From a virus, in the IMG/VR virus record IMGVR_UViG_3300042090_002370, positions 62,001 to 126,000 of that record: a stretch of 64,000 nucleotides of DNA; one strand, written 5' to 3'. Below, in pieces: positions 1-64,000 of the stretch. Each line of letters begins with the position of its first letter. The first letter of the stretch is position 1. Below the pieces are notes generated by a model. The model ran no database searches. It was not told the origin of the DNA and saw nothing but the letters and a program-made list of their open reading frames with translations. Position numbers and translations under genes: made by a program.

Positions 1-1378
1 CGGCGGAGCCCATATGGATGTCCTTGCCGTCGAGGAAGATCTGAATCATGTCTCGAGCGCCCATGGGATTCTCGGGCGTGACGGTGGCGCAGGCCAGGAG
101 CCGCATCTCGAGTGCCGCGTAGTCGGCAACGATGAGTGTGTTGCCGCTGTTAGGCTGTGGCTGGAACGCGCCGCGTAGTCTGAACCTGTCCTTGTCGGGC
201 GTTGGGACGTTCTGCAGGTTAGGATTAGATGAGCTTAGCCGTCCAGTGCGCGCGATGTCTTGGTTGAACCGCGTGTGCATACGGCCGAAGCTGTCGCGGT
301 GTTGGTCGACGTTGTTGATGTACGTACTGAGGAGCTTCTCCAGCTTTGAATACTCCTCGAGCGCGTCTGCCATAGGGCTCTCCTCGGCGTAGTGCTCGAG
401 GAACTTTTTGTCGATACTGGCCTTCTTGACGCCGCTCTTGCCGCCCTTGGTCATCATGAGCGGCCGCAACCCCTCCATGTTCAGGAAGTAGTCGCGTTTC
501 TGCTCGACCGAGTTCGGGTTGAAGTTGACGTTACCTGATAGCTGAACCATCTTCATCTTCAGCTCGTCGAGCGTCCGCTGCATACCGGTACCAAGGTTGG
601 TCAGGTAGTCCTTGTTGACGTAGACGCCGTTGCGCTCGCAGCCGAAGAGCACCTTGGTGAACGGTACCTCGGTCAGGAAGAACAGGTCGGCCATGGTCGG
701 CAGCCACTCTGGGTAGAGTGTGTTGAGCCGCTCGTGCTCGAGTTCCTTCCTCAGTTTCTCGTAGATGCATAAGGTGCCGTACGCGTCGTTGGAGGCGTAG
801 TCGACGAGTTTCTCGAGGTTGTCCTTCTCGAAGCGCTTGAGGAGCTCGTGAATCTCTTCTCGTCGATTGGGGTAAACGAGCTTGCCGGCATTGGTTTTGG
901 TGGCGCCGACCAGCTTGGGCGGTTTGCTGGTGTCGGGAACCATCTCACGCGGGAACGTGTCGAAGAAGTCGGTCCAGCGCCAGCCGAGGACGCTCTTAGC
1001 CATGTCCTTCAGCTTGTGGGACTCCTCTTCGTAGAGGAGCGCGTGCATAACTTGCGTGTCGGCGCAGTCGCCGGCGAACTGAACACCGACATTGCTCAGC
1101 ATGTGCATGTCGAACTTCGCGTTGGCGAAGACCCAGCGTACTGTCTCGTCCACGAAGGAATCGTGGAAGTATCGCAGCGTTTCAATGGGCATGCAGACAC
1201 GGCGCTGTCCCCAAGACAGCGACCAGAAGAGCGGCATGTCCTTCCACACCACGAGGCCTGTCGTCTCGGTGTCTATAGCGAGGACGTCTTGGTCACGTAC
1301 TTCTCGTACTAAGCCGTCTAGCCGCTCGTCCCCCATGGGGTACCACTCGGCATCCGGCATGTCGATGTTCCAACCCAT
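1..1378 (-). CDS. Family A DNA polymerase with 3'-5' exonuclease domain (partial)
   Basis: Replicative DNA polymerase of the Pol I type; the C-terminal part lies beyond the window start. Translation from ATG 1378 (AGGAG just upstream) gives about 459 residues. Exonuclease motifs are visible: DTETTGL (Exo I) near residue 40, FANAKFDMHML (Exo II) and YASNDAYGT (Exo III). Near the cut end lie RTGRLSSSNPNLQNVP and motif A DYAALEMRLLA, both typical of family A. The finger and remaining palm motifs fall outside. It is the last visible gene of the leftward helicase-primase unit, separated from the preceding gene by a UUCG hairpin. Assignment is secure; full length cannot be judged. Confidence 0.95.
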   Translation of the reverse strand, partial: MGWNIDMPDAEWYPMGDERLDGLVREVRDQDVLAIDTETTGLVVWKDMPLFWSLSWGQRRVCMPIETLRYFHDSFVDETVRWVFANAKFDMHMLSNVGVQFAGDCADTQVMHALLYEEESHKLKDMAKSVLGWRWTDFFDTFPREMVPDTSKPPKLVGATKTNAGKLVYPNRREEIHELLKRFEKDNLEKLVDYASNDAYGTLCIYEKLRKELEHERLNTLYPEWLPTMADLFFLTEVPFTKVLFGCERNGVYVNKDYLTNLGTGMQRTLDELKMKMVQLSGNVNFNPNSVEQKRDYFLNMEGLRPLMMTKGGKSGVKKASIDKKFLEHYAEESPMADALEEYSKLEKLLSTYINNVDQHRDSFGRMHTRFNQDIARTGRLSSSNPNLQNVPTPDKDRFRLRGAFQPQPNSGNTLIVADYAALEMRLLACATVTPENPMGARDMIQIFLDGKDIHMGSA

Positions 1379-1400
1379 AGCTCTCCTAGTGTGCATGGAA

Positions 1401-1418
1401 CCCCGCCCGAAGGCGGGG
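1401..1418 (-). promoter_or_regulatory. UUCG-tetraloop hairpin between genes
   Basis: Read leftward, CCCCGCC-TTCG-GGCGGGG forms a perfect 7-bp G+C stem closed by a C(UUCG)G tetraloop, a very stable RNA fold. It lies between the zinc-rich gene and the polymerase start. No T-run follows, so it looks more like an attenuator, processing or mRNA-stability element than a full terminator. Confidence 0.6.
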
Positions 1419-1435
1419 CTCCGCGCACGGTGGCC

Positions 1436-2644
1436 TCAGCTTGTCTTGGGGCCGTAGTTGGTGAACGGCTGTGTTCCTGGTGCGCCAGTTACTGGCGTAC
1501 GCCCGGTGGTTGGCGGTGCGGCACCAAATCGAGAGATCTGATACTCCATCGAGTCTGGGGCGTAGCGGGCGACGAGGTCTACGGGTACAGCCATCTCTGC
1601 AAAGTCAGGTGCGACAGGTCGCGGCGGTGACCAACCCATGACTTGTAGCATTTTGGCCTTCTGGCCTGGTACCTCGGTGAGTTGTACGCGAATGTCGACG
1701 TCGAACAGCCCGGCGCGCTTACCAACCTGACCGAGCTTTTCGCATTCTACGCAGATGATCTCTTCGCGAAGTAGGCTCTTCTCGCCGCAGGCCGGGCATT
1801 CGTATGGCCGGTCCGTAAGCTTGTAGATCTCGTCCCATTTCAGTGAGGTGTTGCTCATGTCGATGGCAGGTTCGCCGCAGTGGCGGCAAGCCCAGACGAG
1901 GCTTCGGATAGGCGACTCGGTGCGGCCGTCTGGCTTGAGGTCCATTGTGCGGCAGACGGCGCACGACTGCCCGATGTTGACCTCAGAAGCGATGAGCACT
2001 TGGTTGTGCGTGTAGCTCATCGGCCAGTGGGACATATTGCCGAAGCGTTTCTCCTTACCGGCGCGGCAGGCATCGCAGCCCTGCCCTTGGCATTTTACCC
2101 AGTTGAAGAAAGCCTCACCGGTTTTGTTGTTGATCTTGAGCTGACCAGTAGCATGATCGATGGATTCGAGCTTGTGATACGGGCCATAATCCAGAACGGA
2201 GATCACGTACTTGTCGACACGGCTGATGGTCTTCGATTCGAGTCGGTTGGTCTTTGGGTCACGTACAGCGGTTTCCCAGAAGATGTCGCAGCCTCTGCAT
2301 GGCGCTCTCTTGCTCTTGATGTTGGCGAACGGCCCTGCGCTGCAGATTGCGCTCTTGCCCTTTCCAGTAGGGCTGCCTAGGAAGTGTTCGGTGAACGTGA
2401 TGTAGTCAGCCGGTAATTCTACGAGCTGTACGTCGTCGCCTGTACCGATGGCGTGCTGTTGTAGGTAGTGCCCTGCGATGAGGCGGATGGTGTCGGGGGA
2501 ACCAACAGTGGGCGTGTATTGATCTACGAAGTATGGCAGGCGGCCCTTTGGGCCGCGTGTGACAAGGTCACGGCCGAATGATTGAACAGTTTGGCGTAGT
2601 GAGCCGCCGGCGAGTGCAAGACGAGGATCTTTTCCGAATGCCAT
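1436..2644 (-). CDS. Cysteine-rich zinc-binding protein of the replication operon
   Basis: 402 residues with at least six CxxC pairs (CRGC, CDAC, CAVC, CRHC, CPAC, CVEC), suggesting three or more zinc ribbons between residues about 85 and 310. The C-terminal tail is Pro/Thr/Gly rich. It lies between primase and DNA polymerase, a position where phages often encode a single-stranded DNA-binding or loader protein, and T4 gp32 also binds zinc. No specific family is recognised, so an ssDNA-binding role is inference from position only. It could also be a transcription or recombination factor. Confidence 0.8.
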   Translation of the reverse strand: MAFGKDPRLALAGGSLRQTVQSFGRDLVTRGPKGRLPYFVDQYTPTVGSPDTIRLIAGHYLQQHAIGTGDDVQLVELPADYITFTEHFLGSPTGKGKSAICSAGPFANIKSKRAPCRGCDIFWETAVRDPKTNRLESKTISRVDKYVISVLDYGPYHKLESIDHATGQLKINNKTGEAFFNWVKCQGQGCDACRAGKEKRFGNMSHWPMSYTHNQVLIASEVNIGQSCAVCRTMDLKPDGRTESPIRSLVWACRHCGEPAIDMSNTSLKWDEIYKLTDRPYECPACGEKSLLREEIICVECEKLGQVGKRAGLFDVDIRVQLTEVPGQKAKMLQVMGWSPPRPVAPDFAEMAVPVDLVARYAPDSMEYQISRFGAAPPTTGRTPVTGAPGTQPFTNYGPKTS

Positions 2645-2659
2645 GATAGGACGACCTTT

Positions 2660-3649
2660 CTACTGTGTGCTGGTTGCAACTTGCTTTTGGTACCAAACTC
2701 CGAATGTAACTGCTGTTGTAACAGCGTCTGCTACCTCTTCTGGTGTTAGGTCACTCGGCTGAGGCGCTGCGTATTCTACGAAGCGCACTCCACCAGCGCG
2801 TCCGAGGAGCGCCTCGGCGGCTTTGAGCGTGCCGTTCAAGCCGGCTTCGTTGTTGTCGAGCATCAGGTAGATGGGAACTTCGTGTTTGACGAGCCACCAC
2901 CTCTGCTCTTTTGAAAGGGCGGAGCCGAGTAGGGCGACTACGGTACTTACGCCTGCTTGCGCTACGCGCATAGCGGCCTTGAAGCCCTCCACGACGACGA
3001 TGAAGCGGTCGTTGAAAGGGGTCTTGTCGAGCGCCTCCTTGCATTCACGGGCGTGCCAGATGATGGCCCGCTTTTCGGTCTTCCGTTCTGCCAGACCGAA
3101 GTCCTTGTACTCTTTGTCGTAGACCTTGTAACGGGGTGTGGCGCCTGTGAGGTTTCGTCCGCTGATGCCGACTAGCCGACCTTCCAGATCGCGCAATGGG
3201 AATGTGACGCGTTGATGCAGCTCGTCGAATCCTACGCTGAATGCCTGGCAGACTTCGGGGGAGAACCCTTCGTCGGCCATAAGCTGCGGGTAGTAGTTGA
3301 ATAGGCCTAGTATACCTTCTGGTAGCGGCTCACTTGTTGGTGCTACGGGGTTGAGTGGGTTGCCTGGGTCCGGTATATACTTTGCGACTTCGTCGAGGAT
3401 GCGCTGGTATCCGGCGATAATGTTGGCGTGCGTGAGCCCAATGTTGCGCAGGAAGGTGTAGAAGTTACCACTTGCGTGACAGGAGTGGCAGAACCAGAGG
3501 CCGCTGTTTACGTTGATTGCGAATGACGGGCCGTGCTCCTCGCTGCCATCTAACTTACGATGGAAGGGGCAGATAGCCATCGCGTTTTCATTGCCGGACG
3601 ACTTTACTTTCTTGAGGTATCGCCTAGCGATATCGAGGACCTCGGTCAT
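2660..3649 (-). CDS. DNA primase, CHC2 zinc finger plus TOPRIM
   Basis: 329-residue DnaG-like primase that would make RNA primers at the fork. A CHC2-type zinc finger is formed by C27, H30, C54 and C57. The TOPRIM segment has the glutamate motif VVVEGFKAA (about residue 216) and LMLDNNEAG (about 260). The second Asp of the usual DxD motif is Asn here. No C-terminal helicase-interaction domain is obvious, and the protein is shorter than bacterial DnaG (about 600). Its ATG overlaps the helicase stop (ATGA), so the two are translationally coupled. Confidence 0.93.
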   Translation of the reverse strand: MTEVLDIARRYLKKVKSSGNENAMAICPFHRKLDGSEEHGPSFAINVNSGLWFCHSCHASGNFYTFLRNIGLTHANIIAGYQRILDEVAKYIPDPGNPLNPVAPTSEPLPEGILGLFNYYPQLMADEGFSPEVCQAFSVGFDELHQRVTFPLRDLEGRLVGISGRNLTGATPRYKVYDKEYKDFGLAERKTEKRAIIWHARECKEALDKTPFNDRFIVVVEGFKAAMRVAQAGVSTVVALLGSALSKEQRWWLVKHEVPIYLMLDNNEAGLNGTLKAAEALLGRAGGVRFVEYAAPQPSDLTPEEVADAVTTAVTFGVWYQKQVATSTQ

Positions 3650-5061
3650 GCTGGTTTTACTGCCTTTAGTTGTTCGGCTAGATCCTTGTCATGTGTATCG
3701 GGTTCTGTAGGCTGCCCGCCCTTCTTGCCTTTCTTCGGCTTCTTCTCGTCCTCCCCCTGGTCACCCTCGACAGCTTTCTTGATGTCATGTTCTTGGAGTA
3801 TGGAGTGCTGCGTGAAATTCTTGGCTGGTATGGCGTGGATGCGTATTCCGTGAAGAGCGAACTCGCGACTGCCGCCTACAACCAGGCTGATAGTTGGAGC
3901 CTCCTTGTCGGCAATTACGCGTGCGAACATTGTTGCGTCCTGGCCGACGGCATCCGAGTAGGCGATCTCTCCGCTGCTGGCCTGGCCGTGGCCCTCAGCT
4001 TTACGATTCGCTTGAATTGTGGCGATGATCGGCACGTTCGTGCCGAGGTTCATGTCTCGCAGATCGCGTGAGATATTCATTACGCGCTGGTGGTCGCTTG
4101 TGTGCTTTCTGGAGTCGCTCATGAGATAGAAGCCGTCAACGAACACGATGTCCGGCTCGTACTGTTTGACCTTTGACCTTAACCACGGGACGTTGTCGTT
4201 TCCCGGTCCGACCTCGCGCCCGTTTACTACCTGGATAAGGTTGGCGAGGAATCGGTCGTTACGAAGGTCTTCGAGGAACCGAGCGAACTTGTGCTCGTCG
4301 TTCGGTTCTAGTGGGTTGAACTTAGACATTACGGCCCCGCGGAGCTCTCGGTAGCCGAAGAACAAGATACAGGCGAGCGTTCTCAAGTAAACGTTGTCTG
4401 GTGTCATCTCTTTCGTGTAGACGACAACACGCTTCTGTTCGTGGAATGCCCAGGACAGAAGGTATGCAAGTACCCAGGTCTTCATCGACTTGGGTCTGCC
4501 GTAGAATACGATGAAGTCATCCGGTTGCAGACCGAAGGTCTCTGCTTGCAGCGCGGGCCATGGCCAGCGCATTTTGGCGAAGTCGCGCCCCTCTTTCGCC
4601 CACTCTTTACGCTGCCACGCACTCTCCACCCCCTGTAAAATGGACATGTCTGTGTTGGCCGCGCAGCCGAGTGCCTGATACGTCTGCAGCTTTGACTGCA
4701 GTTCGCTGATTGGACCCATCGGATCGACTTGCGGTAGGGACATCGCCTGCGAGAATTTTACGGCATCCCTCTCGCATTGCGCTCGTACGCGCTGTCGGCG
4801 CACCTCACTACAGAGCCCTTTGATGCTGGTCCCGGGCATGTCGTCGCCCATGCTGAAGTCCATCTGGTGGTGCGCACTCAGTGTGGACGTGTCTATTATG
4901 GACCCTGCTGTACGCGGGTCTGTGTAGTAGCTGAAGATAGAAGTCCAAAGCACTCTCGCTTCGTCAGAGATGAAGTCGTCTGCTGTGATCCCGAATGAAA
5001 GAGCTGTTTCGATGTCACGAGATTTCAGAACGCGATAGCACAACGCCATTTGGTAGCTCAT
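3646..5061 (-). CDS. Replicative DnaB-type helicase
   Basis: 471-residue RecA-fold helicase. The N-terminal about 60 residues resemble the DnaB N-terminal helical domain. The P-loop is GRPKSMKT (188-195): Lys194 and Thr195 are kept but Met replaces the usual Gly before Lys. The Walker B strand is PDIVFVDGF, near residue 300. The C-terminus (about 430-471) is a Lys/Glu-rich tail. It starts at ATG 5061 behind GGAGGG and a GCGGAATAAGG element 35 bases upstream, so it is the first gene of the helicase-primase-polymerase unit. Confidence 0.92.
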   Translation of the reverse strand: MSYQMALCYRVLKSRDIETALSFGITADDFISDEARVLWTSIFSYYTDPRTAGSIIDTSTLSAHHQMDFSMGDDMPGTSIKGLCSEVRRQRVRAQCERDAVKFSQAMSLPQVDPMGPISELQSKLQTYQALGCAANTDMSILQGVESAWQRKEWAKEGRDFAKMRWPWPALQAETFGLQPDDFIVFYGRPKSMKTWVLAYLLSWAFHEQKRVVVYTKEMTPDNVYLRTLACILFFGYRELRGAVMSKFNPLEPNDEHKFARFLEDLRNDRFLANLIQVVNGREVGPGNDNVPWLRSKVKQYEPDIVFVDGFYLMSDSRKHTSDHQRVMNISRDLRDMNLGTNVPIIATIQANRKAEGHGQASSGEIAYSDAVGQDATMFARVIADKEAPTISLVVGGSREFALHGIRIHAIPAKNFTQHSILQEHDIKKAVEGDQGEDEKKPKKGKKGGQPTEPDTHDKDLAEQLKAVKPA

Positions 5062-5096
5062 TCACCCTCCGTGGACGCGTAATCTGTATGCGACGC

Positions 5097-5108
5097 CCTT
5101 ATTCCGCC
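5097..5108 (-). promoter_or_regulatory. GCGGAATAAGG promoter-like element before helicase
   Basis: The leftward strand reads GGCGGAATAAGG, 35 bases before the helicase ATG. It matches the GCGGNATAAG motif found before several other first genes here. No clear -35 box is seen. The promoter role is inference from recurrence and position. Confidence 0.5.
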
Positions 5109-5139
5109 AACGCGAGACAATGTGCAGCCCCGCGGAGCT

Positions 5140-5217
5140 AAAAAAAGGCGGCGCAGGCCGGACCGTCAACATGGCTCCGTTTTCGAAGCCATGTCAACGT
5201 GCCGAAGCCCCTTTTTT
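5140..5217. terminator. Nested inverted repeat, likely bidirectional terminator
   Basis: The 208-base gap 5062-5269 holds a nested palindrome. The outer arms are AAAAAAGG (5141-5148) and CCTTTTTT (5210-5217); the inner arms are ACATGGCT (5169-5176) and AGCCATGT (5187-5194) with a 10-base loop. Read leftward, a G+C-rich segment runs into T7 then AGCTCC. It sits after the small-gene operon and before the helicase promoter, so it probably ends leftward transcripts from the 10111 unit. Confidence 0.55.
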
Positions 5218-5269
5218 CTCGTGTCTTGTGGTGGCCCACAGCCGTAGCCACTAGGGGTTGTGGACGAGC

Positions 5270-5602
5270 TCAGACCTGCTCGGCGCCGCTTTCTCCGAGG
5301 TGGTCGCCGAGCCCTGTTGGGGGTTGTGCGCCGCCCCTTTGAGCGGTGACAGTATTGGCAGTGAGCTCGCCACCGCTCTCGAGGTGCTTCATGCCAAGGT
5401 CGAGCTCCATCATCTCACGCAGCTCCTTCAGCTTTGCGATGGTGGGTGGGGACCATGTGCTGTTGGTGGTCCACCCGTGCGTCTCCCCTGTCTTGGAGTC
5501 GACGAAGGCGGCCTTGGCCTTGAACTCCAATGTGGGGCCTAGGAAGACTGCTGTGAACTCGCCGACGGCCACGCCGTCAAACTTCGTGACTCCCTTGATC
5601 AT
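5270..5602 (-). CDS. Hypothetical protein
   Basis: 110 residues, family not recognised. The first about 75 residues alternate hydrophobic and charged positions and include FLGPTLEFKAKAAFVD, suggesting a small beta-rich fold, followed by a short helical stretch KLKELREMMELDL. The C-terminus is Gly/Gln/Thr rich and probably disordered. The ATG overlaps the stop of the upstream gene (ATGA), so it is co-translated with the next two genes of the leftward operon. It is the last gene before the 5.1-kb palindrome. Confidence 0.7.
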   Translation of the reverse strand: MIKGVTKFDGVAVGEFTAVFLGPTLEFKAKAAFVDSKTGETHGWTTNSTWSPPTIAKLKELREMMELDLGMKHLESGGELTANTVTAQRGGAQPPTGLGDHLGESGAEQV

Positions 5603-5898
5603 TCTGCTTTCTTTCCTGCCAGGATAGAAAAGCCGCCTTGCATGTACTCGATGGCTTTGAGTAGGGCGAGCTCAGCGGCGCGGTCGAGTGTGGGCTCGTT
5701 CTGGTCGCAAGTGAGATTCACGACGGCTGTGATTTTCACGTCGCCGAAGTTCTGTGAGGTACCGACATTGAAGCCGACGTTTCCATGAATGGCTCCAGGT
5801 GTTGCGAGCTGAGCGAACTGGTCTTCCTTGAGGACCTCGCGTTTGAGAACCTCAGCCGGCCCGTCGCCCACTTGTACTTCTACGCGCACCTCGTTCAA
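5599..5898 (-). CDS. Hypothetical protein
   Basis: 99 residues, not recognised. The N-terminal half reads as beta strands (EVRVEVQVGDG, DVKITAVVNLTC) and the C-terminal third as an amphipathic helix (DRAAELALLKAIEYMQ). It overlaps both neighbours by ATGA junctions, indicating tight coupling in one operon with the 110- and 147-residue proteins. It could be a small accessory factor for replication or nucleotide metabolism, but nothing specific supports that. Confidence 0.72.
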   Translation of the reverse strand: MNEVRVEVQVGDGPAEVLKREVLKEDQFAQLATPGAIHGNVGFNVGTSQNFGDVKITAVVNLTCDQNEPTLDRAAELALLKAIEYMQGGFSILAGKKAE

Positions 5899-6338
5899 GG
5901 CGTCACCAGCTTAGGTGGCATGTGATAATTCACAATTTCTTTGCGCACGAGGCTCACGACTTCGTCCTTGATCTTACTGTTGGGCATTGTAACGGCGGCG
6001 TCGAAGCGGCCTTTGTCGATGGCGTAAGTTGTTGTATTACTGATAGCGCCGCCCACTTGCAGAAAGAGCTCACGTCCTACTGCATCGTAGAGCGCTTCTG
6101 GATCGTACTTGACCGAGACCTGGTAGGCGTCGAAGGGGCCGCACTTCACCTCTTGTTGCCTCACCGCCTTCTCCGCTTGCTCCAGTTCGGAGTTGTACCG
6201 GTCTACGAGGTGTGCGAACTGTTCGAATACAGCCGCGTTGTCGGCCTTGAACTCCTCGAGTGCTGCTTTGGCGTCGAGAAATCTGAGTACCTCGAGAAAT
6301 TCCTCGGGCGGTTTTGTGACGATGCTCTTCTTCTTCAC
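5895..6338 (-). CDS. Hypothetical protein with central coiled coil
   Basis: 147 residues, family not recognised. Residues about 20-65 are a charged helical stretch with heptad character (EEFKADNAAVFEQFAHLVD onward), followed by a mixed alpha/beta segment ending in DEVVSLVRKEI. The start overlaps the glycosylase gene end (ATGA). Highly basic N-terminus MKKKS. Part of the coupled small-gene set downstream of the uracil-DNA glycosylase. Confidence 0.75.
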   Translation of the reverse strand: MKKKSIVTKPPEEFLEVLRFLDAKAALEEFKADNAAVFEQFAHLVDRYNSELEQAEKAVRQQEVKCGPFDAYQVSVKYDPEALYDAVGRELFLQVGGAISNTTTYAIDKGRFDAAVTMPNSKIKDEVVSLVRKEIVNYHMPPKLVTP

Positions 6339-7228
6339 TCGGATTCTCTTTCTAGTTCGTGGTGTAACTCGTCTGCTTCGACCTTCTCGCGCTCTGTCGG
6401 GATGACACCGAAGATTGCTTCGAGGTAGCTGTTGTACGTTTGTACGGCCTTGCGAATATCGCCAACGAATCTCTGAAATGGGTTGCCTGGGCCCTTGTCA
6501 GACAGTTGCCGCGCGACGTACGCCGGGTGCAGTGTGGGGACGAAGTAGTAGTAGACCTCATTCTGCTCTACTGGGTTCTGCCACTCCTTGCCGACTTTAC
6601 GTAACCATTGCTGCTTCTTTTCCGTGAGTACAGGTCGATAGCTCGCGCCAGGGATGGCGATCTGGGCAATCTCACCATGGTCACGTGTGATGGTGATACT
6701 GCGGCCGAGGAGCGCTTCGCACGCTGGCCCTCCGAGTCCCACGATGACGATGGGGTCGACCAGGTAGATCTCCTCGAGTAGCCGTGGCCTACACGCGCTC
6801 TTCTGCGGTGGCGTTGGCGGTTCGTCTCTGAACACCGGGTAGGAGATCTTCGTGCGATAGTCCATCCGCATCTGCGGTGAGCCGTCTGCTTGCGTTGCGA
6901 TGGCGCAAGAACGGCAGCAGACAATGTTGGTGATGTAGAAGTCTGTGAGCCCCAGGGTGTCTATGACACGGCGTAGAAGCTGACCGCTACGCCCAATGAA
7001 CGGCTCACCGTGTTGTTCTTCGTCTACACCGGGGCCCTCGCCGATGAACATTACGCTGTGATTGAAGCCGCGGCCGAAGACGAATTTGCCGTCTCGACGG
7101 ATGCGCTCTACGCCGAGATCACACTTGATGCAGGAGGACCAGTCCTCTCTCAGTGTAGCAAGTGACTTCCTGGCGTCTGGTCTAATGTCTTCGGACACGC
7201 CGCTGCCTTTCAGCCTCAGCAGCAACAT
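6335..7228 (-). CDS. Uracil-DNA glycosylase, family 4-like
   Basis: Removes uracil from DNA for base-excision repair. The motif GEGPGVDEEQHGEPFIGRSG with following ITNIVCCR matches the family 4/5 signature, and VPTLHPAYVAR matches the C-terminal His motif. Cysteines CIKC near the N-terminus plus two later Cys could ligate the 4Fe-4S cluster of this family. An insertion of about 30 residues separates the cluster cysteines. ATG 7228 gives 297 residues; GTG 7198 is an alternative closer to the upstream stop. The reading frame extends further upstream but that part is antisense-like and unlikely coding. Confidence 0.88.
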   Translation of the reverse strand: MLLLRLKGSGVSEDIRPDARKSLATLREDWSSCIKCDLGVERIRRDGKFVFGRGFNHSVMFIGEGPGVDEEQHGEPFIGRSGQLLRRVIDTLGLTDFYITNIVCCRSCAIATQADGSPQMRMDYRTKISYPVFRDEPPTPPQKSACRPRLLEEIYLVDPIVIVGLGGPACEALLGRSITITRDHGEIAQIAIPGASYRPVLTEKKQQWLRKVGKEWQNPVEQNEVYYYFVPTLHPAYVARQLSDKGPGNPFQRFVGDIRKAVQTYNSYLEAIFGVIPTEREKVEADELHHELERESE

Positions 7229-7772
7229 CCTGCGGCGTTGCAGACGTTGTGAGGCCAGTTTGATGCGCCATCGCGTCCTTGCGGTGCTGCTCGTTGAGCT
7301 CCTCTGCGTGCTGGCAGAATGCCCGAAGCGTGGCCTGATCATTTTTGTGCTGCTGACTGAAGACGTAGATGCTGTTCCCTCTTCGGAAGTGCATCATGGT
7401 GGGATGTAGGTTGAAGTCGATACCCCTGATTAGCGGCTGACGTTGTAAGCCCACCTGTGGCATTCTCGTCTCTGGGTCGACGAGCGGTTTGCCATCGGGA
7501 CCCGTGATAGCCACACGCGTTTCTTGTACACCGAAGAAATAGGTAGGAAAGAGCGTGAGGATGTCGGCCATCATGATGGCCTGCGCTGAGACCGCTTGCT
7601 TCGGCGGGTCATTCAGGCCCTTGGGCGCGTATGGATCTCTGAAGTCGAGTTGGTATACGCGGCCCAGGTAAGTCGCTGGCCCGTCCTGGATGCGTATCCA
7701 CGTCCCGTTCTTCGGGTCGGTTATTGGCTCGCCTTCGGCGTGTCCGTGAACATTTTCGGTGTCGTTTGACAT
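7182..7772 (-). CDS. Hypothetical protein
   Basis: 196 residues, not recognised. The central part (about 20-140) reads as a folded domain with a zone of conserved-looking aromatic residues (ILTLFPTYFFGVQETR, MHFRRGNSIYVFS). The C-terminal about 55 residues form a charged helix rich in Gln, Glu and Arg. It overlaps the end of the SF2 helicase by 52 bases and its own end overlaps the glycosylase start, so all three are in one leftward operon. Function unknown. Confidence 0.78.
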   Translation of the reverse strand: MSNDTENVHGHAEGEPITDPKNGTWIRIQDGPATYLGRVYQLDFRDPYAPKGLNDPPKQAVSAQAIMMADILTLFPTYFFGVQETRVAITGPDGKPLVDPETRMPQVGLQRQPLIRGIDFNLHPTMMHFRRGNSIYVFSQQHKNDQATLRAFCQHAEELNEQHRKDAMAHQTGLTTSATPQDVAAEAERQRRVRRH

Positions 7773-9487
7773 GCTCGTCTCCCAACAATGTGTCCGATGT
7801 TTTCATAGGTGAGTGGACCGTCTTGGTCGGCGGGCCAGCTCAGCAGGTGCGAACGTAGCTTCTGGCACATTCCGATGAAGGGGCCAATATCGTCCTCGAG
7901 GAAAACGACGATGGGTTCCTTCTTGCCGCCCTTCTTCCTGAGTATGCGGCCCATAAGCTGCTGCAGTGCGTTGGCGCTCGAGAGCGGCTCGTTTACGATG
8001 ATGGTGTCGAGCGCGCGTTCGTTGAGGCCCTCTTTGCCGTACTTCATGATGGCGAAGGTGACCTTTTTCTCGCGTAGCATCTTTGCTCGTTGGTCTGGCT
8101 TGACCTTGTAGATCATGAGGCCGGCGTCGCTCTGCTGAGCGAGAAGCGTCTTGAGGTACTTGCTACGGGCCTTATTCCACAAGGCCTCGCACTTCTTGTA
8201 GACGCGATGACCATATAGCAGCTGGTTGAGCTGCGCTTTCTTGATGAGCTCACCCTGCAGAGCGGCGCTGTGGCTCGTACCGGAGAGCTTTTGGATGTGC
8301 CCGATGCAGACGCCGAGCTGTTTCTGGATCTTTTGAAGAGAACTCGGGTCGAGCTCGGAAGGCGGTGTCGTCTCGCCAACGTCCTGGGCGGAGGGAAATG
8401 GAATGTCCGTGATGAGTGTCTGCCCTTTGTTGTTCCATGCAGCGAGGAGGTTCACGAGTGCGTCTACGCTCTTGGATAGAACCAGCACTTTCCGGTCGTT
8501 GGCTACTGCTTGGCGAATCTCACTTAGCACGAAGTCGATGCGCTTCGGCCATGCACCAAGAAAGCTCGCAATCTTGCCGATGTGTAGCTCACCATTCTTG
8601 TCACGTGCAGCGGCCTGTACGCGTGGGTCGCTTGTGTCGAGGCCCATTCCTGTCCAGACAAAGTAGAACTTAGGCTTCAGGTCCTGCCGTAGGTTCTTGT
8701 AGATGACTGGGCCTAGATGAAAGTTGTAGATGACGTGGTAGCCATCTTCGCGATCGGGGGTGGCTGTCAGGGCTAGCCTGTAACCGTAGAAAAGGTCGGC
8801 GGTACGCGCGAAGGTCGGAGCTGCGATGTGATGCCCCTCGTCCCATATGATGGTTCCGAACCATCGACGCGCCTCTTCTGGAAACAGATGGGCCTTTGCA
8901 GCCAGCGTGTGGTACGTCGCGATAACTACAGGCTTCTTCCAATCAAAGTGCTCGCCCTGTATCAGCCCGATGCCATCAGGTACCTCAAGGCAGTCGGCTA
9001 TCTCTTCGCGCCACTGGCGTATGAGCTCGGTTGTATCGAGGATAATAAGAAGAGGGACGCCGCGGCGCGCGGCGAAGTCCAGGGCAACAACAGTCTTCCC
9101 GCCACCGCAGCGAAGTTGGAGCACTCCCCCCCGTGAGGAGAGGAGTGCATTCATGGCCTCTTGCTGCGTGCGTTCGCCTGTGGGTACGAGTTGTCCGTTC
9201 TCTACTGTATGGTCGAGCTTTACCTTGCTCCGGATGTCCACTTTCGTGTAGTGCTGTGGCCGGCAGTCAATGACTGGGAATGCGTAGTCCTCTGGCTTCC
9301 AGAACTCTCGAGGTAGCAGTAGATGGTGCTCAGTCTCTCGGTAGAGTGTGAGGAGCGTAACCGCCTGCCTGTCGAAGAACTCAAATGTCAGCGCGTTCTT
9401 AGTGCCTTGTACATTTATCGCGCTCTTCGGACACCAGAGCATTGTATCGAGATACCCGACGTCAGGGCGGCGGACTAGCAGTTGCAT
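7721..9487 (-). CDS. SF2 DNA/RNA helicase (XPB/UvsW-like)
   Basis: 588 residues. Motif I is CGGGKT (127-132) in a typical GVLQLRCGGGKTVVALDFA context, motif II is DEGH (216-219), motif III LTATP follows, and QQLMGRILRKKGGK is the motif VI region. The roughly 110-residue N-terminal extension before the helicase core is typical of XPB/UvsW-like enzymes that remodel forks or branched DNA. About 100 residues inserted between the two RecA folds (approx. 370-460) are charged and helical. The ATG lies 4 bases after the preceding gene's stop. The exact role (recombination, fork rescue, transcription coupling) is not decided by the sequence. Confidence 0.9.
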   Translation of the reverse strand: MQLLVRRPDVGYLDTMLWCPKSAINVQGTKNALTFEFFDRQAVTLLTLYRETEHHLLLPREFWKPEDYAFPVIDCRPQHYTKVDIRSKVKLDHTVENGQLVPTGERTQQEAMNALLSSRGGVLQLRCGGGKTVVALDFAARRGVPLLIILDTTELIRQWREEIADCLEVPDGIGLIQGEHFDWKKPVVIATYHTLAAKAHLFPEEARRWFGTIIWDEGHHIAAPTFARTADLFYGYRLALTATPDREDGYHVIYNFHLGPVIYKNLRQDLKPKFYFVWTGMGLDTSDPRVQAAARDKNGELHIGKIASFLGAWPKRIDFVLSEIRQAVANDRKVLVLSKSVDALVNLLAAWNNKGQTLITDIPFPSAQDVGETTPPSELDPSSLQKIQKQLGVCIGHIQKLSGTSHSAALQGELIKKAQLNQLLYGHRVYKKCEALWNKARSKYLKTLLAQQSDAGLMIYKVKPDQRAKMLREKKVTFAIMKYGKEGLNERALDTIIVNEPLSSANALQQLMGRILRKKGGKKEPIVVFLEDDIGPFIGMCQKLRSHLLSWPADQDGPLTYENIGHIVGRRACQTTPKMFTDTPKASQ

Positions 9488-9490
9488 CCT

Positions 9491-10111
9491 CTACTCCCTT
9501 CTTTCTTCCGGCTTCTTCTCTGGTACGGCCGCCTTCATGACATGCGTGTCGAACCAGTGCGCTGCAACGTGGCCTATGGCTTTGCCGAGGCCTCGTAAAA
9601 GTTGCCTGATGAGCGGCGACCACCAAGACTCACCGGGATGCCTCAGCTCCTCCGCAGACAGGAATGGTGGTACGGCGTAGGTTGAGGCCCATGTTGGGTA
9701 TGGGTGCTGTGGGTAAGGCACACCGTACTGAGAGCCTATAGCAGCTACCCGTTCAGCCTCCACTCTGCGGACGTACTCACCAAAGTTGGATGCCGGTGCT
9801 GGTGGGGAGTACGGGCGCGAGAATGGTTGTGGTGCAGGTTGTGGTGCAGCCTGCGCTTCGGGTGGTGGCGTAACTATAGGCGGTCTAAAGAGGTTCTGTG
9901 CGGGGATGACGCTACTAAGCGTCGCCGCGACACGGCTGCCGCAGGAGTTGAAGTAGTTACACTGATAGCGCACGTTCTTCCCGTTGTCGGGATTGACGTA
10001 GTTTGCGTCGGGCCCGCCTGCGCACGCGGGATGGTTCCTGTTCCAGAGCTTCGGGTTGCCGAAGCAGTCGGGCGGTGCTTCTCGATTGGTCACGGTGACC
10101 GGTACGTTCAT
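9491..10111 (-). CDS. Zinc-knuckle and proline-rich protein
   Basis: 206 residues. The N-terminus has four cysteines in a C-x14-C-x16-C-x5-C-like array (PPDCFGN, HPACAGGPD, YQCNYFNSCG), suggesting a small zinc fold. Residues about 75-115 are Pro/Ala rich and likely disordered. The C-terminus has an amphipathic segment LIRQLLRGLGKAIGHVAAHW that could contact membrane or protein. It is the first gene of the leftward block, with GGAGG before ATG 10111 and a GCGGGATAAG element 36 bases further up. Function unknown. Confidence 0.78.
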   Translation of the reverse strand: MNVPVTVTNREAPPDCFGNPKLWNRNHPACAGGPDANYVNPDNGKNVRYQCNYFNSCGSRVAATLSSVIPAQNLFRPPIVTPPPEAQAAPQPAPQPFSRPYSPPAPASNFGEYVRRVEAERVAAIGSQYGVPYPQHPYPTWASTYAVPPFLSAEELRHPGESWWSPLIRQLLRGLGKAIGHVAAHWFDTHVMKAAVPEKKPEERRE

Positions 10112-10147
10112 GCAGACCTCCGTATACTACTGGTGGCGATTCTAGTT

Positions 10148-10157
10148 CTTATCCCGC
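10148..10157 (-). promoter_or_regulatory. GCGGGATAAG promoter-like element
   Basis: The leftward strand reads GCGGGATAAGAAC, 36 bases before ATG 10111. The identical decamer recurs at 21379-21388 and 30103-30112, each upstream of a leftward first gene. Likely the promoter of the leftward replication and repair block. Confidence 0.6.
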
Positions 10158-10175
10158 TTTTCGTGCGCCATTGGC

Positions 10176-10187
10176 GCGGTGTAAGAT
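10176..10187 (+). promoter_or_regulatory. TAAGAT box for a predicted leaderless transcript
   Basis: GCGGTGTAAGAT ends exactly 7 bases before ATG 10195, placing the expected transcription start at the start codon. There is no ribosome binding site. It combines the GCGG and TAAG features of the other motif class with the TANNNT-N7-ATG spacing. Confidence 0.6.
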
Positions 10188-10194
10188 AGACCGC

Positions 10195-11697
10195 ATGCAA
10201 ACTAGCGGCCTGATTCTAGACGTGTATGATGACATCGACGGATCTGTGCTGCGGTCGGTCTACCCGACACGCGAGAGTATTCCGCAGACAGTGAAGGAGG
10301 CACACGTACTGAGCTACGAGGAGCGACGCACGCTGCCTGATGACGTATTCGCGCTCATTCTTCTGAACAATGGGGAGTCTCTGCGCAAGTACGCATGCAT
10401 CGACGCAGGAGGAACAGCGCTCGCTGTGGAGTACTTCCTCAAGACGGCCTACAAACTTCCGGTCGAGGCGCAGAAGACCGCTGCAGAGAATCTCTGCACG
10501 GCCTGCGGCTGGTACGATGTCGAGGCCCCCGAGCAGCTACAGAAAATGGCGGGCATTATCAGCGGCGCATTTGGCCTGGCCACGGCTGTGCCGACCGTGA
10601 CCGGAACGGCACGCGAAATCAAAAACAACCTGGCGAACGTTCGTCAGGGAGAGGCTATGGGGGCCAACATTGTGGTTCCAGGCGGCGCGCCTGGAATGCC
10701 GAAAGTTGCTGAGGCGAGTGGGACAGCTCTCCTACCGAATCAGCCTACGCTCGGTCTCCCTTCGGCATCGAAGACCGTCATTCAGAAGACCGCACGCCTC
10801 GGTCGGCTTGTGGCATCCGAGCGCTCTCACCATGGTGGTGAGCAGGCGGTCGAGCCGGATGTCGTTCACCCGCCTACACACGAGCAGAAGGGCAAGCTCC
10901 CGCAGGCCGGACACCTACGCCCTACTTGCGACGTAACGAACTTCGAGGCGCCGGCTCGAATGCATGAGAAGAAGGGTAGCGTCTTTGCGCTTCCTTCTGA
11001 GGGCAAGTACCCGCTCGACACCTACGATCAGGTGAAGACCGCGAATCATTGGTACTCCCAATACGCCAACCACCTGACGCCGGACAAGCGCCGTGAGTTC
11101 GCCACCAACTTCATGAAGCGTGCGAGCGAGCTCGACATCAGGACGGACAACTACGACCTGAAGCGCTACGGATCGAACACGCCGGCATCCGAGGCTGAGA
11201 TCAAGGCAGCCTTCGACGCCAGGCGGCTTGAAGTTGCGCACAACGACGCGGCGCTCCAGCTCCTTGGAGAAGTCGAGAAGGTGGCCCGTACACGCATCTG
11301 GCGGGACGCAGGCACCATCGTCGAGCTCTCACCAGAGCAGATCTGCGGAGTCGTCGAAGAGTTCGACAAGGTCGCCGGACTCAACCATCGCTACGATGTC
11401 GTTCCCGACCCGTACTATACGATGTTCGGTGTGGAGAAGAACGCAGATGGAAAGAAAGACAACAACGACCCGGCATGGAGCGATCAGATCGCTAACGATT
11501 GTGTTACGAGCGCTGATTTGCATCGGCTCGCTCAGATCGGCGCTCTCAGCGTGAAGACTACGTTCGGCAATGATTTTCAGGAGGAATTCCTCAAAGACCC
11601 AGTAGGGATGTACGAGAGCCTGCCTCGCACGCAGAAGAAGATGTTGATGCGTATGGCGAACAGCACCCAGCCTGGAGTAGAACGTACCTACTTCTAG
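10195..11697 (+). CDS. Hypothetical virion-associated protein
   Basis: 500 residues, not recognised. First gene of the rightward structural block leading to the portal. The N-terminal half is globular; residues about 170-260 are rich in Gly, Pro and Ala, and the C-terminal half is charged and helical with KYPLDTYDQVKTANHWYSQY and LTPDKRREFATNFMKRASEL. ATG 10195 is chosen over an in-frame TTG at 10171 because a TAAGAT box lies 7 bases upstream (leaderless pattern). It could be an internal head or portal-associated protein; no catalytic motif is visible. Confidence 0.8.
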   Translation: MQTSGLILDVYDDIDGSVLRSVYPTRESIPQTVKEAHVLSYEERRTLPDDVFALILLNNGESLRKYACIDAGGTALAVEYFLKTAYKLPVEAQKTAAENLCTACGWYDVEAPEQLQKMAGIISGAFGLATAVPTVTGTAREIKNNLANVRQGEAMGANIVVPGGAPGMPKVAEASGTALLPNQPTLGLPSASKTVIQKTARLGRLVASERSHHGGEQAVEPDVVHPPTHEQKGKLPQAGHLRPTCDVTNFEAPARMHEKKGSVFALPSEGKYPLDTYDQVKTANHWYSQYANHLTPDKRREFATNFMKRASELDIRTDNYDLKRYGSNTPASEAEIKAAFDARRLEVAHNDAALQLLGEVEKVARTRIWRDAGTIVELSPEQICGVVEEFDKVAGLNHRYDVVPDPYYTMFGVEKNADGKKDNNDPAWSDQIANDCVTSADLHRLAQIGALSVKTTFGNDFQEEFLKDPVGMYESLPRTQKKMLMRMANSTQPGVERTYF

Positions 11698-11705
11698 GAG
11701 GCGGC

Positions 11706-12491
11706 GTGTCGACTCTGGATAATGACCAAGCCTTCCTCGAGGCCCTTGAGAGTATCGGTGACAAGAAGAAGCTGCCGAAGATCGAAGGCGACCCCACAGT
11801 CATCGTTGAGGAGGGAAGTACAGATGCGCCGTCTGTTACCACGACTGTTCAGGCGCCCCCCGAGAACGTGACGGCGAAGAATATCTGGCGTCATCCAGAT
11901 GCGCACCCTATTGCGCTCGATTTCTTCCTTCTGCGTAGGTACGGCCATAGTTGGCTTGAATGGGAACCGGAGACCCTGCAGACGCTCATCCCAGAGGATT
12001 TCGGCACGCCGCTCCTCAGTGACCTCAACCTCTCGAAGCTACAGGCCTGTAAGACGCTGCATCTCGTCGATACATTCTGGCAGCAGTGGGAGATCTTCGT
12101 TGCCTGCCTGCGCCCCTTCAACAATGAGTTCCCCGACTTCGCCGTGATGCCCGCCCCCACAGTTGCAGAGGTATTGGTGGCATGTGACGTGGCAGCCCGT
12201 ATACGTGACGACGTGGCGTGGTCTACGGAGATGAAGGAGTACGTCAAGGTTGTCTACAAGCACGACGGGATCTTCCTACCGCTACCGCCTGCGGACTTCA
12301 TCACGCTTGAGGCGCCCGAGGAGATTGATCAGAAGCAACTCGCGGTGCGGTGGAATGAGGTACGCTCTACCGACAAGCCACCTGTTGGCGAGACGCACAT
12401 GGACGAGCAACTACGGCGGCTACTGACTGCGAATGACATTCTCGAGGAGAGCCGTGCGCGTCTACAGCGGCAGCTGAATCTACATGCTTGA
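11706..12491 (+). CDS. Hypothetical structural protein
   Basis: 261 residues, not recognised. GTG start with AGGAGG spaced 6 bases. Residues 1-60 look disordered; about 60-220 form a helical domain with many Trp and Phe (FFLLRRYGHSWLEWEPETL, LHLVDTFWQQWEIFVACLRP). It overlaps the following gene by 8 bases. Position directly upstream of a glycine-zipper protein and the portal suggests a head or neck role, by context only. Confidence 0.78.
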   Translation: MSTLDNDQAFLEALESIGDKKKLPKIEGDPTVIVEEGSTDAPSVTTTVQAPPENVTAKNIWRHPDAHPIALDFFLLRRYGHSWLEWEPETLQTLIPEDFGTPLLSDLNLSKLQACKTLHLVDTFWQQWEIFVACLRPFNNEFPDFAVMPAPTVAEVLVACDVAARIRDDVAWSTEMKEYVKVVYKHDGIFLPLPPADFITLEAPEEIDQKQLAVRWNEVRSTDKPPVGETHMDEQLRRLLTANDILEESRARLQRQLNLHA

Positions 12492-13485
12492 GGCTACAAT
12501 CCACGCTTTCCGCGATGAGCTCCGTAAAGAGGCGACAACGCCGCTACTTGGGGCTCCGGGGCTGCTGCAACGGGCCAAACCAGTGTTACAGCGGGCAGGC
12601 GCACTCGGGGGCGTCGGTGCTCTCGGGGGGGCGGCTATTGGCGCTGGCCTAGGGGGTGCAAAGGGATACCGCGAGGCACGCGCAGAAGGGGCTGGAGTGG
12701 GCGGCGCAGCGTTACATGGGCTCCTCGGCGCCGGTGGCGGGGCTATACGCGGCGCCGGTTACGGCGCCCTGGCCGGAGCAGGTGCGGGCGCTTTTTCGAA
12801 GCTGGACACTAGCAAGCTCACTGCCGGTGAGGGCCTAATTCACAGCGCAGCCCGTTCTGGGCAGCGGCAGGTACACGCTCTCACAGGAATGCTAACGCCA
12901 GGTGAGCTTGAGGGGGTCCGCGGCGGTGCGTTTGACGCCAGGAAAGCGTTGGAGACCGCCAGGGGATTACCGCATGAAGCTAAAGCTCAAAAGGCCTTCA
13001 CGGCTGCTGACACGGCTCAGCACATGGGGCTTACCAGCGTTCCTGGCTATCTGAGAGCATTGAAAGACCGGCCAGTTAGTGAGGTTCTCGGTGCCAGCGC
13101 AAGGGAGCAGTATCACGGCATGCACCCTGCGCTGGGGGCGGTTATGGTTGGTCTGCCGGCCGCATCGGCAGTAGGTACACTTGCTAATAAGGAGAGCCCT
13201 ACCGGGCCAGGTAAGGGTGAGGAGCTCGGTCGTAATTTAGGTGGGGCTGTTGGTGGCGTAATGGGTGGGATGATGCCGGTGGGCGGCGCTGAGGTGATGA
13301 ATCGTCTGGGCACGGGCGCTGGCGCCGGCGTCGGCCGCGTCATCGATCGTATCCGTGGGCGCAAGCCTCTAGTCAATGACCTAGGCAACCCCAGCACGCT
13401 CGAACCTACCGAGTCGCAGAACACACCCAGTGAGCGCGTTACGAGCCCCTCAGCGGCAGGTGGGCAGAAAGATATAGGGCTGTGA
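12484..13485 (+). CDS. Glycine-zipper protein upstream of portal
   Basis: 333 residues with repeated small-residue hydrophobic stretches (GALGGAAIGAGLGGAKGY, GAGYGALAGAGAGAF, GRNLGGAVGGVMGGMMP) typical of glycine-zipper membrane or packing helices. The N-terminus AFRDELRKEA is an amphipathic helix seen in similar form in other glycine-zipper proteins of this phage. The C-terminal about 45 residues are Ser/Pro/Thr rich. Candidate internal virion or membrane-penetration protein; function not shown by motifs. Confidence 0.75.
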   Translation: MLEATIHAFRDELRKEATTPLLGAPGLLQRAKPVLQRAGALGGVGALGGAAIGAGLGGAKGYREARAEGAGVGGAALHGLLGAGGGAIRGAGYGALAGAGAGAFSKLDTSKLTAGEGLIHSAARSGQRQVHALTGMLTPGELEGVRGGAFDARKALETARGLPHEAKAQKAFTAADTAQHMGLTSVPGYLRALKDRPVSEVLGASAREQYHGMHPALGAVMVGLPAASAVGTLANKESPTGPGKGEELGRNLGGAVGGVMGGMMPVGGAEVMNRLGTGAGAGVGRVIDRIRGRKPLVNDLGNPSTLEPTESQNTPSERVTSPSAAGGQKDIGL

Positions 13486-13486
13486 A

Positions 13487-16400
13487 ATGAGCTTCGTTGG
13501 ACCCGGTGGCGCAGTCGCTTCAGGCCCGGCTTCTGGCCTGCGGTTCGCGCAGTCGCGTGGGCGTATCCAGGGCTCCAATGTTACGGGCGTCAATTATCCG
13601 TCTCCGTTCTTCGATGTCGCCCACACCTACTTGCCCGTCACCGTCAAGGCGATGTTCAAATGGTGCCGCTATTACTTCCTCACGAATCCGCTCATCAATG
13701 CGGTAGTCTTCAAGTTGTCGGAGTACCCGGTCACCGACATCATCATTGACCATCCGTCGAATGAGGTGAAGAGGCGCTGGACCGACTACTTTCAAGACCA
13801 CCTTCGCTGGCAGCCATTTCGTGTAGAGGCCGGTCTCGATTACTTCGCATACGGTAACGGTTGTATCAGTCTAGGCTTCCCGTTCAAGAAGTATCTCTAC
13901 TGTAAGAACTGCGCGTTCCGGGATGAAGCGGGGAAGATTCGAGCGCAGTGGATCTTTACGAGCTTTCAGTTCCGCCTGACGTGCCCAAAGTGTGGCTACG
14001 TCGGCGACGCGCTCGCGAAGGACTTCTATTACAAGAATGCGAGCGGCATCAAGACCATCCGCTGGAATCCTGAAGACATCGAGATTACGTACAACGACAT
14101 CTCTGGGGAGTACACGTACTTCTACACCATCCCTGCAACGGTGCGTAATGACATTGTCATTGGCAGGAAGGACATTGTCGAAGGCGTGCCGCAGGTCTTC
14201 ATCCAAGCGATGCGTGAGCAGAAGGGTGTCATCTTCTCGAAGGACAACTTCTTCCACATGCGTAGGCCTACGTTGGCTACGCAGGACCGCGGTTGGGGCA
14301 CGCCACTTCTTCTGCCTGTTCTGAAGGACACGTTCTACCTCCAGGTCATGAAGAAGGCGCAGGAGGCCATCCTCCTCGAGCACATCGTTCCGTTGAGAGT
14401 TTTGTTTCCACAAGCCGGAAGCGGATCTAGCGACCCCTACTGCGTTTCGCCAGAGACTCTGGTCGAAACACCTTCTGGTTTGCTGCCGGCAGCAGAGGTT
14501 CGCGAGGGCGAGTTCCTTCGCAGCCACACGGGTGCGTGGCGACGCGTCGAGTACCAGAAGCGCCGTCAGATCAAGCCGGCCGAGAAGGTGTTCAAGTTCC
14601 AGATCGCCTCCCTTCCGGCCTTTCCGTTCGCGGTTTCGGAAGATCATCCGATCTTGGCGGTGCCTCGCGTATCCCGCAAGAAGCCGCGCGCTGGTCTGGT
14701 CGACCCGACTTTCATCGAAGCGAAAGCGCTCAAGAAGGGTGACTACGTTGCCTATCCCATCAAGCGCCAGATCCGTCGGGGTCAGATGCTCGATCTGGCA
14801 GACTACGTGACTGAGCGCGCAGCAACCGACAGCTGGGTCTACCGCCGGCTATCGCAGAGTGCTGCGGAAGCATACGAGTGGCTCGAGCAGAACGCAGATC
14901 CCGTGCACGCCTGGGGCGAACGGAAGAAGCTCCTGGAAGAGAAGGGATGGTCGGAGGCAGACTACGCTACTGCAGCAGCTGCGCGCCGCGAGCCTAAGGT
15001 AGATCGCGTGAGCCGCTTTCTGCCGATGTGCCCTGCTCTGGGTTCACTCATTGGCTACTACCTGTCCGAGGGATCGTACGGTGGTTCCACGGTTTCTTTC
15101 TCGCTGCACCTCGAGGAGAAGGACTTCGCAGAGCTCATTGAAAGCGCTGTGAAGAGGCTCGGGTTCCGTGGCGTGTCGCACTACGAGCGCCCAGAGCAAC
15201 ACGGTCGAACTGTTGTCATTGAGGATGTGATCCTATCCGAGCTGTTGGTCTCCATGTGCGGCTCCGGCTTTGCCGAGAAGCGCATCCCAGACGTTGTGTC
15301 GGAGGCTAGTGACGTCATCGTCCTGGATATGCTCCGTGCGCTGTTCAACGGAGATGGCTGTGACTTCAAGACAACCACAGATCGCGTCGGGTTGAAACTT
15401 GCGAACCCCTCGATGATCATGGAGGCGCGTCGACTCCTGCTCTCGTTCGGTCTCATCGGAGGCGTGGTCAAAGAGGAACCTACTGCCACCACGAAGTTCC
15501 GAACGACGAGTTACCAGCTGAACTACAACGGCCACGCCGCATATAAGCTACGGCACTTGTTCGGTAGGCCTGGGGGCTTTGACTGGCAGGAGCTGCCGCA
15601 GAAGAGCGGCCTCGTGCGTGGTGACTACGTGCTCTTGCGGATCGATGCCGTGCACGAAGTTGCCGATGTTCCCGAGGTCATCGGCTTTCAAATGGCGGAG
15701 GACAAGAGCTTCTGTGTCGCCGGTGTCGCGACACACAACACGACGATCAATCTCATCGACTGGCGTGACCAGGTCGCCGCTGAGATCGCCCGCTGGCGTT
15801 ATGACAACAACTACATACCCATCATGCCGTTGCCGCTAGGCAACCAGACCATTGGTGGTGACGGTCGTGCGCTCATGCTCACGCAGGAGATCACGACTTG
15901 GAGCGACCAGATTCTTAATGGCATGGGAGTGCCCGTGGAATTCATACGCGGCGGCCTTTCCTACGCCGGGACTAACGTCTCCATGCGCATGATGGAGAAC
16001 ATGTTCCTTGGGTACATCTCGAGGCAGAAGGCCCTCGCCAAGTTCGTAATGAAGCAGGTCTCTAGCTTCCTTGGTTGGCCGGAGGCGAACATTCGCTTCA
16101 AGCCATTCAAGATGGCCGACGATCTGCAGCGGAAGGCCTACTTGTTCCAGTTGAATCAGGCGAACAAGGTGAGCGACACGACGCTGCTAGCGGACAGTGA
16201 CCTCGACCAGGACGAAGAGAACGAGATTATGATTCGCGAGACGGACAAGCGAATCGAGGCGACGAAGAAACAGCAGCTGGCCATGGCCCGCATTCAGGGT
16301 GAGGCGCAGCAGATCATGATGAAGTTCCAGACTAAGGCACAGCAGGATGCGCAGCAGGCTATGGGCGCCCCCGCTGCGCCAGGCGAGCCTGGGGGTATAG

Positions 16401-16852
16401 AAATGCAGGGGCAGGGTGGAGGTCCAGGTGGCGCCGGCGGCGAAGGCGCGATGCGGACAATGCCTGTGGAGATGCAGGCCGCTGGGGCCGGCGCGAGCGG
16501 TATGGCTGCGCCACCCGCGCAGCCTACGGACCCGTCGCCGCAGGACTTTCTCTCGTCGGTCTCGAGCCAGCTTACGGGTGAGACGAGACTGAACCAGGAG
16601 CAGAGCCAGAAGGGTATTGACCTTCCCACTTATGCGATGGGCCAAGCAAAGCTACTCGTAACGATGGCTAAGCCTCAGCAGGAACAGGCCCTGAGAAACA
16701 TTCAGGCGATGAGCCCGGAGCTCGCCGACCTGGTGAAGCAGATGCTGGCTGAACTGCAGCCGCAGGAGCAGGCTGATAGCGGTAGTGCTGGCGTAGACAC
16801 GCGACCTCTACCGCAACAGCGTCCACCGCGACGAGCGGGCGGGATGGTGTGA
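13487..16852 (+). CDS. Portal protein interrupted by an intein
   Basis: 1121-residue precursor. Residues 1-318 and 752-1121 are the exteins, giving a 688-residue portal after splicing. The portal forms the dodecameric DNA gate at one capsid vertex. Support comes from FKWCRYYFLTNPLINAVV, a CxxC/CxxC zinc insertion (C139, C142, C166, C169), the SYAGTNVSMRMMENMFLGY segment, and a C-terminal Gln/Ala/Pro-rich tail common in portals. The intein occupies residues 319-751. The 5' end lies one base after the glycine-zipper gene. The portal call is strong, though made from pattern and context. Confidence 0.88.
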   Translation: MSFVGPGGAVASGPASGLRFAQSRGRIQGSNVTGVNYPSPFFDVAHTYLPVTVKAMFKWCRYYFLTNPLINAVVFKLSEYPVTDIIIDHPSNEVKRRWTDYFQDHLRWQPFRVEAGLDYFAYGNGCISLGFPFKKYLYCKNCAFRDEAGKIRAQWIFTSFQFRLTCPKCGYVGDALAKDFYYKNASGIKTIRWNPEDIEITYNDISGEYTYFYTIPATVRNDIVIGRKDIVEGVPQVFIQAMREQKGVIFSKDNFFHMRRPTLATQDRGWGTPLLLPVLKDTFYLQVMKKAQEAILLEHIVPLRVLFPQAGSGSSDPYCVSPETLVETPSGLLPAAEVREGEFLRSHTGAWRRVEYQKRRQIKPAEKVFKFQIASLPAFPFAVSEDHPILAVPRVSRKKPRAGLVDPTFIEAKALKKGDYVAYPIKRQIRRGQMLDLADYVTERAATDSWVYRRLSQSAAEAYEWLEQNADPVHAWGERKKLLEEKGWSEADYATAAAARREPKVDRVSRFLPMCPALGSLIGYYLSEGSYGGSTVSFSLHLEEKDFAELIESAVKRLGFRGVSHYERPEQHGRTVVIEDVILSELLVSMCGSGFAEKRIPDVVSEASDVIVLDMLRALFNGDGCDFKTTTDRVGLKLANPSMIMEARRLLLSFGLIGGVVKEEPTATTKFRTTSYQLNYNGHAAYKLRHLFGRPGGFDWQELPQKSGLVRGDYVLLRIDAVHEVADVPEVIGFQMAEDKSFCVAGVATHNTTINLIDWRDQVAAEIARWRYDNNYIPIMPLPLGNQTIGGDGRALMLTQEITTWSDQILNGMGVPVEFIRGGLSYAGTNVSMRMMENMFLGYISRQKALAKFVMKQVSSFLGWPEANIRFKPFKMADDLQRKAYLFQLNQANKVSDTTLLADSDLDQDEENEIMIRETDKRIEATKKQQLAMARIQGEAQQIMMKFQTKAQQDAQQAMGAPAAPGEPGGIEMQGQGGGPGGAGGEGAMRTMPVEMQAAGAGASGMAAPPAQPTDPSPQDFLSSVSSQLTGETRLNQEQSQKGIDLPTYAMGQAKLLVTMAKPQQEQALRNIQAMSPELADLVKQMLAELQPQEQADSGSAGVDTRPLPQQRPPRRAGGMV
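14441..15739 (+). mobile_element. Intein with LAGLIDADG endonuclease domain (in portal)
   Basis: 433 residues, from Cys319 to Asn751 of the precursor. Block A is CVSPETLVETPSGLLPAAEV, block B has VSEDHPILAV, the endonuclease has LIGYYLSEG and MLRALFNGDGC (the two DOD motifs), and the end is VAGVATHN followed by Thr as +1 residue. All splicing residues (Cys1, block B His, terminal His-Asn, +1 Thr) are present, so splicing should be active. Codon use is like the surroundings. Confidence 0.93.
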
Positions 16853-16902
16853 CCGGCCGTCAGCCGCGAGCTGCTCGCCAGGCGGAGCGTAAGGCGAACA
16901 GG

Positions 16903-16933
16903 TAGCTAAAAAAAGGGGCGGCACTGCCGCCCC
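16903..16933. terminator. Terminator between convergent genes
   Basis: GGGGCGGC (16915-16922) pairs with GCCGCCCC (16926-16933). Leftward, the hairpin is followed by T7 and AGCTAC, a complete intrinsic terminator for the MoxR/VWA operon. Rightward, the T-run is weak, so its effect on portal transcripts is uncertain. Confidence 0.85.
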
Positions 16934-17155
16934 TCATTTGCATGATTCCTCGACGATGGCTTCGGCGAGGTCGACGCGCCACTGTTCATCGAGGCGCTTT
17001 CGGTCCTCGTAGGTCTGGTAGGGAACTGAGAGGAGGAACCGGTAGCAGCGGCTGACGCTCTCCGGCGACCGGTCCTCCACTTGGTTAGGTCCTGACCATA
17101 TCCAGCGACCGCGATCGTTCCACCAGTACCCGGTATGCGGGAACCATGTGCGCAT
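16934..17155 (-). CDS. Small hypothetical protein
   Basis: 73 residues, Trp- and Arg-rich (GYWWNDRGRWIWSGP), not recognised. Its ATG shares bases with the stop of the VWA gene (TGATG), so it is translated as the last member of the MoxR/VWA operon. The terminator starts directly after its stop codon. The tight coupling suggests a partner role with the upstream genes. Confidence 0.68.
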   Translation of the reverse strand: MRTWFPHTGYWWNDRGRWIWSGPNQVEDRSPESVSRCYRFLLSVPYQTYEDRKRLDEQWRVDLAEAIVEESCK

Positions 17156-18669
17156 CAGATACTGATGTCGTCTTCGTCATCCTCATCGGGCTCGTCCGGT
17201 AGAATGACTGCGGCCTTGCGTTGCTTCGGGTCCTCGGTGACGAAGACCGTGTGCCCGTAGCGGGCTGGGGCCTTGTTCCTGGCGTATCCGCCGAGGATTA
17301 GGCACCACACGATGTCCATGTACATCGGCGGCTTCTTGGGGGCCGCGCCGTCGCCGTCGGTGCAGTAGATGAGGATGTCGGGACGGGGGAAGAGCTTGTC
17401 GGCCGCCTTGATGGCTGGGATGAAGCTCGTGCCGCCGCGGCCGTGGGCCTCATTCAGCGTGCGGAAAAACTGCGGACCTACGCGCTTCCACGGCATGGCG
17501 ACGTCCGCGTCAGCATCTGTAAACCAGGCCTCGTCGACGCCGAGCGCCAGGAGGATGTGGTAGGCCTCGCGGATGCAGGCGTTGAGCTGCTCGATGTTCA
17601 TCGAGCCGGAGGTGTCTCGGACGATGGCGACTTCGGGCTGGTGCTCGATCATGCCTGGGCGGACGATGCCCCTCATGATGGAGCGTTTGGATGGGCGGGA
17701 CATCGAGAAGTCCTCCCCACCAGCCTGTACGCGACCGGTGGAGTGACGGATAACGTGCGCGAGTTCTGTCTGCCAGCGCACGTGCGGTTCCTCGATGAGG
17801 GCTTTGGCGAGCTCAGCCAGGCCTGCAGGAACGCTTCCGCGCCCATTCGCTTCGATGTGCGCTGCGATGTCCGCAGCCGTCTTTTTGGTGATGGTTTCCA
17901 TTTCGACGGCGCTGCGGCCATGTTCGGCGTTCAGCTTGTCGACAAGACGAGGATCGTCTGTTCCACCGGCTATGCTGCCGCAGTGGCCGGAGCAGACGCC
18001 GTTACCAAGTCCAGGTTTGGGCTCTTGCTTACTTTGACCTCCATCTTGGTCAGGCTGGCCGGCCGGCTCTTGCGTTTGCTGTGAGGGCGTGGCGCCATGC
18101 CCGCTTTGGCTTTGATCCTGCTTCTGCTGAGGATTTTGTCCGCCTCCCTGTTTATTAGGCGCTCCTTTGCCGGAGTTTCCGATGCTGGGCGTCGGCATGG
18201 TGGCGCCATTATGCTTCATCTGTAAAAGCCGGTCGTAGTACTCTTCTGTGGAAAGGCCCTCCGGTAACCCGACGTGCGCAGGAAAGATGGCGGGTCGCGT
18301 TGATTTCTCACCGGCGAGCTCCCAGATGCCTGTGTTGCGCATGTCAGGATTGATGGTGAGGTCGCCGGCCAGATTGAAGAGGTTTTTGTCTTCTACAGTC
18401 GCTCCGCGCTCGAAGTGCCTGCGCATGAAGTGGTTGACTTCATGGACGATGTCTGCGGCTAGCTCCTTGATGCTTGCTTCGTTGATCCACTGCGGGTCGT
18501 AAGCCAGTACCATCTGCGCTGTTACGCCCATGGTGCCAAGGCCTTCGACAGGCACGTAGATGAAACCGTGTACTACGCTCGCGAAGTATGGTGCATCGAA
18601 GACGACTGCTGCTCTCGCATAGGAAAGCTTGTCCTCGATAGTGTCCACAGATGGTATGAGCGAGATCAT
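17155..18669 (-). CDS. Metallopeptidase-like plus VWA-domain protein
   Basis: 504 residues. The N-terminal domain carries HEVNH (76-80), a HExxH zincin-like motif, in IVHEVNHFMRRHFE. A Gln/Gly/Pro-rich linker (about 155-215) follows, then a C-terminal VWA domain with the MIDAS-type DTSGS near residue 350 and RGGTSF about 60 residues on. This architecture is known for bacterial VWA-like proteins paired with MoxR ATPases. The C-terminus is acidic (DEPDEDDEDDISI). It overlaps MoxR by ATGA. Likely a metal-binding adaptor remodelled by the ATPase; its phage target is unknown. Confidence 0.88.
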   Translation of the reverse strand: MISLIPSVDTIEDKLSYARAAVVFDAPYFASVVHGFIYVPVEGLGTMGVTAQMVLAYDPQWINEASIKELAADIVHEVNHFMRRHFERGATVEDKNLFNLAGDLTINPDMRNTGIWELAGEKSTRPAIFPAHVGLPEGLSTEEYYDRLLQMKHNGATMPTPSIGNSGKGAPNKQGGGQNPQQKQDQSQSGHGATPSQQTQEPAGQPDQDGGQSKQEPKPGLGNGVCSGHCGSIAGGTDDPRLVDKLNAEHGRSAVEMETITKKTAADIAAHIEANGRGSVPAGLAELAKALIEEPHVRWQTELAHVIRHSTGRVQAGGEDFSMSRPSKRSIMRGIVRPGMIEHQPEVAIVRDTSGSMNIEQLNACIREAYHILLALGVDEAWFTDADADVAMPWKRVGPQFFRTLNEAHGRGGTSFIPAIKAADKLFPRPDILIYCTDGDGAAPKKPPMYMDIVWCLILGGYARNKAPARYGHTVFVTEDPKQRKAAVILPDEPDEDDEDDISI

Positions 18670-19862
18670 GGGTTTCGCGTTGTGTGTACGAAGAGAGATA
18701 TCTTGTCCGCGAACTTCTTGATGATCTTACGGGACACTGCGTCCATCGCCGATGAGTGCTTCGTGGTGAAGCCTGCGCGCATTAGAGGTACTGCGGCAGC
18801 GCATGCGGCATCGAGCATACCGTGCTTCTCCCAGGCATCGGTGAGCAATACCCATGCTTTCAACGCCCACTTTGTGCGCTCATCCTTGTCTGGCTTCGCA
18901 AGTGTCCAGGCGATGGCTTGGCCGTAGGCGGCGAAGCAGATATCAAGGCGGCGCTTGTCGGGCTCCCATCCGTTTGTCAGCATGTCTTCTGGACTCGGCA
19001 TGTTGGCTTTGAGGGTCCATTCTCCCCATGCAGCTGCTGGCCCTTTTCCAACGCACGCGGTGATGAACTCGAGACGCCACTCCTTACGGCCGATGCATTC
19101 GCAGGTGGCAGCGACGTTGGTGGCGAGGTCCCAGGTTCTGGGTGACGGCCACGCGCGGCCGCGGTCGACGTGACCGTCGCGCGGTATTTTCAGGAGCGTA
19201 TCCGGACCTAGGCTTTTGATGAACCCAGCGAATAGCCCTTGGTAGTAGGGGAAGACGTCGGGCCACTTCTTGCGGACCATCTCCTCGCCCTCATCGGCGC
19301 CGATGACCTGAGCAGCGTGGTTGCCCATTCGCCATGAGGCCCACTTGTCCGGCGACGGCGTAGGCATGTCGAAATGCATAAGGCGATTGGCCATAGGTAA
19401 GGATAGTGGCCAACCGCCTGCAGCTTCCTCTGGCGGGTTGGCGGCGGCCATGATGCGGATGCCTCCTGGTAGACGCTTGTTAGCCAGGATGCGGTCGCGC
19501 ACGAGACTCAGGCCTGCGCCCTGTACTGCCGGGCGTGCGCAGGTGAGCTCGTCTACGAAAATGACACCGCGCTTGGCCCTGATGAGATCTTGGATGCCGG
19601 GGTGCGCGATGTGTGTTGTCACACCGCCCTTGCCATCAGACATCGGAATGCCGCCGAGTTCTTCTGGTTGTGCTGTCGACAAGAAGAGCTCGCTTACGCT
19701 AAGCCCCACTGCGTGACCGGCCTCGCGGACGCTGTCGGACTTGCCAATGCCCGGCGACCCCCAGAGGATAGCAGGCGCACCCCAACGGCAATCATCGTCG
19801 TATGGGTTGTCCATCGGTGTGAGAAGTGCAACGGAGATGAGGTGTTCGACGGGGATGTCCAT
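18666..19862 (-). CDS. MoxR-family AAA+ ATPase
   Basis: 398 residues. Walker A is GSPGIGKS and Walker B GVIFVDELT, followed by sensor-like IMAAANPPEEAAGG and an arginine-bearing SLPMANRLMHFDMP, all typical of MoxR ATPases. The C-terminal about 200 residues form a helical lid and extension. MoxR proteins act as chaperones that mature or assemble metal-binding or VWA-containing complexes. Here the partner is the VWA protein encoded immediately downstream (ATGA overlap). Confidence 0.9.
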   Translation of the reverse strand: MDIPVEHLISVALLTPMDNPYDDDCRWGAPAILWGSPGIGKSDSVREAGHAVGLSVSELFLSTAQPEELGGIPMSDGKGGVTTHIAHPGIQDLIRAKRGVIFVDELTCARPAVQGAGLSLVRDRILANKRLPGGIRIMAAANPPEEAAGGWPLSLPMANRLMHFDMPTPSPDKWASWRMGNHAAQVIGADEGEEMVRKKWPDVFPYYQGLFAGFIKSLGPDTLLKIPRDGHVDRGRAWPSPRTWDLATNVAATCECIGRKEWRLEFITACVGKGPAAAWGEWTLKANMPSPEDMLTNGWEPDKRRLDICFAAYGQAIAWTLAKPDKDERTKWALKAWVLLTDAWEKHGMLDAACAAAVPLMRAGFTTKHSSAMDAVSRKIIKKFADKISLFVHTTRNP

Positions 19863-19870
19863 GTTGGTCT

Positions 19871-20494
19871 CTATCGATATTCGATGGTGGTTGGTTCAGC
19901 GGGCTGTTCTTCATCTTCCTCTGGCGCTTCGAAGTGGCAGCGGCATTCGCATTCTGACGCTCTCCAGCAGCGAGCTTGGATGCAATCGACGCATTCGCCG
20001 TACTCTGTAAGGTCGGGCCACATATCGATGCACCCATCGTTCAGGAGCGACATGCAGTAGAGGCAGATCAGATCGGGGTTACTGATGCCTAAGAAAGAGG
20101 CATCGTGCATGCCGTTCGGTGCGCGTTCGGAGATGTGGAACTCGCCGAGCGTTGCGAGCCCAGCGAGTTCAAACTCTCGTATGCCACTGCCGCAGCAGAC
20201 GCACTCGAACTTGCTATCGTAGTCGTTGACCGGTAGTTCGTCCTCCATGTCGCTGTGTATTTCGCCGTAGTTCTTCTCCCAGCACTGGATGCAGAAATAG
20301 TAGGGCTCGAATCGGAAGCAGCCGTCCGGGTCGTGCTCGTCGATGACCTCGTAGTGCAGTACGCCTTCCTGACCGCGTTTCGAGCGAACAATCTGGAGAA
20401 GAAAAACCTCGTCCATGTAAACCACGGCTCCGCCACAATCGGCGCAGATGTGGTCCGTTTTGCGCAGCTCGATTGGGTCTAGCTCTTTTCCCAA
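19871..20494 (-). CDS. Multi-zinc-ribbon hypothetical protein
   Basis: 207 residues with repeated CxxC pairs: CADC (about 18), CIQC, CVCC, CLYC, CVDC and CECRC near the end, enough for three zinc sites. Strongly acidic overall with a Glu/Asp-rich C-terminus. It lies 8 bases before MoxR in the same operon and overlaps the gene upstream by 16 bases. Not recognised. It might be a protein-binding adaptor; DNA binding is less likely given the negative charge. Confidence 0.75.
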   Translation of the reverse strand: MGKELDPIELRKTDHICADCGGAVVYMDEVFLLQIVRSKRGQEGVLHYEVIDEHDPDGCFRFEPYYFCIQCWEKNYGEIHSDMEDELPVNDYDSKFECVCCGSGIREFELAGLATLGEFHISERAPNGMHDASFLGISNPDLICLYCMSLLNDGCIDMWPDLTEYGECVDCIQARCWRASECECRCHFEAPEEDEEQPAEPTTIEYR

Positions 20495-21063
20495 CGTACT
20501 CTCTTCCTCTCTGCTCGCATCCAGCGGTGCTCAATGGTCTCGAAGCGCGTGTCGGGCGACTGCCCTGTTTCTGGTGCGTAGTCCCCGAGCATTACAAAGA
20601 GATCTTCTACGTCATAGTTCTTCCCTATGTGTACACGCCTGGCTATGTCGTACTCCGTGGTGAGGATGCTCATCGGCATCTGTGTTCGCAGCAGGCCTTC
20701 TCGTTCGAGTAGGTCGTCGCGTAGGTCTTCGTCGTCGCAGGCCAGACCGACCCAGCTCTCACTGGTGCAATCAACGTAGTACTCGTCCAGCCATGGGCAG
20801 AACTCGCCGGGTTGGGCGTAGCCCAGTATTACTTCCAGATCGCGTTGATTGCAGAAGGAGATGAATCCCTTCTGGTCGCGAATCTTTACGCGCAGGCCGC
20901 CTAGAACGCGGCCTGGGATGGGCATGTATGCGGTCTCGACTTGCCAGATACGTCGAGCATCGAGGGGGTCCGTAAACCGAACCCCCTCGATGCCTAGCTG
21001 TGTTTCTATGACGCGGGTTCCTGGGAATGTACTGGGTCTGTCACGGTACAGGTTGATGATCAA
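20479..21063 (-). CDS. Hypothetical protein
   Basis: 194 residues, not recognised. Mixed alpha/beta character with VILGYAQPGEFCPWLDEYY and an acidic ACDDEDLRDDLLERE segment. The C-terminus is basic (RWMRAERKRVRWEKS). It overlaps the 207-residue zinc protein by 16 bases and is part of the MoxR/VWA operon. Confidence 0.75.
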   Translation of the reverse strand: MIINLYRDRPSTFPGTRVIETQLGIEGVRFTDPLDARRIWQVETAYMPIPGRVLGGLRVKIRDQKGFISFCNQRDLEVILGYAQPGEFCPWLDEYYVDCTSESWVGLACDDEDLRDDLLEREGLLRTQMPMSILTTEYDIARRVHIGKNYDVEDLFVMLGDYAPETGQSPDTRFETIEHRWMRAERKRVRWEKS

Positions 21064-21148
21064 GGTGCTCCGTCAGCTTGCGATGAATCCACAGCATGAT
21101 GCCGTTGAGAAAACCGGCGAGTATGAACCACAAGAGACTCTTTCTCAC
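21041..21148 (-). CDS. Putative 35-residue single-span membrane protein
   Basis: GTG start at 21148 gives 35 residues with one hydrophobic span, LLWFILAGFLNGIMLWI, flanked by basic residues on both sides. Only a weak AAGAG precedes the start. It overlaps the next gene by 23 bases. An intact small frame in an otherwise short gap supports it, but the length keeps confidence low. Possible small membrane effector. Confidence 0.4.
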   Translation of the reverse strand: MRKSLLWFILAGFLNGIMLWIHRKLTEHLDHQPVP

Positions 21149-21186
21149 GCTTCTCTTATTCCCGTAGTGTTCAACCTATTTCCGCG

Positions 21187-21342
21187 TTACTCGCCCTCGT
21201 CTTCGCTTTCCTCGTCGTCTTCATCGAAGTCTTCATCGAAGTCTTCGGACCCGTCGTCTGTAGGTAGCAGCTCGCGTTCGATCTTTCGCTCCATGCCGCC
21301 ACCCACCGTCTCTTCTTTTACCTTCTTGTCCTTCGGTCCCAT
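21187..21342 (-). CDS. Small acidic protein
   Basis: 51 residues. The N-terminal third is basic (MGPKDKKVKEE) and the C-terminal half almost all Asp/Glu (DEDFDEDFDEDDEESEDEGE-like repeat of FDED units). GAAAGG precedes ATG 21342. Acidic miniproteins of this type can mimic DNA or bind basic partners; no partner is shown here. It is divergent from the RNA polymerase gene and could share regulation with it. Confidence 0.65.
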   Translation of the reverse strand: MGPKDKKVKEETVGGGMERKIERELLPTDDGSEDFDEDFDEDDEESEDEGE

Positions 21343-21378
21343 ATTGATGCCTTTCGTGGCGTTGCATCTCCCATCTCT

Positions 21379-21388
21379 CTTATCCCGC
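21379..21388 (-). promoter_or_regulatory. GCGGGATAAG promoter-like element
   Basis: The leftward strand reads GCGGGATAAGAGAG, 36 bases before ATG 21342, the same distance as at 10111. Likely drives the acidic protein and MoxR/VWA operon. Confidence 0.6.
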
Positions 21389-21418
21389 GGCGGTGCGTTT
21401 TTTGGTGTCGTTGGCCTT

Positions 21419-21432
21419 ATGCCGGACGGCAT
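21419..21432. promoter_or_regulatory. Perfect inverted repeat at the RNA polymerase start
   Basis: ATGCCG-GA-CGGCAT is a perfect 6-bp inverted repeat ending 3 bases before ATG 21436. It could be an operator for autoregulation or an RNA hairpin over the start. No ribosome binding site is visible before ATG 21436. Confidence 0.4.
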
Positions 21433-21435
21433 GAG

Positions 21436-24400
21436 ATGATTGCAGCGGCCATGGCGTATTTGGACCCCAAGAAGGCGTTCGAACACCTGAAGGAACGCGT
21501 GCTCGAGGGCATACAGGACCAATTTGCCAAGAACCCCATTGTCGGGAAGAAGCAGTCGCTGCACCTTGAGGCGCTCGAAGTACGCGACAAGTTAGGTGAG
21601 GCAGACGACATCCGCGCACAGCACAAGGCAAAGGTGGAGAACGACACCTGGGCGGTGCCTATTTATGCCACACTGGCGCTCAAGGATAACGAGACCGGAA
21701 AGGCGTTAGACCGTCGAACTATCCGCATCGCGGAGATTCCGAAGACGACTAACAGGCACTCGTACATCATCGATGGGCAGGAGTATCAGGTCAACAACCA
21801 GTGGCAATTGCGGCACGGCATTTATGTAAAGCGCCGTGTGAACGGTGAGCTTGAGGCTGCGTGCAACGCGGGTCGCGGGTTCGATGTTGTGCTGGACCCG
21901 GCAACCAAAGTCTTTCGAATGGAGCACGGTAAGAGCCGCGGTAAGCTCCCCATCTACCCATTCCTCAAGACGCTTGGTGTGAGCGACGAAGATCTCATGA
22001 AGTCGTGGGGCAAGGAGATGTTCGAAGCGAATCAGAAGGCGCCGAAGTCGGACATTGCGCTCGAGAAATTCTACAAGGCGGATAAGCCGTGGGCAGGTAC
22101 TCCAACCAAGGAGGTCGCTGCCGAGCACTTCTACGACATGATGGAGAAGACGCATCTCCGTCCAGAGTCCACGCAACTCACGTTAGGGCGGCCCTTCACG
22201 CATGTATCCGGCGAGGCGCTGAAGCTCGCAACTGAGAAGATGCTCAAGGTACAGGCGGGGCACCCAGAGGATGACCGCGATTCACTGGTCTTCAAGGATC
22301 TACGTACCGCCGGTGACTTCGCCTATGACGCCATTCTACATCAGCGCAAGAATATTGAGACACGTGCCGGGCGACAGATCGACAAAGCAAAGGACGCCTA
22401 TGACGTCATGAAGTTCGACATGTTCAACAAGCCCATCAAGGGGGCGTTGTCCTCAGCGAACGCGGCGGCTATGCCGGCATCGCAGATCAATCCACTAGAG
22501 ATGGCGTCGTCTGCGATGCAGACTACTATCATGGGCGCAGGCGGTATTCGTACCGCGCAGCAGGTACAGCATGAAGCGAAGTTTGTGAATCCCAGCCATC
22601 TCGGTTTTCTTGATCCGCTCAACACACCGGAGGGTGAGAAAACAGGTGTCACATTGCGGCTGCCTATCGGTGTACGCAAGGTCGGGCACGAGGCGAAGAT
22701 TCCTCTCTACAACCTGCTCTCCAAAAAAACCGAGCTTGTCTCTCCAGGCGAGTTCATGGAGGCAAACATCGTCCTGCCAGATCAGGTGAAGTGGGAAGAT
22801 GGCGTACCGCATCCGCTGCACCATACAGTTCGCGCGAGCTCTAAGGGCAACGAGATTCGCGACGTGAAATTCGAGGATGCGCACTACGTTATGCGCAGCC
22901 CTTCTCAGCTTTTCAACATGACTTCGAACCTCATTCCATTCCTGGCGAACACGAGCGGTAACCGCGCGTCTATGGCGAGCAGGCATATGGAACAGGCGGT
23001 CTCGCTCTTGCATCGTGAGGCCCCACTTGTCCAGGTAGGTACAGGCTCCGACAAGGAAGGCATCGACACCTTCGAGAACATCATGGGCTACCAGGCGTCC
23101 CACGCTGCTTCGGAAGAAGGCAAAGTTGTAGCAGTGAACAGGGACGGCATTATCATTGAAGACCGCCTTGGTAAGAAGCACGAAGTTCAGCTCTACAACA
23201 ACTACCCGCTCAATGACGCCAAGAGTGTGATGCACTCTACACCCGTTGTCGCCGTCGGCGATCATGTGAAGAAGGGTCAGCTCATTGCAGACACGAACTT
23301 CTCCAAGAATGGGACGCTCGCTCTCGGCACGAACTTGCGCGTCGCGTACCTGCCCTTCAAAGGGTACAACTTCGAGGACGGTGTTGTCATTAGTGACAGC
23401 GCTGCCAAGAAGCTCTCGAGTGAGCATCTGCAGAAGCTGATGATGCCACTCGACCAGGAGACCATACTCGACAAGAAGCGCTTCCACATCTCCAACCCCG
23501 GGTTGATGACGAAGGAACAGTACGAGAAGATGGACTCGAACGGCATAGTGCGGGTGGGGCAGAAGGTCCAGCCAGGCGACCCGCTCGTTGCAGCGATGCG
23601 ACCGTACAAATTGAAGGACCGTACGGGTATGGCGGCTGTGCGCAAGGCCATGGGCGGTCGGCACGATGACCGCAGCATGCGGTGGGACAGCGACTTCGAG
23701 GGCGAGGTCGTAGGCGTACATCGCAGCGACAAAGGGCTGACCGTTCATGTTCGCACGGTCGAGCCTATGCAGGTCGGCGACAAGATCAGTAATCGTTATG
23801 GTGGGAAAGGTATCGTCACCAAGATTCTGCCCGACCCTGAGATGCCGCACACGAAGGACGGTAAGCATATAGAGGTAGCGCTAAACCCCAGCGGCATACC
23901 GGGGCGCATGAACGTGGGGCAGGTCTTCGAGACCTCCGTCGCCAAGATCGCCGAGAAGACCGGCAAGCCCTACATCGTGAAGAACTTCGACACGAACATG
24001 GACGTCATCGCCAAGGTCCAGGCTGACCTGAAGGCGCACGGGCTCTCGGACACCGAGGAGCTCAAGGATCCTGCGACTGGGCAGATCCTTGGGCAGGTGA
24101 CGGTGGGGCCGCAGCACATCTTCAAACTCGTTCACCAGATCGACAAGAAGCTTGCAGTGCGCAGCGGCAGTGGGACCCTGCCTGGGGCAGCGGCGGAGCA
24201 TTACGACTTGAATCTGCAGCCCATGGGTGGCAAGAGCACTGGCGGGCAGTCGATGGGCACGCTGGGGCTCTTCGCGCTCCTGGCGCACGGCGCCAAAGCA
24301 AACATCCGGGAGATGCAGACATACAAGTCGGAGGGCCCGGACCCGCAGACCGACCCGGCGAAGAGGTGGCCGAGCGACCACCACCGGATCTGGGCAGCCA

Positions 24401-27400
24401 TTCAGACTGGGCACCCACTACCGACGCCCAAGCCGACTTTTGCTTACCGCAAGTTCGAAGACATGCTACGCGGGAGTGGCATCAACATCGAGAAGAAGGG
24501 GCATGACCTTATCCTCTCGCCAATGACGGACCAACACATACGAGCGCTGGCGAAGAACGCACTGCCGCACCCTGCGGACATGCTGAACTCGAAGATGGAC
24601 AAGAACGGAGACCCTAAGCCTAAGGCCGGTGGGCTCTGGGATGAGAAGCTTACTGGTGGGTTGGGCGGTCGTCAGTGGACGCGAATCGAGCTATCTGAAC
24701 CGCTGCCAAACCCCATCTTCGAGAAGCCTATCAAGGCACTGACCGGGCTCTCTCCAAAAGACTTTAATGCTGTTCTGCATGGAAGTAAGGGCGTCACGGC
24801 GAATGGCAACATCACGGAGGCCGGCGCCGGCGTAACTGGCGGAGCGGGCATCAAGGTTTTGCTAGACCGCGTCAACGTTGCGCGCGATCTCGCCAAGGCC
24901 GAGGCTCAGCTGAAGATCGTCAAGGGGCAGAGCGTCGACCGTGTACTGAAGAAGGTAAAGTACTTGCGGGCGCTCAAGCAGATTGGGGTGACCCCAAGCG
25001 AGGCGTACATCCTTCACAACATCCCTGTCATGCCGCCCATCATGCGACCGGTATCGAAACTGCCGGATGGGTCACCTAAGTTCGACGATATCAACCAGCT
25101 CTATTCCGACTTCGCGAAGATCAACGATAAGTTGAAGGACCCCATCTTGGTGAGGAATCTCACTGACGAGGGGAAGTCGGATCTCCGCAAGGACTTCTAC
25201 GACGGCGCCAAGATGTTCATGGGCATGGGGCTCCAGTACGGAGATGCCAAGCACAAGGGGCTACTGCACCAGATTGCCGGCAGCTCACCGAAACACGGCT
25301 ACTTCCAGGACAAGCTCATCGCCCGCAAGCAGGATCTGACGATGCGCTCGACCATCGTCCCCGAGCCAGGTCTCGATTTGGATGAGGTGGGTCTGCCGAA
25401 GCACGCCGCGCTCGAGCTTTTCAAGCCCTTTGTCGTTCGCCAGCTCAAGCAGATGGGCGCCATACAGAACGAGGTGCAGGGCGCGGCCTTTGTAGAGAAG
25501 AAGAGCCCACAGGTCTGGCGTGCGCTCGATCGTGTGATGGCGGAGCGACCTATTCTCCTAAAGCGAGACCCTGCGCTGCACAAGTACAATGTGCAAGCCT
25601 TCCGTGCACGGCCTATTGAGGGCGACGCTGTGCGCATACACCCGCTCGTGACGGGCGGATACAACGCCGATTTCGACGGCGACACGATGAGTGCCTTCGT
25701 GCCCATCACGCACGATGCGGTGAACGAGGCCGTACGGATGTTCCCCTCTCATAACCTCTTCAGCGAGGCGACTGGCCGGCTTATGTACCAGCCGACGCTC
25801 GAGAGCGCCCTCGGACTCTACAAGCTGTCGGTAGTTGGTAAGGACTCCGGGCAGAAGTTTGAGCACGCTGGCCTGGCACTTGACGCCGTGCGTTCGGGGA
25901 AGCTTGGGTATACCGATGTCGTACACATCGGTGGCAAGAAAACCACGCCGGGGCGCATTCTGCTCTCCAGCGCGGTTCCGGAGGCTATGCAGAGCGAGAT
26001 GCTGCATGATCTTCACTATCGAATCGACGGTAAGTCAGCGGGCCTGAGCGCGCTTCTGACAGGCATTGCTAAGCATTACGGCCCGCAGTATGGAGAGGTC
26101 GTCAACAAGCTGAAGGATCTCGGCAACACTACGACATTCGGAGCAGCAGCGGTTCCGCGGGCTACTAGCGCTGGGCACGCGATGTCTTTTAGCACGTTGG
26201 GTAAGAACCCAGTCGCAACACTCAATAAGAAGATGGATGTCTTCATCCCAGTTGGGGCGCACACACTCTCGCTTAAGGACTTCGAGCCGGACAAGGCGTC
26301 GAGGGACCACGTGCTGTCAGCAGCTCACAAGGTCGTAGAGAAATACGCCGACGACCCGAAAATGACTAAGGACGAGAGGGATCGCAGAACCATTGCCGTA
26401 TACGAACACGCCGCCGACGAGATGAAGGCCCTACATGAAAAGAAGGAAGAGAAAGACCCAAGCAACCTCTACACAATGTACAAGGCTGGCGTGAAGCCTG
26501 GCTGGGACCAGTACAAACAGATGGTTCTAGCACCCATGATTTACAAGGATTCCGCTGATCGGAAGATTCCGATACCTGTGACCAAGAGCTACGCAGAGGG
26601 GCTAGACGTAGGCAGCTACTGGACTCAGATGCACGGCGCCCGACGCGGTTCGGTCATGAAGGTGCAAGAGGTCAGCGGTCCAGGCTATCTATCCAAGTTG
26701 CTCATGAACAACATGATGCACATTCTTGTGAACTCTCCTGATTGCGGGACGAGCAAGGGCATCGTCCTGGACGCCAATGAGGCAGATATTCATGATCGAT
26801 ACCTGCAGCAGGAGTTCACACACGGCAAGGTTACTTTTCCTGCGGGTACGCTACTCACCCCAAGCGTTGTCGGGAAGATCCGAGCGGCGAAGAAGGACGC
26901 CAAGCTGCTTGTACGAAGCCCGCTGAAATGCGAGGACCCGAAAGGGATTTGCCAGATGTGCTCAGGGCTTGGCTCGAGTGGTCAGCACTACGACCTGGGG
27001 CACAATCTCGGCGTGCAGTCTGCACAAGCCGTTGGTGAACGCGGCATCCAGTTAGCGCTCAAGAGCTTTCATACAGGTGGCGTAGGCGAACACAAGGGCG
27101 GCTCGAAGCTGCTCAACTCCTTCGAGCGCTTCAAGCAGCTTATGTACTTGCCTGAGAAAGTTCAGGACGAGTCCTCCCTAGCGATGAAGACTGGGAAGGT
27201 TGAACAGATCGTGCCTACGTCAACAGGAGTTGACATCTTCATCGGCGGGCAGAAGCACCATGTGGGCCGCGATACGAAGGGCATGCCGCTGCATCAGCCG
27301 CTGCCAGGCGCAGAGGCGGTAGAGGGCTATGTCCACTGGAAGGTTCCGGTGGTCGGGCAGCACCTCAAGGCAGGGGACACGCTCTCCGACCCCAACCGTA

Positions 27401-27915
27401 CGCTGCTCAACCCCCATCATCTCTATGCGGCGACAGGCTCCATTGAGGAGGTACAGAATCACCTCACGAATGAGATCTACGGGCTCTACCAGAAGGAAGG
27501 CATCAAGCGTCGAGCCATTGAAACGGTCGTGCGCGCGATGAGTAACCTAACCAAGGTCAATGACCCTGGCGAGCATCCCGATGTCCTCCGCGGTGAGTTC
27601 TACCCGCTGGCACAGGTGCAGCATATGAACCAAGAGCTGCTGCGCAACAAGAAGCGGCCTATCGAACACGAGCCGGTGATGAAAGGCATCAGCGCTATGC
27701 CTCATGCCCTCATTGAGGATTGGATGGCGAAGTTGCAGCATGAACATCTGCGAACGACGCTCACTGAGGCCGCGGCGATGGGCGGCATTTCCCACCTCCA
27801 TTCTACTCACCCGATTCCAGCCATTGCTTTCGGCGCCGAATTCGGGCTTACTTCCAAGGACGCGCTAAAGCCAGGGCATGAACACTTACGTGATGTGCCG
27901 GCGCATTACTACTAG
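21436..27915 (+). CDS. Fused beta/beta-prime multi-subunit RNA polymerase
   Basis: 2159 residues holding both catalytic RNA polymerase subunits in one chain. Beta part: NPSHLGFLDPLNTPEGEKTG (385-404), IPFLANTSGNRASMASRHME, GYNFEDGVVIS (643-653), VGDKISNRYGGKGIV (from 780) and NPSGIPGRMNVGQ (817-829). Beta-prime part: RPILLKRDPALHKYNVQAF, the catalytic NADFDGD (1410-1416) with three Asp that hold Mg, C1770, C1832, C1839 and C1842 matching the four zinc ligands of bacterial beta-prime, and the trigger-helix region AQAVGERGIQLALKSFHTGG (from 1863). The N-terminal zinc site of beta-prime is absent. No alpha, omega or sigma gene is seen in the window. Starts: ATG 21436 or ATG 21451. Confidence 0.95.
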   Translation: MIAAAMAYLDPKKAFEHLKERVLEGIQDQFAKNPIVGKKQSLHLEALEVRDKLGEADDIRAQHKAKVENDTWAVPIYATLALKDNETGKALDRRTIRIAEIPKTTNRHSYIIDGQEYQVNNQWQLRHGIYVKRRVNGELEAACNAGRGFDVVLDPATKVFRMEHGKSRGKLPIYPFLKTLGVSDEDLMKSWGKEMFEANQKAPKSDIALEKFYKADKPWAGTPTKEVAAEHFYDMMEKTHLRPESTQLTLGRPFTHVSGEALKLATEKMLKVQAGHPEDDRDSLVFKDLRTAGDFAYDAILHQRKNIETRAGRQIDKAKDAYDVMKFDMFNKPIKGALSSANAAAMPASQINPLEMASSAMQTTIMGAGGIRTAQQVQHEAKFVNPSHLGFLDPLNTPEGEKTGVTLRLPIGVRKVGHEAKIPLYNLLSKKTELVSPGEFMEANIVLPDQVKWEDGVPHPLHHTVRASSKGNEIRDVKFEDAHYVMRSPSQLFNMTSNLIPFLANTSGNRASMASRHMEQAVSLLHREAPLVQVGTGSDKEGIDTFENIMGYQASHAASEEGKVVAVNRDGIIIEDRLGKKHEVQLYNNYPLNDAKSVMHSTPVVAVGDHVKKGQLIADTNFSKNGTLALGTNLRVAYLPFKGYNFEDGVVISDSAAKKLSSEHLQKLMMPLDQETILDKKRFHISNPGLMTKEQYEKMDSNGIVRVGQKVQPGDPLVAAMRPYKLKDRTGMAAVRKAMGGRHDDRSMRWDSDFEGEVVGVHRSDKGLTVHVRTVEPMQVGDKISNRYGGKGIVTKILPDPEMPHTKDGKHIEVALNPSGIPGRMNVGQVFETSVAKIAEKTGKPYIVKNFDTNMDVIAKVQADLKAHGLSDTEELKDPATGQILGQVTVGPQHIFKLVHQIDKKLAVRSGSGTLPGAAAEHYDLNLQPMGGKSTGGQSMGTLGLFALLAHGAKANIREMQTYKSEGPDPQTDPAKRWPSDHHRIWAAIQTGHPLPTPKPTFAYRKFEDMLRGSGINIEKKGHDLILSPMTDQHIRALAKNALPHPADMLNSKMDKNGDPKPKAGGLWDEKLTGGLGGRQWTRIELSEPLPNPIFEKPIKALTGLSPKDFNAVLHGSKGVTANGNITEAGAGVTGGAGIKVLLDRVNVARDLAKAEAQLKIVKGQSVDRVLKKVKYLRALKQIGVTPSEAYILHNIPVMPPIMRPVSKLPDGSPKFDDINQLYSDFAKINDKLKDPILVRNLTDEGKSDLRKDFYDGAKMFMGMGLQYGDAKHKGLLHQIAGSSPKHGYFQDKLIARKQDLTMRSTIVPEPGLDLDEVGLPKHAALELFKPFVVRQLKQMGAIQNEVQGAAFVEKKSPQVWRALDRVMAERPILLKRDPALHKYNVQAFRARPIEGDAVRIHPLVTGGYNADFDGDTMSAFVPITHDAVNEAVRMFPSHNLFSEATGRLMYQPTLESALGLYKLSVVGKDSGQKFEHAGLALDAVRSGKLGYTDVVHIGGKKTTPGRILLSSAVPEAMQSEMLHDLHYRIDGKSAGLSALLTGIAKHYGPQYGEVVNKLKDLGNTTTFGAAAVPRATSAGHAMSFSTLGKNPVATLNKKMDVFIPVGAHTLSLKDFEPDKASRDHVLSAAHKVVEKYADDPKMTKDERDRRTIAVYEHAADEMKALHEKKEEKDPSNLYTMYKAGVKPGWDQYKQMVLAPMIYKDSADRKIPIPVTKSYAEGLDVGSYWTQMHGARRGSVMKVQEVSGPGYLSKLLMNNMMHILVNSPDCGTSKGIVLDANEADIHDRYLQQEFTHGKVTFPAGTLLTPSVVGKIRAAKKDAKLLVRSPLKCEDPKGICQMCSGLGSSGQHYDLGHNLGVQSAQAVGERGIQLALKSFHTGGVGEHKGGSKLLNSFERFKQLMYLPEKVQDESSLAMKTGKVEQIVPTSTGVDIFIGGQKHHVGRDTKGMPLHQPLPGAEAVEGYVHWKVPVVGQHLKAGDTLSDPNRTLLNPHHLYAATGSIEEVQNHLTNEIYGLYQKEGIKRRAIETVVRAMSNLTKVNDPGEHPDVLRGEFYPLAQVQHMNQELLRNKKRPIEHEPVMKGISAMPHALIEDWMAKLQHEHLRTTLTEAAAMGGISHLHSTHPIPAIAFGAEFGLTSKDALKPGHEHLRDVPAHYY

Positions 27916-27920
27916 GAGCC

Positions 27921-29195
27921 ATGCTGAATTGGGCATCGAAATTTCGCACGTCGATGACGAGCGTGGCTGGTCATGGGCCGGCTAAGATTTGCCAAGGGCG
28001 CATCGTCAACATCAATCTGCTCAAGTGGACGGTCGATGTTATCGCGCAATTCGACAGGAAGCGTTACTTCAACATCCAGGTGAGCTCGCCATATCTGCAC
28101 CATGCCAGCGGCGAGGGCATCTACGTCATGCCTGAGGTCAATGCGACCGTCATGGTCTGCATCCCCTCGGACAGCACGGCGCCCTTCGTTCTAGGTTTCA
28201 TTATGCCGACTGAGACCGTCGACTCCTCTACGGACGACGCGCCTCTCGGTACGACGCAGCACGCTCAGGCACCGGCGAACGCGACTGACTCCTCCTATGC
28301 CGCCGGACGCACAGCGAATCCTGGTGACATCGTTATGCGCTCGAGGGACAACAACTTTGTCATTCTGCATCGAGGGGGCGTGCTCCAGGTGGGTGCGACT
28401 CCGCTCGCGCAGCGCCTCTATATCCCTCTGCAGAATCTCGTGATGGACATCAGCGAGAACTATGAGCACCAGAATTCTGGTGGTGCCATCAAGTGGGGTA
28501 TACAGGAAGGCCCTTCGCAGACGACGCACCCCACGCAGTTCGTCCAAACCTTCCGTGTCTTTGCCGAGAATCAGTACGCGGACGTGCGCGTGACGTGCGG
28601 CGACATCACCGGACCATACGGGGACCCAGACGGCGGTGTTGCCGCTGCTGCGGATGGCTTGGGGCAGAAGAACAACACGGCTACAGCTAGCAACTGCGTT
28701 CTCTTCGAGATCGCCGTTACACCGCAAGGCTTCAACGTCAGCACTGGCGTGCCCAACGATGTTCCGGTTTCAGCGTCTACCTTCCGCTTCGCCTACGACA
28801 GAACTGGCAACGTTTTTTTACGTAATGCCGGCAACTTCTCCCAGCAAACGCAGGGTAAATACACGCTTTCGGTAGTCGGTGACCTCAGCGTTTCTTCGCA
28901 GGGTGTCGTGGAGCTCACATCACCCAAGAGCGTCAAGATCAACGGCGGAAAAGAGACGGACATTATAGGGACTGTCGTACGGCTGAATGCTGGGAAGAAC
29001 GCCGTGGCCTCTAAGGGCGACATGGTGCGTATCGATGTCGCAACCACTACGCCATTACAGGTCGGGCCGACTCCTATCCCGGTTGTCGGCTCTCCAACCG
29101 GCCCGTGGAGCATCGCTCCTGGAACACCCATCATCTTGACTGGCACGCTCTGGGGTTCGATTGTTGTCTGCCAAAACAGTTCGGTGCTGACGTGA
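27921..29195 (+). CDS. Probable baseplate spike/hub protein (OB-fold N-terminus)
   Basis: 424 residues. Residues about 18-95 read as an OB fold like those of gp5/VgrG/gpV spikes (GRIVNINLLKWTVDVIAQF, GIYVMPEVNATVMVCIP, APFVLGFIMP). The middle is a variable domain and the C-terminus (about 290-380) has short beta repeats (LSVVGDLSVSSQGVVELTSP, KSVKINGG) suggestive of a beta-helical needle. It starts 5 bases after the RNA polymerase stop and overlaps the next gene by GTGA. Assignment rests on pattern, so it is moderate. Confidence 0.6.
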   Translation: MLNWASKFRTSMTSVAGHGPAKICQGRIVNINLLKWTVDVIAQFDRKRYFNIQVSSPYLHHASGEGIYVMPEVNATVMVCIPSDSTAPFVLGFIMPTETVDSSTDDAPLGTTQHAQAPANATDSSYAAGRTANPGDIVMRSRDNNFVILHRGGVLQVGATPLAQRLYIPLQNLVMDISENYEHQNSGGAIKWGIQEGPSQTTHPTQFVQTFRVFAENQYADVRVTCGDITGPYGDPDGGVAAAADGLGQKNNTATASNCVLFEIAVTPQGFNVSTGVPNDVPVSASTFRFAYDRTGNVFLRNAGNFSQQTQGKYTLSVVGDLSVSSQGVVELTSPKSVKINGGKETDIIGTVVRLNAGKNAVASKGDMVRIDVATTTPLQVGPTPIPVVGSPTGPWSIAPGTPIILTGTLWGSIVVCQNSSVLT

Positions 29196-29809
29196 CCGTA
29201 CAGTTCGTAGAAGAGCTCTCGCTCGGTGAGCTGATGCCGGGGATTGTTCTTCTCATCCCACCACTGCTTGCCGGCTTCGATCTTGTTCTCACTGGGCCGT
29301 TCGGTCTTGGGACACTGCTAGCGGATGTCTCGGTGCAGCTCGCGGCGTCGATCTCAATTCAGGTGCAGATAGGGCTGCAGATATCGAACCCCTTTGCCGC
29401 TATTGAGGCGCAGCTTGCAGCGTTAGTACAAATTCAAGCGACGCTAGAGGCCTCGCTTTCTCTGGGGCTGCCTTCAGTAGCTGTTGGCTTCTCGGCATCC
29501 TTGAGCGCTAATGCTGCCATTGCGGCGTCCCTTGGCGCTCAGATTGGTGGTATTCAAGCGCTCATTCAAGCCTCCTTGGCATTGAAGATTCCAATCGTTT
29601 CCCTACTGGCTGCGCTGGAGGTCGGTCCAGCGGACCTCTTCACGGTCGGCTTCGATACGCCGGACAACATCAATGACATCGGTGCAGGTATACTCTCAGC
29701 TCGGCTGTCGCCCGGTTGCACGCTTGCGGACACCCCCGTCTACGGCGTCATCTTGCTCACCAACGGCGCTGCGGTACAGGCCAGCATGGGCCTCATCTTC
29801 AATCCGTAG
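29192..29809 (+). CDS. Ala/Leu/Ile-rich hydrophobic protein
   Basis: 205 residues from GTG 29192, overlapping the previous stop (GTGA). Very rich in Ala, Leu, Ile, Ser and Gln with almost no charge between residues 15 and 150 (QLAASISIQVQIGLQIS, IEAQLAALVQIQATLEASL). The periodicity fits long helices packed in a bundle or an oligomeric tip rather than simple membrane spans. The C-terminus is a small beta domain. Directly follows the spike candidate, so it may be part of the tail tip. Confidence 0.7.
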   Translation: MTVQFVEELSLGELMPGIVLLIPPLLAGFDLVLTGPFGLGTLLADVSVQLAASISIQVQIGLQISNPFAAIEAQLAALVQIQATLEASLSLGLPSVAVGFSASLSANAAIAASLGAQIGGIQALIQASLALKIPIVSLLAALEVGPADLFTVGFDTPDNINDIGAGILSARLSPGCTLADTPVYGVILLTNGAAVQASMGLIFNP

Positions 29810-29814
29810 CTAAA

Positions 29815-29839
29815 AAGAAGCGGGTTGTGCCCGCTTCTT
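29815..29839. terminator. Bidirectional terminator
   Basis: AAGAAGCGGG (29815-29824) and CCCGCTTCTT (29830-29839) form a 10-bp stem with a 5-base loop. Rightward it follows the TAG of the 205-residue gene. Leftward it follows the small frameshift gene and ends in TTTTTAGCTAC. It separates convergent units. Confidence 0.85.
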
Positions 29840-29845
29840 CGCGCC

Positions 29846-30083
29846 TCAGCGCGTTTCGGCCAGGTGCATCGAGTAGAGGATGGTTATGAAGACGCGCTCC
29901 GCACTTCGGACGATGACACCGGGCTTCTCGTGATTGTAGTTCACGAGGTCTGAGCGCACGCTCGGGTCCTTCAGAAACACGATACCTGGCTTGTGCGCCA
30001 GCCACTCGTTTGTCTCCTTCTCTACGACGTCAGGGGGCTCCGAAGAAGAACTTGATCTGCGGTTTGGGATGAAATTCGGACAT
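29846..30083 (-). CDS. Small protein likely made by +1 frameshift
   Basis: ATG 30083 follows GGAGG with ideal spacing and reads MSEFHPKPQIKFFFGAP before TGA (30032-30030). From that point the +1 frame stays open to TGA 29848-29846 and reads as protein (DVVEKETNEWLAHKPGIVF, then YNHEKPGVIVRSAERVFITI). The junction is GGA GCC CCC TGA C: slipping +1 at CCC joins the frames into about 78 residues. No ATG, GTG or TTG opens the downstream frame before its middle. CCC-TGA is a known +1 shift site type. A one-base error in the C5 run would look the same. Function unknown. Confidence 0.65.
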
Positions 30084-30102
30084 GGTAGGTACCTCCATCA
30101 TC

Positions 30103-30112
30103 CTTATCCCGC
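30103..30112 (-). promoter_or_regulatory. GCGGGATAAG promoter-like element
   Basis: The leftward strand reads GCGGGATAAGGATG, 19 bases before ATG 30083. Third exact copy of the decamer before a leftward gene. Confidence 0.55.
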
Positions 30113-30149
30113 AGATGGCCTGAAGATTGCGGCGCTGTAGTGCATTTGG

Positions 30150-30155
30150 TACCCT
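30150..30155 (+). promoter_or_regulatory. TACCCT box for a predicted leaderless transcript
   Basis: GGTACCCT ends 7 bases before ATG 30163 and no ribosome binding site is present. TTGCGG lies 17 bases upstream of the box and could act as a -35. Same layout as at 10195, 36290 and 63084. Confidence 0.6.
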
Positions 30156-30162
30156 CATCGAC

Positions 30163-32151
30163 ATGACACAGCCGCTCTTCTTCCAGCCTGAGGTGACCTT
30201 CGAAAAGACGGCAGCAGAAGTCATGCTTCCAGAGGACGCGAATCAGTGGCCTGAAGAGTTGATGCAGGAGCTCTACAAGCAGGTGCCTTATGCAGCGGAC
30301 TTCGAGCCGCATGTTGTTATGGATCGTGTCGATGCGGAGCGCGGTTACGCCTTTGGTCACATAGAAATTCAGAATAAAACCGAGGTCCAGCACGGAGCTC
30401 CTCCTGATGCAACTGCTGCCGCGGGCATCAAGAACGCGCGTATCCCCGTCATCATCAAAGACCTACGCCTACAGCCGCTCGACCTCCTCGTCACCGATGA
30501 CTCGAAGGTTCTACCGCTCACCGAGCCGCGTCTGCGTCAGGCCATCTTCCGCCCGCAGGCCTTCGATATCACGGGGCGCGGCCCCGGCGACATGTCGATG
30601 ATTGGGCAGCTCTACCCACCGTACCGTCAGAATTATGGCTTCGGTGGCGGCGGCGCGACGATGAATGTAGGAATGGGTAAGGAGGGGGGTGTTCTCTCTG
30701 CCATCCTCCCGACCATCCGCGAGCATGACTACAACGCCTTCTTTGCCAAGTTCGCGCACGACCGCGGCCTGCAGGCGCAGTACGTCGCTAATCATGGCGG
30801 TACGGCAGCGGCGTTGGATACGCTCTCGAGGTACGAGCCAGTCAGCCCAGTCAAGCTAGCGGAGGCGGCACTCAGTCACATTAAGCCGTCCGTCGTGCAG
30901 CTGCGTAAGGAGGCAGAGGGCTATACGCTTAAGACCGCTTCGTACGCCTGCTGGATGCCTATCGAGAGCCATCTCGACCGCGGGGAAGCAGTGCGCCTGC
31001 TCGGACCGAAAGTTGTGCTCGCGGCCGACCAGACCGGGTCCACGACCATGTCAGTGGGCGACGGCTCGAATGAGGAGGCCATGCAGAGCCCCGGCGGCGA
31101 AGCTCAGATGATCACCGAGTACGGCATCTACCAAGTGCAGGACGAGAAGGGTAACCACCTTATCGGCTTCGTCTTCCCGAACCTCATCGACCTCGACGGC
31201 AAGCCGCTGCCCATAGCGCTCTTCACGAACGGCAGTCAGATGGCGGTGCAGAGCGACATCGCCGGCATCCCCGTCGGTGAGGGCGTGAGCCTCTTTGAGG
31301 GGCAGCCTGGGGGTATGGGGGTCTTCTACAAGGATTCGCAGGCGACGCTCCCCATGACCGTCAAGGCGACCATGGCATCCCCTGAGGAGGGTGGTGTCAT
31401 CCTACACGCCGAGACCTTCGATGGGCGTGGCATGCAGGTCATGGTGCAGCCGAACATTGAACAGCCTACCCCAGGCCCAGATGGGGAGTTCCTCATCCCC
31501 GACTCCTGGTCCTGGCTCCCGCTCGACACCTCGGAGAAAACTGCCCTCGTCAGCACCCCCGAGGACATGGGCAAGGAGGGCGAGGCCCTGCGGTCGCTGA
31601 CGGCAGTGACGCTGCGCTGCGGTGGGGACTGCTTCTCAATTGACGGCTTTGCTGTGGAGAAACTGGCGTCTGACGCCAAGTCGTTCCTCTCCCTCGACGA
31701 GACGATGTTCGTCCTGGCCGGGCTCGGCGCCAACCTCGACTACGCCCAGAAGAAGATGGGCGAGGCCGCGGCGCTGCACCGCCCAGCGAGCGTTATCGTC
31801 AACAGGGAAATCAAGACGGCGTCGTCGGCGCTCCTCGATTCTCGCAAGGAAGCGATGCGCGTCCTCAGTGACATGCCGGACTTGCGCAGGGATCTCGTGA
31901 AGGAAGCTGCGGTCATACCCGACCCCGCGGCCGTAGACACTGTGCTCTCTCTCGGCTTCCTCAATCCTGAAAACCTAGGAACCTTCATCAGCTCCATGCC
32001 GGAAATAGACGCCTCGCAATTGAAGATGTGCGACCTCCTTCTGGCTGCGCGTCTGGGGCTTGCTGAGGTACCGGCCCCAGCGTTGGAGACGGCTATCCGT
32101 GCTACGGAGGAAGTCCTTGAGGGCTTGAAGGTGCTCGCGTTTCAGAAGTAG
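30163..32151 (+). CDS. Hypothetical large virion protein
   Basis: 662 residues, not recognised. ATG 30163 is preferred over an upstream in-frame ATG at 30127 because the TACCCT box lies between. The N-terminus FFQPEVTFEKTAAEV shares the FEKTAA string with the prohead protease precursor (PVFEKTAAPTLLP). A Gly-rich stretch (NYGFGGGGATMNVGMGKEGG) splits two domains. The C-terminal quarter is helical with KTASSALLD and VKEAAVIPD. Likely a structural or core protein; no enzymatic motif seen. Confidence 0.8.
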   Translation: MTQPLFFQPEVTFEKTAAEVMLPEDANQWPEELMQELYKQVPYAADFEPHVVMDRVDAERGYAFGHIEIQNKTEVQHGAPPDATAAAGIKNARIPVIIKDLRLQPLDLLVTDDSKVLPLTEPRLRQAIFRPQAFDITGRGPGDMSMIGQLYPPYRQNYGFGGGGATMNVGMGKEGGVLSAILPTIREHDYNAFFAKFAHDRGLQAQYVANHGGTAAALDTLSRYEPVSPVKLAEAALSHIKPSVVQLRKEAEGYTLKTASYACWMPIESHLDRGEAVRLLGPKVVLAADQTGSTTMSVGDGSNEEAMQSPGGEAQMITEYGIYQVQDEKGNHLIGFVFPNLIDLDGKPLPIALFTNGSQMAVQSDIAGIPVGEGVSLFEGQPGGMGVFYKDSQATLPMTVKATMASPEEGGVILHAETFDGRGMQVMVQPNIEQPTPGPDGEFLIPDSWSWLPLDTSEKTALVSTPEDMGKEGEALRSLTAVTLRCGGDCFSIDGFAVEKLASDAKSFLSLDETMFVLAGLGANLDYAQKKMGEAAALHRPASVIVNREIKTASSALLDSRKEAMRVLSDMPDLRRDLVKEAAVIPDPAAVDTVLSLGFLNPENLGTFISSMPEIDASQLKMCDLLLAARLGLAEVPAPALETAIRATEEVLEGLKVLAFQK

Positions 32152-32176
32152 TCTAGACCCGCTTGCGGTAGTGTTG

Positions 32177-32182
32177 TACCCT
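32177..32182 (+). promoter_or_regulatory. TACCCT box
   Basis: TGTACCCTC resembles the box at 30150 (GGTACCCTC); both also have GTAGTG a few bases upstream. It lies 11 bases before ATG 32194, so any leader would be only a few bases long. Confidence 0.45.
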
Positions 32183-32193
32183 CGTGCGAGGCG

Positions 32194-33168
32194 ATGCGTC
32201 TTCGTAGCCCGGCAGAGCACTACATCAAATACCTGATTCTGGCCAACAGGCAGAATACAAACGATGTTATCAAGGAGCGGCTCAACGACGAGCGGCTCGA
32301 TTACATCTCGGACAGGTACCTAGACAAGGTGAGGGCAGCACTGAAGCCGCCTGCGCCTTTTCAGCCCATGGATATTGGGCACGTGAAGTCCTTCAAGTTC
32401 ATCAACGAGGAGCGGGTCAACAGCCTCTTTCATCCCACTGCGGCGATGAAGATGGCCAAGCGAATATTGGAGGTTCCGCGGGCCAAAGAGTTTGTGGAGA
32501 CGATGATCCTTGTCCACGTACCGCTGTCGGCTATCGCGGCCTATGTTACGCAGCACCGAAAAGTCTATTGTACAGCCGAGGCAGTGCAGCTCTACCAGCA
32601 CTACTTCTGGAACATCGATCTGCTTGATACCGCTGAGATGCGCATTCTCTTTGCGCTTCGATTCGAACAGGCGGGAGAGCGCGACCCAGATCTCAAGGAT
32701 CGCAAGAAGTTGTTGACGACGGCCTACTACAAGGATGCGCGCAAGCTAGCAGCCGACCTGCCGTACTCCCCAATGTCTGCGACCCTGGCCCAGATGCGGC
32801 TCGGTGTAAGCCTGAACCGTGGTGAGCTGTCTACGCGGATGATGGAGGCTCGAGACATCGCCGTTGCACGCGCCATTGAGGCAGTTCAGCAAGATGGTCC
32901 TGGAGACCATATGAAGTTCTTGAATTACATCAACGGGGGCAGGATAATCGAGGAGATGCTGCAGATGATCGCGAAGCCAGCGGATCACCTGCAGGAGCTG
33001 CAGAAGAAGATTGCGTTGCGCACAGAGACGCGCAAAATGCTGACTGTTCACGAGCTAAGCGGTGGTCACCACACAGTGGAGATGGCCCCCATTGAGGACG
33101 CCCATGAAGGAACAGGACAAGATCTCGTCGGACAAGGTGATCTCAGCGGTTCAGGACTCCCCGGCTGA
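32194..33168 (+). CDS. Hypothetical protein upstream of terminase
   Basis: 324 residues, mostly helical. Residues about 100-135 (HVPLSAIAAYVTQHRKVY, then AEAVQLYQHYFW) have a helix-turn-helix look, reminiscent of small terminase or phage DNA-binding proteins. It overlaps the next gene by 65 bases and lies about 600 bases before the large terminase. A small-terminase-like packaging role is possible but rests only on position and this weak pattern. Confidence 0.75.
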   Translation: MRLRSPAEHYIKYLILANRQNTNDVIKERLNDERLDYISDRYLDKVRAALKPPAPFQPMDIGHVKSFKFINEERVNSLFHPTAAMKMAKRILEVPRAKEFVETMILVHVPLSAIAAYVTQHRKVYCTAEAVQLYQHYFWNIDLLDTAEMRILFALRFEQAGERDPDLKDRKKLLTTAYYKDARKLAADLPYSPMSATLAQMRLGVSLNRGELSTRMMEARDIAVARAIEAVQQDGPGDHMKFLNYINGGRIIEEMLQMIAKPADHLQELQKKIALRTETRKMLTVHELSGGHHTVEMAPIEDAHEGTGQDLVGQGDLSGSGLPG

Positions 33169-33526
33169 GCTGCCGGTCCTGCCGCTGTCATTCATTCAGG
33201 TCAATGACTACACGACGTTCCGCGCTGAGTTCGCCATTACCGAAGGCGACATCGTCTACCACTTCTTCATAACCGCGGAGATCAATGGTCTAGTGAATCC
33301 GCGTCGATACTGGGACGAGCTCTTCCCGAGCAAGTTACAAGATGTCGCGCGGGAGTACTTCAAGGCAGACTTTCCGCGTCTTCAGGCGCAGTACATTCCG
33401 GAGATGGCATCCTGGTGGTTTCGTGCAAAGGGTTATGGAGCCAAGCTCGACCCGCACCGGTTCTCTTACCGGTTCTTTGACTTGTTCGATGAAGCGCTCG
33501 AAGGTGAGATGGCCAAAGCAACGTGA
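33104..33526 (+). CDS. Hypothetical protein
   Basis: 140 residues, not recognised. ATG 33104 has GAGG 6 bases upstream; a longer in-frame start at 33062 would read through antisense-like residues. Compact domain with YTTFRAEFAITEGDIVYHFF and an aromatic C-terminal half (WWFRAKGYGAKLD, FSYRFFDLFDEAL). Between a possible small terminase and the large terminase. Confidence 0.78.
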   Translation: MKEQDKISSDKVISAVQDSPAELPVLPLSFIQVNDYTTFRAEFAITEGDIVYHFFITAEINGLVNPRRYWDELFPSKLQDVAREYFKADFPRLQAQYIPEMASWWFRAKGYGAKLDPHRFSYRFFDLFDEALEGEMAKAT

Positions 33527-33774
33527 CCCTTCTTGAGCGCCAGTCTTGTGATCTTCCAGCCGCTCTCCTTGGCGTACTCCCTCATCAGGGACGTCAGCGA
33601 GCTCCACACGGACGGCATGAGATTGCCAGGCGCGAGTTGTAGTGAGCACTCGTAGGACGCGTCTTTGGGTATGCACCGAGCATTGGATGTGAACACTGGA
33701 CCGGCGGCCTGTACACAACTCCACATGTTGTTGAGCAGCTCCTGCGCGTCTGCGGTCTCTGTCGGTGGAAACAC
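33466..33774 (-). CDS. Possible counter-oriented small protein
   Basis: 102 residues from GTG 33774, or 86 residues from ATG 33726 which has AGGAG 12 bases upstream. It fills the 240-base gap between two rightward genes and overlaps the end of the upstream one by about 60 bases. Middle reads well (SLTSLMREYAKESGWKITRL). Not recognised. Lack of a rightward frame in the gap supports it; the overlap and weak start lower confidence. Confidence 0.45.
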   Translation of the reverse strand: MFPPTETADAQELLNNMWSCVQAAGPVFTSNARCIPKDASYECSLQLAPGNLMPSVWSSLTSLMREYAKESGWKITRLALKKGHVALAISPSSASSNKSKNR

Positions 33775-33782
33775 GTGAGCCT

Positions 33783-35615
33783 ATGACTATCTATCATCAC
33801 TACGGACCCAACGGCTACCAGGAGCTGGATAGCGAAGACGAACCGGAGCTCAGCGACGACGCGCTCCGAGCGGCCTACGATTGGATGAACGCGCCGGAGT
33901 CCTTCGCGGACTTCAGTCTAGTTGACGAGGCCTATGTAGAGGACGGCGACATCCCACCTATCCTGCCTTCGGAATTTACCGAGTTCGCCTTCCGGATGCC
34001 GTTGGTTGATGGAAGTGGCTGGGGCCCGTTTGATTTCGGGCCCAGACGCCACATGCGGCAGCTTTACGACACACCGGCCAAGCGCGTGTTGCTCTTCTGT
34101 GCACGGCAGGTAGAAAAGTCGACGATGCTGGGTAACCGCTCGCTGACGTACTCTTGCATGATTCCTGGCTTCCGTACGCTATACGTGTCGCCCTCTGCTA
34201 CGCAGACCAAAACTTTCTCCGTCGACCGAATCAAGGAGCCACTCGAGACCAGCGATATCCTAAAGGCGTACACGACGTCGCTTCTGCAGCAGAACGTCTT
34301 CGAGAAGCAGTTCGTCAACCGCTCGAAGATCACGCTGCGTTACGCCTTCCTCAACGCCGACCGCTGCCGCGGTATCCCTGCGCACGGTATCTTCATCGAC
34401 GAGTTCCAGGACATCCTGTCTGACTGCGTTCCAGTCATCGAGCAGGCCTCCAGCCATGCGCCCGAGAACCTAAAGCGTTTCATCTACGCCGGCACGCCCA
34501 AGGGCCTCGATAACGTACTCGAGTACTACCGTTCAGGTACTTCTAAAGGCCAGCCCATGAGCACCATGGGCGAGTGGGTAGTGCCCTGCGACCGACATGG
34601 TGGCGAGGGCGGACGTTTCTGGAACATCCTCGGCGAGAAGAACATTCAGAAGAAGGGGCTCTCTTGTGAGAGATGCCACCAACTCATCGACCCGATGCAC
34701 ACAGATGCACAATGGGCGCAGCTACAAGAAGAAGGTGTATTCGAGTCCTATCGTATTCCGCAGCTCATGGTCCCGTGGAAAGAGTGGAGCGAGATCTACC
34801 TCGACTACGGGCGATACGAGCGAGCCAAGTTCTACAACGAAGTCCTTGGTATATCTTACGATTCAGGACTCCGTCCGTTGACGCGGCAGCAGGTGCGTGA
34901 GTGCTGCCGACCCAACATCTCAATGCACCCGAGCGAGCTCGATAAGTACCGCCAGCACGGCATGCCAGGAAACACAATCTTCGCTGGTATTGATTGGGGC
35001 ACGGGCGAAAATTCCTTCACAGTCCTCTGTCTTGGTACGTACATAGAAAGCCGCTTTCGCATCTTCTATATCCACCGCTTCATCGGGGAAGACGTCGACC
35101 CCGTTCCGCAGCTGCAGAAGATCTGCGAGATGCTCTCGTACTTCAATGTGCGCATCATTGCCACGGACTATGGTGGTGGCTTTCACAGCAACGATCACCT
35201 GACGCGGAAATTCGGATACAAGCGCGTGATGAAGTATCAATATATGGCCCGCGCTCGAAAGAAGGTCTTGTGGAACCCGGCCTTCCGCCGCTGGCAGATC
35301 GTTCGCACCGAGCTCATGTCGGACGTCTTCAATGCCATCAAGAGGAAGCAGATAGACCTGCCGCGCTTCGAGGAGTTCGAGGACCCGTACGCCAATGACT
35401 GCCTGAACATTTACGCCGAGTACAACGACACACTGCGCATGCTCCAGTACCGGCACCGCCCCGACAAGCCCGACGACTCCTTACACGCTATCCTCTACTG
35501 CCTGGTTGGTTCGATGATTGTATACCCCAGGCCAGATTTGATAATGCCGCAGAGGGAGTTCCCTGGACAGGGACCGCTACGCAGTGCCTATAGGGGGCCT
35601 TTAGATCAAGGTTGA
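33783..35615 (+). CDS. Terminase large subunit
   Basis: DNA-packaging motor, ATPase plus nuclease. ATG 33783 gives 610 residues; GTG 33765 is an alternative. Walker A-like CARQVEKST (106-114), Walker B with catalytic Glu GIFIDEFQD (about 202-210), and coupling motif AGTPKG follow in order. The RNaseH-like nuclease has GIDWGTGEN (from 402), IIATDYGGG (about 458) and DDSLHAILY (about 563). A zinc-like insertion (CDRHGG, CERCHQ) lies between the domains, recalling lambda gpA-type or SPO1-like enzymes. It docks on the portal. Confidence 0.95.
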   Translation: MTIYHHYGPNGYQELDSEDEPELSDDALRAAYDWMNAPESFADFSLVDEAYVEDGDIPPILPSEFTEFAFRMPLVDGSGWGPFDFGPRRHMRQLYDTPAKRVLLFCARQVEKSTMLGNRSLTYSCMIPGFRTLYVSPSATQTKTFSVDRIKEPLETSDILKAYTTSLLQQNVFEKQFVNRSKITLRYAFLNADRCRGIPAHGIFIDEFQDILSDCVPVIEQASSHAPENLKRFIYAGTPKGLDNVLEYYRSGTSKGQPMSTMGEWVVPCDRHGGEGGRFWNILGEKNIQKKGLSCERCHQLIDPMHTDAQWAQLQEEGVFESYRIPQLMVPWKEWSEIYLDYGRYERAKFYNEVLGISYDSGLRPLTRQQVRECCRPNISMHPSELDKYRQHGMPGNTIFAGIDWGTGENSFTVLCLGTYIESRFRIFYIHRFIGEDVDPVPQLQKICEMLSYFNVRIIATDYGGGFHSNDHLTRKFGYKRVMKYQYMARARKKVLWNPAFRRWQIVRTELMSDVFNAIKRKQIDLPRFEEFEDPYANDCLNIYAEYNDTLRMLQYRHRPDKPDDSLHAILYCLVGSMIVYPRPDLIMPQREFPGQGPLRSAYRGPLDQG

Positions 35616-35621
35616 CTCGCG

Positions 35622-36290
35622 TTAGTGAAGCAGCGCGCAGAGTTCGTTCACAGCCTTGCCAGCGTCGCCGAACACGTCGGTCGCTACCTTGTAGCCGTGT
35701 CTCAGGTGACAGAGTACGTACGCGACGTGCCAGAGGTTCTGCCGCGCACTCTCTAAGTACTTGGCAGCGAGGAAGAGCTCCTCGGAGTGCGTCATGGCGT
35801 CTGACCCCATCGTGTGTAGCATTTGAGTCAGTCGGTTGGCGTAGTCGCAGAACGGCCGCCACGGTTCCTCCGTTTTCGTGAGAAGGCCGATGGCTTCAAG
35901 ATAGGTCTCATCCATACCGAAGAACACGCCGCCCCAGTAGCGAATGAAGCCAGGCTGGATGACGTGCTCGTATCGTACAGGTTCGAGCAATTCCTTGAGT
36001 AGAATGAGTACGGAGGGTACGTCGCGCTGAAGCATCGGTGCAGTTAGCCCTAAATGGTGCATCAGTGCGGTTACGCGGTGCTCTGCGACGTTGGCGGCGG
36101 ACAGCGCCTGCATGGAAATATACCGAGCGGTGGCGCGCATACCGGTCAGCGCTGCTGCTCTGCGCTTTGGCTTTCTGAACCGGTCCCTGTTCGCGTAGCT
36201 CCATGCCGCCTTGTAACAGGGCTTGCACATGCCGTTGACCTTCGGCGGATTGTTGCAACCTGGTATGGAGCAGAGCCCTCGGCTTCCCAT
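35622..36290 (-). CDS. Zinc-knuckle protein, predicted leaderless
   Basis: 222 residues, leftward among rightward head genes. The N-terminus has CSIPGC and GMCKPCYKAAW, a small zinc knuckle like those in the HNH endonuclease at 56498. The rest is helical and aromatic with no endonuclease motif seen. A TAGTCT box lies 7 bases before ATG 36290 and there is no ribosome binding site. It converges with terminase (6-base gap) and diverges from the 36329 gene (38 bases). It behaves like an independently transcribed accessory gene. Confidence 0.8.
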   Translation of the reverse strand: MGSRGLCSIPGCNNPPKVNGMCKPCYKAAWSYANRDRFRKPKRRAAALTGMRATARYISMQALSAANVAEHRVTALMHHLGLTAPMLQRDVPSVLILLKELLEPVRYEHVIQPGFIRYWGGVFFGMDETYLEAIGLLTKTEEPWRPFCDYANRLTQMLHTMGSDAMTHSEELFLAAKYLESARQNLWHVAYVLCHLRHGYKVATDVFGDAGKAVNELCALLH

Positions 36291-36297
36291 GTGAACT

Positions 36298-36303
36298 AGA
36301 CTA
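36298..36303 (-). promoter_or_regulatory. TAGTCT box for a predicted leaderless transcript
   Basis: The leftward strand reads GCTAGTCT then 7 bases then ATG 36290. The same palindromic CTAGACTAG stretch could hold a rightward box for the gene at 36329, so two divergent promoters would overlap within 38 bases. Confidence 0.5.
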
Positions 36304-36328
36304 GCCTAATTTAGAAGAGGAGGCATTG

Positions 36329-37513
36329 ATGGACCTACCTAGCGTTGGCGCCTACCAACAGTCGCATGCACATCCGCATTCGGGAGAATACCTCGAGGTG
36401 CTGGGTAAAAAGGCAGCGGCCGACTGGGGCAACGGGCAGCACAAGACGCTGACCGATTCGGTGACCGAGACTGTGAAGCAGGCGCAGCTCTCCCCCGAGC
36501 AGGTGAAGCGTGTCGTCGAGTTCGCCAACACGGCGGCCTTCATCACCGAGTTCAAGAAGGAAGGCACAACCAGCTCGGTCGTTGACTTCCAGGGCGGTCC
36601 TGCTGATGCCTCGGAGATCTTGAAGGACCTCAACGACGGTGGCGGCGGTTCGGTGCTCGACAGGGGAACGCTCGATTACGCCATCCCGCCCGGGGAGACC
36701 AAGACCTCGAGCGCCTACGAAGAGACCAAGCTCGCTTCGATGTTCGGCGCCATGGAGCCGGCTACCGAGATTCCATACGAGAACCCGCTTGGAGAAGTCA
36801 TCGAGCTCAAGGACAAGCTCGCCGGCGCCGAGCAGCATCTGCAGTCGCAGATCAGCGGGCTCGAGATCATGTACGCCGACCTCGGCGACCGAGTCTACCA
36901 TCAGGTGAAGCAGGCCGCACTCAATGGTATCTCTCTTGGGGAGGTAATGGAGGCCTGGCAGACCGTCGCTCCGTCCGACGAGTACATCAAGGTCGCCTTC
37001 ACGCTCATCAGCCCGCGCCTACTGCGTGAGGGCGTCTTCCATCGGGTGGAGGATATGACGGCGTCGGTAGACAAGACCGCCGGTGCCCGCGCCGTGAATC
37101 CTGAGCACCCGCTGGTTGTGGACTTCGGCGAGTTCTGTATCACCCTCAGCAAGCTGGCGGAGAGCCGCGCGGCGCGGACCGAGTTGGTTGGGCATCTCGG
37201 CCATCTCAACGCGTACGTGAAGCAGGCAAACCTTGCCGGGCAGGCATGGGATCTTGCAGGGAGGGCCGGCGCTGCCGCCCGCCCTTTAGGTAGGGTTGTT
37301 GGTGGCGAGACCGGCGCCAACATTGCGGGCGCACTGCCCAAGGCGGCCCTGGTCGGCGGCGGTCTCATCGCGGCCAATGAGGCCAAGACACATATCGAGA
37401 ATAGCCCCAGCCTCCCGGCTCGTGGGCTGCGTGCGACAGGGCGGCTAGTGGCGCAGCAGATTCCTGGCACCGAACAGAATCTTCAGCACAAGTGGGGGAT
37501 TCAAAATGGCTAG
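36329..37513 (+). CDS. Hypothetical head/core protein
   Basis: 394 residues with AGGAGG 5 bases before ATG 36329. Helical, with a glycine-rich linker (about 110) and a C-terminal hydrophobic Ala/Gly region (GGETGANIAGALPKAALVGG). Contains several K-x-A sites (VKQAQLS, VKQAALNG, VDKTAGARA, VKQANLAG). First gene of the unit leading to the prohead protease; likely an internal head or scaffold-like component. Not recognised. Confidence 0.78.
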   Translation: MDLPSVGAYQQSHAHPHSGEYLEVLGKKAAADWGNGQHKTLTDSVTETVKQAQLSPEQVKRVVEFANTAAFITEFKKEGTTSSVVDFQGGPADASEILKDLNDGGGGSVLDRGTLDYAIPPGETKTSSAYEETKLASMFGAMEPATEIPYENPLGEVIELKDKLAGAEQHLQSQISGLEIMYADLGDRVYHQVKQAALNGISLGEVMEAWQTVAPSDEYIKVAFTLISPRLLREGVFHRVEDMTASVDKTAGARAVNPEHPLVVDFGEFCITLSKLAESRAARTELVGHLGHLNAYVKQANLAGQAWDLAGRAGAAARPLGRVVGGETGANIAGALPKAALVGGGLIAANEAKTHIENSPSLPARGLRATGRLVAQQIPGTEQNLQHKWGIQNG

Positions 37514-38033
37514 TGAGAAGAATCCCGTTGAGGACTACCTGACACAGAAGAAGGCGGGCATCTACGGTGATGTAGTGAATGGTGTTAGGGAGGGCGTTCG
37601 GCATGCCGTCACGGGTGGAAGGCTGCGGCCTGCCACCTCTATGGCCGGTGGTATTGGGCGCATGGGCGGTAAGGGCCTCGCTGCAACGGGCGGGACAGCT
37701 GCCGTGGCGCTTGCTGCGCTGGGCGTGCACAAGCTCTATGATGCTGCGACCAAGACGCGGGACTTCAACTCTATGCTCGAGTACGCCCCCGATGTTGCCG
37801 AGATGCACGCCGAGAACCCGCAGCACGTGAACCAAATGTTCTCTACGCTGCGGATGTTCAACCCGGACTTCACCAAGGACCCCGTGGTGTCGAGCAGCTA
37901 CGTGCGGAGGATGATGAGCGACCCGATGTCAGCGGGCGGCATTGCCACAGAGGCGCTTGGTCATCGTGACAAGATGCATAACCCGCTCGCCGACAAGGTG
38001 CTCAACGCAGCCTTCATCCAAAAGAAGAAGTAG
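37506..38033 (+). CDS. Hypothetical head-associated protein
   Basis: 175 residues overlapping the previous gene by 8 bases. A Gly-rich hydrophobic stretch (MAGGIGRMGGKGLAATGG then AAVALAALGVHKLY) is followed by a soluble helical domain (MFSTLRMFNPDFTKDPVVSS). Two bases separate its stop from the GTG of the protease. Could be a membrane-inserting or packing protein of the virion. Confidence 0.75.
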   Translation: MASEKNPVEDYLTQKKAGIYGDVVNGVREGVRHAVTGGRLRPATSMAGGIGRMGGKGLAATGGTAAVALAALGVHKLYDAATKTRDFNSMLEYAPDVAEMHAENPQHVNQMFSTLRMFNPDFTKDPVVSSSYVRRMMSDPMSAGGIATEALGHRDKMHNPLADKVLNAAFIQKKK

Positions 38034-38035
38034 CC

Positions 38036-40861
38036 GTGATCAAGGTCGCCTTCTTCCACGGGGAAGACGAGTACGGACCGAGGGTCATTCCTCTATTCGG
38101 CCCGGCGGACCCAGTATTCGAGAAGACCGCAGCTCCTACACTGCTGCCTGAGGTAGCAAAGTACATCGCAGGCCTGCGGCCGCAGAACGACTCGCAGTAC
38201 GTGCTGCTCAACGCGATGGGTGCAAGTGAGTGGTGGGGTTCGAACATAAACGGCGACGCTTTCACCGAGGCCTCCCTCATTCACAGGCCTGATGAATGGT
38301 CAGGCAACCCGCTTGTGGACAAGCCTCGTTCGACCGACTGGCCTTACGGCTTTCCCACGTTCTACTTTGCCCACCCCTACGCCCACCATCGCAACAAGGA
38401 TGCCGCGCGGGCCTTCGGAGATGTAGAGCTCGCTGCCTGGCATCCGAAGATGAAGCGGGTCGAGCTTGTTACCCGTGTCGACAAGGACAAGTGCCAGGAG
38501 TTCGGTGGCACCGGGGTCTGGGACAAGCTCAGAGCCGGCGAGCTCCCCGACGTGTCGATGGGCTGCTTCAAGGCAGGGGCTCAAGTCACCATGGCGGACG
38601 GTACGCGAAAGCCTATCGAGGATGTTGTAGTAGATGACCGCGTACGAACACATACTGGCGGTGTGGGGCGTGTAACCGAGCTGCATCGTAGACGCTACCG
38701 CGGTGAGTTCTTTGAGATTCAGCCCGCCAATGAGGATTCTTTCATAGCTACGCAGGAGCACCCTTTCTGGGCAGCCTTCAACAGCAAGGACCCCTCCAGA
38801 GTTTGGCGGAAGGAACATCCGGTTTTTGACTGGGTGGGCGCCAGAGACTTGGACGGCGCTGTGCTCGCACACCCCAAAATTACTACGGAGGCACCATCAG
38901 AAATCACAACTGCGTGGGCCCGCCTCATCGGGTACTACTTGGCCGAAGGCCACGTTGTATTCAATAAGAAGGACGAACCGGCCGGCATCGAGCTCACAGT
39001 GGGTGCGGAGGATGCCATACACGATGAGATTGAGAGGCTCTGCGCTGAAATCGGCACGCGCAACATGCCGGTCTGGCGGCCACGAGAGAACAGCTGTAAG
39101 GCTTTCGCTATCGGCATCTATGATCCTGAAGTGGCTGAGCGGTGCGCGATGTACGCCGGCCGTTTCTCGAAAACCAAGAGGTTAGCCGAGGCAGTTCTGT
39201 ACTGGCCTACGCACCTTCAGCTAAATCTGATTGGCGCCTATCTGAACGGTGACGGGTTCTCTACAGCCACCGGCCTGCTGTGCGCGAGCACTTCCTCCCA
39301 AGACCTTGTGCACCAGCTTCGCGAGCTCCTATTCCGTCTCGGCATCCCGACTTCTTACCAGCTGCTTCACCACAAGGCCGGTAGCGGCTTCTCACGAACG
39401 GATACGGATGAGTGGGTGGTCTCCATCGGCCGACAGTGGGCGCCGCGTTTCGAGGGCTATTGCGCCAAAGTACGCGTGATGCAGGTGGGCAAATCCAAGA
39501 ATGTGCTAGCCGACTTCGGTGACCTTTGGGCTGTGCCTATACGCGCCCTGGATTCCTTCTACGATGAAGACGACGTTTATAACTTCGAGGTGGAGGGTGA
39601 CAACTCTTACCTGGTGAACGGCGTCGCTGTGCATAACTGCAAGGTTCCCTTCGATACCTGCAGCATCTGCCTAGACAAGGAGACTTACCGTCGAGCGCAG
39701 CAGATGTTCAACTCCTCGCGTCACAGATCACCTGGGGACGCGGTGCTCGCCTACCACAAGGAGCTCATAAAGAAGAACGGCAAAGGCATCCGCGGCGTCT
39801 CTATCACCAGGAAGGACTACTGCGAGCACGCCGGCAAGATGATGAACCACATCCTGCCCGATGGCAGGAAGGTCTTCGTCTACAACGACTACCCCAAGTT
39901 CTTCGATATCAGCTTCGTGTTCATCGGCGCCGACAAGACGGCCAAGGTGATGATGAAGATCGCCGGTGGCGGCAAGGTCTTTTGGTTCCTGAACGGCGCT
40001 GAGCTGGCAGAGAAGCTGGGCTACGGGCAGGACGATGACATCCTCATGCCAGAGTTTGCGCCTGATGGCACTGCTACGCTGAAGGTAGCCAGCGTCAGTG
40101 ATGAGACGTTGAAGCACGCCTTCTTGGGGAAGCTGGCGAAGAACAAGGATGCGGAGATCACAAAGGATGTTGTGCCCAGTCAGTTCGCTGGCAAAGCAGT
40201 ACCGTTGCTGACACAACACGAGAAGGATCTACCCAAGTCAACGCTCGATGCGCTGGGTACTTCTTCGCTCGAAGAGGCATTGTCCACACCAACCGGTCTC
40301 GGCATGGTGCTGCGCCCTCACGAGTTTCAGCGGATCATCCTTATTCAGATGGGAAAACAGCAACTGGCAGATGAGTTGGATAGTAAGGGTGAAGTCTTTC
40401 CGAAGAGTGAGGAGAAGCTTGATGTGCCTATGGGACCGCGCTTCTTTTCACAGGTTCTTGCTCGCTTGCTGTTGCCTATGATGAGTGAGCGTTCTGGTTT
40501 GGGGCCAGTAATTGAGAGGCGTGTACTGGTAGCTACTGGAGACCCCAAAGAAAAGCGTGGGAGGTCTTCTTCCCTTTCCAATCCCGTCCTGCGTAAGATG
40601 GGTGCTGCGTACAACGGATACCGAACAGGCATCATGGAACTTGTTGCACATGCTCCCGAACTGATATCGTCGATGGCGATGCCGTCGCACAGTCAGTTGA
40701 CCAAGCTTGCGTCAGCACCGGTCCAGTCTGTTTTCACTCCACTGAGCGCAAGCTACTTCAAACTCGCGTTCATGGACGAAGTCACACCCGCCTCCGTGGA
40801 GAGGGGATTCCCCTCGAGGAACACGTCGGCCATGAGCAAAAAAGCTGCCGGAGGATATTGA
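38036..40861 (+). CDS. Prohead protease-like protein with intein
   Basis: 941-residue precursor from GTG 38036; exteins 1-176 and 535-941 give 583 residues after splicing. The N-extein has FAHPYAHHRNKDAARAFGDV with the likely catalytic His, and ELPDVSMG just before the insertion with the likely catalytic Ser, as in HK97-type (S78) prohead proteases. The intein sits two residues after that Ser. The C-extein begins CKVPFDTCSICLD, a Cys cluster. The long C-terminal part may be a scaffold or core domain. The maturation-protease role is inferred from these motifs and the position just before scaffold-like and capsid genes. Confidence 0.75.
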   Translation: MIKVAFFHGEDEYGPRVIPLFGPADPVFEKTAAPTLLPEVAKYIAGLRPQNDSQYVLLNAMGASEWWGSNINGDAFTEASLIHRPDEWSGNPLVDKPRSTDWPYGFPTFYFAHPYAHHRNKDAARAFGDVELAAWHPKMKRVELVTRVDKDKCQEFGGTGVWDKLRAGELPDVSMGCFKAGAQVTMADGTRKPIEDVVVDDRVRTHTGGVGRVTELHRRRYRGEFFEIQPANEDSFIATQEHPFWAAFNSKDPSRVWRKEHPVFDWVGARDLDGAVLAHPKITTEAPSEITTAWARLIGYYLAEGHVVFNKKDEPAGIELTVGAEDAIHDEIERLCAEIGTRNMPVWRPRENSCKAFAIGIYDPEVAERCAMYAGRFSKTKRLAEAVLYWPTHLQLNLIGAYLNGDGFSTATGLLCASTSSQDLVHQLRELLFRLGIPTSYQLLHHKAGSGFSRTDTDEWVVSIGRQWAPRFEGYCAKVRVMQVGKSKNVLADFGDLWAVPIRALDSFYDEDDVYNFEVEGDNSYLVNGVAVHNCKVPFDTCSICLDKETYRRAQQMFNSSRHRSPGDAVLAYHKELIKKNGKGIRGVSITRKDYCEHAGKMMNHILPDGRKVFVYNDYPKFFDISFVFIGADKTAKVMMKIAGGGKVFWFLNGAELAEKLGYGQDDDILMPEFAPDGTATLKVASVSDETLKHAFLGKLAKNKDAEITKDVVPSQFAGKAVPLLTQHEKDLPKSTLDALGTSSLEEALSTPTGLGMVLRPHEFQRIILIQMGKQQLADELDSKGEVFPKSEEKLDVPMGPRFFSQVLARLLLPMMSERSGLGPVIERRVLVATGDPKEKRGRSSSLSNPVLRKMGAAYNGYRTGIMELVAHAPELISSMAMPSHSQLTKLASAPVQSVFTPLSASYFKLAFMDEVTPASVERGFPSRNTSAMSKKAAGGY
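38564..39637 (+). mobile_element. Intein with LAGLIDADG endonuclease domain (in prohead protease)
   Basis: 358 residues, from Cys177 to Asn534. Block A is CFKAGAQVTMADGTRKPIED, block B IATQEHPFWAAF, endonuclease motifs LIGYYLAEG and LIGAYLNGDGF, and the end is VNGVAVHN followed by Cys as +1 residue. All splicing residues are present. It splits the likely active-site SMG-C motif, so the protease cannot act until splicing occurs. Distinct in sequence from the portal intein. Confidence 0.93.
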
Positions 40862-40862
40862 G

Positions 40863-41762
40863 ATGGTCGACAAGGCACAGCAGATGGACGAGTTCCTCTC
40901 TGACTTCTACGGAACGGGCGCTGCGGTAAAGACTGCCGCCGCGAACCAGGAAGACCTCGAGAAGCAGGCCTCCATTGATCTCTTCATGAAGCTTGCTACC
41001 GAGCAGAACATCGACCTCGGTAAGATGGAGCCCAAGCAGGTAGAGGCGCTCTACAGTAACTGGGTGAAGGCCGCTTCCGCTCCCGCCGCCGGGGCGGCTG
41101 AGGAAGAAGAAGAAAAGGAAAAGCACGAGGAGGCCAAGAAGGAGCACGAGGAGAAGAAGGCGCAGGCGGAGAAGGTCGCCGAAGCGGACTTCCTCGGGCG
41201 CGTCATGGCTCATGCGTACTGCCAGGAGATGCGCAAGATCGCCGAAGCAGCCGCCGACCCTGCGGTCAAGGAAGCAGGCAAGGTTCGCGACACACAAGCG
41301 GGCTATGTAGCAGCCAAGGGCATTGGCCATCGGGCGCATGAGGCCCTGAAGAAGGGGCTCGATCATGTGAAGGGCCATATGGCCAATACTGGTGCAGCGG
41401 CACATCATGCGGCACATAGCTCTGGTCCTGTAACCGAAGGCAAGGCAAAGGCGATTGGCGCCGGTATCCACGCTGCGGGCGCAGCAGGAGCGGCCGGTGC
41501 TGGCGCGGCAGCTGCGCACCACTTCGGCAAGGACAAGGAAGGCTCGGCTATCGACGGGCTTGCTGCTGAGCAGGCTGTGAAGGTTGCGTTCGAGGGAAAC
41601 TTCGACCCCGAAGAGGCAGGTCGCAAGATCGCAGCGGTCCTCGAGCTCGGGCTTGCCGCGCCGAGCGAGAAGATTGCATCCGCTCCCGACTACGCGGCGG
41701 CGGTGGGTATCCGCGCTCTCGAACTACTCGAGGTCGCTGGCTACCCAGTTACGTGGTCGTAG
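40863..41762 (+). CDS. Scaffold/core-like protein
   Basis: 299 residues. N-terminal helix with K-x-A sites (AAVKTAAANQEDLEKQASID), a highly charged Glu/Lys segment (about 78-105: EEEEEKEKHEEAKKEHEEKK), then Ala/His/Gly-rich region and a helical C-terminus. The charged helical nature, and position between protease and capsid protein, fit a scaffolding or prohead core protein. Starts one base after the protease stop. Confidence 0.7.
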   Translation: MVDKAQQMDEFLSDFYGTGAAVKTAAANQEDLEKQASIDLFMKLATEQNIDLGKMEPKQVEALYSNWVKAASAPAAGAAEEEEEKEKHEEAKKEHEEKKAQAEKVAEADFLGRVMAHAYCQEMRKIAEAAADPAVKEAGKVRDTQAGYVAAKGIGHRAHEALKKGLDHVKGHMANTGAAAHHAAHSSGPVTEGKAKAIGAGIHAAGAAGAAGAGAAAAHHFGKDKEGSAIDGLAAEQAVKVAFEGNFDPEEAGRKIAAVLELGLAAPSEKIASAPDYAAAVGIRALELLEVAGYPVTWS

Positions 41763-41798
41763 TAGCAACTCGGAGAATGGCGATGGGAGGCAACGGAC

Positions 41799-43244
41799 AT
41801 GTACGGATGGTTGAAACGAGCGGATGCACAACCGCCGTCGGCCACCGGCATGACTGCGGCCTCGCCCATCCCAACCCCCAGCATCTCCCACACTTACGCA
41901 CCAGGTCTGCGAGGACCACAAGGTATAGGCCCGCGCACCAATTACTCCAGGGTGAATACAGGCACTCCACCACAGGCAGACGCTGGGTCGGAGGCGCAGA
42001 AATCCATGCCCCCGAGGGGCGCTGAGATGTTGCCGAAGCGGGCTTCCGCGAACGGAGAGACCACGATGGGAAACATGGCTGGACGACCGATGCTGCAAGA
42101 CCTGGTGAAGGCTGCGATGGTGGACGCCACGCGCCGTACCAGCGTCAATGCGGAGGCGCACCTCCAGACCGTGAAGACGGCTGGTGAGAAGAAGTGCGAG
42201 AAGTGCGGCAAGGAGAAGTGCTCTTGCATGGGCAAGATGGGCTCCGGCTTCCAGTCCGAGCTCGGTGAAAAACTTGCCGGCGCTCTCGACCATATGGCCT
42301 CCTTGCTCATGAAGAACGCCGATGCTCACATGGGCGGGCCGTACAATCTCACCGAGCATCTTGTGGGTAGCCCACCGGGTGTCTCGCAGGCAACTGCCTC
42401 ACAATCCCTCCCCGACCACAAGGGACAGGCGACCCCGGCGCACATCACACCGATGAGCCCGCCCACCCAGAAGGACCTGCCCGCCGAACACGGTGCGACG
42501 CAGATGAAGGACAATATGCAAGAGGGGCTCGAGCATACAAAGATGCCCCCGAACATCGTGTCCGGTGGAAAGCACGCCTCGGTAGCTGAGATCATCGCAG
42601 CCAAACTCGCTGCCCAGAAGACCGGGTCGGACGCGGAGAAGAAGGAGACTGAGGGTCTTGAGGCGGCCAAGAAGGGCCTCGAGCACGCCGAGGCAGCGCA
42701 CAAGAGCGAATCAGAGAACAAGGAAGGCGCCGCGACTGTCCCTACGTCACTTGTTGACTATATGGCGTCGCGCGTGAAGCAGGCGGAGGACGCGATCAAC
42801 CCGGCTAAGATTACGGCCGGCGCTGCGGTCCCCCCACAGACCACTCAGGCCGGTCAGCCAGGCGGACACCCCGTTGGCGGCGCTCCCAAGGGGCCATCTG
42901 GCCTAGTCGGCTCCAACGACGCAGCACGAAACTACACCAAGGCGCAGTCGCACGGGGTGCGACGTGAAGAGCTCGCCAAGTATCTCAAGGAGCCTGCGCT
43001 CTCGATGGAGCACGACAGCGTACTGCGCGATGCATTCAAGCATACGGCGCAGGCGGGGACGAAGTTCGCCGAAGCAGCCACCCCGCCCCTCCCCGAGGGC
43101 GAGAAGACAGCCGAAGCGGCTCCTCCTGTCGCCCCCGCTACGCCGGTAACGCCCAATCCCGTGACGACGAGCGTGAAGACAGCTGCCGCCAAGGTTCTGC
43201 TGTCACGTCTCGCAGCTGACGCAGTTGCTGCAGGAGCCCAGTAG
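41799..43244 (+). CDS. Scaffold/core-like protein with small Cys cluster
   Basis: 481 residues; GGAGG precedes ATG 41799. Pro/Ser/Thr-rich N-terminus, a zinc-like cluster CEKCGKEKCSC near residue 133, long low-complexity Ala/Glu/Lys/Pro regions, and many K-x-A sites (VKTAGEK, GEKLAGAL, GEKTAEAA, SVKTAAAKVLL). Predicted mostly disordered or helical. Likely an internal head protein processed during maturation; inference from composition and context. Confidence 0.7.
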   Translation: MYGWLKRADAQPPSATGMTAASPIPTPSISHTYAPGLRGPQGIGPRTNYSRVNTGTPPQADAGSEAQKSMPPRGAEMLPKRASANGETTMGNMAGRPMLQDLVKAAMVDATRRTSVNAEAHLQTVKTAGEKKCEKCGKEKCSCMGKMGSGFQSELGEKLAGALDHMASLLMKNADAHMGGPYNLTEHLVGSPPGVSQATASQSLPDHKGQATPAHITPMSPPTQKDLPAEHGATQMKDNMQEGLEHTKMPPNIVSGGKHASVAEIIAAKLAAQKTGSDAEKKETEGLEAAKKGLEHAEAAHKSESENKEGAATVPTSLVDYMASRVKQAEDAINPAKITAGAAVPPQTTQAGQPGGHPVGGAPKGPSGLVGSNDAARNYTKAQSHGVRREELAKYLKEPALSMEHDSVLRDAFKHTAQAGTKFAEAATPPLPEGEKTAEAAPPVAPATPVTPNPVTTSVKTAAAKVLLSRLAADAVAAGAQ

Positions 43245-43253
43245 GAGACGCAT

Positions 43254-43619
43254 ATGGACAAGCTCAGCAATGCTCAGGCCGCAGAGGTCCTCTCTGATGC
43301 GGCGGCCTACATCCGGGCGCAAGGCGCACAGATCAACGATCTTACGGAGAAGCTCGCTGCGAGGGAGCGCCGTGACCGCGTAGAGAAGCTTGCGGGTACG
43401 ATGCACGCCAAAGGACTTGAGCTCGACATCTCTGCCGATGCTCTTGCTGACCGACTCGAGAAGACCGCAGCTGCCGGTAAGCTCGATGCGTACGAGCACG
43501 CCGTGGACCTCGTCGGTCCCGATATGGGAACGAAGCTCGCGCAGCTCACAAACGACGCGCCTGGGGATTCCTCCAGCGGGTCTGCTTTCGAATCGTACAT
43601 CGTCGGGACGGCAGGATAG
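43254..43619 (+). CDS. Small coiled-coil head protein
   Basis: 121 residues, predicted helical (QINDLTEKLAARERRDRVEK) with two more K-x-A sites (VEKLAGTM, LEKTAAAG) and a Ser/Gly-rich tail. Lies directly before the decoration-like and capsid genes. May be a scaffold component. Not recognised. Confidence 0.7.
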   Translation: MDKLSNAQAAEVLSDAAAYIRAQGAQINDLTEKLAARERRDRVEKLAGTMHAKGLELDISADALADRLEKTAAAGKLDAYEHAVDLVGPDMGTKLAQLTNDAPGDSSSGSAFESYIVGTAG

Positions 43620-43657
43620 ACCCGCCCATACCAAGGAACTCAAGGAGGAGCTAGATC

Positions 43658-44194
43658 ATGTCGACCCTGCAGAGAATCAACTTCACGCCCGTCTCGGACA
43701 TCCTTCCGATTCAGCGCCGTGACTTCGCGCTCAACGACCCGACGCTGTCGAACCCCACTAACCCGACCTGCATGGTCGACGGCGAGTGGTTTACTTTGAA
43801 CACGAGCTACCAAGCGGTTCGCGCTGCGCTCATTACCGGCACTGTAGGAACAACCTACGCGTCAGTCCGTTCCTTTCCGGTCTTCGCCGAGAAGGGCCGC
43901 TACGACATTCAGGCGATGTCGCTCACCAAGATCCCGCTCCTGTTCCGTGGGGACTACGAGTTCGACACGCGCATCTTCGATGCGAGCCTTGTCGTACACG
44001 GCGGTGCGGCCATTACTACCATCATGCAGCCCCTCAAGGTCGCGCTCATCAACTTCAGTGGGCGCAACTTCTCGGGCATCGTCGGGCACGGTACCCCCGG
44101 CGGCGGCGACGTCGACCCGATCATCGGGTACTGCACCAGGCTTCCGTCCAGTAACGGCGGTCAACTCCGGTTCATCTCGGGCTGGGCCTCGTAG
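43658..44194 (+). CDS. Probable capsid decoration or stabilising protein
   Basis: 178 residues, beta-rich (SVRSFPVFAEKGRYDIQAM, ITTIMQPLKVALINFSGRNF), preceded by GGAGGAG. It lies 35 bases before the major capsid gene, the usual place for a cement or decoration protein. No family motif is recognised. Confidence 0.6.
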   Translation: MSTLQRINFTPVSDILPIQRRDFALNDPTLSNPTNPTCMVDGEWFTLNTSYQAVRAALITGTVGTTYASVRSFPVFAEKGRYDIQAMSLTKIPLLFRGDYEFDTRIFDASLVVHGGAAITTIMQPLKVALINFSGRNFSGIVGHGTPGGGDVDPIIGYCTRLPSSNGGQLRFISGWAS

Positions 44195-44229
44195 ACCGGA
44201 ACCCAGAAGGAAGGAGAAAGGCAACCATC

Positions 44230-45354
44230 ATGAGTGTTCCGGCGCGAGTCCTGAACGAGCTTTTCACGCAGAAGCTCGGTTCGTCTGAGGGCAAAGAGAA
44301 GATGGCGGAGTACGGAGGTTCGTATATCCGCGACCGTCTGCGTGAGGTCTCTTACGCCCGCAAGGTCGTCCCACCGGAGCAGGTCACGCGCAGTGACTGC
44401 CAGCGCTCCGTCAACCACGACACCTTGGTCAAGATCGTGGATGTCGAGCCTCAGTCGAGGGCGCTCACGATGTCTTTCCGTGGTCAGCCCACGGCAAGAT
44501 TCATTCGTGGGCCCAAGGCGGAGATCGGTTTCTACACGATCTCGAGCGAGGTCTTCCAGAAGACTGAGCAGGAGCTTCTGGCCTATGAGATGCCCATCAC
44601 CAAGATCATCGAGGAGAACTCGGTGAAGGACATCCAGGAGGTCGAGGACCGTGAGTTCACGGTCTTCACCGAGGCGGCCGTACAGGCCCTTCAGGTGGTC
44701 GCAAACGGCGGTGTCGCAACGCCGCTCAACGCGACGACCATCCAGGCTGGTGGCGTTGTGGAGTTCTCGGTGCGTAAGGGCGAACTTGCTCGGACGCAGA
44801 CGAGCAACACATCCACCGTTTTCCCCATCCAGCGACCGGACCTCATCAACCTGTTCAAGCTCTTGGACGGGAACCGGTTGCGCTCGGAGCGCCTGCTGAT
44901 GACGGAGGCCGACTGGGACGACATCCTCCAGTGGACGGTCGAGGACTTGGGCGACAGGCTCCAATCGGAGACCGCCGTCGACGGCTACAAGTACAACACC
45001 CTGTTCGGGCGTTCGTACATTCGTACTGTGAAGACGGACATCCTGCGTCCAGGAAACGTCTACGTCTTTACGAAGCCGGAGTTCTTCGGGAAGTTCTACG
45101 TCCTGAACAACACGAAGTTCTACATCGACAAGATCGCCAACGTCATCACCTTCCAGGCCTGGGAGGATATCGGCATGGCGGTCATCAACATCGCAGCCGT
45201 TCGCAAGCTCGAGCTCTACTCGGCAGACGCGGACCCCACGACGAACGCCGACGGTCTCATCACGAGCTTCATCCCCGTGGTCGAGGACGCGCTCGGTGCG
45301 CCGAATAACCAGGTTGACAATGGCCTGGTTTTCCCTGGGATCACGCAGTACTAG
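44230..45354 (+). CDS. Major capsid protein
   Basis: 374 residues. Features of HK97-fold capsid proteins: N-terminal arm, EVFQKTEQELLAYEMPITK resembling the spine-helix/E-loop region, and the C-terminal half with YVFTKPEFFGKFYVL and WEDIGMAVINIAAVRKLEL. Strong AAGGAGAAAG before ATG. Followed by an intrinsic terminator and flanked by protease/scaffold-like genes and neck genes, the normal capsid position. No N-terminal delta domain, in keeping with separate scaffold genes. Confidence 0.85.
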   Translation: MSVPARVLNELFTQKLGSSEGKEKMAEYGGSYIRDRLREVSYARKVVPPEQVTRSDCQRSVNHDTLVKIVDVEPQSRALTMSFRGQPTARFIRGPKAEIGFYTISSEVFQKTEQELLAYEMPITKIIEENSVKDIQEVEDREFTVFTEAAVQALQVVANGGVATPLNATTIQAGGVVEFSVRKGELARTQTSNTSTVFPIQRPDLINLFKLLDGNRLRSERLLMTEADWDDILQWTVEDLGDRLQSETAVDGYKYNTLFGRSYIRTVKTDILRPGNVYVFTKPEFFGKFYVLNNTKFYIDKIANVITFQAWEDIGMAVINIAAVRKLELYSADADPTTNADGLITSFIPVVEDALGAPNNQVDNGLVFPGITQY

Positions 45355-45378
45355 CCGAAAGGCCGGTTGGCTAAGAGG

Positions 45379-45415
45379 AGGCGGCACTGGCTCACGCCGT
45401 GCCGCCTTCTTCGTT
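45379..45415 (+). terminator. Terminator after the capsid gene
   Basis: AGGCGGCAC (45379-45387) pairs with GTGCCGCCT (45399-45407), followed by TCTTCGTTTCT. Located 25 bases after the capsid stop and 18 before the next start signals. It may end or reduce transcription so that capsid mRNA is enriched. Confidence 0.75.
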
Positions 45416-45432
45416 TCTACTAGGAGGTTCTA

Positions 45433-46077
45433 ATGCAGGAGTACGTTATTCACAATGTGGCTCGAGCTCGCCACAACCGTACCGTACGTGCAGCTCTCCC
45501 GCAGAATCCGCGGATGAAGCAGTACGTAGGGGACGACAAGCGGCGCCTCATTCGCGGCCAGCCCATCCTCGTCACTGAGGAGATGGTGAAGAAGAATCTC
45601 GAAGAGCTTCGTGCGAAGCACGCGCAGCACATGATCGAAGTGCGGACGCGCGACGGCCGCCTCGTTGATCTCCAAACACTCGAGGCTGCGCCTATCGGTC
45701 CGGTGGAAACCAAGCCGCATCCGCTGCTCGACTCTGTAGCGAATGACAGGAACTTCCCGCTACCCGACGGCTACCGGTTCGTGCCCGAGCGCGGCGGAGA
45801 TGACGCAACCATGCCGCAGCTCGTACCAGCAGGCGAGAAGCCGGCACTCCTTCAAGGCGCCGAGTCGACTGAGCCCAATACTGCGATGGACGCAGTTGCA
45901 CCAGACGTCGTAGCAGCCGCTGATGCAGACGCACCTGAGCCTGAAGCCGCTGCAGGTAGCGACCCCGTCGACGCGGCCATTGCACGCGCCCAAGCCGAAG
46001 CCACAGATCCTGTTGCTATGGCGACGGAAGACGTATCCTCTGATGGTCAGAGGAAGGTTAGGAGGAATCGTCGATGA
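45433..46077 (+). CDS. Hypothetical structural protein
   Basis: 214 residues preceded by AGGAGG. The N-terminal half is basic and folded (RMKQYVGDDKRRLIRGQPIL), the C-terminal half Ala/Asp/Pro rich and acidic, ending in a basic tail (QRKVRRNRR). Overlaps the next gene by ATGA. First gene after the capsid terminator; probable head-tail joining or decoration role by position only. Confidence 0.72.
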   Translation: MQEYVIHNVARARHNRTVRAALPQNPRMKQYVGDDKRRLIRGQPILVTEEMVKKNLEELRAKHAQHMIEVRTRDGRLVDLQTLEAAPIGPVETKPHPLLDSVANDRNFPLPDGYRFVPERGGDDATMPQLVPAGEKPALLQGAESTEPNTAMDAVAPDVVAAADADAPEPEAAAGSDPVDAAIARAQAEATDPVAMATEDVSSDGQRKVRRNRR

Positions 46078-46385
46078 AGTTCTTTAACCTGACCGACGTT
46101 CGTACGAAAGCGCTCAAGCAGCACAAGCTGTTCAAGCAGGCCATCGTCGTTGCAGGCCAGCTCATCGAACCTGGTGGGTCCTTGGAGCTCAAGGAGGTGA
46201 CAGCGCACCAGCTCGCGGCCGCGCAGCACCTGGTGAAGGTGCATGCATTGGCGGTGGACGAGCTTCCACAGTTCTATCTTGACGCCAAGGGCTCGCCGGC
46301 GCTGCCTCCAGCGCCCTCGCCGCCACAGGCCCCCACTGCAACAGACACCACGCCGCCGGTGAGCAAGCGTAGCAAGGCCCTCTAG
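46074..46385 (+). CDS. Small hypothetical protein
   Basis: 103 residues. N-terminal about 70 residues are a small alpha/beta domain (KQAIVVAGQLIEPGGSLELK); the rest is Pro/Thr/Ala rich. Coupled to the previous gene by ATGA. Not recognised. Confidence 0.7.
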   Translation: MKFFNLTDVRTKALKQHKLFKQAIVVAGQLIEPGGSLELKEVTAHQLAAAQHLVKVHALAVDELPQFYLDAKGSPALPPAPSPPQAPTATDTTPPVSKRSKAL

Positions 46386-46388
46386 CCC

Positions 46389-46967
46389 ATGATGGGGTAT
46401 GGCGACCAGCACACCGGGCGCCTTCAAGGCATCCCGCACATGACGCCGGAGTTCCGGGCGTTCATCCAGTCCGTTCGTCTCTACATGCGCGACTTCGCGG
46501 AGTTGAATCGCATTGTTTCTGGGGAGGAGACGACCGACCGACAGATTGCCTGGTCGATGCTCGACGCCTTGGCAGACTTCAACGGCACGCCGCATCTCAC
46601 CTCGTACTCTTTCGAGGATCTGCTTCAGCAGCAGCAGCACGCGCTGCTACTCCGTATGACCGTGATCTCCATCGTTGAGTCGGTCGGCTTGCTGCAGACG
46701 CGCAACCATATCAACTATTCCAACGGCGGCATCAACGTCGGCGTGAACGACAAGACGCCGCTCCTCATGAAGTGGTTGCAGTATTATAAAAGCTATACCG
46801 ATCAGCTAAAGCAGCGCGTGAAAGTGGCGCTCAATATCGGGGGCATCCTTGGACCTTCACATCCTGGCGTTTTTTCGGAACTTTGGGCTGTAAATTCGAC
46901 CTACGCCGCCTACGTTTTGCCGCTGTTTTTCATGCTCCGTACCATTCATATGTTGCATTATCTCTAG
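46389..46967 (+). CDS. Neck/structural protein
   Basis: 192 residues, helical, with SVRLYMRDFAELNRIVSGEE and SNGGINVGVNDKTPLLMKWL, a pattern I associate with conserved phage neck or structural proteins but cannot name. From about residue 135 codons become A+T rich (TATTATAAA) and the last 15 residues (LPLFFMLRTIHMLHYL) are hydrophobic and unlike the rest, suggesting a recombined or altered C-terminus. Confidence 0.72.
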   Translation: MMGYGDQHTGRLQGIPHMTPEFRAFIQSVRLYMRDFAELNRIVSGEETTDRQIAWSMLDALADFNGTPHLTSYSFEDLLQQQQHALLLRMTVISIVESVGLLQTRNHINYSNGGINVGVNDKTPLLMKWLQYYKSYTDQLKQRVKVALNIGGILGPSHPGVFSELWAVNSTYAAYVLPLFFMLRTIHMLHYL

Positions 46968-47089
46968 GCCTCGAATCTACAATTGCGTTTTGGTGCGCAT
47001 GGCGCAGGCATTGTTCTTCGTTGTCGCTGCTGCGGATCTCAGGATGTGGAGGCAACTCCCATCGCTTCTCCTACTTCCCACTGACCGGG

Positions 47090-47130
47090 TAGACTGGGGC
47101 ATGCGCCCCAGCCCGCCTTTTTCTAGCTAC
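47090..47130 (+). promoter_or_regulatory. Terminator hairpin overlapping a TAGACT box
   Basis: The 180-base gap 46968-47148 holds GGTAGACT (47088-47095), a hairpin CTGGGGC/GCCCCAG (47094-47100 and 47105-47111) and TTTTTCTAGCTAC. The hairpin plus T5 looks like a rightward terminator with the shared AGCTAC tail. The TAGACT resembles the TANNNT boxes, so promoter and terminator signals overlap. Nothing else is seen in the gap. Confidence 0.55.
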
Positions 47131-47148
47131 GCATCGAGGAACTGAGCC

Positions 47149-47655
47149 ATGTCCATCAACCGACTTCGAAAGTTCCGTACCATCGATGAGGTACAGACGT
47201 TCCTCAACGGCGGCGTTTGGAGCGGTAGCAAGGTGTCTCAGGTTGGCCCGCCGAGTAACCAAGGTCCAGGCGTGTACGGTCTGGTTGGGTTGACTCTCAT
47301 CTTCGTCGGACCAGGGCCTACAGGTACGGTTACCTTCGTTGCGAGCTCTACCTCGAACCCGAATCCGCAGGTGCTGCTCTTCAGCGACATCAAGGCGCAG
47401 ATTCAAGCGGCCATTGCAACGCTGTCGGTAACGACGTTCGATGGCTACCTGAGCATTCAGGAAGTGACACCGACCAATGGAGTCACTGTCAGCAGCACCG
47501 GTACTGCGAACTCGGTACTCGGCTTCGATACCGCGAACAATACTGTGGGCAAGTATTACAAGCCCGCCGCTGCAGCGTCCCCACCAATTGCTCCGTACTG
47601 GGTCTGGTCGTATACGGACAACAACAATATGCACAACATCTACACCGTAGAGTAG
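47149..47655 (+). CDS. Virion protein with one sheath-type beta repeat
   Basis: 168 residues. Residues about 41-131 (LTLIFVGPGPTGTVTFVA, LFSDIKAQIQAAIATLS, GTANSVLGFDT) match the roughly 85-residue repeat found four times in the tail sheath and once in the 59883 protein: an NG/GPT-beta segment, an Ala-rich helix, and the closing GTAN-x-x-LG motif. Likely a tail or neck protein sharing this module. Confidence 0.7.
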   Translation: MSINRLRKFRTIDEVQTFLNGGVWSGSKVSQVGPPSNQGPGVYGLVGLTLIFVGPGPTGTVTFVASSTSNPNPQVLLFSDIKAQIQAAIATLSVTTFDGYLSIQEVTPTNGVTVSSTGTANSVLGFDTANNTVGKYYKPAAAASPPIAPYWVWSYTDNNNMHNIYTVE

Positions 47656-47663
47656 GAGTCGCC

Positions 47664-49097
47664 ATGGATTTCGAAGAGCAACTCCTGAACGGTATCCCGC
47701 ACGCTGAAGCTGCAGACTTCTTCTTGCGCATCCGCGGCAAGGACAAGACGGCCATGAGCGCTGTGGCCTTCGACTCGGCTGTAGCTCTCATGCCAGAGGC
47801 CGAACGCGCGGTGCTTATGAAGAGCGCCAGTGCTGTCCTACACAACATTCAGCTCCCCGGGGTCTTGAAGAAGGCCAATATGATGGGGGCCCCTCCCACT
47901 CCACTGCCGCCCGGCGGCCGCGGTCAGAACATGTCGCCGGCGATGCCAGCGCCACTTACGCCGACAGCGATGGGGCAGCAGAGCATGGCTCCTCCTGGTG
48001 GTATGGCTGGCGGTGGTATGAAGATGGGGGCAGCAGAGAAGAGCCCAGATGAAGTGGGCAAGGAGCGCGGCCGCGCTTCTGTCGCCGCCGAGTTCGAGAA
48101 GGAGAAGTACCATACGCACGAGAGTAATCGTAACCTCATCGGCCATCTTGGTGGCGCGGCTTTGGGCGCAGCCATCGGCCACAAGATGAATGGCAACGCG
48201 ACCTCGAAGGTGCTCTCCACGCTCGCGGGCTCTCATCTTGGCGGGCTCGCAGGTAAGCACTCGGGCCAGGAAGCAGACCGCAAGGAGTTCGATAAGAGCG
48301 CCGCTGCTTTCAAGACCGCGCTCGACGCTACGATGGGGCTCAATGGCCCCAAGCAACCTCAGCAGATGGCGCAGCAGGAAGAGCCGATGACGCAAGAGCC
48401 CGGGGCCCCGCCTGTTCCAGCAGGGCAGGAGGAGGGTGTCGAGCCGCGCATCCCACTCCCGGTGCAGCAGTTCCTCGAAGCTCAGCGGATGGGCGATCAG
48501 GCTGCTGAGCAGAGCCACGCGGACTTCTTGCGTGGGAAGCTCGAGGAGGCACGTGCCGCGCAGCAGCAAGCCCAGGAGGAGGCCGCTGCTCTACAGGAGC
48601 AGCAGGCGCAGCACGAGCAGCAGCAGATGGAGATTCAACAGCAGGTGCAGGACTCCATCCAGCAGGCGTCTGCAGCGCAGGACCAGGTGCTCCAGGAGCA
48701 GCAGGCCGCTGCGGCGATGCGCATGGCCTACCAGCAGCTTCGTGGGCAGGTTCTGCAGATCGCTTCTGCCGACCCACCGGCATTGAGCTCAGACGCCGCC
48801 GCCCTCTCGGCGGCTAGTACGGCGGCCGCTCCGCAGAGCGGGCCAGGCGCCTCAGGCCCACCTGAGCGCGGCCCTGCCGGCCAAGCGCCCAGCCCTGGTA
48901 CTCCCAATACGCCAGCGCCACTCGGCGACGAGACTGTCACCGACAAGGACGGTATCCAGCCCAATGAGCCCACGTTCAGCAATGCGTCGCCTACGACTTC
49001 GGTGGGTCAGAAGGAACCGCAGGGTGATGCGAAGACCCCACAGAAGGAGGTCTTGTCGCACTACCGCCCTTTAGACTTGAGAAAGCTGCTTCTCTGA
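47664..49097 (+). CDS. Gln-rich coiled-coil, glycine-zipper virion protein
   Basis: 477 residues. Helical N-terminus, Met/Pro/Gly-rich linker, a glycine zipper (about 150-195: LGGAALGAAIGHK, GSHLGGLAGKHSG), then a long Gln/Ala/Glu coiled coil (about 265-370) and a Pro/Ser/Thr-rich tail. Contains K-x-A sites (LMKSASAV, FDKSAAAFKTAL). Candidate internal or tail-tip protein. Not recognised. Confidence 0.7.
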   Translation: MDFEEQLLNGIPHAEAADFFLRIRGKDKTAMSAVAFDSAVALMPEAERAVLMKSASAVLHNIQLPGVLKKANMMGAPPTPLPPGGRGQNMSPAMPAPLTPTAMGQQSMAPPGGMAGGGMKMGAAEKSPDEVGKERGRASVAAEFEKEKYHTHESNRNLIGHLGGAALGAAIGHKMNGNATSKVLSTLAGSHLGGLAGKHSGQEADRKEFDKSAAAFKTALDATMGLNGPKQPQQMAQQEEPMTQEPGAPPVPAGQEEGVEPRIPLPVQQFLEAQRMGDQAAEQSHADFLRGKLEEARAAQQQAQEEAAALQEQQAQHEQQQMEIQQQVQDSIQQASAAQDQVLQEQQAAAAMRMAYQQLRGQVLQIASADPPALSSDAAALSAASTAAAPQSGPGASGPPERGPAGQAPSPGTPNTPAPLGDETVTDKDGIQPNEPTFSNASPTTSVGQKEPQGDAKTPQKEVLSHYRPLDLRKLLL

Positions 49098-49129
49098 GAA
49101 ACTACTTCTCTGAGATTGCGAGGAAGACT

Positions 49130-49480
49130 GTGCCGGTTCTTCCTCATGCAGCTATCGGAGCAGCGATGGGAGCTGGGATGGGGCTCGCTGAGGCAAAGAC
49201 CAGTAACGAACCATTGCGTCAGAAGATCGAGGCGCTCGAGGCACAACCAGAACGCGGTCTCAGAGGCACTCTGGACTTAGCGCAGGCACGTGCCAGGCAT
49301 ACGGTAGGTGAGTGGGCAGCAGAGCATCCTGGGGCAATGGTTGGTGCAGGCGCACTAAGCGGAGCGATGTTCGGTGCAAGGAAGGGGCCTGGTATAGTGA
49401 ACGAGGCAAACGCGTGGGCCGGGAAGGCCAAGAACCTCGGTAAGAACGTGAGTGAAATCTTTGGCAAGGGAGCGGCGTGA
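49130..49480 (+). CDS. Glycine-zipper protein, possible upstream CTG start
   Basis: 116 residues from GTG 49130 with GAGGA 5 bases upstream. The frame stays open upstream and reads LRNYFSEIARKTVPVL from a CTG at 49094 that overlaps the previous TGA (CTGA); this matches the N-terminal helix style of the 12484 protein (FRDELRKEA). Two glycine zippers (AAIGAAMGAGMGLA, AMVGAGALSGAMFGA) flank a helical middle. Probably a small membrane-active or packing virion protein. Confidence 0.65.
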   Translation: MPVLPHAAIGAAMGAGMGLAEAKTSNEPLRQKIEALEAQPERGLRGTLDLAQARARHTVGEWAAEHPGAMVGAGALSGAMFGARKGPGIVNEANAWAGKAKNLGKNVSEIFGKGAA

Positions 49481-50562
49481 TGCTCGACGAGTTTCTGGAT
49501 ACGGTTTACACGCACCAGGTTCGGAAGCAGGCCGAGTACGAAATGGTCGGCTTGCTCAAGGACATTCCGACCCTTGAGCTCAAGAAGCTCGCGGCCGGGA
49601 CACCCGTTGCCGAGCTCTACGAGAAGCAGGCCTTCGGTGACTGCGCCCCAAGCACTGACGACGCGCCGAAGACTTTCCTCGACAAGTTCAAGGACACGCC
49701 TCTCTTCGATGAGGCGCTAGCCCTTGAGCAGGAGAATCTGGAGGCCGAGGCCGCCAACATTCAGGCACGGATGCAGCGTCGAGGGGAGGACCAGTTGTAC
49801 CAGGTGCAGGACCAGATCCGTCTGAAGAAGCGTCTCCTCGAGCTGAAGCTGGCCAAGCTACAGGCGGGTGGTCAGGACCCGGCGGCTGCAGCTGGCGCGC
49901 CACCTCCCCCAGGCGAGCCAGCGCAAGGCGCCGGCGCTCCCGGCCCAGTACCAGCAGAGGGAGTACAAGATAGCTCGCAGGGGTTGGGCGGCGGCGTGGC
50001 GAAGTCGGCGAGCGTGAAGAAGACCGCTTCCGAGCTCGTTCAGTTCTCCGATGCCTTTGCTCGAGCGCTCGCTCGCGCAGACTTTGAGAAGGCAGCGCGT
50101 GTAGAGGTACTGCTCAAGACCGGGTCGGTTGCTGGTGAATTGATGGCCAAGAGCGCTGGTCTAGGTACTATGATCGGACAGTCACTGAACGGCGGTACGC
50201 TTGGACGCGCAGCTGGTTGGGCGTTGAAGCACCCTAGCGCAGCGGGTAGTATCGTAGGTGGAACAGTTGGAGCCGCCGGCGGTGCCCTTGCAGGCGGCCC
50301 GGAGCATCGACTCTCTGGAGCCATAGGTGGAGCAGCACTGGGCGCTGGTGTTGGTCATGCAGCAGGCGGAATCGGGTCTGGGATGCTGGCAGGGCAGGGT
50401 CTCGGACAGGCGGCCAAGAGCTACGGTGGGGGCGTTTTGCAGAAGGCCAAGGGCATGATGCCAGGCGCAGGTGCGGCGCCATCTGGGCCGGCACCCATTC
50501 GCAAGCGCAGGCCAGGCCAAGGCAACGCGCTGAGCATGCCCACCGTTCCAGACATGCGGTAG
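49480..50562 (+). CDS. Coiled-coil and glycine-zipper virion protein
   Basis: 360 residues; ATG 49480 overlaps the previous stop (TGATG). N-terminal helix with K-x-A sites (VRKQAEYEM, LKKLAAGT, YEKQAFGD), a coiled coil (about 80-130), a Pro/Gly linker, another K-x-A cluster (VAKSASVKKTASEL), and a long glycine zipper (about 245-325). Basic C-terminus. Same design as neighbours at 12484 and 47664; function unknown. Confidence 0.7.
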   Translation: MLDEFLDTVYTHQVRKQAEYEMVGLLKDIPTLELKKLAAGTPVAELYEKQAFGDCAPSTDDAPKTFLDKFKDTPLFDEALALEQENLEAEAANIQARMQRRGEDQLYQVQDQIRLKKRLLELKLAKLQAGGQDPAAAAGAPPPPGEPAQGAGAPGPVPAEGVQDSSQGLGGGVAKSASVKKTASELVQFSDAFARALARADFEKAARVEVLLKTGSVAGELMAKSAGLGTMIGQSLNGGTLGRAAGWALKHPSAAGSIVGGTVGAAGGALAGGPEHRLSGAIGGAALGAGVGHAAGGIGSGMLAGQGLGQAAKSYGGGVLQKAKGMMPGAGAAPSGPAPIRKRRPGQGNALSMPTVPDMR

Positions 50563-50568
50563 GCCCTC

Positions 50569-51465
50569 ATGGGCGTCCTCATCGACATTGTCGAGTTCCG
50601 GTGCCGCTCACTCGACGTCGACAAGAATGAGCTCTCGTGGCAGCTCGGCCCCACGAGCGAGGACATCCTCGACTACAACTTCCAGGTGCAGCGGAGCGAG
50701 TCTCCGAACGGGCCATGGGACATCCTGACGCCGCCGTTTCAGGATGAGTACGTCTACATCGATAAGGCCATCTACACGGGCGATCGGTGGAGGAAGTTCT
50801 ACTACCGCATATTTGTGACGCAGGTGCCGACGGGGGAGACGAAGTCCTTCGGCCCCGTATCTCAGGAGCCCGATGCCGACCTTGTAGCGCAGGAGCTGCG
50901 GCGTCACATGCAGCTGCTCTTCAAGGAGTTCGCTGGCCGGCGCTGCTGGGTTCTTCCGGTGCGCACATTCGGCCAGCGTTGTTCTTGTTTCAACCAGAAG
51001 CTCAAGATGCGGCAGCGATCAGGCTGCAAGCTTTGCTGGGACACGAGTTGGGTGCGTGGGTATCTCCACCCTATCGAGAGCTGGATTCAGGTCGACCCCT
51101 CGCCGAAGACGAAGCAGTTCACCAATGTTGGAGAGCAGGAGCAGTCGAACAGTACGATGCGGCTTGTGTGGTACCCGCCGCTCAAGCCGGATGACCTCAT
51201 CATCGAACCGGAGAACCGACGTTGGAAAGTCGTGCAGGTGAGCCAGACGGAGCAGGGTCGAGCGGCGGTGCACCAGGAGGTACAGATTCACGAGGTGCCA
51301 CCGAAAGACATCGAGTACGCGGTTCCTCTGATCCTTGACCGCGCGCTCAAGGACATCTGGTTCAACCCGAAGAGGAACTACACCAACCCGACGACCCTCG
51401 GTGATTTCCTAGACGCGGAGATGCCCGATATTATGAGGCTGTATACACCTTACCGGCCCGGATGA
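50569..51465 (+). CDS. Probable neck/head-completion protein with Cys cluster
   Basis: 298 residues. Residues about 1-90 resemble a fibronectin type III-like beta sandwich (YNFQVQRSESPNGPWDILT). Then CSCFNQ and SGCKLCWDTSW form a four-Cys cluster. The C-terminal domain is beta-rich with WYPPLKPDDLIIEPENRRW. Compact Cys clusters like this occur in phage neck proteins. Overlaps the following gene by 4 bases. Confidence 0.65.
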   Translation: MGVLIDIVEFRCRSLDVDKNELSWQLGPTSEDILDYNFQVQRSESPNGPWDILTPPFQDEYVYIDKAIYTGDRWRKFYYRIFVTQVPTGETKSFGPVSQEPDADLVAQELRRHMQLLFKEFAGRRCWVLPVRTFGQRCSCFNQKLKMRQRSGCKLCWDTSWVRGYLHPIESWIQVDPSPKTKQFTNVGEQEQSNSTMRLVWYPPLKPDDLIIEPENRRWKVVQVSQTEQGRAAVHQEVQIHEVPPKDIEYAVPLILDRALKDIWFNPKRNYTNPTTLGDFLDAEMPDIMRLYTPYRPG

Positions 51466-51800
51466 CCCCTACACTGTTTGCCTACCTGCCGAGAGAAGTA
51501 GCCGTCGCGCTCTGCAAGCTGGCCGAGGGTGCGCCGGTGCAGCCGCCACCTAGTAAGCCGTCGAACATCCTCAATGAAGCGCTGGGTATGGGTATTGGAA
51601 CGCTAGCTGGGCAGGGCGCTGCTAGTTTCGGAGAGGCAGCGTACAAGCACTTCAGCGGTGGCAAGTCGATACCTTTGAAGCATCTGATGTACGCTGCCCC
51701 TGTAGTTGGCGCTGGGCTTGGTCTTGCGTACAACATGGCGAAGGCGCACCAGCTGGAGGAAACACAACGTGCCGTCGAAGGTGCAAACAACAAGTCCTAG
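51462..51800 (+). CDS. Small glycine-zipper protein
   Basis: 112 residues. Small-residue hydrophobic stretches (GMGIGTLAGQGAASFGEA, APVVGAGLGLAYNMA) suggest two packed or membrane helices. Starts in an ATGA overlap with the neck gene and overlaps the next gene by 32 bases. Not recognised. Confidence 0.65.
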   Translation: MTPTLFAYLPREVAVALCKLAEGAPVQPPPSKPSNILNEALGMGIGTLAGQGAASFGEAAYKHFSGGKSIPLKHLMYAAPVVGAGLGLAYNMAKAHQLEETQRAVEGANNKS

Positions 51801-52767
51801 TGGCGCCTTTGAGGCCGACAGCTTCAAGTATTCGCCGCTCGAGCATGTAAGAAGCCTCTTCGCTGGCTTCTATCAGGGCCTCTTTCAGGCGTCACCGCTT
51901 GGCGCATATCACTGGGACGAAGATGACCAGCTAACCGAGATCTACATTACGGGTGAGAGCGTAGCGAAGGCCGAGGTCATCGGGCTTCGCCCGGCGATCA
52001 CCATCGTGCGTAGCCCCGTGCAGTTTTACACGCTCGGGCTCGACGATATGCTCGGCTACGACTTCCGTACAGGGAAGAAGACGAAGAGCGTGCTGGTCCC
52101 CGGTACGATGGTCGTCAATTGCTGCTCTCGTGTGCCGCTCGAGTGTGAGCGCATCGCATGGATTGCTGCAGAACAGCTCTGGCTTCATCGAGAGATGCTG
52201 ACGCAACAGGGTTTCTTCGAAGTGGGCCGCCAGCCGGCTATCGGTGCACCGTCTGCGGCAGGCTCCATCATCATCTGTGATGAGAATGACGAGTGGTTTG
52301 TAACCTCAGTTACTTGCCCATACCAATTCTCTAGAACGTCGCAGTACACACCGCTCAATGCGCGCGTGGTTCGTGAGATCACAATGCGTATGCGTACTGG
52401 AACTACAGCAGTACAAGAGCAATTCGTTACGACTAGCGGGCATGGCGGACCTCCATCCGCTCCAGGCGGCGGGCTGCCCTATGAGATCGAGACGCGTATG
52501 CCACCACCCTTCGCGCCACAAGCAAGCGACGTTTATGGAAACACGCCCAATCCTGGAGCTGGTCCGCCGCAGCTGCCGCAGGTCCCACACCCCAGGAATC
52601 CAGCGCAGTGGGTCACCGTGCGCGCCGCTCGCCCTAATGGGATTGCAGTACGACCTCCGGGAATGGGAGGTCAGCCTATTCCCTTAGCGGCCTCGCCCGT
52701 GGAAGAATCAATCGGGAACCAAAGAGATGCACACGGTCACTACATCCGCACGGTCAAGGTGCGATAG
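51769..52767 (+). CDS. Hypothetical tail/neck protein
   Basis: 332 residues from GTG 51769 with GGAGGA 8 bases upstream; a longer ORF from 51706 is out of character. Globular N-terminal 200 residues (VRSPVQFYTLGLDDMLGYDF, VVNCCSRVPLECERIAWIA), C-terminal 110 residues rich in Pro, Gly and Ala. Precedes the tail sheath and could be a tail completion or connector protein. Confidence 0.75.
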   Translation: MPSKVQTTSPSGAFEADSFKYSPLEHVRSLFAGFYQGLFQASPLGAYHWDEDDQLTEIYITGESVAKAEVIGLRPAITIVRSPVQFYTLGLDDMLGYDFRTGKKTKSVLVPGTMVVNCCSRVPLECERIAWIAAEQLWLHREMLTQQGFFEVGRQPAIGAPSAAGSIIICDENDEWFVTSVTCPYQFSRTSQYTPLNARVVREITMRMRTGTTAVQEQFVTTSGHGGPPSAPGGGLPYEIETRMPPPFAPQASDVYGNTPNPGAGPPQLPQVPHPRNPAQWVTVRAARPNGIAVRPPGMGGQPIPLAASPVEESIGNQRDAHGHYIRTVKVR

Positions 52768-52773
52768 GACGCG

Positions 52774-52923
52774 ATGACGGTCAAGGTCGACAAGCCCTGC
52801 ATTACCGGCTGCGGTAGCATTCGTGCCGCAGGCAGGTCTCGCTGCGTCGAGTGTCTGGAAAAGCAGCGCGTCGCCAATCGTCGTTTCTACAATGAGCGCA
52901 TTCAGCGCGGGCAGTGCCCATGA
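52774..52923 (+). CDS. 49-residue zinc-finger protein
   Basis: Short frame with CITGCG and RCVECLEKQRVANRRFYNER: four Cys in a CxxxC-x10-CxxC array followed by a basic helix. Resembles the knuckles in the 35622 and 56498 proteins. Sits just before the tail sheath. Likely nucleic-acid or protein binding; not recognised further. Confidence 0.6.
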   Translation: MTVKVDKPCITGCGSIRAAGRSRCVECLEKQRVANRRFYNERIQRGQCP

Positions 52924-52997
52924 TGTGCCGCCTCGTGATTCGTGAACAAGACCGTCGTGCGAAGGCATTCAACGAACTGCCCATGAGGAGCAACTGA
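52923..52997 (+). CDS. Possible 24-residue peptide
   Basis: ATG 52923 overlaps the preceding stop (TGATG) and the frame ends one base before the sheath ATG. Basic peptide MCRLVIREQDRRAKAFNEL. It may only couple translation into the sheath gene, whose GAGGAG lies inside it. Low confidence as a functional protein. Confidence 0.3.
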   Translation: MCRLVIREQDRRAKAFNELPMRSN

Positions 52998-52998
52998 A

Positions 52999-55900
52999 AT
53001 GGCTGCTGAACTCCCGAGGCCCGGGGTAGAGGTTATCCAGGTGTTCCAAACGGTCACGCCGACCGTTATTACACCGACGCTCGTTCCGTGCGTTGTTGGT
53101 GTTTGCAAGCAAGAAGTCGACGTTCTGACGACTAGCGCGACCGGCGCCTCGGTTCTGAATAGCGTGGCACTCACAGAGCTTCAGGCCGTTCTTCTGGCGG
53201 CTGCGGCTACGGGTACGCCGCCAGTGTATTCCGGGCTCACTGGCCTCAACCTCGACCTCTCTCTCAACAACGGCCCGCTCATCAGCGTTGTCTTCTCGGG
53301 TACGCCTCTGACCCCGGCACAAGTCGTCGCGCAGGTCCTTCTCGAGTTTAGCGCTGCCGGTGTCACTGAGTTCTCGGCGCAGACTTTCAGCGCTGCTCAG
53401 TGGGAAATCGTCTCGGTCGGTGCAGACCAGTACCAGAGCATCGAAGTTCTTTCGACTACCGCACCGGCTGTTCTTGCTGCATTCGGCTTCGCCGCAGGGC
53501 GCGTGGAGACGGGGTCGCAGTTCTACGATCAGGACGCCACTAGCATCTACACGTCGAGCTTTCCTAACCCGAATAACAACCTCGACCAGCTTGTTATCGA
53601 CCCGACGACGGTGCGCGTCTTCTTGTACCTCGGCGGCTCGAACGGTTCGAGCGCTTTGCTCGAGGCGTTGCAGACGCAGTCGTTCCTTGAGAACGGCATT
53701 GGTCTGCCTGCCATCATTACGGGGACCGTTAGCCTGGCTGGGCTCACGTACGCCACTACGGCAACTGTTACTGGCTCGGCAAACATCTCCAGTGGTGGCC
53801 TCTATGGTACGGGCGGTTCGCTAAACGGCGAGACGATCATTCTTACTGTGAACGGCGTCGGGCCTACGACACTCACTCTCTCAGGTACGAGCAGCTCCGC
53901 AAACGAAACGAACCTTCTGGCGGCCATCAACACGACGTTCCCTGGGCTCACAGCTACGGTGAACGGCTCCAACTTCCTCGTTCTCACAGACAACACGCCG
54001 GGCTCGACGGGAGTCATCATTGTAGGTGCGGGGACTGCGAATACGAATCTCGGCTTGACGGGCGGTACGACGACGGGTGTGAACGCAAGTTTCACCGGGG
54101 ACACTCTCTCGCTAGCACTAAACGGTAACGCGCCCGTTACTGTGACGCTCGTCAACCCGACAAGTGCGGCGAGCTTGCTCGCGCAGATCAATGCCGTCAT
54201 CGGATCATTGGCGACTGCATCTGAAGCCGTCAGCACGAACTTCCTCGTACTCACCAACAACAACATCGGCCCTGCGTACAGCCTTCAGGTTACTGGCGGT
54301 ACTGGGCTTGCTGTCTTGGGGCTCATCACGAATGCAACACCGGTTGTTGGTACGGCTGGTGTACAGGCCATTGCAAGCGGCAGTGGCTCGGCGCTCACAA
54401 ACATCCTGCAGTTCTACGGAGCGAACTTTACAGCTGCGCCAACCAGCGCCCAGGTTGTTGGCACTACTGCCATCTCTGGTGGGGTGACTGCCGGGCAGAC
54501 GCTCATTCTCGATGACGGTACGGGTCCGCAGACGCTCACCTTCGTGGCGCCTGTAACGACTTCCGCTGAGGTACTCTCTCAGATCAACGGGCTCTTTGGC
54601 GCAGCTGCGGGCGGACGCATTCTGGCAACCGTCAACGGTAGCGTACACCTTGTTCTGACAAACACCTTCTTGGGTGTGGGGTCTCTGGTCAACATTCTCG
54701 GTGGTACGGCACTTACGGCCCTCGGGCTTACTATCGGTATCACGCGCGGCTCGCCGTTCGCCCCATTGCCGGGCGACACCATCACGGTCGACGGGCTGTC
54801 GTATGCGACCGTCACGCAGGTGGCTCCTGGCGGCAACGTCAACCAGCTGCTCATCAGTACGCAGGTTCCGGTGTCGAACAACGTCGGAATGTCCTGGTTC
54901 ATCACCGCGATGAACCTGAACGTGGCGAATGCCAATAGTGGCGTTACGCGGCCGTTCCCGAATCTCGTCGTTGACGGCTTCGGTGACGCCTTCCTCAAGC
55001 AGGATCTCATCAGAGACAACCACGGTAACCCGGTCTATCCATCGCTTGCGCAGATCTATGTGCAGTACCAGGCGCTGCGCCTCGATGTGACCGCCATGGC
55101 CGAGCACCCGGCCCTACTGAGCTTCAACGATACGACAGATCTGACCAACCAGTTGTCGCCCATCACGACCGACAACCCACTCGGACTTGGGGTTTACTTC
55201 GCGCTGCTGAACGCGCCGGGCATTTCGGTTACAGCCCTCGGTGTCGACGCGTACTCAGGTGATGAGCCCTTCGGAACAGTGGACGCCTTCACCAGGGCGG
55301 CAACCTTCCTCGAGGGCTTTGAGGTTTACGGTATCGCACCTCTGACGCACGATCCCACTGTCAACCAGGTCTTCCAGACGCACGTCGACCTGATGAGCCA
55401 GCCCGAGAACACGGGCGAGCGTATTGTCCTCGTCAATCCCGAGACGCCCACCACGTTCTTGAACACGTTGGTGGCCTCGGGGACCAATGGAAATACGACT
55501 TCCACGTCGAATCAGTTCGACACTGGCGTCCACAACCTCACGGCCCTACTCCTCGCACAGGGGCTCCCGCCGGCGGGGCCGTACCTCGTTAACGACGGCA
55601 TCTTCCTCGACATCGGCAATGGAGAGAACTACTCCATCGTCAATGTTGTGGGGTCCGTTATTACCATCCAGACCTCTGGATTCCTACCTGGGCAGAATGA
55701 CGATGGTTTCTACGCCACGACCACGCTTCCCTCTCCGCTCATCTCGGAGACCTTTGCTGTTTACATCCGCGGTGCGGATCTCGTGCTCACGAATGGGCAG
55801 CCTGACCTGACGAACATCGCTCTCACAGTTCAGAAGGTAGGGCAGGGTTTCAACGATCGGCGCGTCTGGGACATCTTCCCCGACTCTTGCTCGTATACCG

Positions 55901-56448
55901 GGTCGACCGGCGTGCAACAGATCATCGACGGCTTCTACATGTCGGCTGCCATCGTCGGCCTGATTGGAGCGCAGCCGCCGCAGCAGTCCTTCACCAACTT
56001 CCCGATGACCGGATTCACCAAGGTCAATGGGTCGAACGATACCTTCAGTACGCCGCTGCTGAACACCATCGCAGCCGGCGGCGTGTACATCATCGTCCAG
56101 GACGCGCCGGCCACGCCGCTCATTAGCCGCATGGCCCTCACAACTGACATGACGTCGGTCGAGACGCGTACCGACTCGGTCACGAAGATCGTCGACTTCT
56201 GCGCGAAGTTCCTGCGTACAGGCCTGAAGAACTTCATCGGGCGGTTCAACATCACCCAGGGGTTCCTCGATTCTCTTGGCCACGTCATCCAGGGGCTCCT
56301 CGGATTCCTCGCGGACTCGGGCGTGCTCATCGGCTCGAACCTCAACAACATCGTTCAGGATACGACGGAGCCTGACCAGGTGGATGTGGATGTCACCTTG
56401 GACGTTCCGCTACCGTGCAATTACATCAGGCTCACGCTTGTGATATAG
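52999..56448 (+). CDS. Tail sheath protein, enlarged by four internal repeats
   Basis: 1149 residues, roughly twice a usual sheath. The N-terminus RPGVEVIQVFQ and C-terminus with RMALTTDMTSVETRTDSV, then FLRTGLKNFIGRFNITQGF are typical of contractile tail sheaths. Inserted are four copies of a beta repeat of about 85 residues (82-168, 266-357, 367-446, 494-580), each with an NG/DG-GP segment, an Ala/Leu-Ile-Asn helix, an FLVLT-type strand and a closing LGL/FGF. The insertions would decorate the sheath surface. Contraction drives DNA delivery through the tube encoded at 57776. Confidence 0.9.
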   Translation: MAAELPRPGVEVIQVFQTVTPTVITPTLVPCVVGVCKQEVDVLTTSATGASVLNSVALTELQAVLLAAAATGTPPVYSGLTGLNLDLSLNNGPLISVVFSGTPLTPAQVVAQVLLEFSAAGVTEFSAQTFSAAQWEIVSVGADQYQSIEVLSTTAPAVLAAFGFAAGRVETGSQFYDQDATSIYTSSFPNPNNNLDQLVIDPTTVRVFLYLGGSNGSSALLEALQTQSFLENGIGLPAIITGTVSLAGLTYATTATVTGSANISSGGLYGTGGSLNGETIILTVNGVGPTTLTLSGTSSSANETNLLAAINTTFPGLTATVNGSNFLVLTDNTPGSTGVIIVGAGTANTNLGLTGGTTTGVNASFTGDTLSLALNGNAPVTVTLVNPTSAASLLAQINAVIGSLATASEAVSTNFLVLTNNNIGPAYSLQVTGGTGLAVLGLITNATPVVGTAGVQAIASGSGSALTNILQFYGANFTAAPTSAQVVGTTAISGGVTAGQTLILDDGTGPQTLTFVAPVTTSAEVLSQINGLFGAAAGGRILATVNGSVHLVLTNTFLGVGSLVNILGGTALTALGLTIGITRGSPFAPLPGDTITVDGLSYATVTQVAPGGNVNQLLISTQVPVSNNVGMSWFITAMNLNVANANSGVTRPFPNLVVDGFGDAFLKQDLIRDNHGNPVYPSLAQIYVQYQALRLDVTAMAEHPALLSFNDTTDLTNQLSPITTDNPLGLGVYFALLNAPGISVTALGVDAYSGDEPFGTVDAFTRAATFLEGFEVYGIAPLTHDPTVNQVFQTHVDLMSQPENTGERIVLVNPETPTTFLNTLVASGTNGNTTSTSNQFDTGVHNLTALLLAQGLPPAGPYLVNDGIFLDIGNGENYSIVNVVGSVITIQTSGFLPGQNDDGFYATTTLPSPLISETFAVYIRGADLVLTNGQPDLTNIALTVQKVGQGFNDRRVWDIFPDSCSYTGSTGVQQIIDGFYMSAAIVGLIGAQPPQQSFTNFPMTGFTKVNGSNDTFSTPLLNTIAAGGVYIIVQDAPATPLISRMALTTDMTSVETRTDSVTKIVDFCAKFLRTGLKNFIGRFNITQGFLDSLGHVIQGLLGFLADSGVLIGSNLNNIVQDTTEPDQVDVDVTLDVPLPCNYIRLTLVI
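53242..54738 (+). repeat. Four tandem-type protein repeats in the sheath
   Basis: Coding repeats at about 53242-53502, 53794-54069, 54097-54336 and 54478-54738. Shared features: GGSLNGE or similar, NGVGPTTLTL / GTGPQTLTFV, LLAAINTTF / VLSQINGLF, NGSNFLVLT / NGSVHLVLT, and closing TANTNLGLT / GTALTALGL. DNA copies have diverged, so the expansion is not recent. Confidence 0.8.
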
Positions 56449-56465
56449 CCAGCGTTACCTTGAAT

Positions 56466-56477
56466 GCGGTATAAGAC
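56466..56477 (+). promoter_or_regulatory. GCGGTATAAGAC promoter-like element
   Basis: Matches the GCGGNATAAG motif, 20 bases before ATG 56498, in the gap between sheath and HNH gene. Suggests the endonuclease has its own promoter. Confidence 0.55.
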
Positions 56478-56497
56478 TCCCGAGAGGAGTCACCGCT

Positions 56498-57313
56498 ATG
56501 GAAGAGAAGCGACTCGGACGGAAACCAAGAACCTCATGGCCGCCATGCAAAGCAGAAGGATGCGCGAAGACCGCCGAGGGCGGGTCGCATGGCTTCTGCC
56601 AAACGCACTACATGGCAGCTCGTCGCGGGCGGCTGGACAAGGCGACTGGTGCAGCGCTGCGTCCAGCGAAGCGCGTGCGGAGCTACGGCCCGGGTGCCCG
56701 CTGCGTGGTTCATGGCTGCGGCCGGCGGCCGAAGGCACGCGCGCTCTGCATCATGCACTACAACCAGTTTGTGGACGGGAAGGACTTGGGAGTCGAGCTC
56801 GCCGGCGACTCCTTTGTGAAGACCGTATACCCACCTACGGCCTGCTGCATTCTGCCTGGATGCGCCAACCGACCGGTCAATCGCTGGATGTGCTCCAAGC
56901 ACACGCAGCAGAGGGAGGCGGGTATCATCAGCGAGCAGGGGGAGCCATTACGCCCATTGATGCCAAACAAGGGGCCGAAGCGGAAGGACGGTTCCATCAT
57001 CGATGGGGCAGGCTACGCACTGGTCATGCCGCCTTCTGGCTACCAGGGGAAGACCCGGCAGGGGCGCGTCCTGGAACATCGGCTCGTGATGGAGCAGAAG
57101 CTGGGGCGGCTCCTGGAGCGCTGGGAGATTGTCCATCACAAGAACGGTGTGAAGCCGGACAATCGTCCAGAGAACCTGGAGCTCATGACACAGCGAGAAC
57201 ATCCGCCTGCACACGAGTACACCCTAGAGCAGGCAGAGCTGGCACTCAACGCGCTTCAGCAGAACGACCCAGAGGCGTACGTGGCGCTGATGGCGAAGCG
57301 GTTTGCTATGTAG
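56498..57313 (+). CDS. HNH homing endonuclease with three zinc knuckles
   Basis: 271 residues. Three N-terminal knuckles of the form C-x4-C...C-x2-H (CKAEGC/FCQTHY, CVVHGC/LCIMHY, CILPGC/MCSKHT) precede a C-terminal HNH domain: HRLVMEQKLGRLL, then VHHKNGVKPDNRPENLELM (about 210-230). Free-standing between sheath and tube, with its own promoter-like motif and terminator, as expected for a homing gene. It would cut alleles lacking it and spread by repair. Knuckles probably add DNA specificity. Confidence 0.9.
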   Translation: MEEKRLGRKPRTSWPPCKAEGCAKTAEGGSHGFCQTHYMAARRGRLDKATGAALRPAKRVRSYGPGARCVVHGCGRRPKARALCIMHYNQFVDGKDLGVELAGDSFVKTVYPPTACCILPGCANRPVNRWMCSKHTQQREAGIISEQGEPLRPLMPNKGPKRKDGSIIDGAGYALVMPPSGYQGKTRQGRVLEHRLVMEQKLGRLLERWEIVHHKNGVKPDNRPENLELMTQREHPPAHEYTLEQAELALNALQQNDPEAYVALMAKRFAM

Positions 57314-57318
57314 CATCT

Positions 57319-57350
57319 AAGAAGGAGCAGCCCTCCTTCTTTTTTAGCTA
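57319..57350 (+). terminator. Terminator after the HNH gene
   Basis: AAGAAGGAG (57319-57327) pairs with CTCCTTCTT (57333-57341), followed by a T-run and AGCTAC. Isolates the endonuclease transcript from the tail tube unit. Confidence 0.88.
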
Positions 57351-57359
57351 CCCGTCCGG

Positions 57360-57365
57360 TACGCT
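57360..57365 (+). promoter_or_regulatory. TACGCT box
   Basis: GGTACGCT lies 6 bases before GTG 57372 (9 before ATG 57375). It resembles the leaderless-type boxes and would restart transcription for the tube unit after the HNH terminator. Confidence 0.45.
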
Positions 57366-57371
57366 GGAGAT

Positions 57372-57773
57372 GTGATGGAAGCTGACCTGCGCAAGCTAGC
57401 AGCTGACATCGTCGGCCGCGGTCATCTCGAGGAGCGCTTTGGCACGCCGAGGCTCAGTGCCGTGGACATCGTCCTGCTCCACAAGATGGCCTCTGCTGAC
57501 CAGGAGCTATTGGCCATCGCTGGCTCCCTCTCAAACTATGAGAAGCTCGGCGGCGAATACAAGGCTGCGGTGTCTATTCAGGGGGTCCGGCAAGCTGTAT
57601 CCTCAGCCAAAGCAACGCCGGATCGGCTCGAGAAGTTCATCGACAAGGTGGTCGATACCGGCCGCAAGGCCTGGGACAAGCCGGTGACGTCGCCGGGTTA
57701 CTATCCCCGCGAGCTGGTTCGTGAAGAGGCAGTGCGCTCGGCCATCCACCACCCTGCGCGAAAGGGAACGTAA
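57372..57773 (+). CDS. Hypothetical tail protein
   Basis: 133 residues, helical, with K-x-A site LRKLAADIV at the N-terminus. GTG 57372 and ATG 57375 are adjacent. It ends 2 bases before the tail tube gene. Not recognised; by position a tail assembly component. Confidence 0.72.
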   Translation: MMEADLRKLAADIVGRGHLEERFGTPRLSAVDIVLLHKMASADQELLAIAGSLSNYEKLGGEYKAAVSIQGVRQAVSSAKATPDRLEKFIDKVVDTGRKAWDKPVTSPGYYPRELVREEAVRSAIHHPARKGT

Positions 57774-57775
57774 TC

Positions 57776-58534
57776 ATGGCAGGGAACTTCAGCGACTGGG
57801 CACCATACACCAACTACGTACAGGCCGGTCTCGTCGACGGAACGTACGCCAACGCGGGCTATACGATGCTCGCAGCGGGGCCGCCCCGTCTGTCGAACAT
57901 CGGAGGCAATGCCGCCATTGCGGGTGCGGTCTCGGGTAACGGCCAAGCCGCCAACCAGATCGTCTTCCCCATCGGCATCGTTCAGAACTTCAACCTCTCC
58001 CACACGCGGCAGTTCTCCCGCATCTTCGAGATCGGCTCCGAGCGCAGCTACTTCATCGGCGGCCGGACCGTGGGGCAGATTGGACTGGGGCGCATCTACT
58101 ACTGGGGCGCGTCGCTCTTGCGCATCCTATACGCGTACTACCAGAACCTCATCCCCCCGACGCTCATCCCGGCGATGTTTCCGAATGCCGGCGCCGCGGC
58201 GATGTCGAACCCACACGACGTCATCATCCCACCAGGCTACGACAACATCTTCGTCAACCTGGCATCCGACCTCTTCACGCAGCCGGTCGGCATCCTGATG
58301 TACGTGCGCGACATCAACCTCGACACGCTGGCGGCCGTCTACTTCGAGGCCTGCTACCTGCCGAACCACAGTTGGGCGACCGACGCACAGGGTGTCCTCA
58401 TCCAGGAGTCGGTGGCCGTGCAGTTCGAGCGCGCGGTGCCTGTCCAGGTCTCCGAGCTCACGCTCGTGACGAACACCACGAGCTCGAACGCCGGCGGCGC
58501 CAACGCCACGTTCCCCGGCATCCCTGGGTCCTGA
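57776..58534 (+). CDS. Probable tail tube protein
   Basis: 252 residues, beta-rich, with SHTRQFSRIFEIGSERSYFI and GGRTVGQIGLGRIYYWG, a pattern seen in contractile-tail tube proteins, and a C-terminal ESVAVQFERAVPVQVSELTL. It follows the sheath (with the HNH gene between), the standard sheath-tube order. Forms the inner tube through which DNA passes. Exact family not confirmed. Confidence 0.7.
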   Translation: MAGNFSDWAPYTNYVQAGLVDGTYANAGYTMLAAGPPRLSNIGGNAAIAGAVSGNGQAANQIVFPIGIVQNFNLSHTRQFSRIFEIGSERSYFIGGRTVGQIGLGRIYYWGASLLRILYAYYQNLIPPTLIPAMFPNAGAAAMSNPHDVIIPPGYDNIFVNLASDLFTQPVGILMYVRDINLDTLAAVYFEACYLPNHSWATDAQGVLIQESVAVQFERAVPVQVSELTLVTNTTSSNAGGANATFPGIPGS

Positions 58535-58546
58535 TAGGAGCTGATG

Positions 58547-58933
58547 ATGCCGCCTACCTCGCAGCCGTTCTCCTTCGCTGGAGCTCTGCAGCTGTCGGCA
58601 GATCCGTCGCTGCCCGCTGACCCCATTCCGTTCAATTTCTCCAACTCCTTTGTGGCGTTGGCGAGCGGCGTGCTCAACATTAGCGGTGCAGGCGTGACCA
58701 CTGTGCCGTTTGACGGCGTGCCATCTGCAGGAGCGAAGGGCATCCTCATTCGCTACGATACACAGACAGGCGCTGCTGCTGTTCAGCTTGCGCTCAATGG
58801 CTCCAGTACCCCTATCGAGCTGACACCAGGGTCGATGTTGACGTACTTCGATGCGACGCCCACTACGGGCATCACCGCAGCAACTATCACGGTGACCGTC
58901 GCCTGCCAGATACGGTTTTGGATTCTCGGCTGA
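58547..58933 (+). CDS. Small beta-rich tail protein
   Basis: 128 residues; AGGAG lies 6 bases before ATG 58547 (an ATG at 58544 is adjacent). Beta strands AKGILIRYDTQTGAAAVQLA and ITAATITVTVACQIRFWIL resemble small structural sandwich proteins. Not recognised. Confidence 0.68.
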   Translation: MPPTSQPFSFAGALQLSADPSLPADPIPFNFSNSFVALASGVLNISGAGVTTVPFDGVPSAGAKGILIRYDTQTGAAAVQLALNGSSTPIELTPGSMLTYFDATPTTGITAATITVTVACQIRFWILG

Positions 58934-58945
58934 TGGGAGGTGGCG

Positions 58946-59356
58946 ATGGCTCCTTCCAAGAAGGCCGAGACCGAGATTCGCGATCTGCTGAAGGAGTACG
59001 TCGGTGCGGTGCGGAGCGTACCTCCGCCACCTAACACGCCGGACCTCGAGACCAAGCTTGTAGAGGCGCTCGTCAGCAAGGTCGAGTCCTTTGACCGTAC
59101 GCGTCATAACCTAGCCAAGCAGCTGGGTTCTTCACTTCGTGACTCAGGAACCTTCGAGCCACTCGGTCAGGCACAACTCGACGTTGTGATGCTGCGTGTG
59201 GAGAACACAAAGCTGAAGGAGGAGAACGCAGAGCTGAAGGAGATCATCAAAACCTGGACCCACCGCAAGGACGATTGGTCTGTGCGCATCCTTGTTGGGC
59301 TCGTTGCTGGAGCTCTCGTGTTCATCTGGAAGTTCCTCATCGAGGGTAAGAAGTAG
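58946..59356 (+). CDS. Coiled-coil protein with C-terminal membrane anchor
   Basis: 136 residues from ATG 58946 (GGAGG 5 bases upstream; GTG 58940 also in frame). A leucine-zipper-like coiled coil (VVMLRVENTKLKEENAELK) leads to one membrane span (ILVGLVAGALVFIWKFLI) and a basic tail. The arrangement recalls XhlA-like lysis proteins, but it lies inside the tail operon, so a membrane-associated tail or lysis role are both open. Confidence 0.68.
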   Translation: MAPSKKAETEIRDLLKEYVGAVRSVPPPPNTPDLETKLVEALVSKVESFDRTRHNLAKQLGSSLRDSGTFEPLGQAQLDVVMLRVENTKLKEENAELKEIIKTWTHRKDDWSVRILVGLVAGALVFIWKFLIEGKK

Positions 59357-59872
59357 ATGCGCGGCCCCAATCCCGTGCTCACGTACTACTACGGCAACGA
59401 GAAGGTCGCTGGCCTCGGTGCTGCGGCCTACGACATGCTGGTGCAGCAGATGCTGTCGCACGACGATGCGAAGCAGGAACAAGAAGCGGCTCGTCTCAAT
59501 GCTATCGCGCAAGAGATGGAACAGGAGCGCATGCGCCCAGCCGTAGAAGCACTCCGGTATACGCCCGTCGATGCGGGCATGATGCGTCTCGCTTCTGTTG
59601 CTGCCCTAGCCGGTGTCGACATGGCGAAGAGGGCTGGGATCATAGGCAGCGCTGCAGGCGCTCTTGTGAAGAGCCCGACGGCAAGGAAGGTAGTAGGATT
59701 AGGGGCGCTGGCAGGCGGTGGAGTACTAGCTGCTAAGGCCATCAACGCGATTCCACAAGAACTAGGGCGTGAGGCTGGTCCTCAGACCTTTGGTTCTGGT
59801 AGATTGGGATACAGCCCGCCGATGGGCGTAAACGCGTACGGAGTTCCACAGGCGGGCACGCCGCTATTCTAG
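59357..59872 (+). CDS. Hypothetical hydrophobic glycine-zipper protein
   Basis: 171 residues starting directly after the previous stop (TAGATG). Helical N-terminal half with Met/Gln/Glu, then two hydrophobic small-residue stretches (MRLASVAALAGVDMAKRAG, VVGLGALAGGGVLAAKAI). Similar in style to the 49130 and 51462 proteins. Function unknown. Confidence 0.68.
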   Translation: MRGPNPVLTYYYGNEKVAGLGAAAYDMLVQQMLSHDDAKQEQEAARLNAIAQEMEQERMRPAVEALRYTPVDAGMMRLASVAALAGVDMAKRAGIIGSAAGALVKSPTARKVVGLGALAGGGVLAAKAINAIPQELGREAGPQTFGSGRLGYSPPMGVNAYGVPQAGTPLF

Positions 59873-59882
59873 GAGATAGAGA

Positions 59883-61016
59883 ATGACACTCGCAGGTTCT
59901 GTAGGTTCGGGTCTCTGGAGCACGCAGTCTGCAATCTTCCCGCACCTGCTGCACGGTCAGGGCGGTATCAGTGGGGAGGTATACGCTGTACGCAAGGATC
60001 TCGGCATTGTGCTCACTCCGCTCAAGTGCGTCACCGTGGAGGAGTACGATCTGCCGCTGCCTGCATCCGGTACGCTCATTCTGACGGGCGGAGTGTCTTC
60101 TCTTGCCGCTCAGACGTTTGCGCAGTCAGCTCTGAACGGCAGCCTGGGCGGCGGCGTCATCAGCCCGCCGCGTAATACAGAGGTCGTCGTCGCTGGCGCC
60201 ACCGCAACGCAGATGGCGGCCAGCGTCACCATCAACGGTGTGGATGCATGGGGACGTGCGCTCTCGGAGACCATTACTGGAACGAGCGGCGGCGCTGGCA
60301 CGTACACCGGCGTGAAGTGTTTCGCCAAGGTGACCAGCGTGGTGGTGCCCGCGGGTACAGGTACGGGCGCCACTTTCACGGTGGGAACGGGGGTTGTCAT
60401 CGGCCTCTCGCAGTACCCGAAGCTGCGTGCGGGTCAGCTGCTGCCGCTCATCACGCGAGAGATCGTAGATGGGGCTGTAGTCACGACTGGGGTACTAACT
60501 TTGCCCGCGACCAACCTGCCCTTCGGTGCATACACGCCGGCTACGGCGCCTACGACCCCAGGTGCGGCTACGTTCACTGGTTCCGTGAACATGGCAACCG
60601 GCGGGCTGTATGGCGGCGGCGGCTCACTCAACGGTGAGGTGCTGCAGTTCACCTCTATCAACGGGGTGGGCCCGCAGTCGCTGACCTTCGTAGGTACTGG
60701 CAACGCAGCCTCTGAGTCGGCTGCCCTTGCTGCCATCGCCGCGGCGTTCCCCAGTCTGACCGTAACGACCAACGGCTCCGGCTTCCTCGTTCTTACGGAC
60801 AAGACCTCTGGCGCTGCTTACTCCATGGTTCTGGCTGCCAACGGTACGAGCACGGCGAACGTCACGCTCGGCCTCACCGCCGGCACACAGACGGGCACTG
60901 GCCACCAGTACGCCATCGACTACGAATTCGACGGCACCAAGCAGCCGACCTTCCCTGCTGTCGGGATGGCTGGTTCATCGTACGGACCGCTGCCGGGTAC
61001 GGTGCCGACGGTCTAG
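59883..61016 (+). CDS. Virion protein with one sheath-type beta repeat
   Basis: 377 residues. N-terminal beta domain (VTINGVDAWGRALSETITG, VTSVVVPAGTGTGATFTVG). Residues about 240-341 match the sheath repeat: GGLYGGGGSLNGEVLQF, NGVGPQSLTFVGTG, ALAAIAAAFPSLTVTTNGS, FLVLTDKTSG and ANVTLGLTAGT. Similarity to sheath repeat 2 is high at protein level. Likely a tail or fibre-associated structural protein. Its stop shares CTAG with the convergent gene's stop. Confidence 0.75.
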   Translation: MTLAGSVGSGLWSTQSAIFPHLLHGQGGISGEVYAVRKDLGIVLTPLKCVTVEEYDLPLPASGTLILTGGVSSLAAQTFAQSALNGSLGGGVISPPRNTEVVVAGATATQMAASVTINGVDAWGRALSETITGTSGGAGTYTGVKCFAKVTSVVVPAGTGTGATFTVGTGVVIGLSQYPKLRAGQLLPLITREIVDGAVVTTGVLTLPATNLPFGAYTPATAPTTPGAATFTGSVNMATGGLYGGGGSLNGEVLQFTSINGVGPQSLTFVGTGNAASESAALAAIAAAFPSLTVTTNGSGFLVLTDKTSGAAYSMVLAANGTSTANVTLGLTAGTQTGTGHQYAIDYEFDGTKQPTFPAVGMAGSSYGPLPGTVPTV

Positions 61017-61597
61017 GCCTGAGCGCCTCGGTCCCACCAGAACGAAGACATCGTCTGCCCTGCGTCCTCTACCTGCGGAGCCCGGTCGTCTTGAAGACCG
61101 GGCTCGTAGGGGTTGCCTGGTGTCTGCGGTCGAGGCTTGGAGCTGGGTTTCGGCAACACCGGCGGCGTCCGCTTAGGCCTCGGACTGGCGTAGTCCAATA
61201 CAGCGTGATCGAGCCGCGCCTTCTCCTCCGGTGTCAGCGCCTCGACCGCACGGCCTCCTGCCCCCAGTTCTCCTAGGAAGAGTTGGGTCTCGGGGTCGTA
61301 GCGTTCGGGGTGGTCGATGCTGTCCTGTACCAAGAGCGGCAGGTTGCCACCCAGCATCCCTTTGAAAAGAGAGGTCGGCTCATTCGGCGGCCTGATCTCC
61401 GCTGTCTGCAGAATTGGGTGCTGCGCCCCCCCTCTCATGTGCTCCAGCATCTCCGCCATCGTGGGGAACCTGGGGAACTTCACAGTCTGCGGCGGGGCGA
61501 CGGGTGTGACGTCGGCGATAGGGGTTCGGTAGTCCGGAGACGGACTTGCGGCGTCGAATACCGACGACGGCTTCAGCGGCGAGTCGCTCCACTTCAT
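61013..61597 (-). CDS. Hypothetical protein
   Basis: 194 residues, Pro-rich at both ends with a folded middle (MAEMLEHMRGGAQHPILQ, LPLLVQDSIDHPERYDPE). It overlaps the gene upstream by about 220 bases in another frame. The upstream frame looks coding only up to about this gene's start, so the two may really be one protein joined by a frameshift. Not recognised. Confidence 0.6.
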   Translation of the reverse strand: MKWSDSPLKPSSVFDAASPSPDYRTPIADVTPVAPPQTVKFPRFPTMAEMLEHMRGGAQHPILQTAEIRPPNEPTSLFKGMLGGNLPLLVQDSIDHPERYDPETQLFLGELGAGGRAVEALTPEEKARLDHAVLDYASPRPKRTPPVLPKPSSKPRPQTPGNPYEPGLQDDRAPQVEDAGQTMSSFWWDRGAQA

Positions 61598-61802
61598 CGG
61601 TCATATCCTCCAAGATGTCCTGCTCATGCCTCTGCAGGTACGCTTCTACGATGAGCGCGCCCAGCTCGCCAGCGCTTACGCTTAGGTGCCGGCCGCTATC
61701 TTTGCGCTTCTTTCGTACAAGGGCCAGCGTGATCCTGAAGAGGGCGGCGGTCTTGCCGTCGAGGATCAAGTCCAGTGGACCGATGCGGTCGTCGAGGGCC
61801 AT
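61380..61802 (-). CDS. Hypothetical protein, C-terminal part doubtful
   Basis: 140 residues. The first about 85 residues read well as helices (LFRITLALVRKKRKDSGRHL, SAGELGALIVEAYLQRHEQD, MTDEVERLAAEAVVGI). The last 50 (RRRHTRRPAADCEV and on) look like an out-of-frame shadow of the 61013-61597 protein. Weak ribosome binding site. Lies just after a leftward terminator. Confidence 0.55.
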   Translation of the reverse strand: MALDDRIGPLDLILDGKTAALFRITLALVRKKRKDSGRHLSVSAGELGALIVEAYLQRHEQDILEDMTDEVERLAAEAVVGIRRRKSVSGLPNPYRRRHTRRPAADCEVPQVPHDGGDAGAHERGGAAPNSADSGDQAAE

Positions 61803-61824
61803 GTAGAGTCAGTACCACAAATAA

Positions 61825-61856
61825 AAGAGGCCGCCCTACGAATAGAGCGGCCTCTT
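61825..61856 (-). terminator. Leftward terminator after the cysteine protease gene
   Basis: AAGAGGCCGC and GCGGCCTCTT form a perfect 10-bp stem, followed leftward by TTATTTG. It lies 30 bases after the protease stop. Confidence 0.85.
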
Positions 61857-61885
61857 GGGCCCGTGAGCCCGAAGACATGAGTATA

Positions 61886-62707
61886 TCAGAACTCGAGGTC
61901 AGGCATTCGCGTCAAAACCCAGAGGTCGTTCAGCTGAACCCATCCAGCCCAGGCGTCGTCGATGAGGAAGTGGCCGTTGTCGCCGTAGGCGGCACCCCAG
62001 GAGTTCCTGATGCGCCACACGCGCGCCCCGTCGATGTAGTGCACACCGGTGAAGCAGGTGGAGTGACCGCCGATGATGTCGTTGGCGCTGGGGATGGTGA
62101 GGATCTGCCCCTCTTGGTAGTTCTGGATGGCCGAGCTCACCGGTGACCCGTAGATAACGGGGTGGTTAGAGCGAATGGCCGTCTCGAGTTGATCGAGTCG
62201 ACTGGTGCCACCGCTCGGCGCTAGCGCGTCGATGTTGAACCACGCGGTGAACTTGTTGTCGCTCGCTTCGGGGTAGGTGTCCGGCGTTGGGGAGTTGTAG
62301 AGGTTCGAATCCCCATACGCCCAGACCTTCTCCTCACAGACACCGATGTTGCCGACGCGGTCTACGGCAAGGTGCGTGTACGTGCCTGAGTCCTGCGTGG
62401 TCGTACCCATCTGTAGGCGGCACTGCCAGTAGAGGAAGAGGCGAGACAGCATGTCGACCGAGCTCCCCTCGACAGCGAGCACGATGTTAGCTGCACCGCA
62501 GGTAGAGTTGAGTACGCACGACCCGATGTCGCCCTGGTCGTAGACCGGCGGTTCGTTCGGGATGTCGTAGTCGTTACCGTCCTGCGCCTTCGGCGACGCC
62601 TTCTTCTTGAAGGCCTTCTCGACCGTGGTGAAGGAGACCACTGGGTCGAGCCGCGCCTTGATCTTCGCAGGCATCGTAGAGTCGGGCAGGTAGCCTTTTG
62701 TCGCCAT
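61886..62707 (-). CDS. Papain-like (C1A-type) cysteine protease
   Basis: 273 residues from ATG 62707, which overlaps the lipoprotein stop (TAATG). Catalytic triad visible: C64 in YDQGDIGSCVLNSTC, H215 in GGHSTCF, N235 in WRIRNSWGAAYGDNGHF, all in typical C1 contexts. No signal peptide or long propeptide is seen; residues 1-50 are basic and may act as a short pro-region. Upstream in-frame extension to 62863 is rejected as antisense of the lipoprotein. Substrate unknown: host protein, virion protein, or lysis-related. Confidence 0.88.
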   Translation of the reverse strand: MATKGYLPDSTMPAKIKARLDPVVSFTTVEKAFKKKASPKAQDGNDYDIPNEPPVYDQGDIGSCVLNSTCGAANIVLAVEGSSVDMLSRLFLYWQCRLQMGTTTQDSGTYTHLAVDRVGNIGVCEEKVWAYGDSNLYNSPTPDTYPEASDNKFTAWFNIDALAPSGGTSRLDQLETAIRSNHPVIYGSPVSSAIQNYQEGQILTIPSANDIIGGHSTCFTGVHYIDGARVWRIRNSWGAAYGDNGHFLIDDAWAGWVQLNDLWVLTRMPDLEF

Positions 62708-63084
62708 TACTTGCATTTCATCACCGCCTGGCACGAGGAAGCTGCCGCTATGCAGACCGCGTGGAGATCCACGCCGGCGTCGCCATCGATTCGGCACTGA
62801 ACGGCCCAGCCTACCCCATGTAGGTCGGGTCCACCGATGAGTCGGCCGCGGCTGTCCGTGCAACCGAGCGCGAGTAGCTTGGCCTGGCCTGCAGCGCAGG
62901 CATCAACAGGACCTGGGGGAGAAGGCGCAGCGTCTGGAGAAGCCGCCTCAGGTGCGGCTGCCTCTACGACAGGTACTGCGGCGTCAGTACACGGAGACGG
63001 TGCGCAGTTGGGGATGGGGACAGGTGGCGTCTGCGGGCATGCCGTCAGCGCTACGAGGGCCAGTGTATAGATGAGGTTTCTCAT
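62707..63084 (-). CDS. Lipoprotein, Ala/Pro-rich, predicted leaderless
   Basis: 125 residues. Signal peptide MRNLIYTLALVALTAC with lipobox L-T-A-C places Cys16 as the lipidation site. A Pro/Ala/Asp-rich linker (17-65) precedes a Cys-containing domain (DACAAGQAKLLALGC, VQCRIDG, SSCQAVMKC) that may form disulphides outside the cytoplasm. A TACAAT box lies 7 bases before ATG and there is no ribosome binding site. Coupled to the cysteine protease. Roles could be superinfection exclusion or lysis; not shown. Confidence 0.82.
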   Translation of the reverse strand: MRNLIYTLALVALTACPQTPPVPIPNCAPSPCTDAAVPVVEAAAPEAASPDAAPSPPGPVDACAAGQAKLLALGCTDSRGRLIGGPDLHGVGWAVQCRIDGDAGVDLHAVCIAAASSCQAVMKCK

Positions 63085-63091
63085 GCGGCAG

Positions 63092-63097
63092 ATTGTA
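63092..63097 (-). promoter_or_regulatory. TACAAT box for a predicted leaderless transcript
   Basis: The leftward strand reads GGTACAAT, then 7 bases, then ATG 63084. Closest to the bacterial -10 consensus among the boxes found here. Confidence 0.6.
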
Positions 63098-63124
63098 CCG
63101 GTGGCGCAACCAGAAAGCCAGTAA

Positions 63125-63136
63125 AGGAATAAGAAC
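63125..63136 (+). promoter_or_regulatory. GGAATAAGAAC promoter-like element
   Basis: AAGGAATAAGAAC, 13 bases before ATG 63150, resembles the GCGGNATAAG motif but lacks the GC. The ATG has GGAGGAAG. Weak assignment. Confidence 0.35.
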
Positions 63137-63149
63137 CCTGGAGGAAGCT

Positions 63150-63347
63150 ATGTCACGCTCTTTCGTCAGTGAAAACGATGTGCGTTTGTTGGAAAAAGTA
63201 GGCGCGGGTCTGACGATGGCCGCGCCAGTGGTGCTCGTGCTGTGCTTCTGGGTCGACAACACCGCTAGTCGTCCTCAGCTTTTTGCTGCGACATTTCTTC
63301 TGGTGCTAGTCGGCCAGCTGCTGGCGCGTATTCGTATTGACTTCTAG
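63150..63347 (+). CDS. Two-span membrane protein, holin candidate
   Basis: 65 residues from ATG 63150 with GGAGGAAG. Two hydrophobic segments (AGLTMAAPVVLVLCFWV and LFAATFLLVLVGQLLARI) separated by a short polar turn, charged N-terminus, short basic C-terminus. Size and topology suit a class II-like holin, and it lies next to the lipoprotein and protease genes. No endolysin is seen in the window, so the role is inference. Confidence 0.65.
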   Translation: MSRSFVSENDVRLLEKVGAGLTMAAPVVLVLCFWVDNTASRPQLFAATFLLVLVGQLLARIRIDF

Positions 63348-63447
63348 TACTGGCGTAGTACTTCTACTAGTCCGCAGGGCGCAGCACCTATTTAGGTATA
63401 CCGCGCTCTGACGTTTCTGGGCTGGTGCCTGGACGCAAGGAGAGACC

Positions 63448-64000
63448 ATGCAATACGCCAAGCTGAATCTCGCTATGTTCACTGAGCATGTGAAAAACGG
63501 GCGATACGAGAGCCGTACCGCAGCCCGCCGTGCCATCGGCAAGGTGACCGAGTGGAGCGACAAAGACAAGGATGCCGCCCACGCCCTCATCAATAAGACC
63601 TTCGGGGAGAGCGACGACGCAGCGCCGAAGAAGGCCAAGCGCGCTGCTGCACCGAAGACGGCCAAGCGCGCAGCTAGCCGAGAAGTAGCTGCTCCCAGGA
63701 CTGCGAAGGCCGCTACAGCACCAGCAGCAAAGGTCCAGCGTGAGCGTGGCCGTAAGCCGCGTCAGGCCCCTGTAGGGGCGAGCCATCCTCCCGTCGATGC
63801 GGTGGCTACGACCAGTGATCTACTCATGCTACAGCGGTCGCCCGTCGTTACTGGTAAGCAGGAGCCGGCTTCTGCCTCGCGTTACAACGCGGCCGCTTCT
63901 ATCATTGCAACGCTCAAGAACGTGAGCCCGATCACTGCCGCGGAGCAGGAGCTGCTCGAGCTGGCTGAGGCTGAGGCCCGTGTGAATACGACTCCGGAAG
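63448..64000 (+). CDS. Lys/Ala-rich histone-like protein (partial)
   Basis: At least 184 residues; runs off the window end. AAGGAG lies 5 bases before ATG 63448. Residues 1-55 form a charged domain (FTEHVKNGRYESRTAARRAI), followed by KKAKRAAAPKTAKRAASRE-type repeats (about 55-95) like the tails of histone H1 or bacterial Hc1/AlgP proteins, then a polar region and an acidic helix. Likely binds DNA, perhaps condensing the genome or the host nucleoid. The 100-base gap before it shows no clear promoter. Confidence 0.75.
   Translation, partial: MQYAKLNLAMFTEHVKNGRYESRTAARRAIGKVTEWSDKDKDAAHALINKTFGESDDAAPKKAKRAAAPKTAKRAASREVAAPRTAKAATAPAAKVQRERGRKPRQAPVGASHPPVDAVATTSDLLMLQRSPVVTGKQEPASASRYNAAASIIATLKNVSPITAAEQELLELAEAEARVNTTPE

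Follow-up and report, generated by a model that had tools for sequence, protein, structure and literature searches.

Background

A phage gene in which the beta and beta' subunits of RNA polymerase (RNAP) are read as one protein raises the question of how such an enzyme assembles, how it finds promoters and at which point of the infection it acts. Cellular RNA polymerases are held to require alpha as the platform on which they assemble. The gene lies in a window of 64,000 bases (the whole stretch of DNA analysed), which corresponds to positions 62001-126000 of a 163,859-base IMG/VR virus record, IMGVR_UViG_3300042090_002370; coordinates are those of the window unless the record is named. The original prediction, made from the sequence alone, proposed a polymerase of a deep-branching phage lineage, with no alpha, omega or sigma gene nearby and possibly carried in the virion. 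The explanation favoured here, which we consider likely, is that of a packaged early polymerase working as a single chain, free of alpha and omega and dependent on sigma.

Results and discussion

Organisation of the polymerase gene

The frame at 21436-27915 (plus strand) runs for 2159 codons without an internal stop. Its first five residues (MIAAA) are not present in most relatives, which begin with MAYLDP at residue 6, and for this reason the ATG at 21451 is the probable start. Pfam domains of RpoB and then of RpoC follow each other along the 2159-residue chain, namely Rpb2 domain 3 (residues 349-409), Rpb2 domain 6 (560-911, E 1.9e-58), Rpb1 domain 2 (1298-1435, E 1e-24) and Rpb1 domain 5 (1722-2047, E 3.8e-18), with Rpb1 domain 1 also matched. 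The claim that the motifs of both subunits are complete in one frame is borne out by the open frame, by these domains, with the beta half aligning through Rpb2 domains 3 and 6, and by the NADFDGD motif and the cysteines of the downstream zinc site. This was the only RNAP match in the whole, albeit incomplete, record.

The beta (RpoB-like) part covers residues 6-1019 (21451-24492, plus strand), as given by alignment to Salmonella RpoB and by Pfam Rpb2_3 and Rpb2_6, while the beta' (RpoC-like) part covers residues 1020-2159 (24493-27912, plus strand) and is recognised by Pfam, alignment and fold match to beta' chains. As read from the sequence, a single polypeptide contains both, the one following the other directly at the point where bacterial beta stops and beta' starts, with the catalytic parts all kept. 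At the junction (residues 1013-1029, GSGINIEKKGHDLILSP; 24472-24522, plus strand) the beta C-terminal motif GINIE passes directly into the beta' N-terminal motif LILSPMTD, as judged against Salmonella RpoB and RpoC; nothing but the end of beta and some 20 residues at the start of beta' is lost there, and no linker is present.

The catalytic NADFDGD occupies residues 1410-1416 (25663-25683, plus strand), and its aspartates D1412, D1414 and D1416 are invariant in 74/74 phage sequences, these being the long sequences among the 81 nearest relatives; so is the trigger-loop histidine H1879 (27070-27072, plus strand). In the Salmonella alignment the N-terminal zinc-binding domain of beta' is absent, leaving one of the two bacterial zinc sites, whose cysteines C1770, C1832, C1839 and C1842 (26743-26961, plus strand) are kept in 70-73 of the 74. 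The large inserts of the enterobacterial enzyme are absent from both parts, and the beta' part has no SI3-type insert. Retained are both catalytic barrels, the bridge-helix and trigger-loop region, the second zinc site, the flap tip (its helix equivalent to residues 731-745 by alignment to Salmonella RpoB) and the clamp helices; flap tip and clamp helices are the places where sigma docks in bacteria. In the equivalent of the Rif region (residues 345-370 in the same alignment), E. coli beta H526, R529 and S531 correspond to S359, Q362 and T364, and on account of these replacements the polymerase is predicted to be rifampicin-resistant, which it probably is. An AlphaFold2 model of residues 560-1500, spanning the junction (pLDDT 84.7, pTM 0.75), was matched by Foldseek to bacterial RNAP chains of both kinds, beta and beta', and a model of residues 1040-2159 (pLDDT 79.3) matched beta'.

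Conservation of the fusion

A profile scan of IMG/VR yielded 448 relatives, the best 80 of which, together with a first scan, gave 81 loci, a sample that includes near-duplicates and is biased towards close relatives. The single-chain state is not peculiar to this phage: a single ORF crosses the junction in 81/81 of these nearest relatives. The 72 complete loci encode single chains of about 2050-2235 residues, except for three with long inserts. Three relatives carry intein-like inserts exactly at the catalytic motifs, of 522 residues after NADFDGD (L014:9929-17944) and of 344 residues in the GNKG motif of the beta barrel (L076:7217-14713), each with a LAGLIDADG domain, and of 407 residues after the trigger-loop histidine (L086:10007-17401).

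In the sister group, composed of Salmonella phage Arash, Vibrio phage D69 and their kin, the junction is likewise fused and beta' is cut elsewhere. A second scan, with Arash Gp206 as the query, gave 27 loci of this group. Here a cut follows the catalytic barrel of beta', and roughly half of the loci have another ahead of it, but beta and beta' are joined in each ORF that contains the junction. The simplest reading of these gene structures is a single fusion in the common ancestor, followed by later cuts within beta'. Within the Arash group, the gaps between RNAP pieces range from 0 bases to several kb (L237-L253, L015, L016), and one locus is also cut inside beta. An annotated homing endonuclease lies within the RNAP region of Vibrio phages D181 and D148.

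Origin of the polymerase

A tree was built from 38 rows (21 phage and 17 bacterial enzymes, with archaea and eukaryotes left out) and 1930 columns. Three groups are each set apart by a branch of their own, the 19 fused phages (support 99), Arash with D69 (100) and the 17 bacteria (100). Phage and bacterial enzymes are parted by a branch supported at 100, with a length of 1.63 + 0.56 changes per column in this quick tree, with the caveat that the long Arash/D69 branch joins the bacterial one. Identity to the nearest cellular matches is 25-31%, and these are scattered over many phyla. The proposal of a deep-branching phage lineage, as opposed to a recent capture, is upheld by this tree. Beta and beta' are also found in one frame on a bacterial MAG contig (L204:3-4898, isolate CSMAG_1505), apparently a separate fusion of cellular rpoBC.

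Sigma, alpha and omega

Pfam profiles gave a match to alpha in 0/30 records (positive controls 13/14) and a match to omega above cut-off in 0/13. By contrast, a profile built on Gp10, the sigma of Arash virions, together with two of its relatives detected a divergent sigma-70 family in 22/30 relative records (E 1e-49 to 1e-136), and in 10/10 IMG/VR records of at least 183 kb. Region 3 (Sigma70_r3) was recognised in 19/20 members of the family, region 4 in 4/20 and a PHROG sigma in 18/20, and region 2 is too diverged for Pfam in all members except one. The gene occupies one syntenic place, behind a group of genes for the cell-wall hydrolase and small proteins bearing a tag. Three relatives (G001, G004, G015) have a homologue of the gene found here at record 162016-163305, and their sigma lies about 2 kb past it. 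In the present record no other large forward gene comes after 162016-163305, and the end at 163859 is reached about 0.55 kb on.

Within this record, Pfam sigma regions 2 and 4 had no match anywhere, the clade profile A2 run on six frames with filters off found no sigma (best E 3.4), and the ORFs at the syntenic position did not encode one. As the contig stops just before the place of sigma, its apparent lack is best read as truncation, and this phage's own sigma gene is expected a short way past the right-hand end of the 163,859-base contig. The original prediction therefore stands as regards alpha and omega and falls as regards sigma; the search of the rest of the genome that it had proposed recovered neither sigma nor alpha here, and only the former in the relatives. 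No promoter motif shared upstream of genes was found, 51 upstream regions giving only A/G-rich, ribosome-site-like words.

The tag mentioned above is a short peptide, AFxDELxKIA, that recurs close to the ends of a number of proteins, for the most part downstream of the cell-wall hydrolase; it occurs at record 153952-160134 and 40422-40907, both beyond the window, and in relatives L133-L144. Strict matches number 4 in this record against 0.05 expected and 14 in relatives against 0.26, and it is possibly a packaging or cleavage tag.

Gene neighbourhood and packaging

The RNAP gene is found downstream of the portal gene, in the same neighbourhood, in 21/21 loci compared. Here the portal gene (13487-16852, plus strand), which is the next conserved plus-strand gene upstream, contains an intein-like insert with LAGLIDADG. 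Five bases downstream of the RNAP, a weakly baseplate-spike-like protein is encoded at 27921-29195 (plus strand), with a homologue in 19/21 loci; further on are the terminase large subunit (TerL; 33765-35615, plus strand, PF05876) and the major capsid protein (MCP; 44230-45354, plus strand, phrog_2522, no Pfam match). A helicase homologue with SNF2 and Helicase_C domains, counterpart of Arash Gp217, is at record 157972-160134.

Other genes of the window include an AAA ATPase paired with a DUF2201/VWA putative metallopeptidase between portal and RNAP (17155-19862, minus strand; 14/21 loci), the latter labelled HNH endonuclease by PHROGs, and a homologue of Arash virion protein Gp222 (38036-40861) bearing an intein-like insert with LAGLIDADG and Hint. 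A papain-family cysteine protease gene, unusual for a phage, is located at 61886-62863 (minus strand), and a uracil-DNA glycosylase superfamily gene at 6335-7342 (minus strand), near primase and DnaB-type helicase genes.

The Arash virion proteome lists 3516 spectra for Gp206 (the highest of all), 1210 for Gp216, 467 for the sigma Gp10 and 1148 for the helicase Gp217 (PMC10585845). With lengths of 1525, 606, 234 and 472 residues, these crude counts correspond to about 2.3, 2.0, 2.0 and 2.4 spectra per residue, which is compatible with near-equal amounts of the four proteins in Arash virions. The hint that the polymerase may be packaged draws support from the proteome of this distant relative and from the conserved placement beside the portal gene; by analogy, the virion of the single-chain phage probably contains its RNAP as well.

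Proposed mode of action and alternative explanations

Under the favoured explanation, the chain would fold back on itself into the usual crab-claw, and the covalent link between beta and beta' would stand in for alpha as the assembly platform. The enzyme would be produced late, alongside the structural proteins, and packaged, so as to enter the cell together with the DNA. There, the core would join a phage factor of the sigma-70 family (in Arash packaged too), and early transcription would begin without the host RNA polymerase, in a rifampicin-resistant manner; middle and late genes may be served by the phage enzyme or by the host polymerase.

Of the alternatives, the one deserving most attention, although unlikely, is that synthesis of the enzyme during infection serves middle or late transcription and that virion copies are carry-over. 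The Arash authors themselves allow for carry-over, and their list of 116 virion proteins contains ribonucleotide reductase and other metabolic enzymes (PMC10585845); against this, the RNAP chains, Gp10 and the helicase give some of the strongest signals, at counts that are similar once corrected for length, the other sigma of Arash, Gp196, is absent from the portion of Table 2 consulted (PMC10585845), and the RNAP gene is flanked by portal and baseplate-type genes in the loci that were compared. Somewhat less probable still is a hybrid enzyme, in which the phage core borrows sigma, and perhaps alpha or omega, from the host. A contig with no gene for any of the three would fit this, but a dedicated syntenic sigma is present in every searched relative record of at least 183 kb, the contig stops just before its place, and the clamp-helix residues that contact sigma are unlike those of Salmonella.

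That beta and beta' work as two chains, through an internal start or protease cleavage at the junction, we hold to be very improbable. The phage chain can indeed be cut elsewhere, as it is on either side of the beta' catalytic barrel in the Arash group, but the frame has no internal stop, residues 1015-1029 are exactly 15 long in 74/74 phage sequences, and 0/108 junction-holding loci are cut there. An internal stop or re-start had been named among the observations that would undo the single chain; an in-frame start with a Shine-Dalgarno-like sequence near the junction occurs in 11/73 sequences, inside the 4-40 range of control regions, and re-starting was rejected for want of a signal exceeding them. 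A recently captured host rpoBC locus that then fused, as in Helicobacter, would explain the bacterial rpoB-rpoC gene order; its probability is negligible given the well-supported branch that parts phage from bacterial enzymes and the low identity of the best cellular matches, drawn from many phyla. With the phage enzymes outside the bacterial clade, recent capture is ruled out.

Significance and comparison with known systems

The lineage (2020) and packaging in a relative (Arash) are already known. The universality of the fusion, cuts that spare the junction, a syntenic sigma throughout the clade and the reason for its apparent lack in this contig appear undescribed, the search for an earlier report of the fusion having returned none in the open-access literature, with subscription papers and preprints outside its scope. 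A widespread fused enzyme that has no detectable alpha and keeps a sigma partner makes the replacement of alpha by a tether directly testable, and the cultured relatives Arash and D69 make such testing practical. It is also a possible tool, as a two-gene, probably rifampicin-resistant polymerase programmable by sigma. Tentatively, and at slightly less than even chances in our estimation, the whole clade may have the smallest sigma-dependent holoenzyme of the cellular type known, consisting of fused beta-beta' and its own sigma, with no alpha or omega, injected ready to transcribe.

The lineage appears to correspond to the multi-subunit-RNAP-encoding Caudovirales (mReC), for which Weinheimer and Aylward (2020) describe a deep separate RNAP clade from tailed phages with large genomes, with full beta and beta', NADFDGD, a great distance from cellular RNAP and a location among structural genes (PMC7481178). 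As in that group, the present phage contig has beta and beta' regions of more than 800 residues with NADxDGD, an RNAP apart from the bacterial ones in a tree without archaea and eukaryotes, and the Caudovirales hallmarks portal, terminase and MCP. The descriptive families differ, since MCP PF07068 and TerL PF03237, reported there for 8 and 17 of 97 contigs (PMC7481178), were not found here, where phrog_2522 and PF05876 take their place. The passages of that study consulted here do not state a one-chain beta-beta' and give no analysis of sigma, alpha or virions (PMC7481178).

Arash (Gp206/Gp216; PMC10585845) and D69 have homologous RNAPs, about 33% identical to this one; these have the junction fused, adjoin the portal gene, lack a detected alpha and are accompanied by the sigma family of the relatives. 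They differ in that beta' is cut after the catalytic barrel, its C-terminal third being a separate gene 0.6-5 kb off, so that the Arash version consists of two chains; its authors call Gp206 simply 'beta' (PMC10585845). The phiKZ/AR9-type RNAPs likewise have the two barrels of cellular enzymes and no alpha or omega, and their virion form acts early, but they consist of four or five chains, in two sets, with no recognisable sigma (PMC7598289), in contrast to one chain, one set in an incomplete record and a sigma homologue that is missing from this truncated contig and present in the relatives.

The fusions in Helicobacter and in engineered E. coli are host enzymes, which assemble together with alpha and omega and fall within the bacterial clade. 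They share with the phage enzyme the one-chain beta-beta' in the same order, and they are described as active when tethered, with alpha present (cited in PMC1750930). In crAss-like and YonO phages, as here, both catalytic barrels are on one chain. The crAss-like RNAP is packaged in the virion. According to the mReC study, RNAPs of the crAss-like phages are not recognisable by RpoB/RpoC profiles (PMC7481178), whereas the protein described here strongly matches the RpoB/RpoC domains of Pfam.
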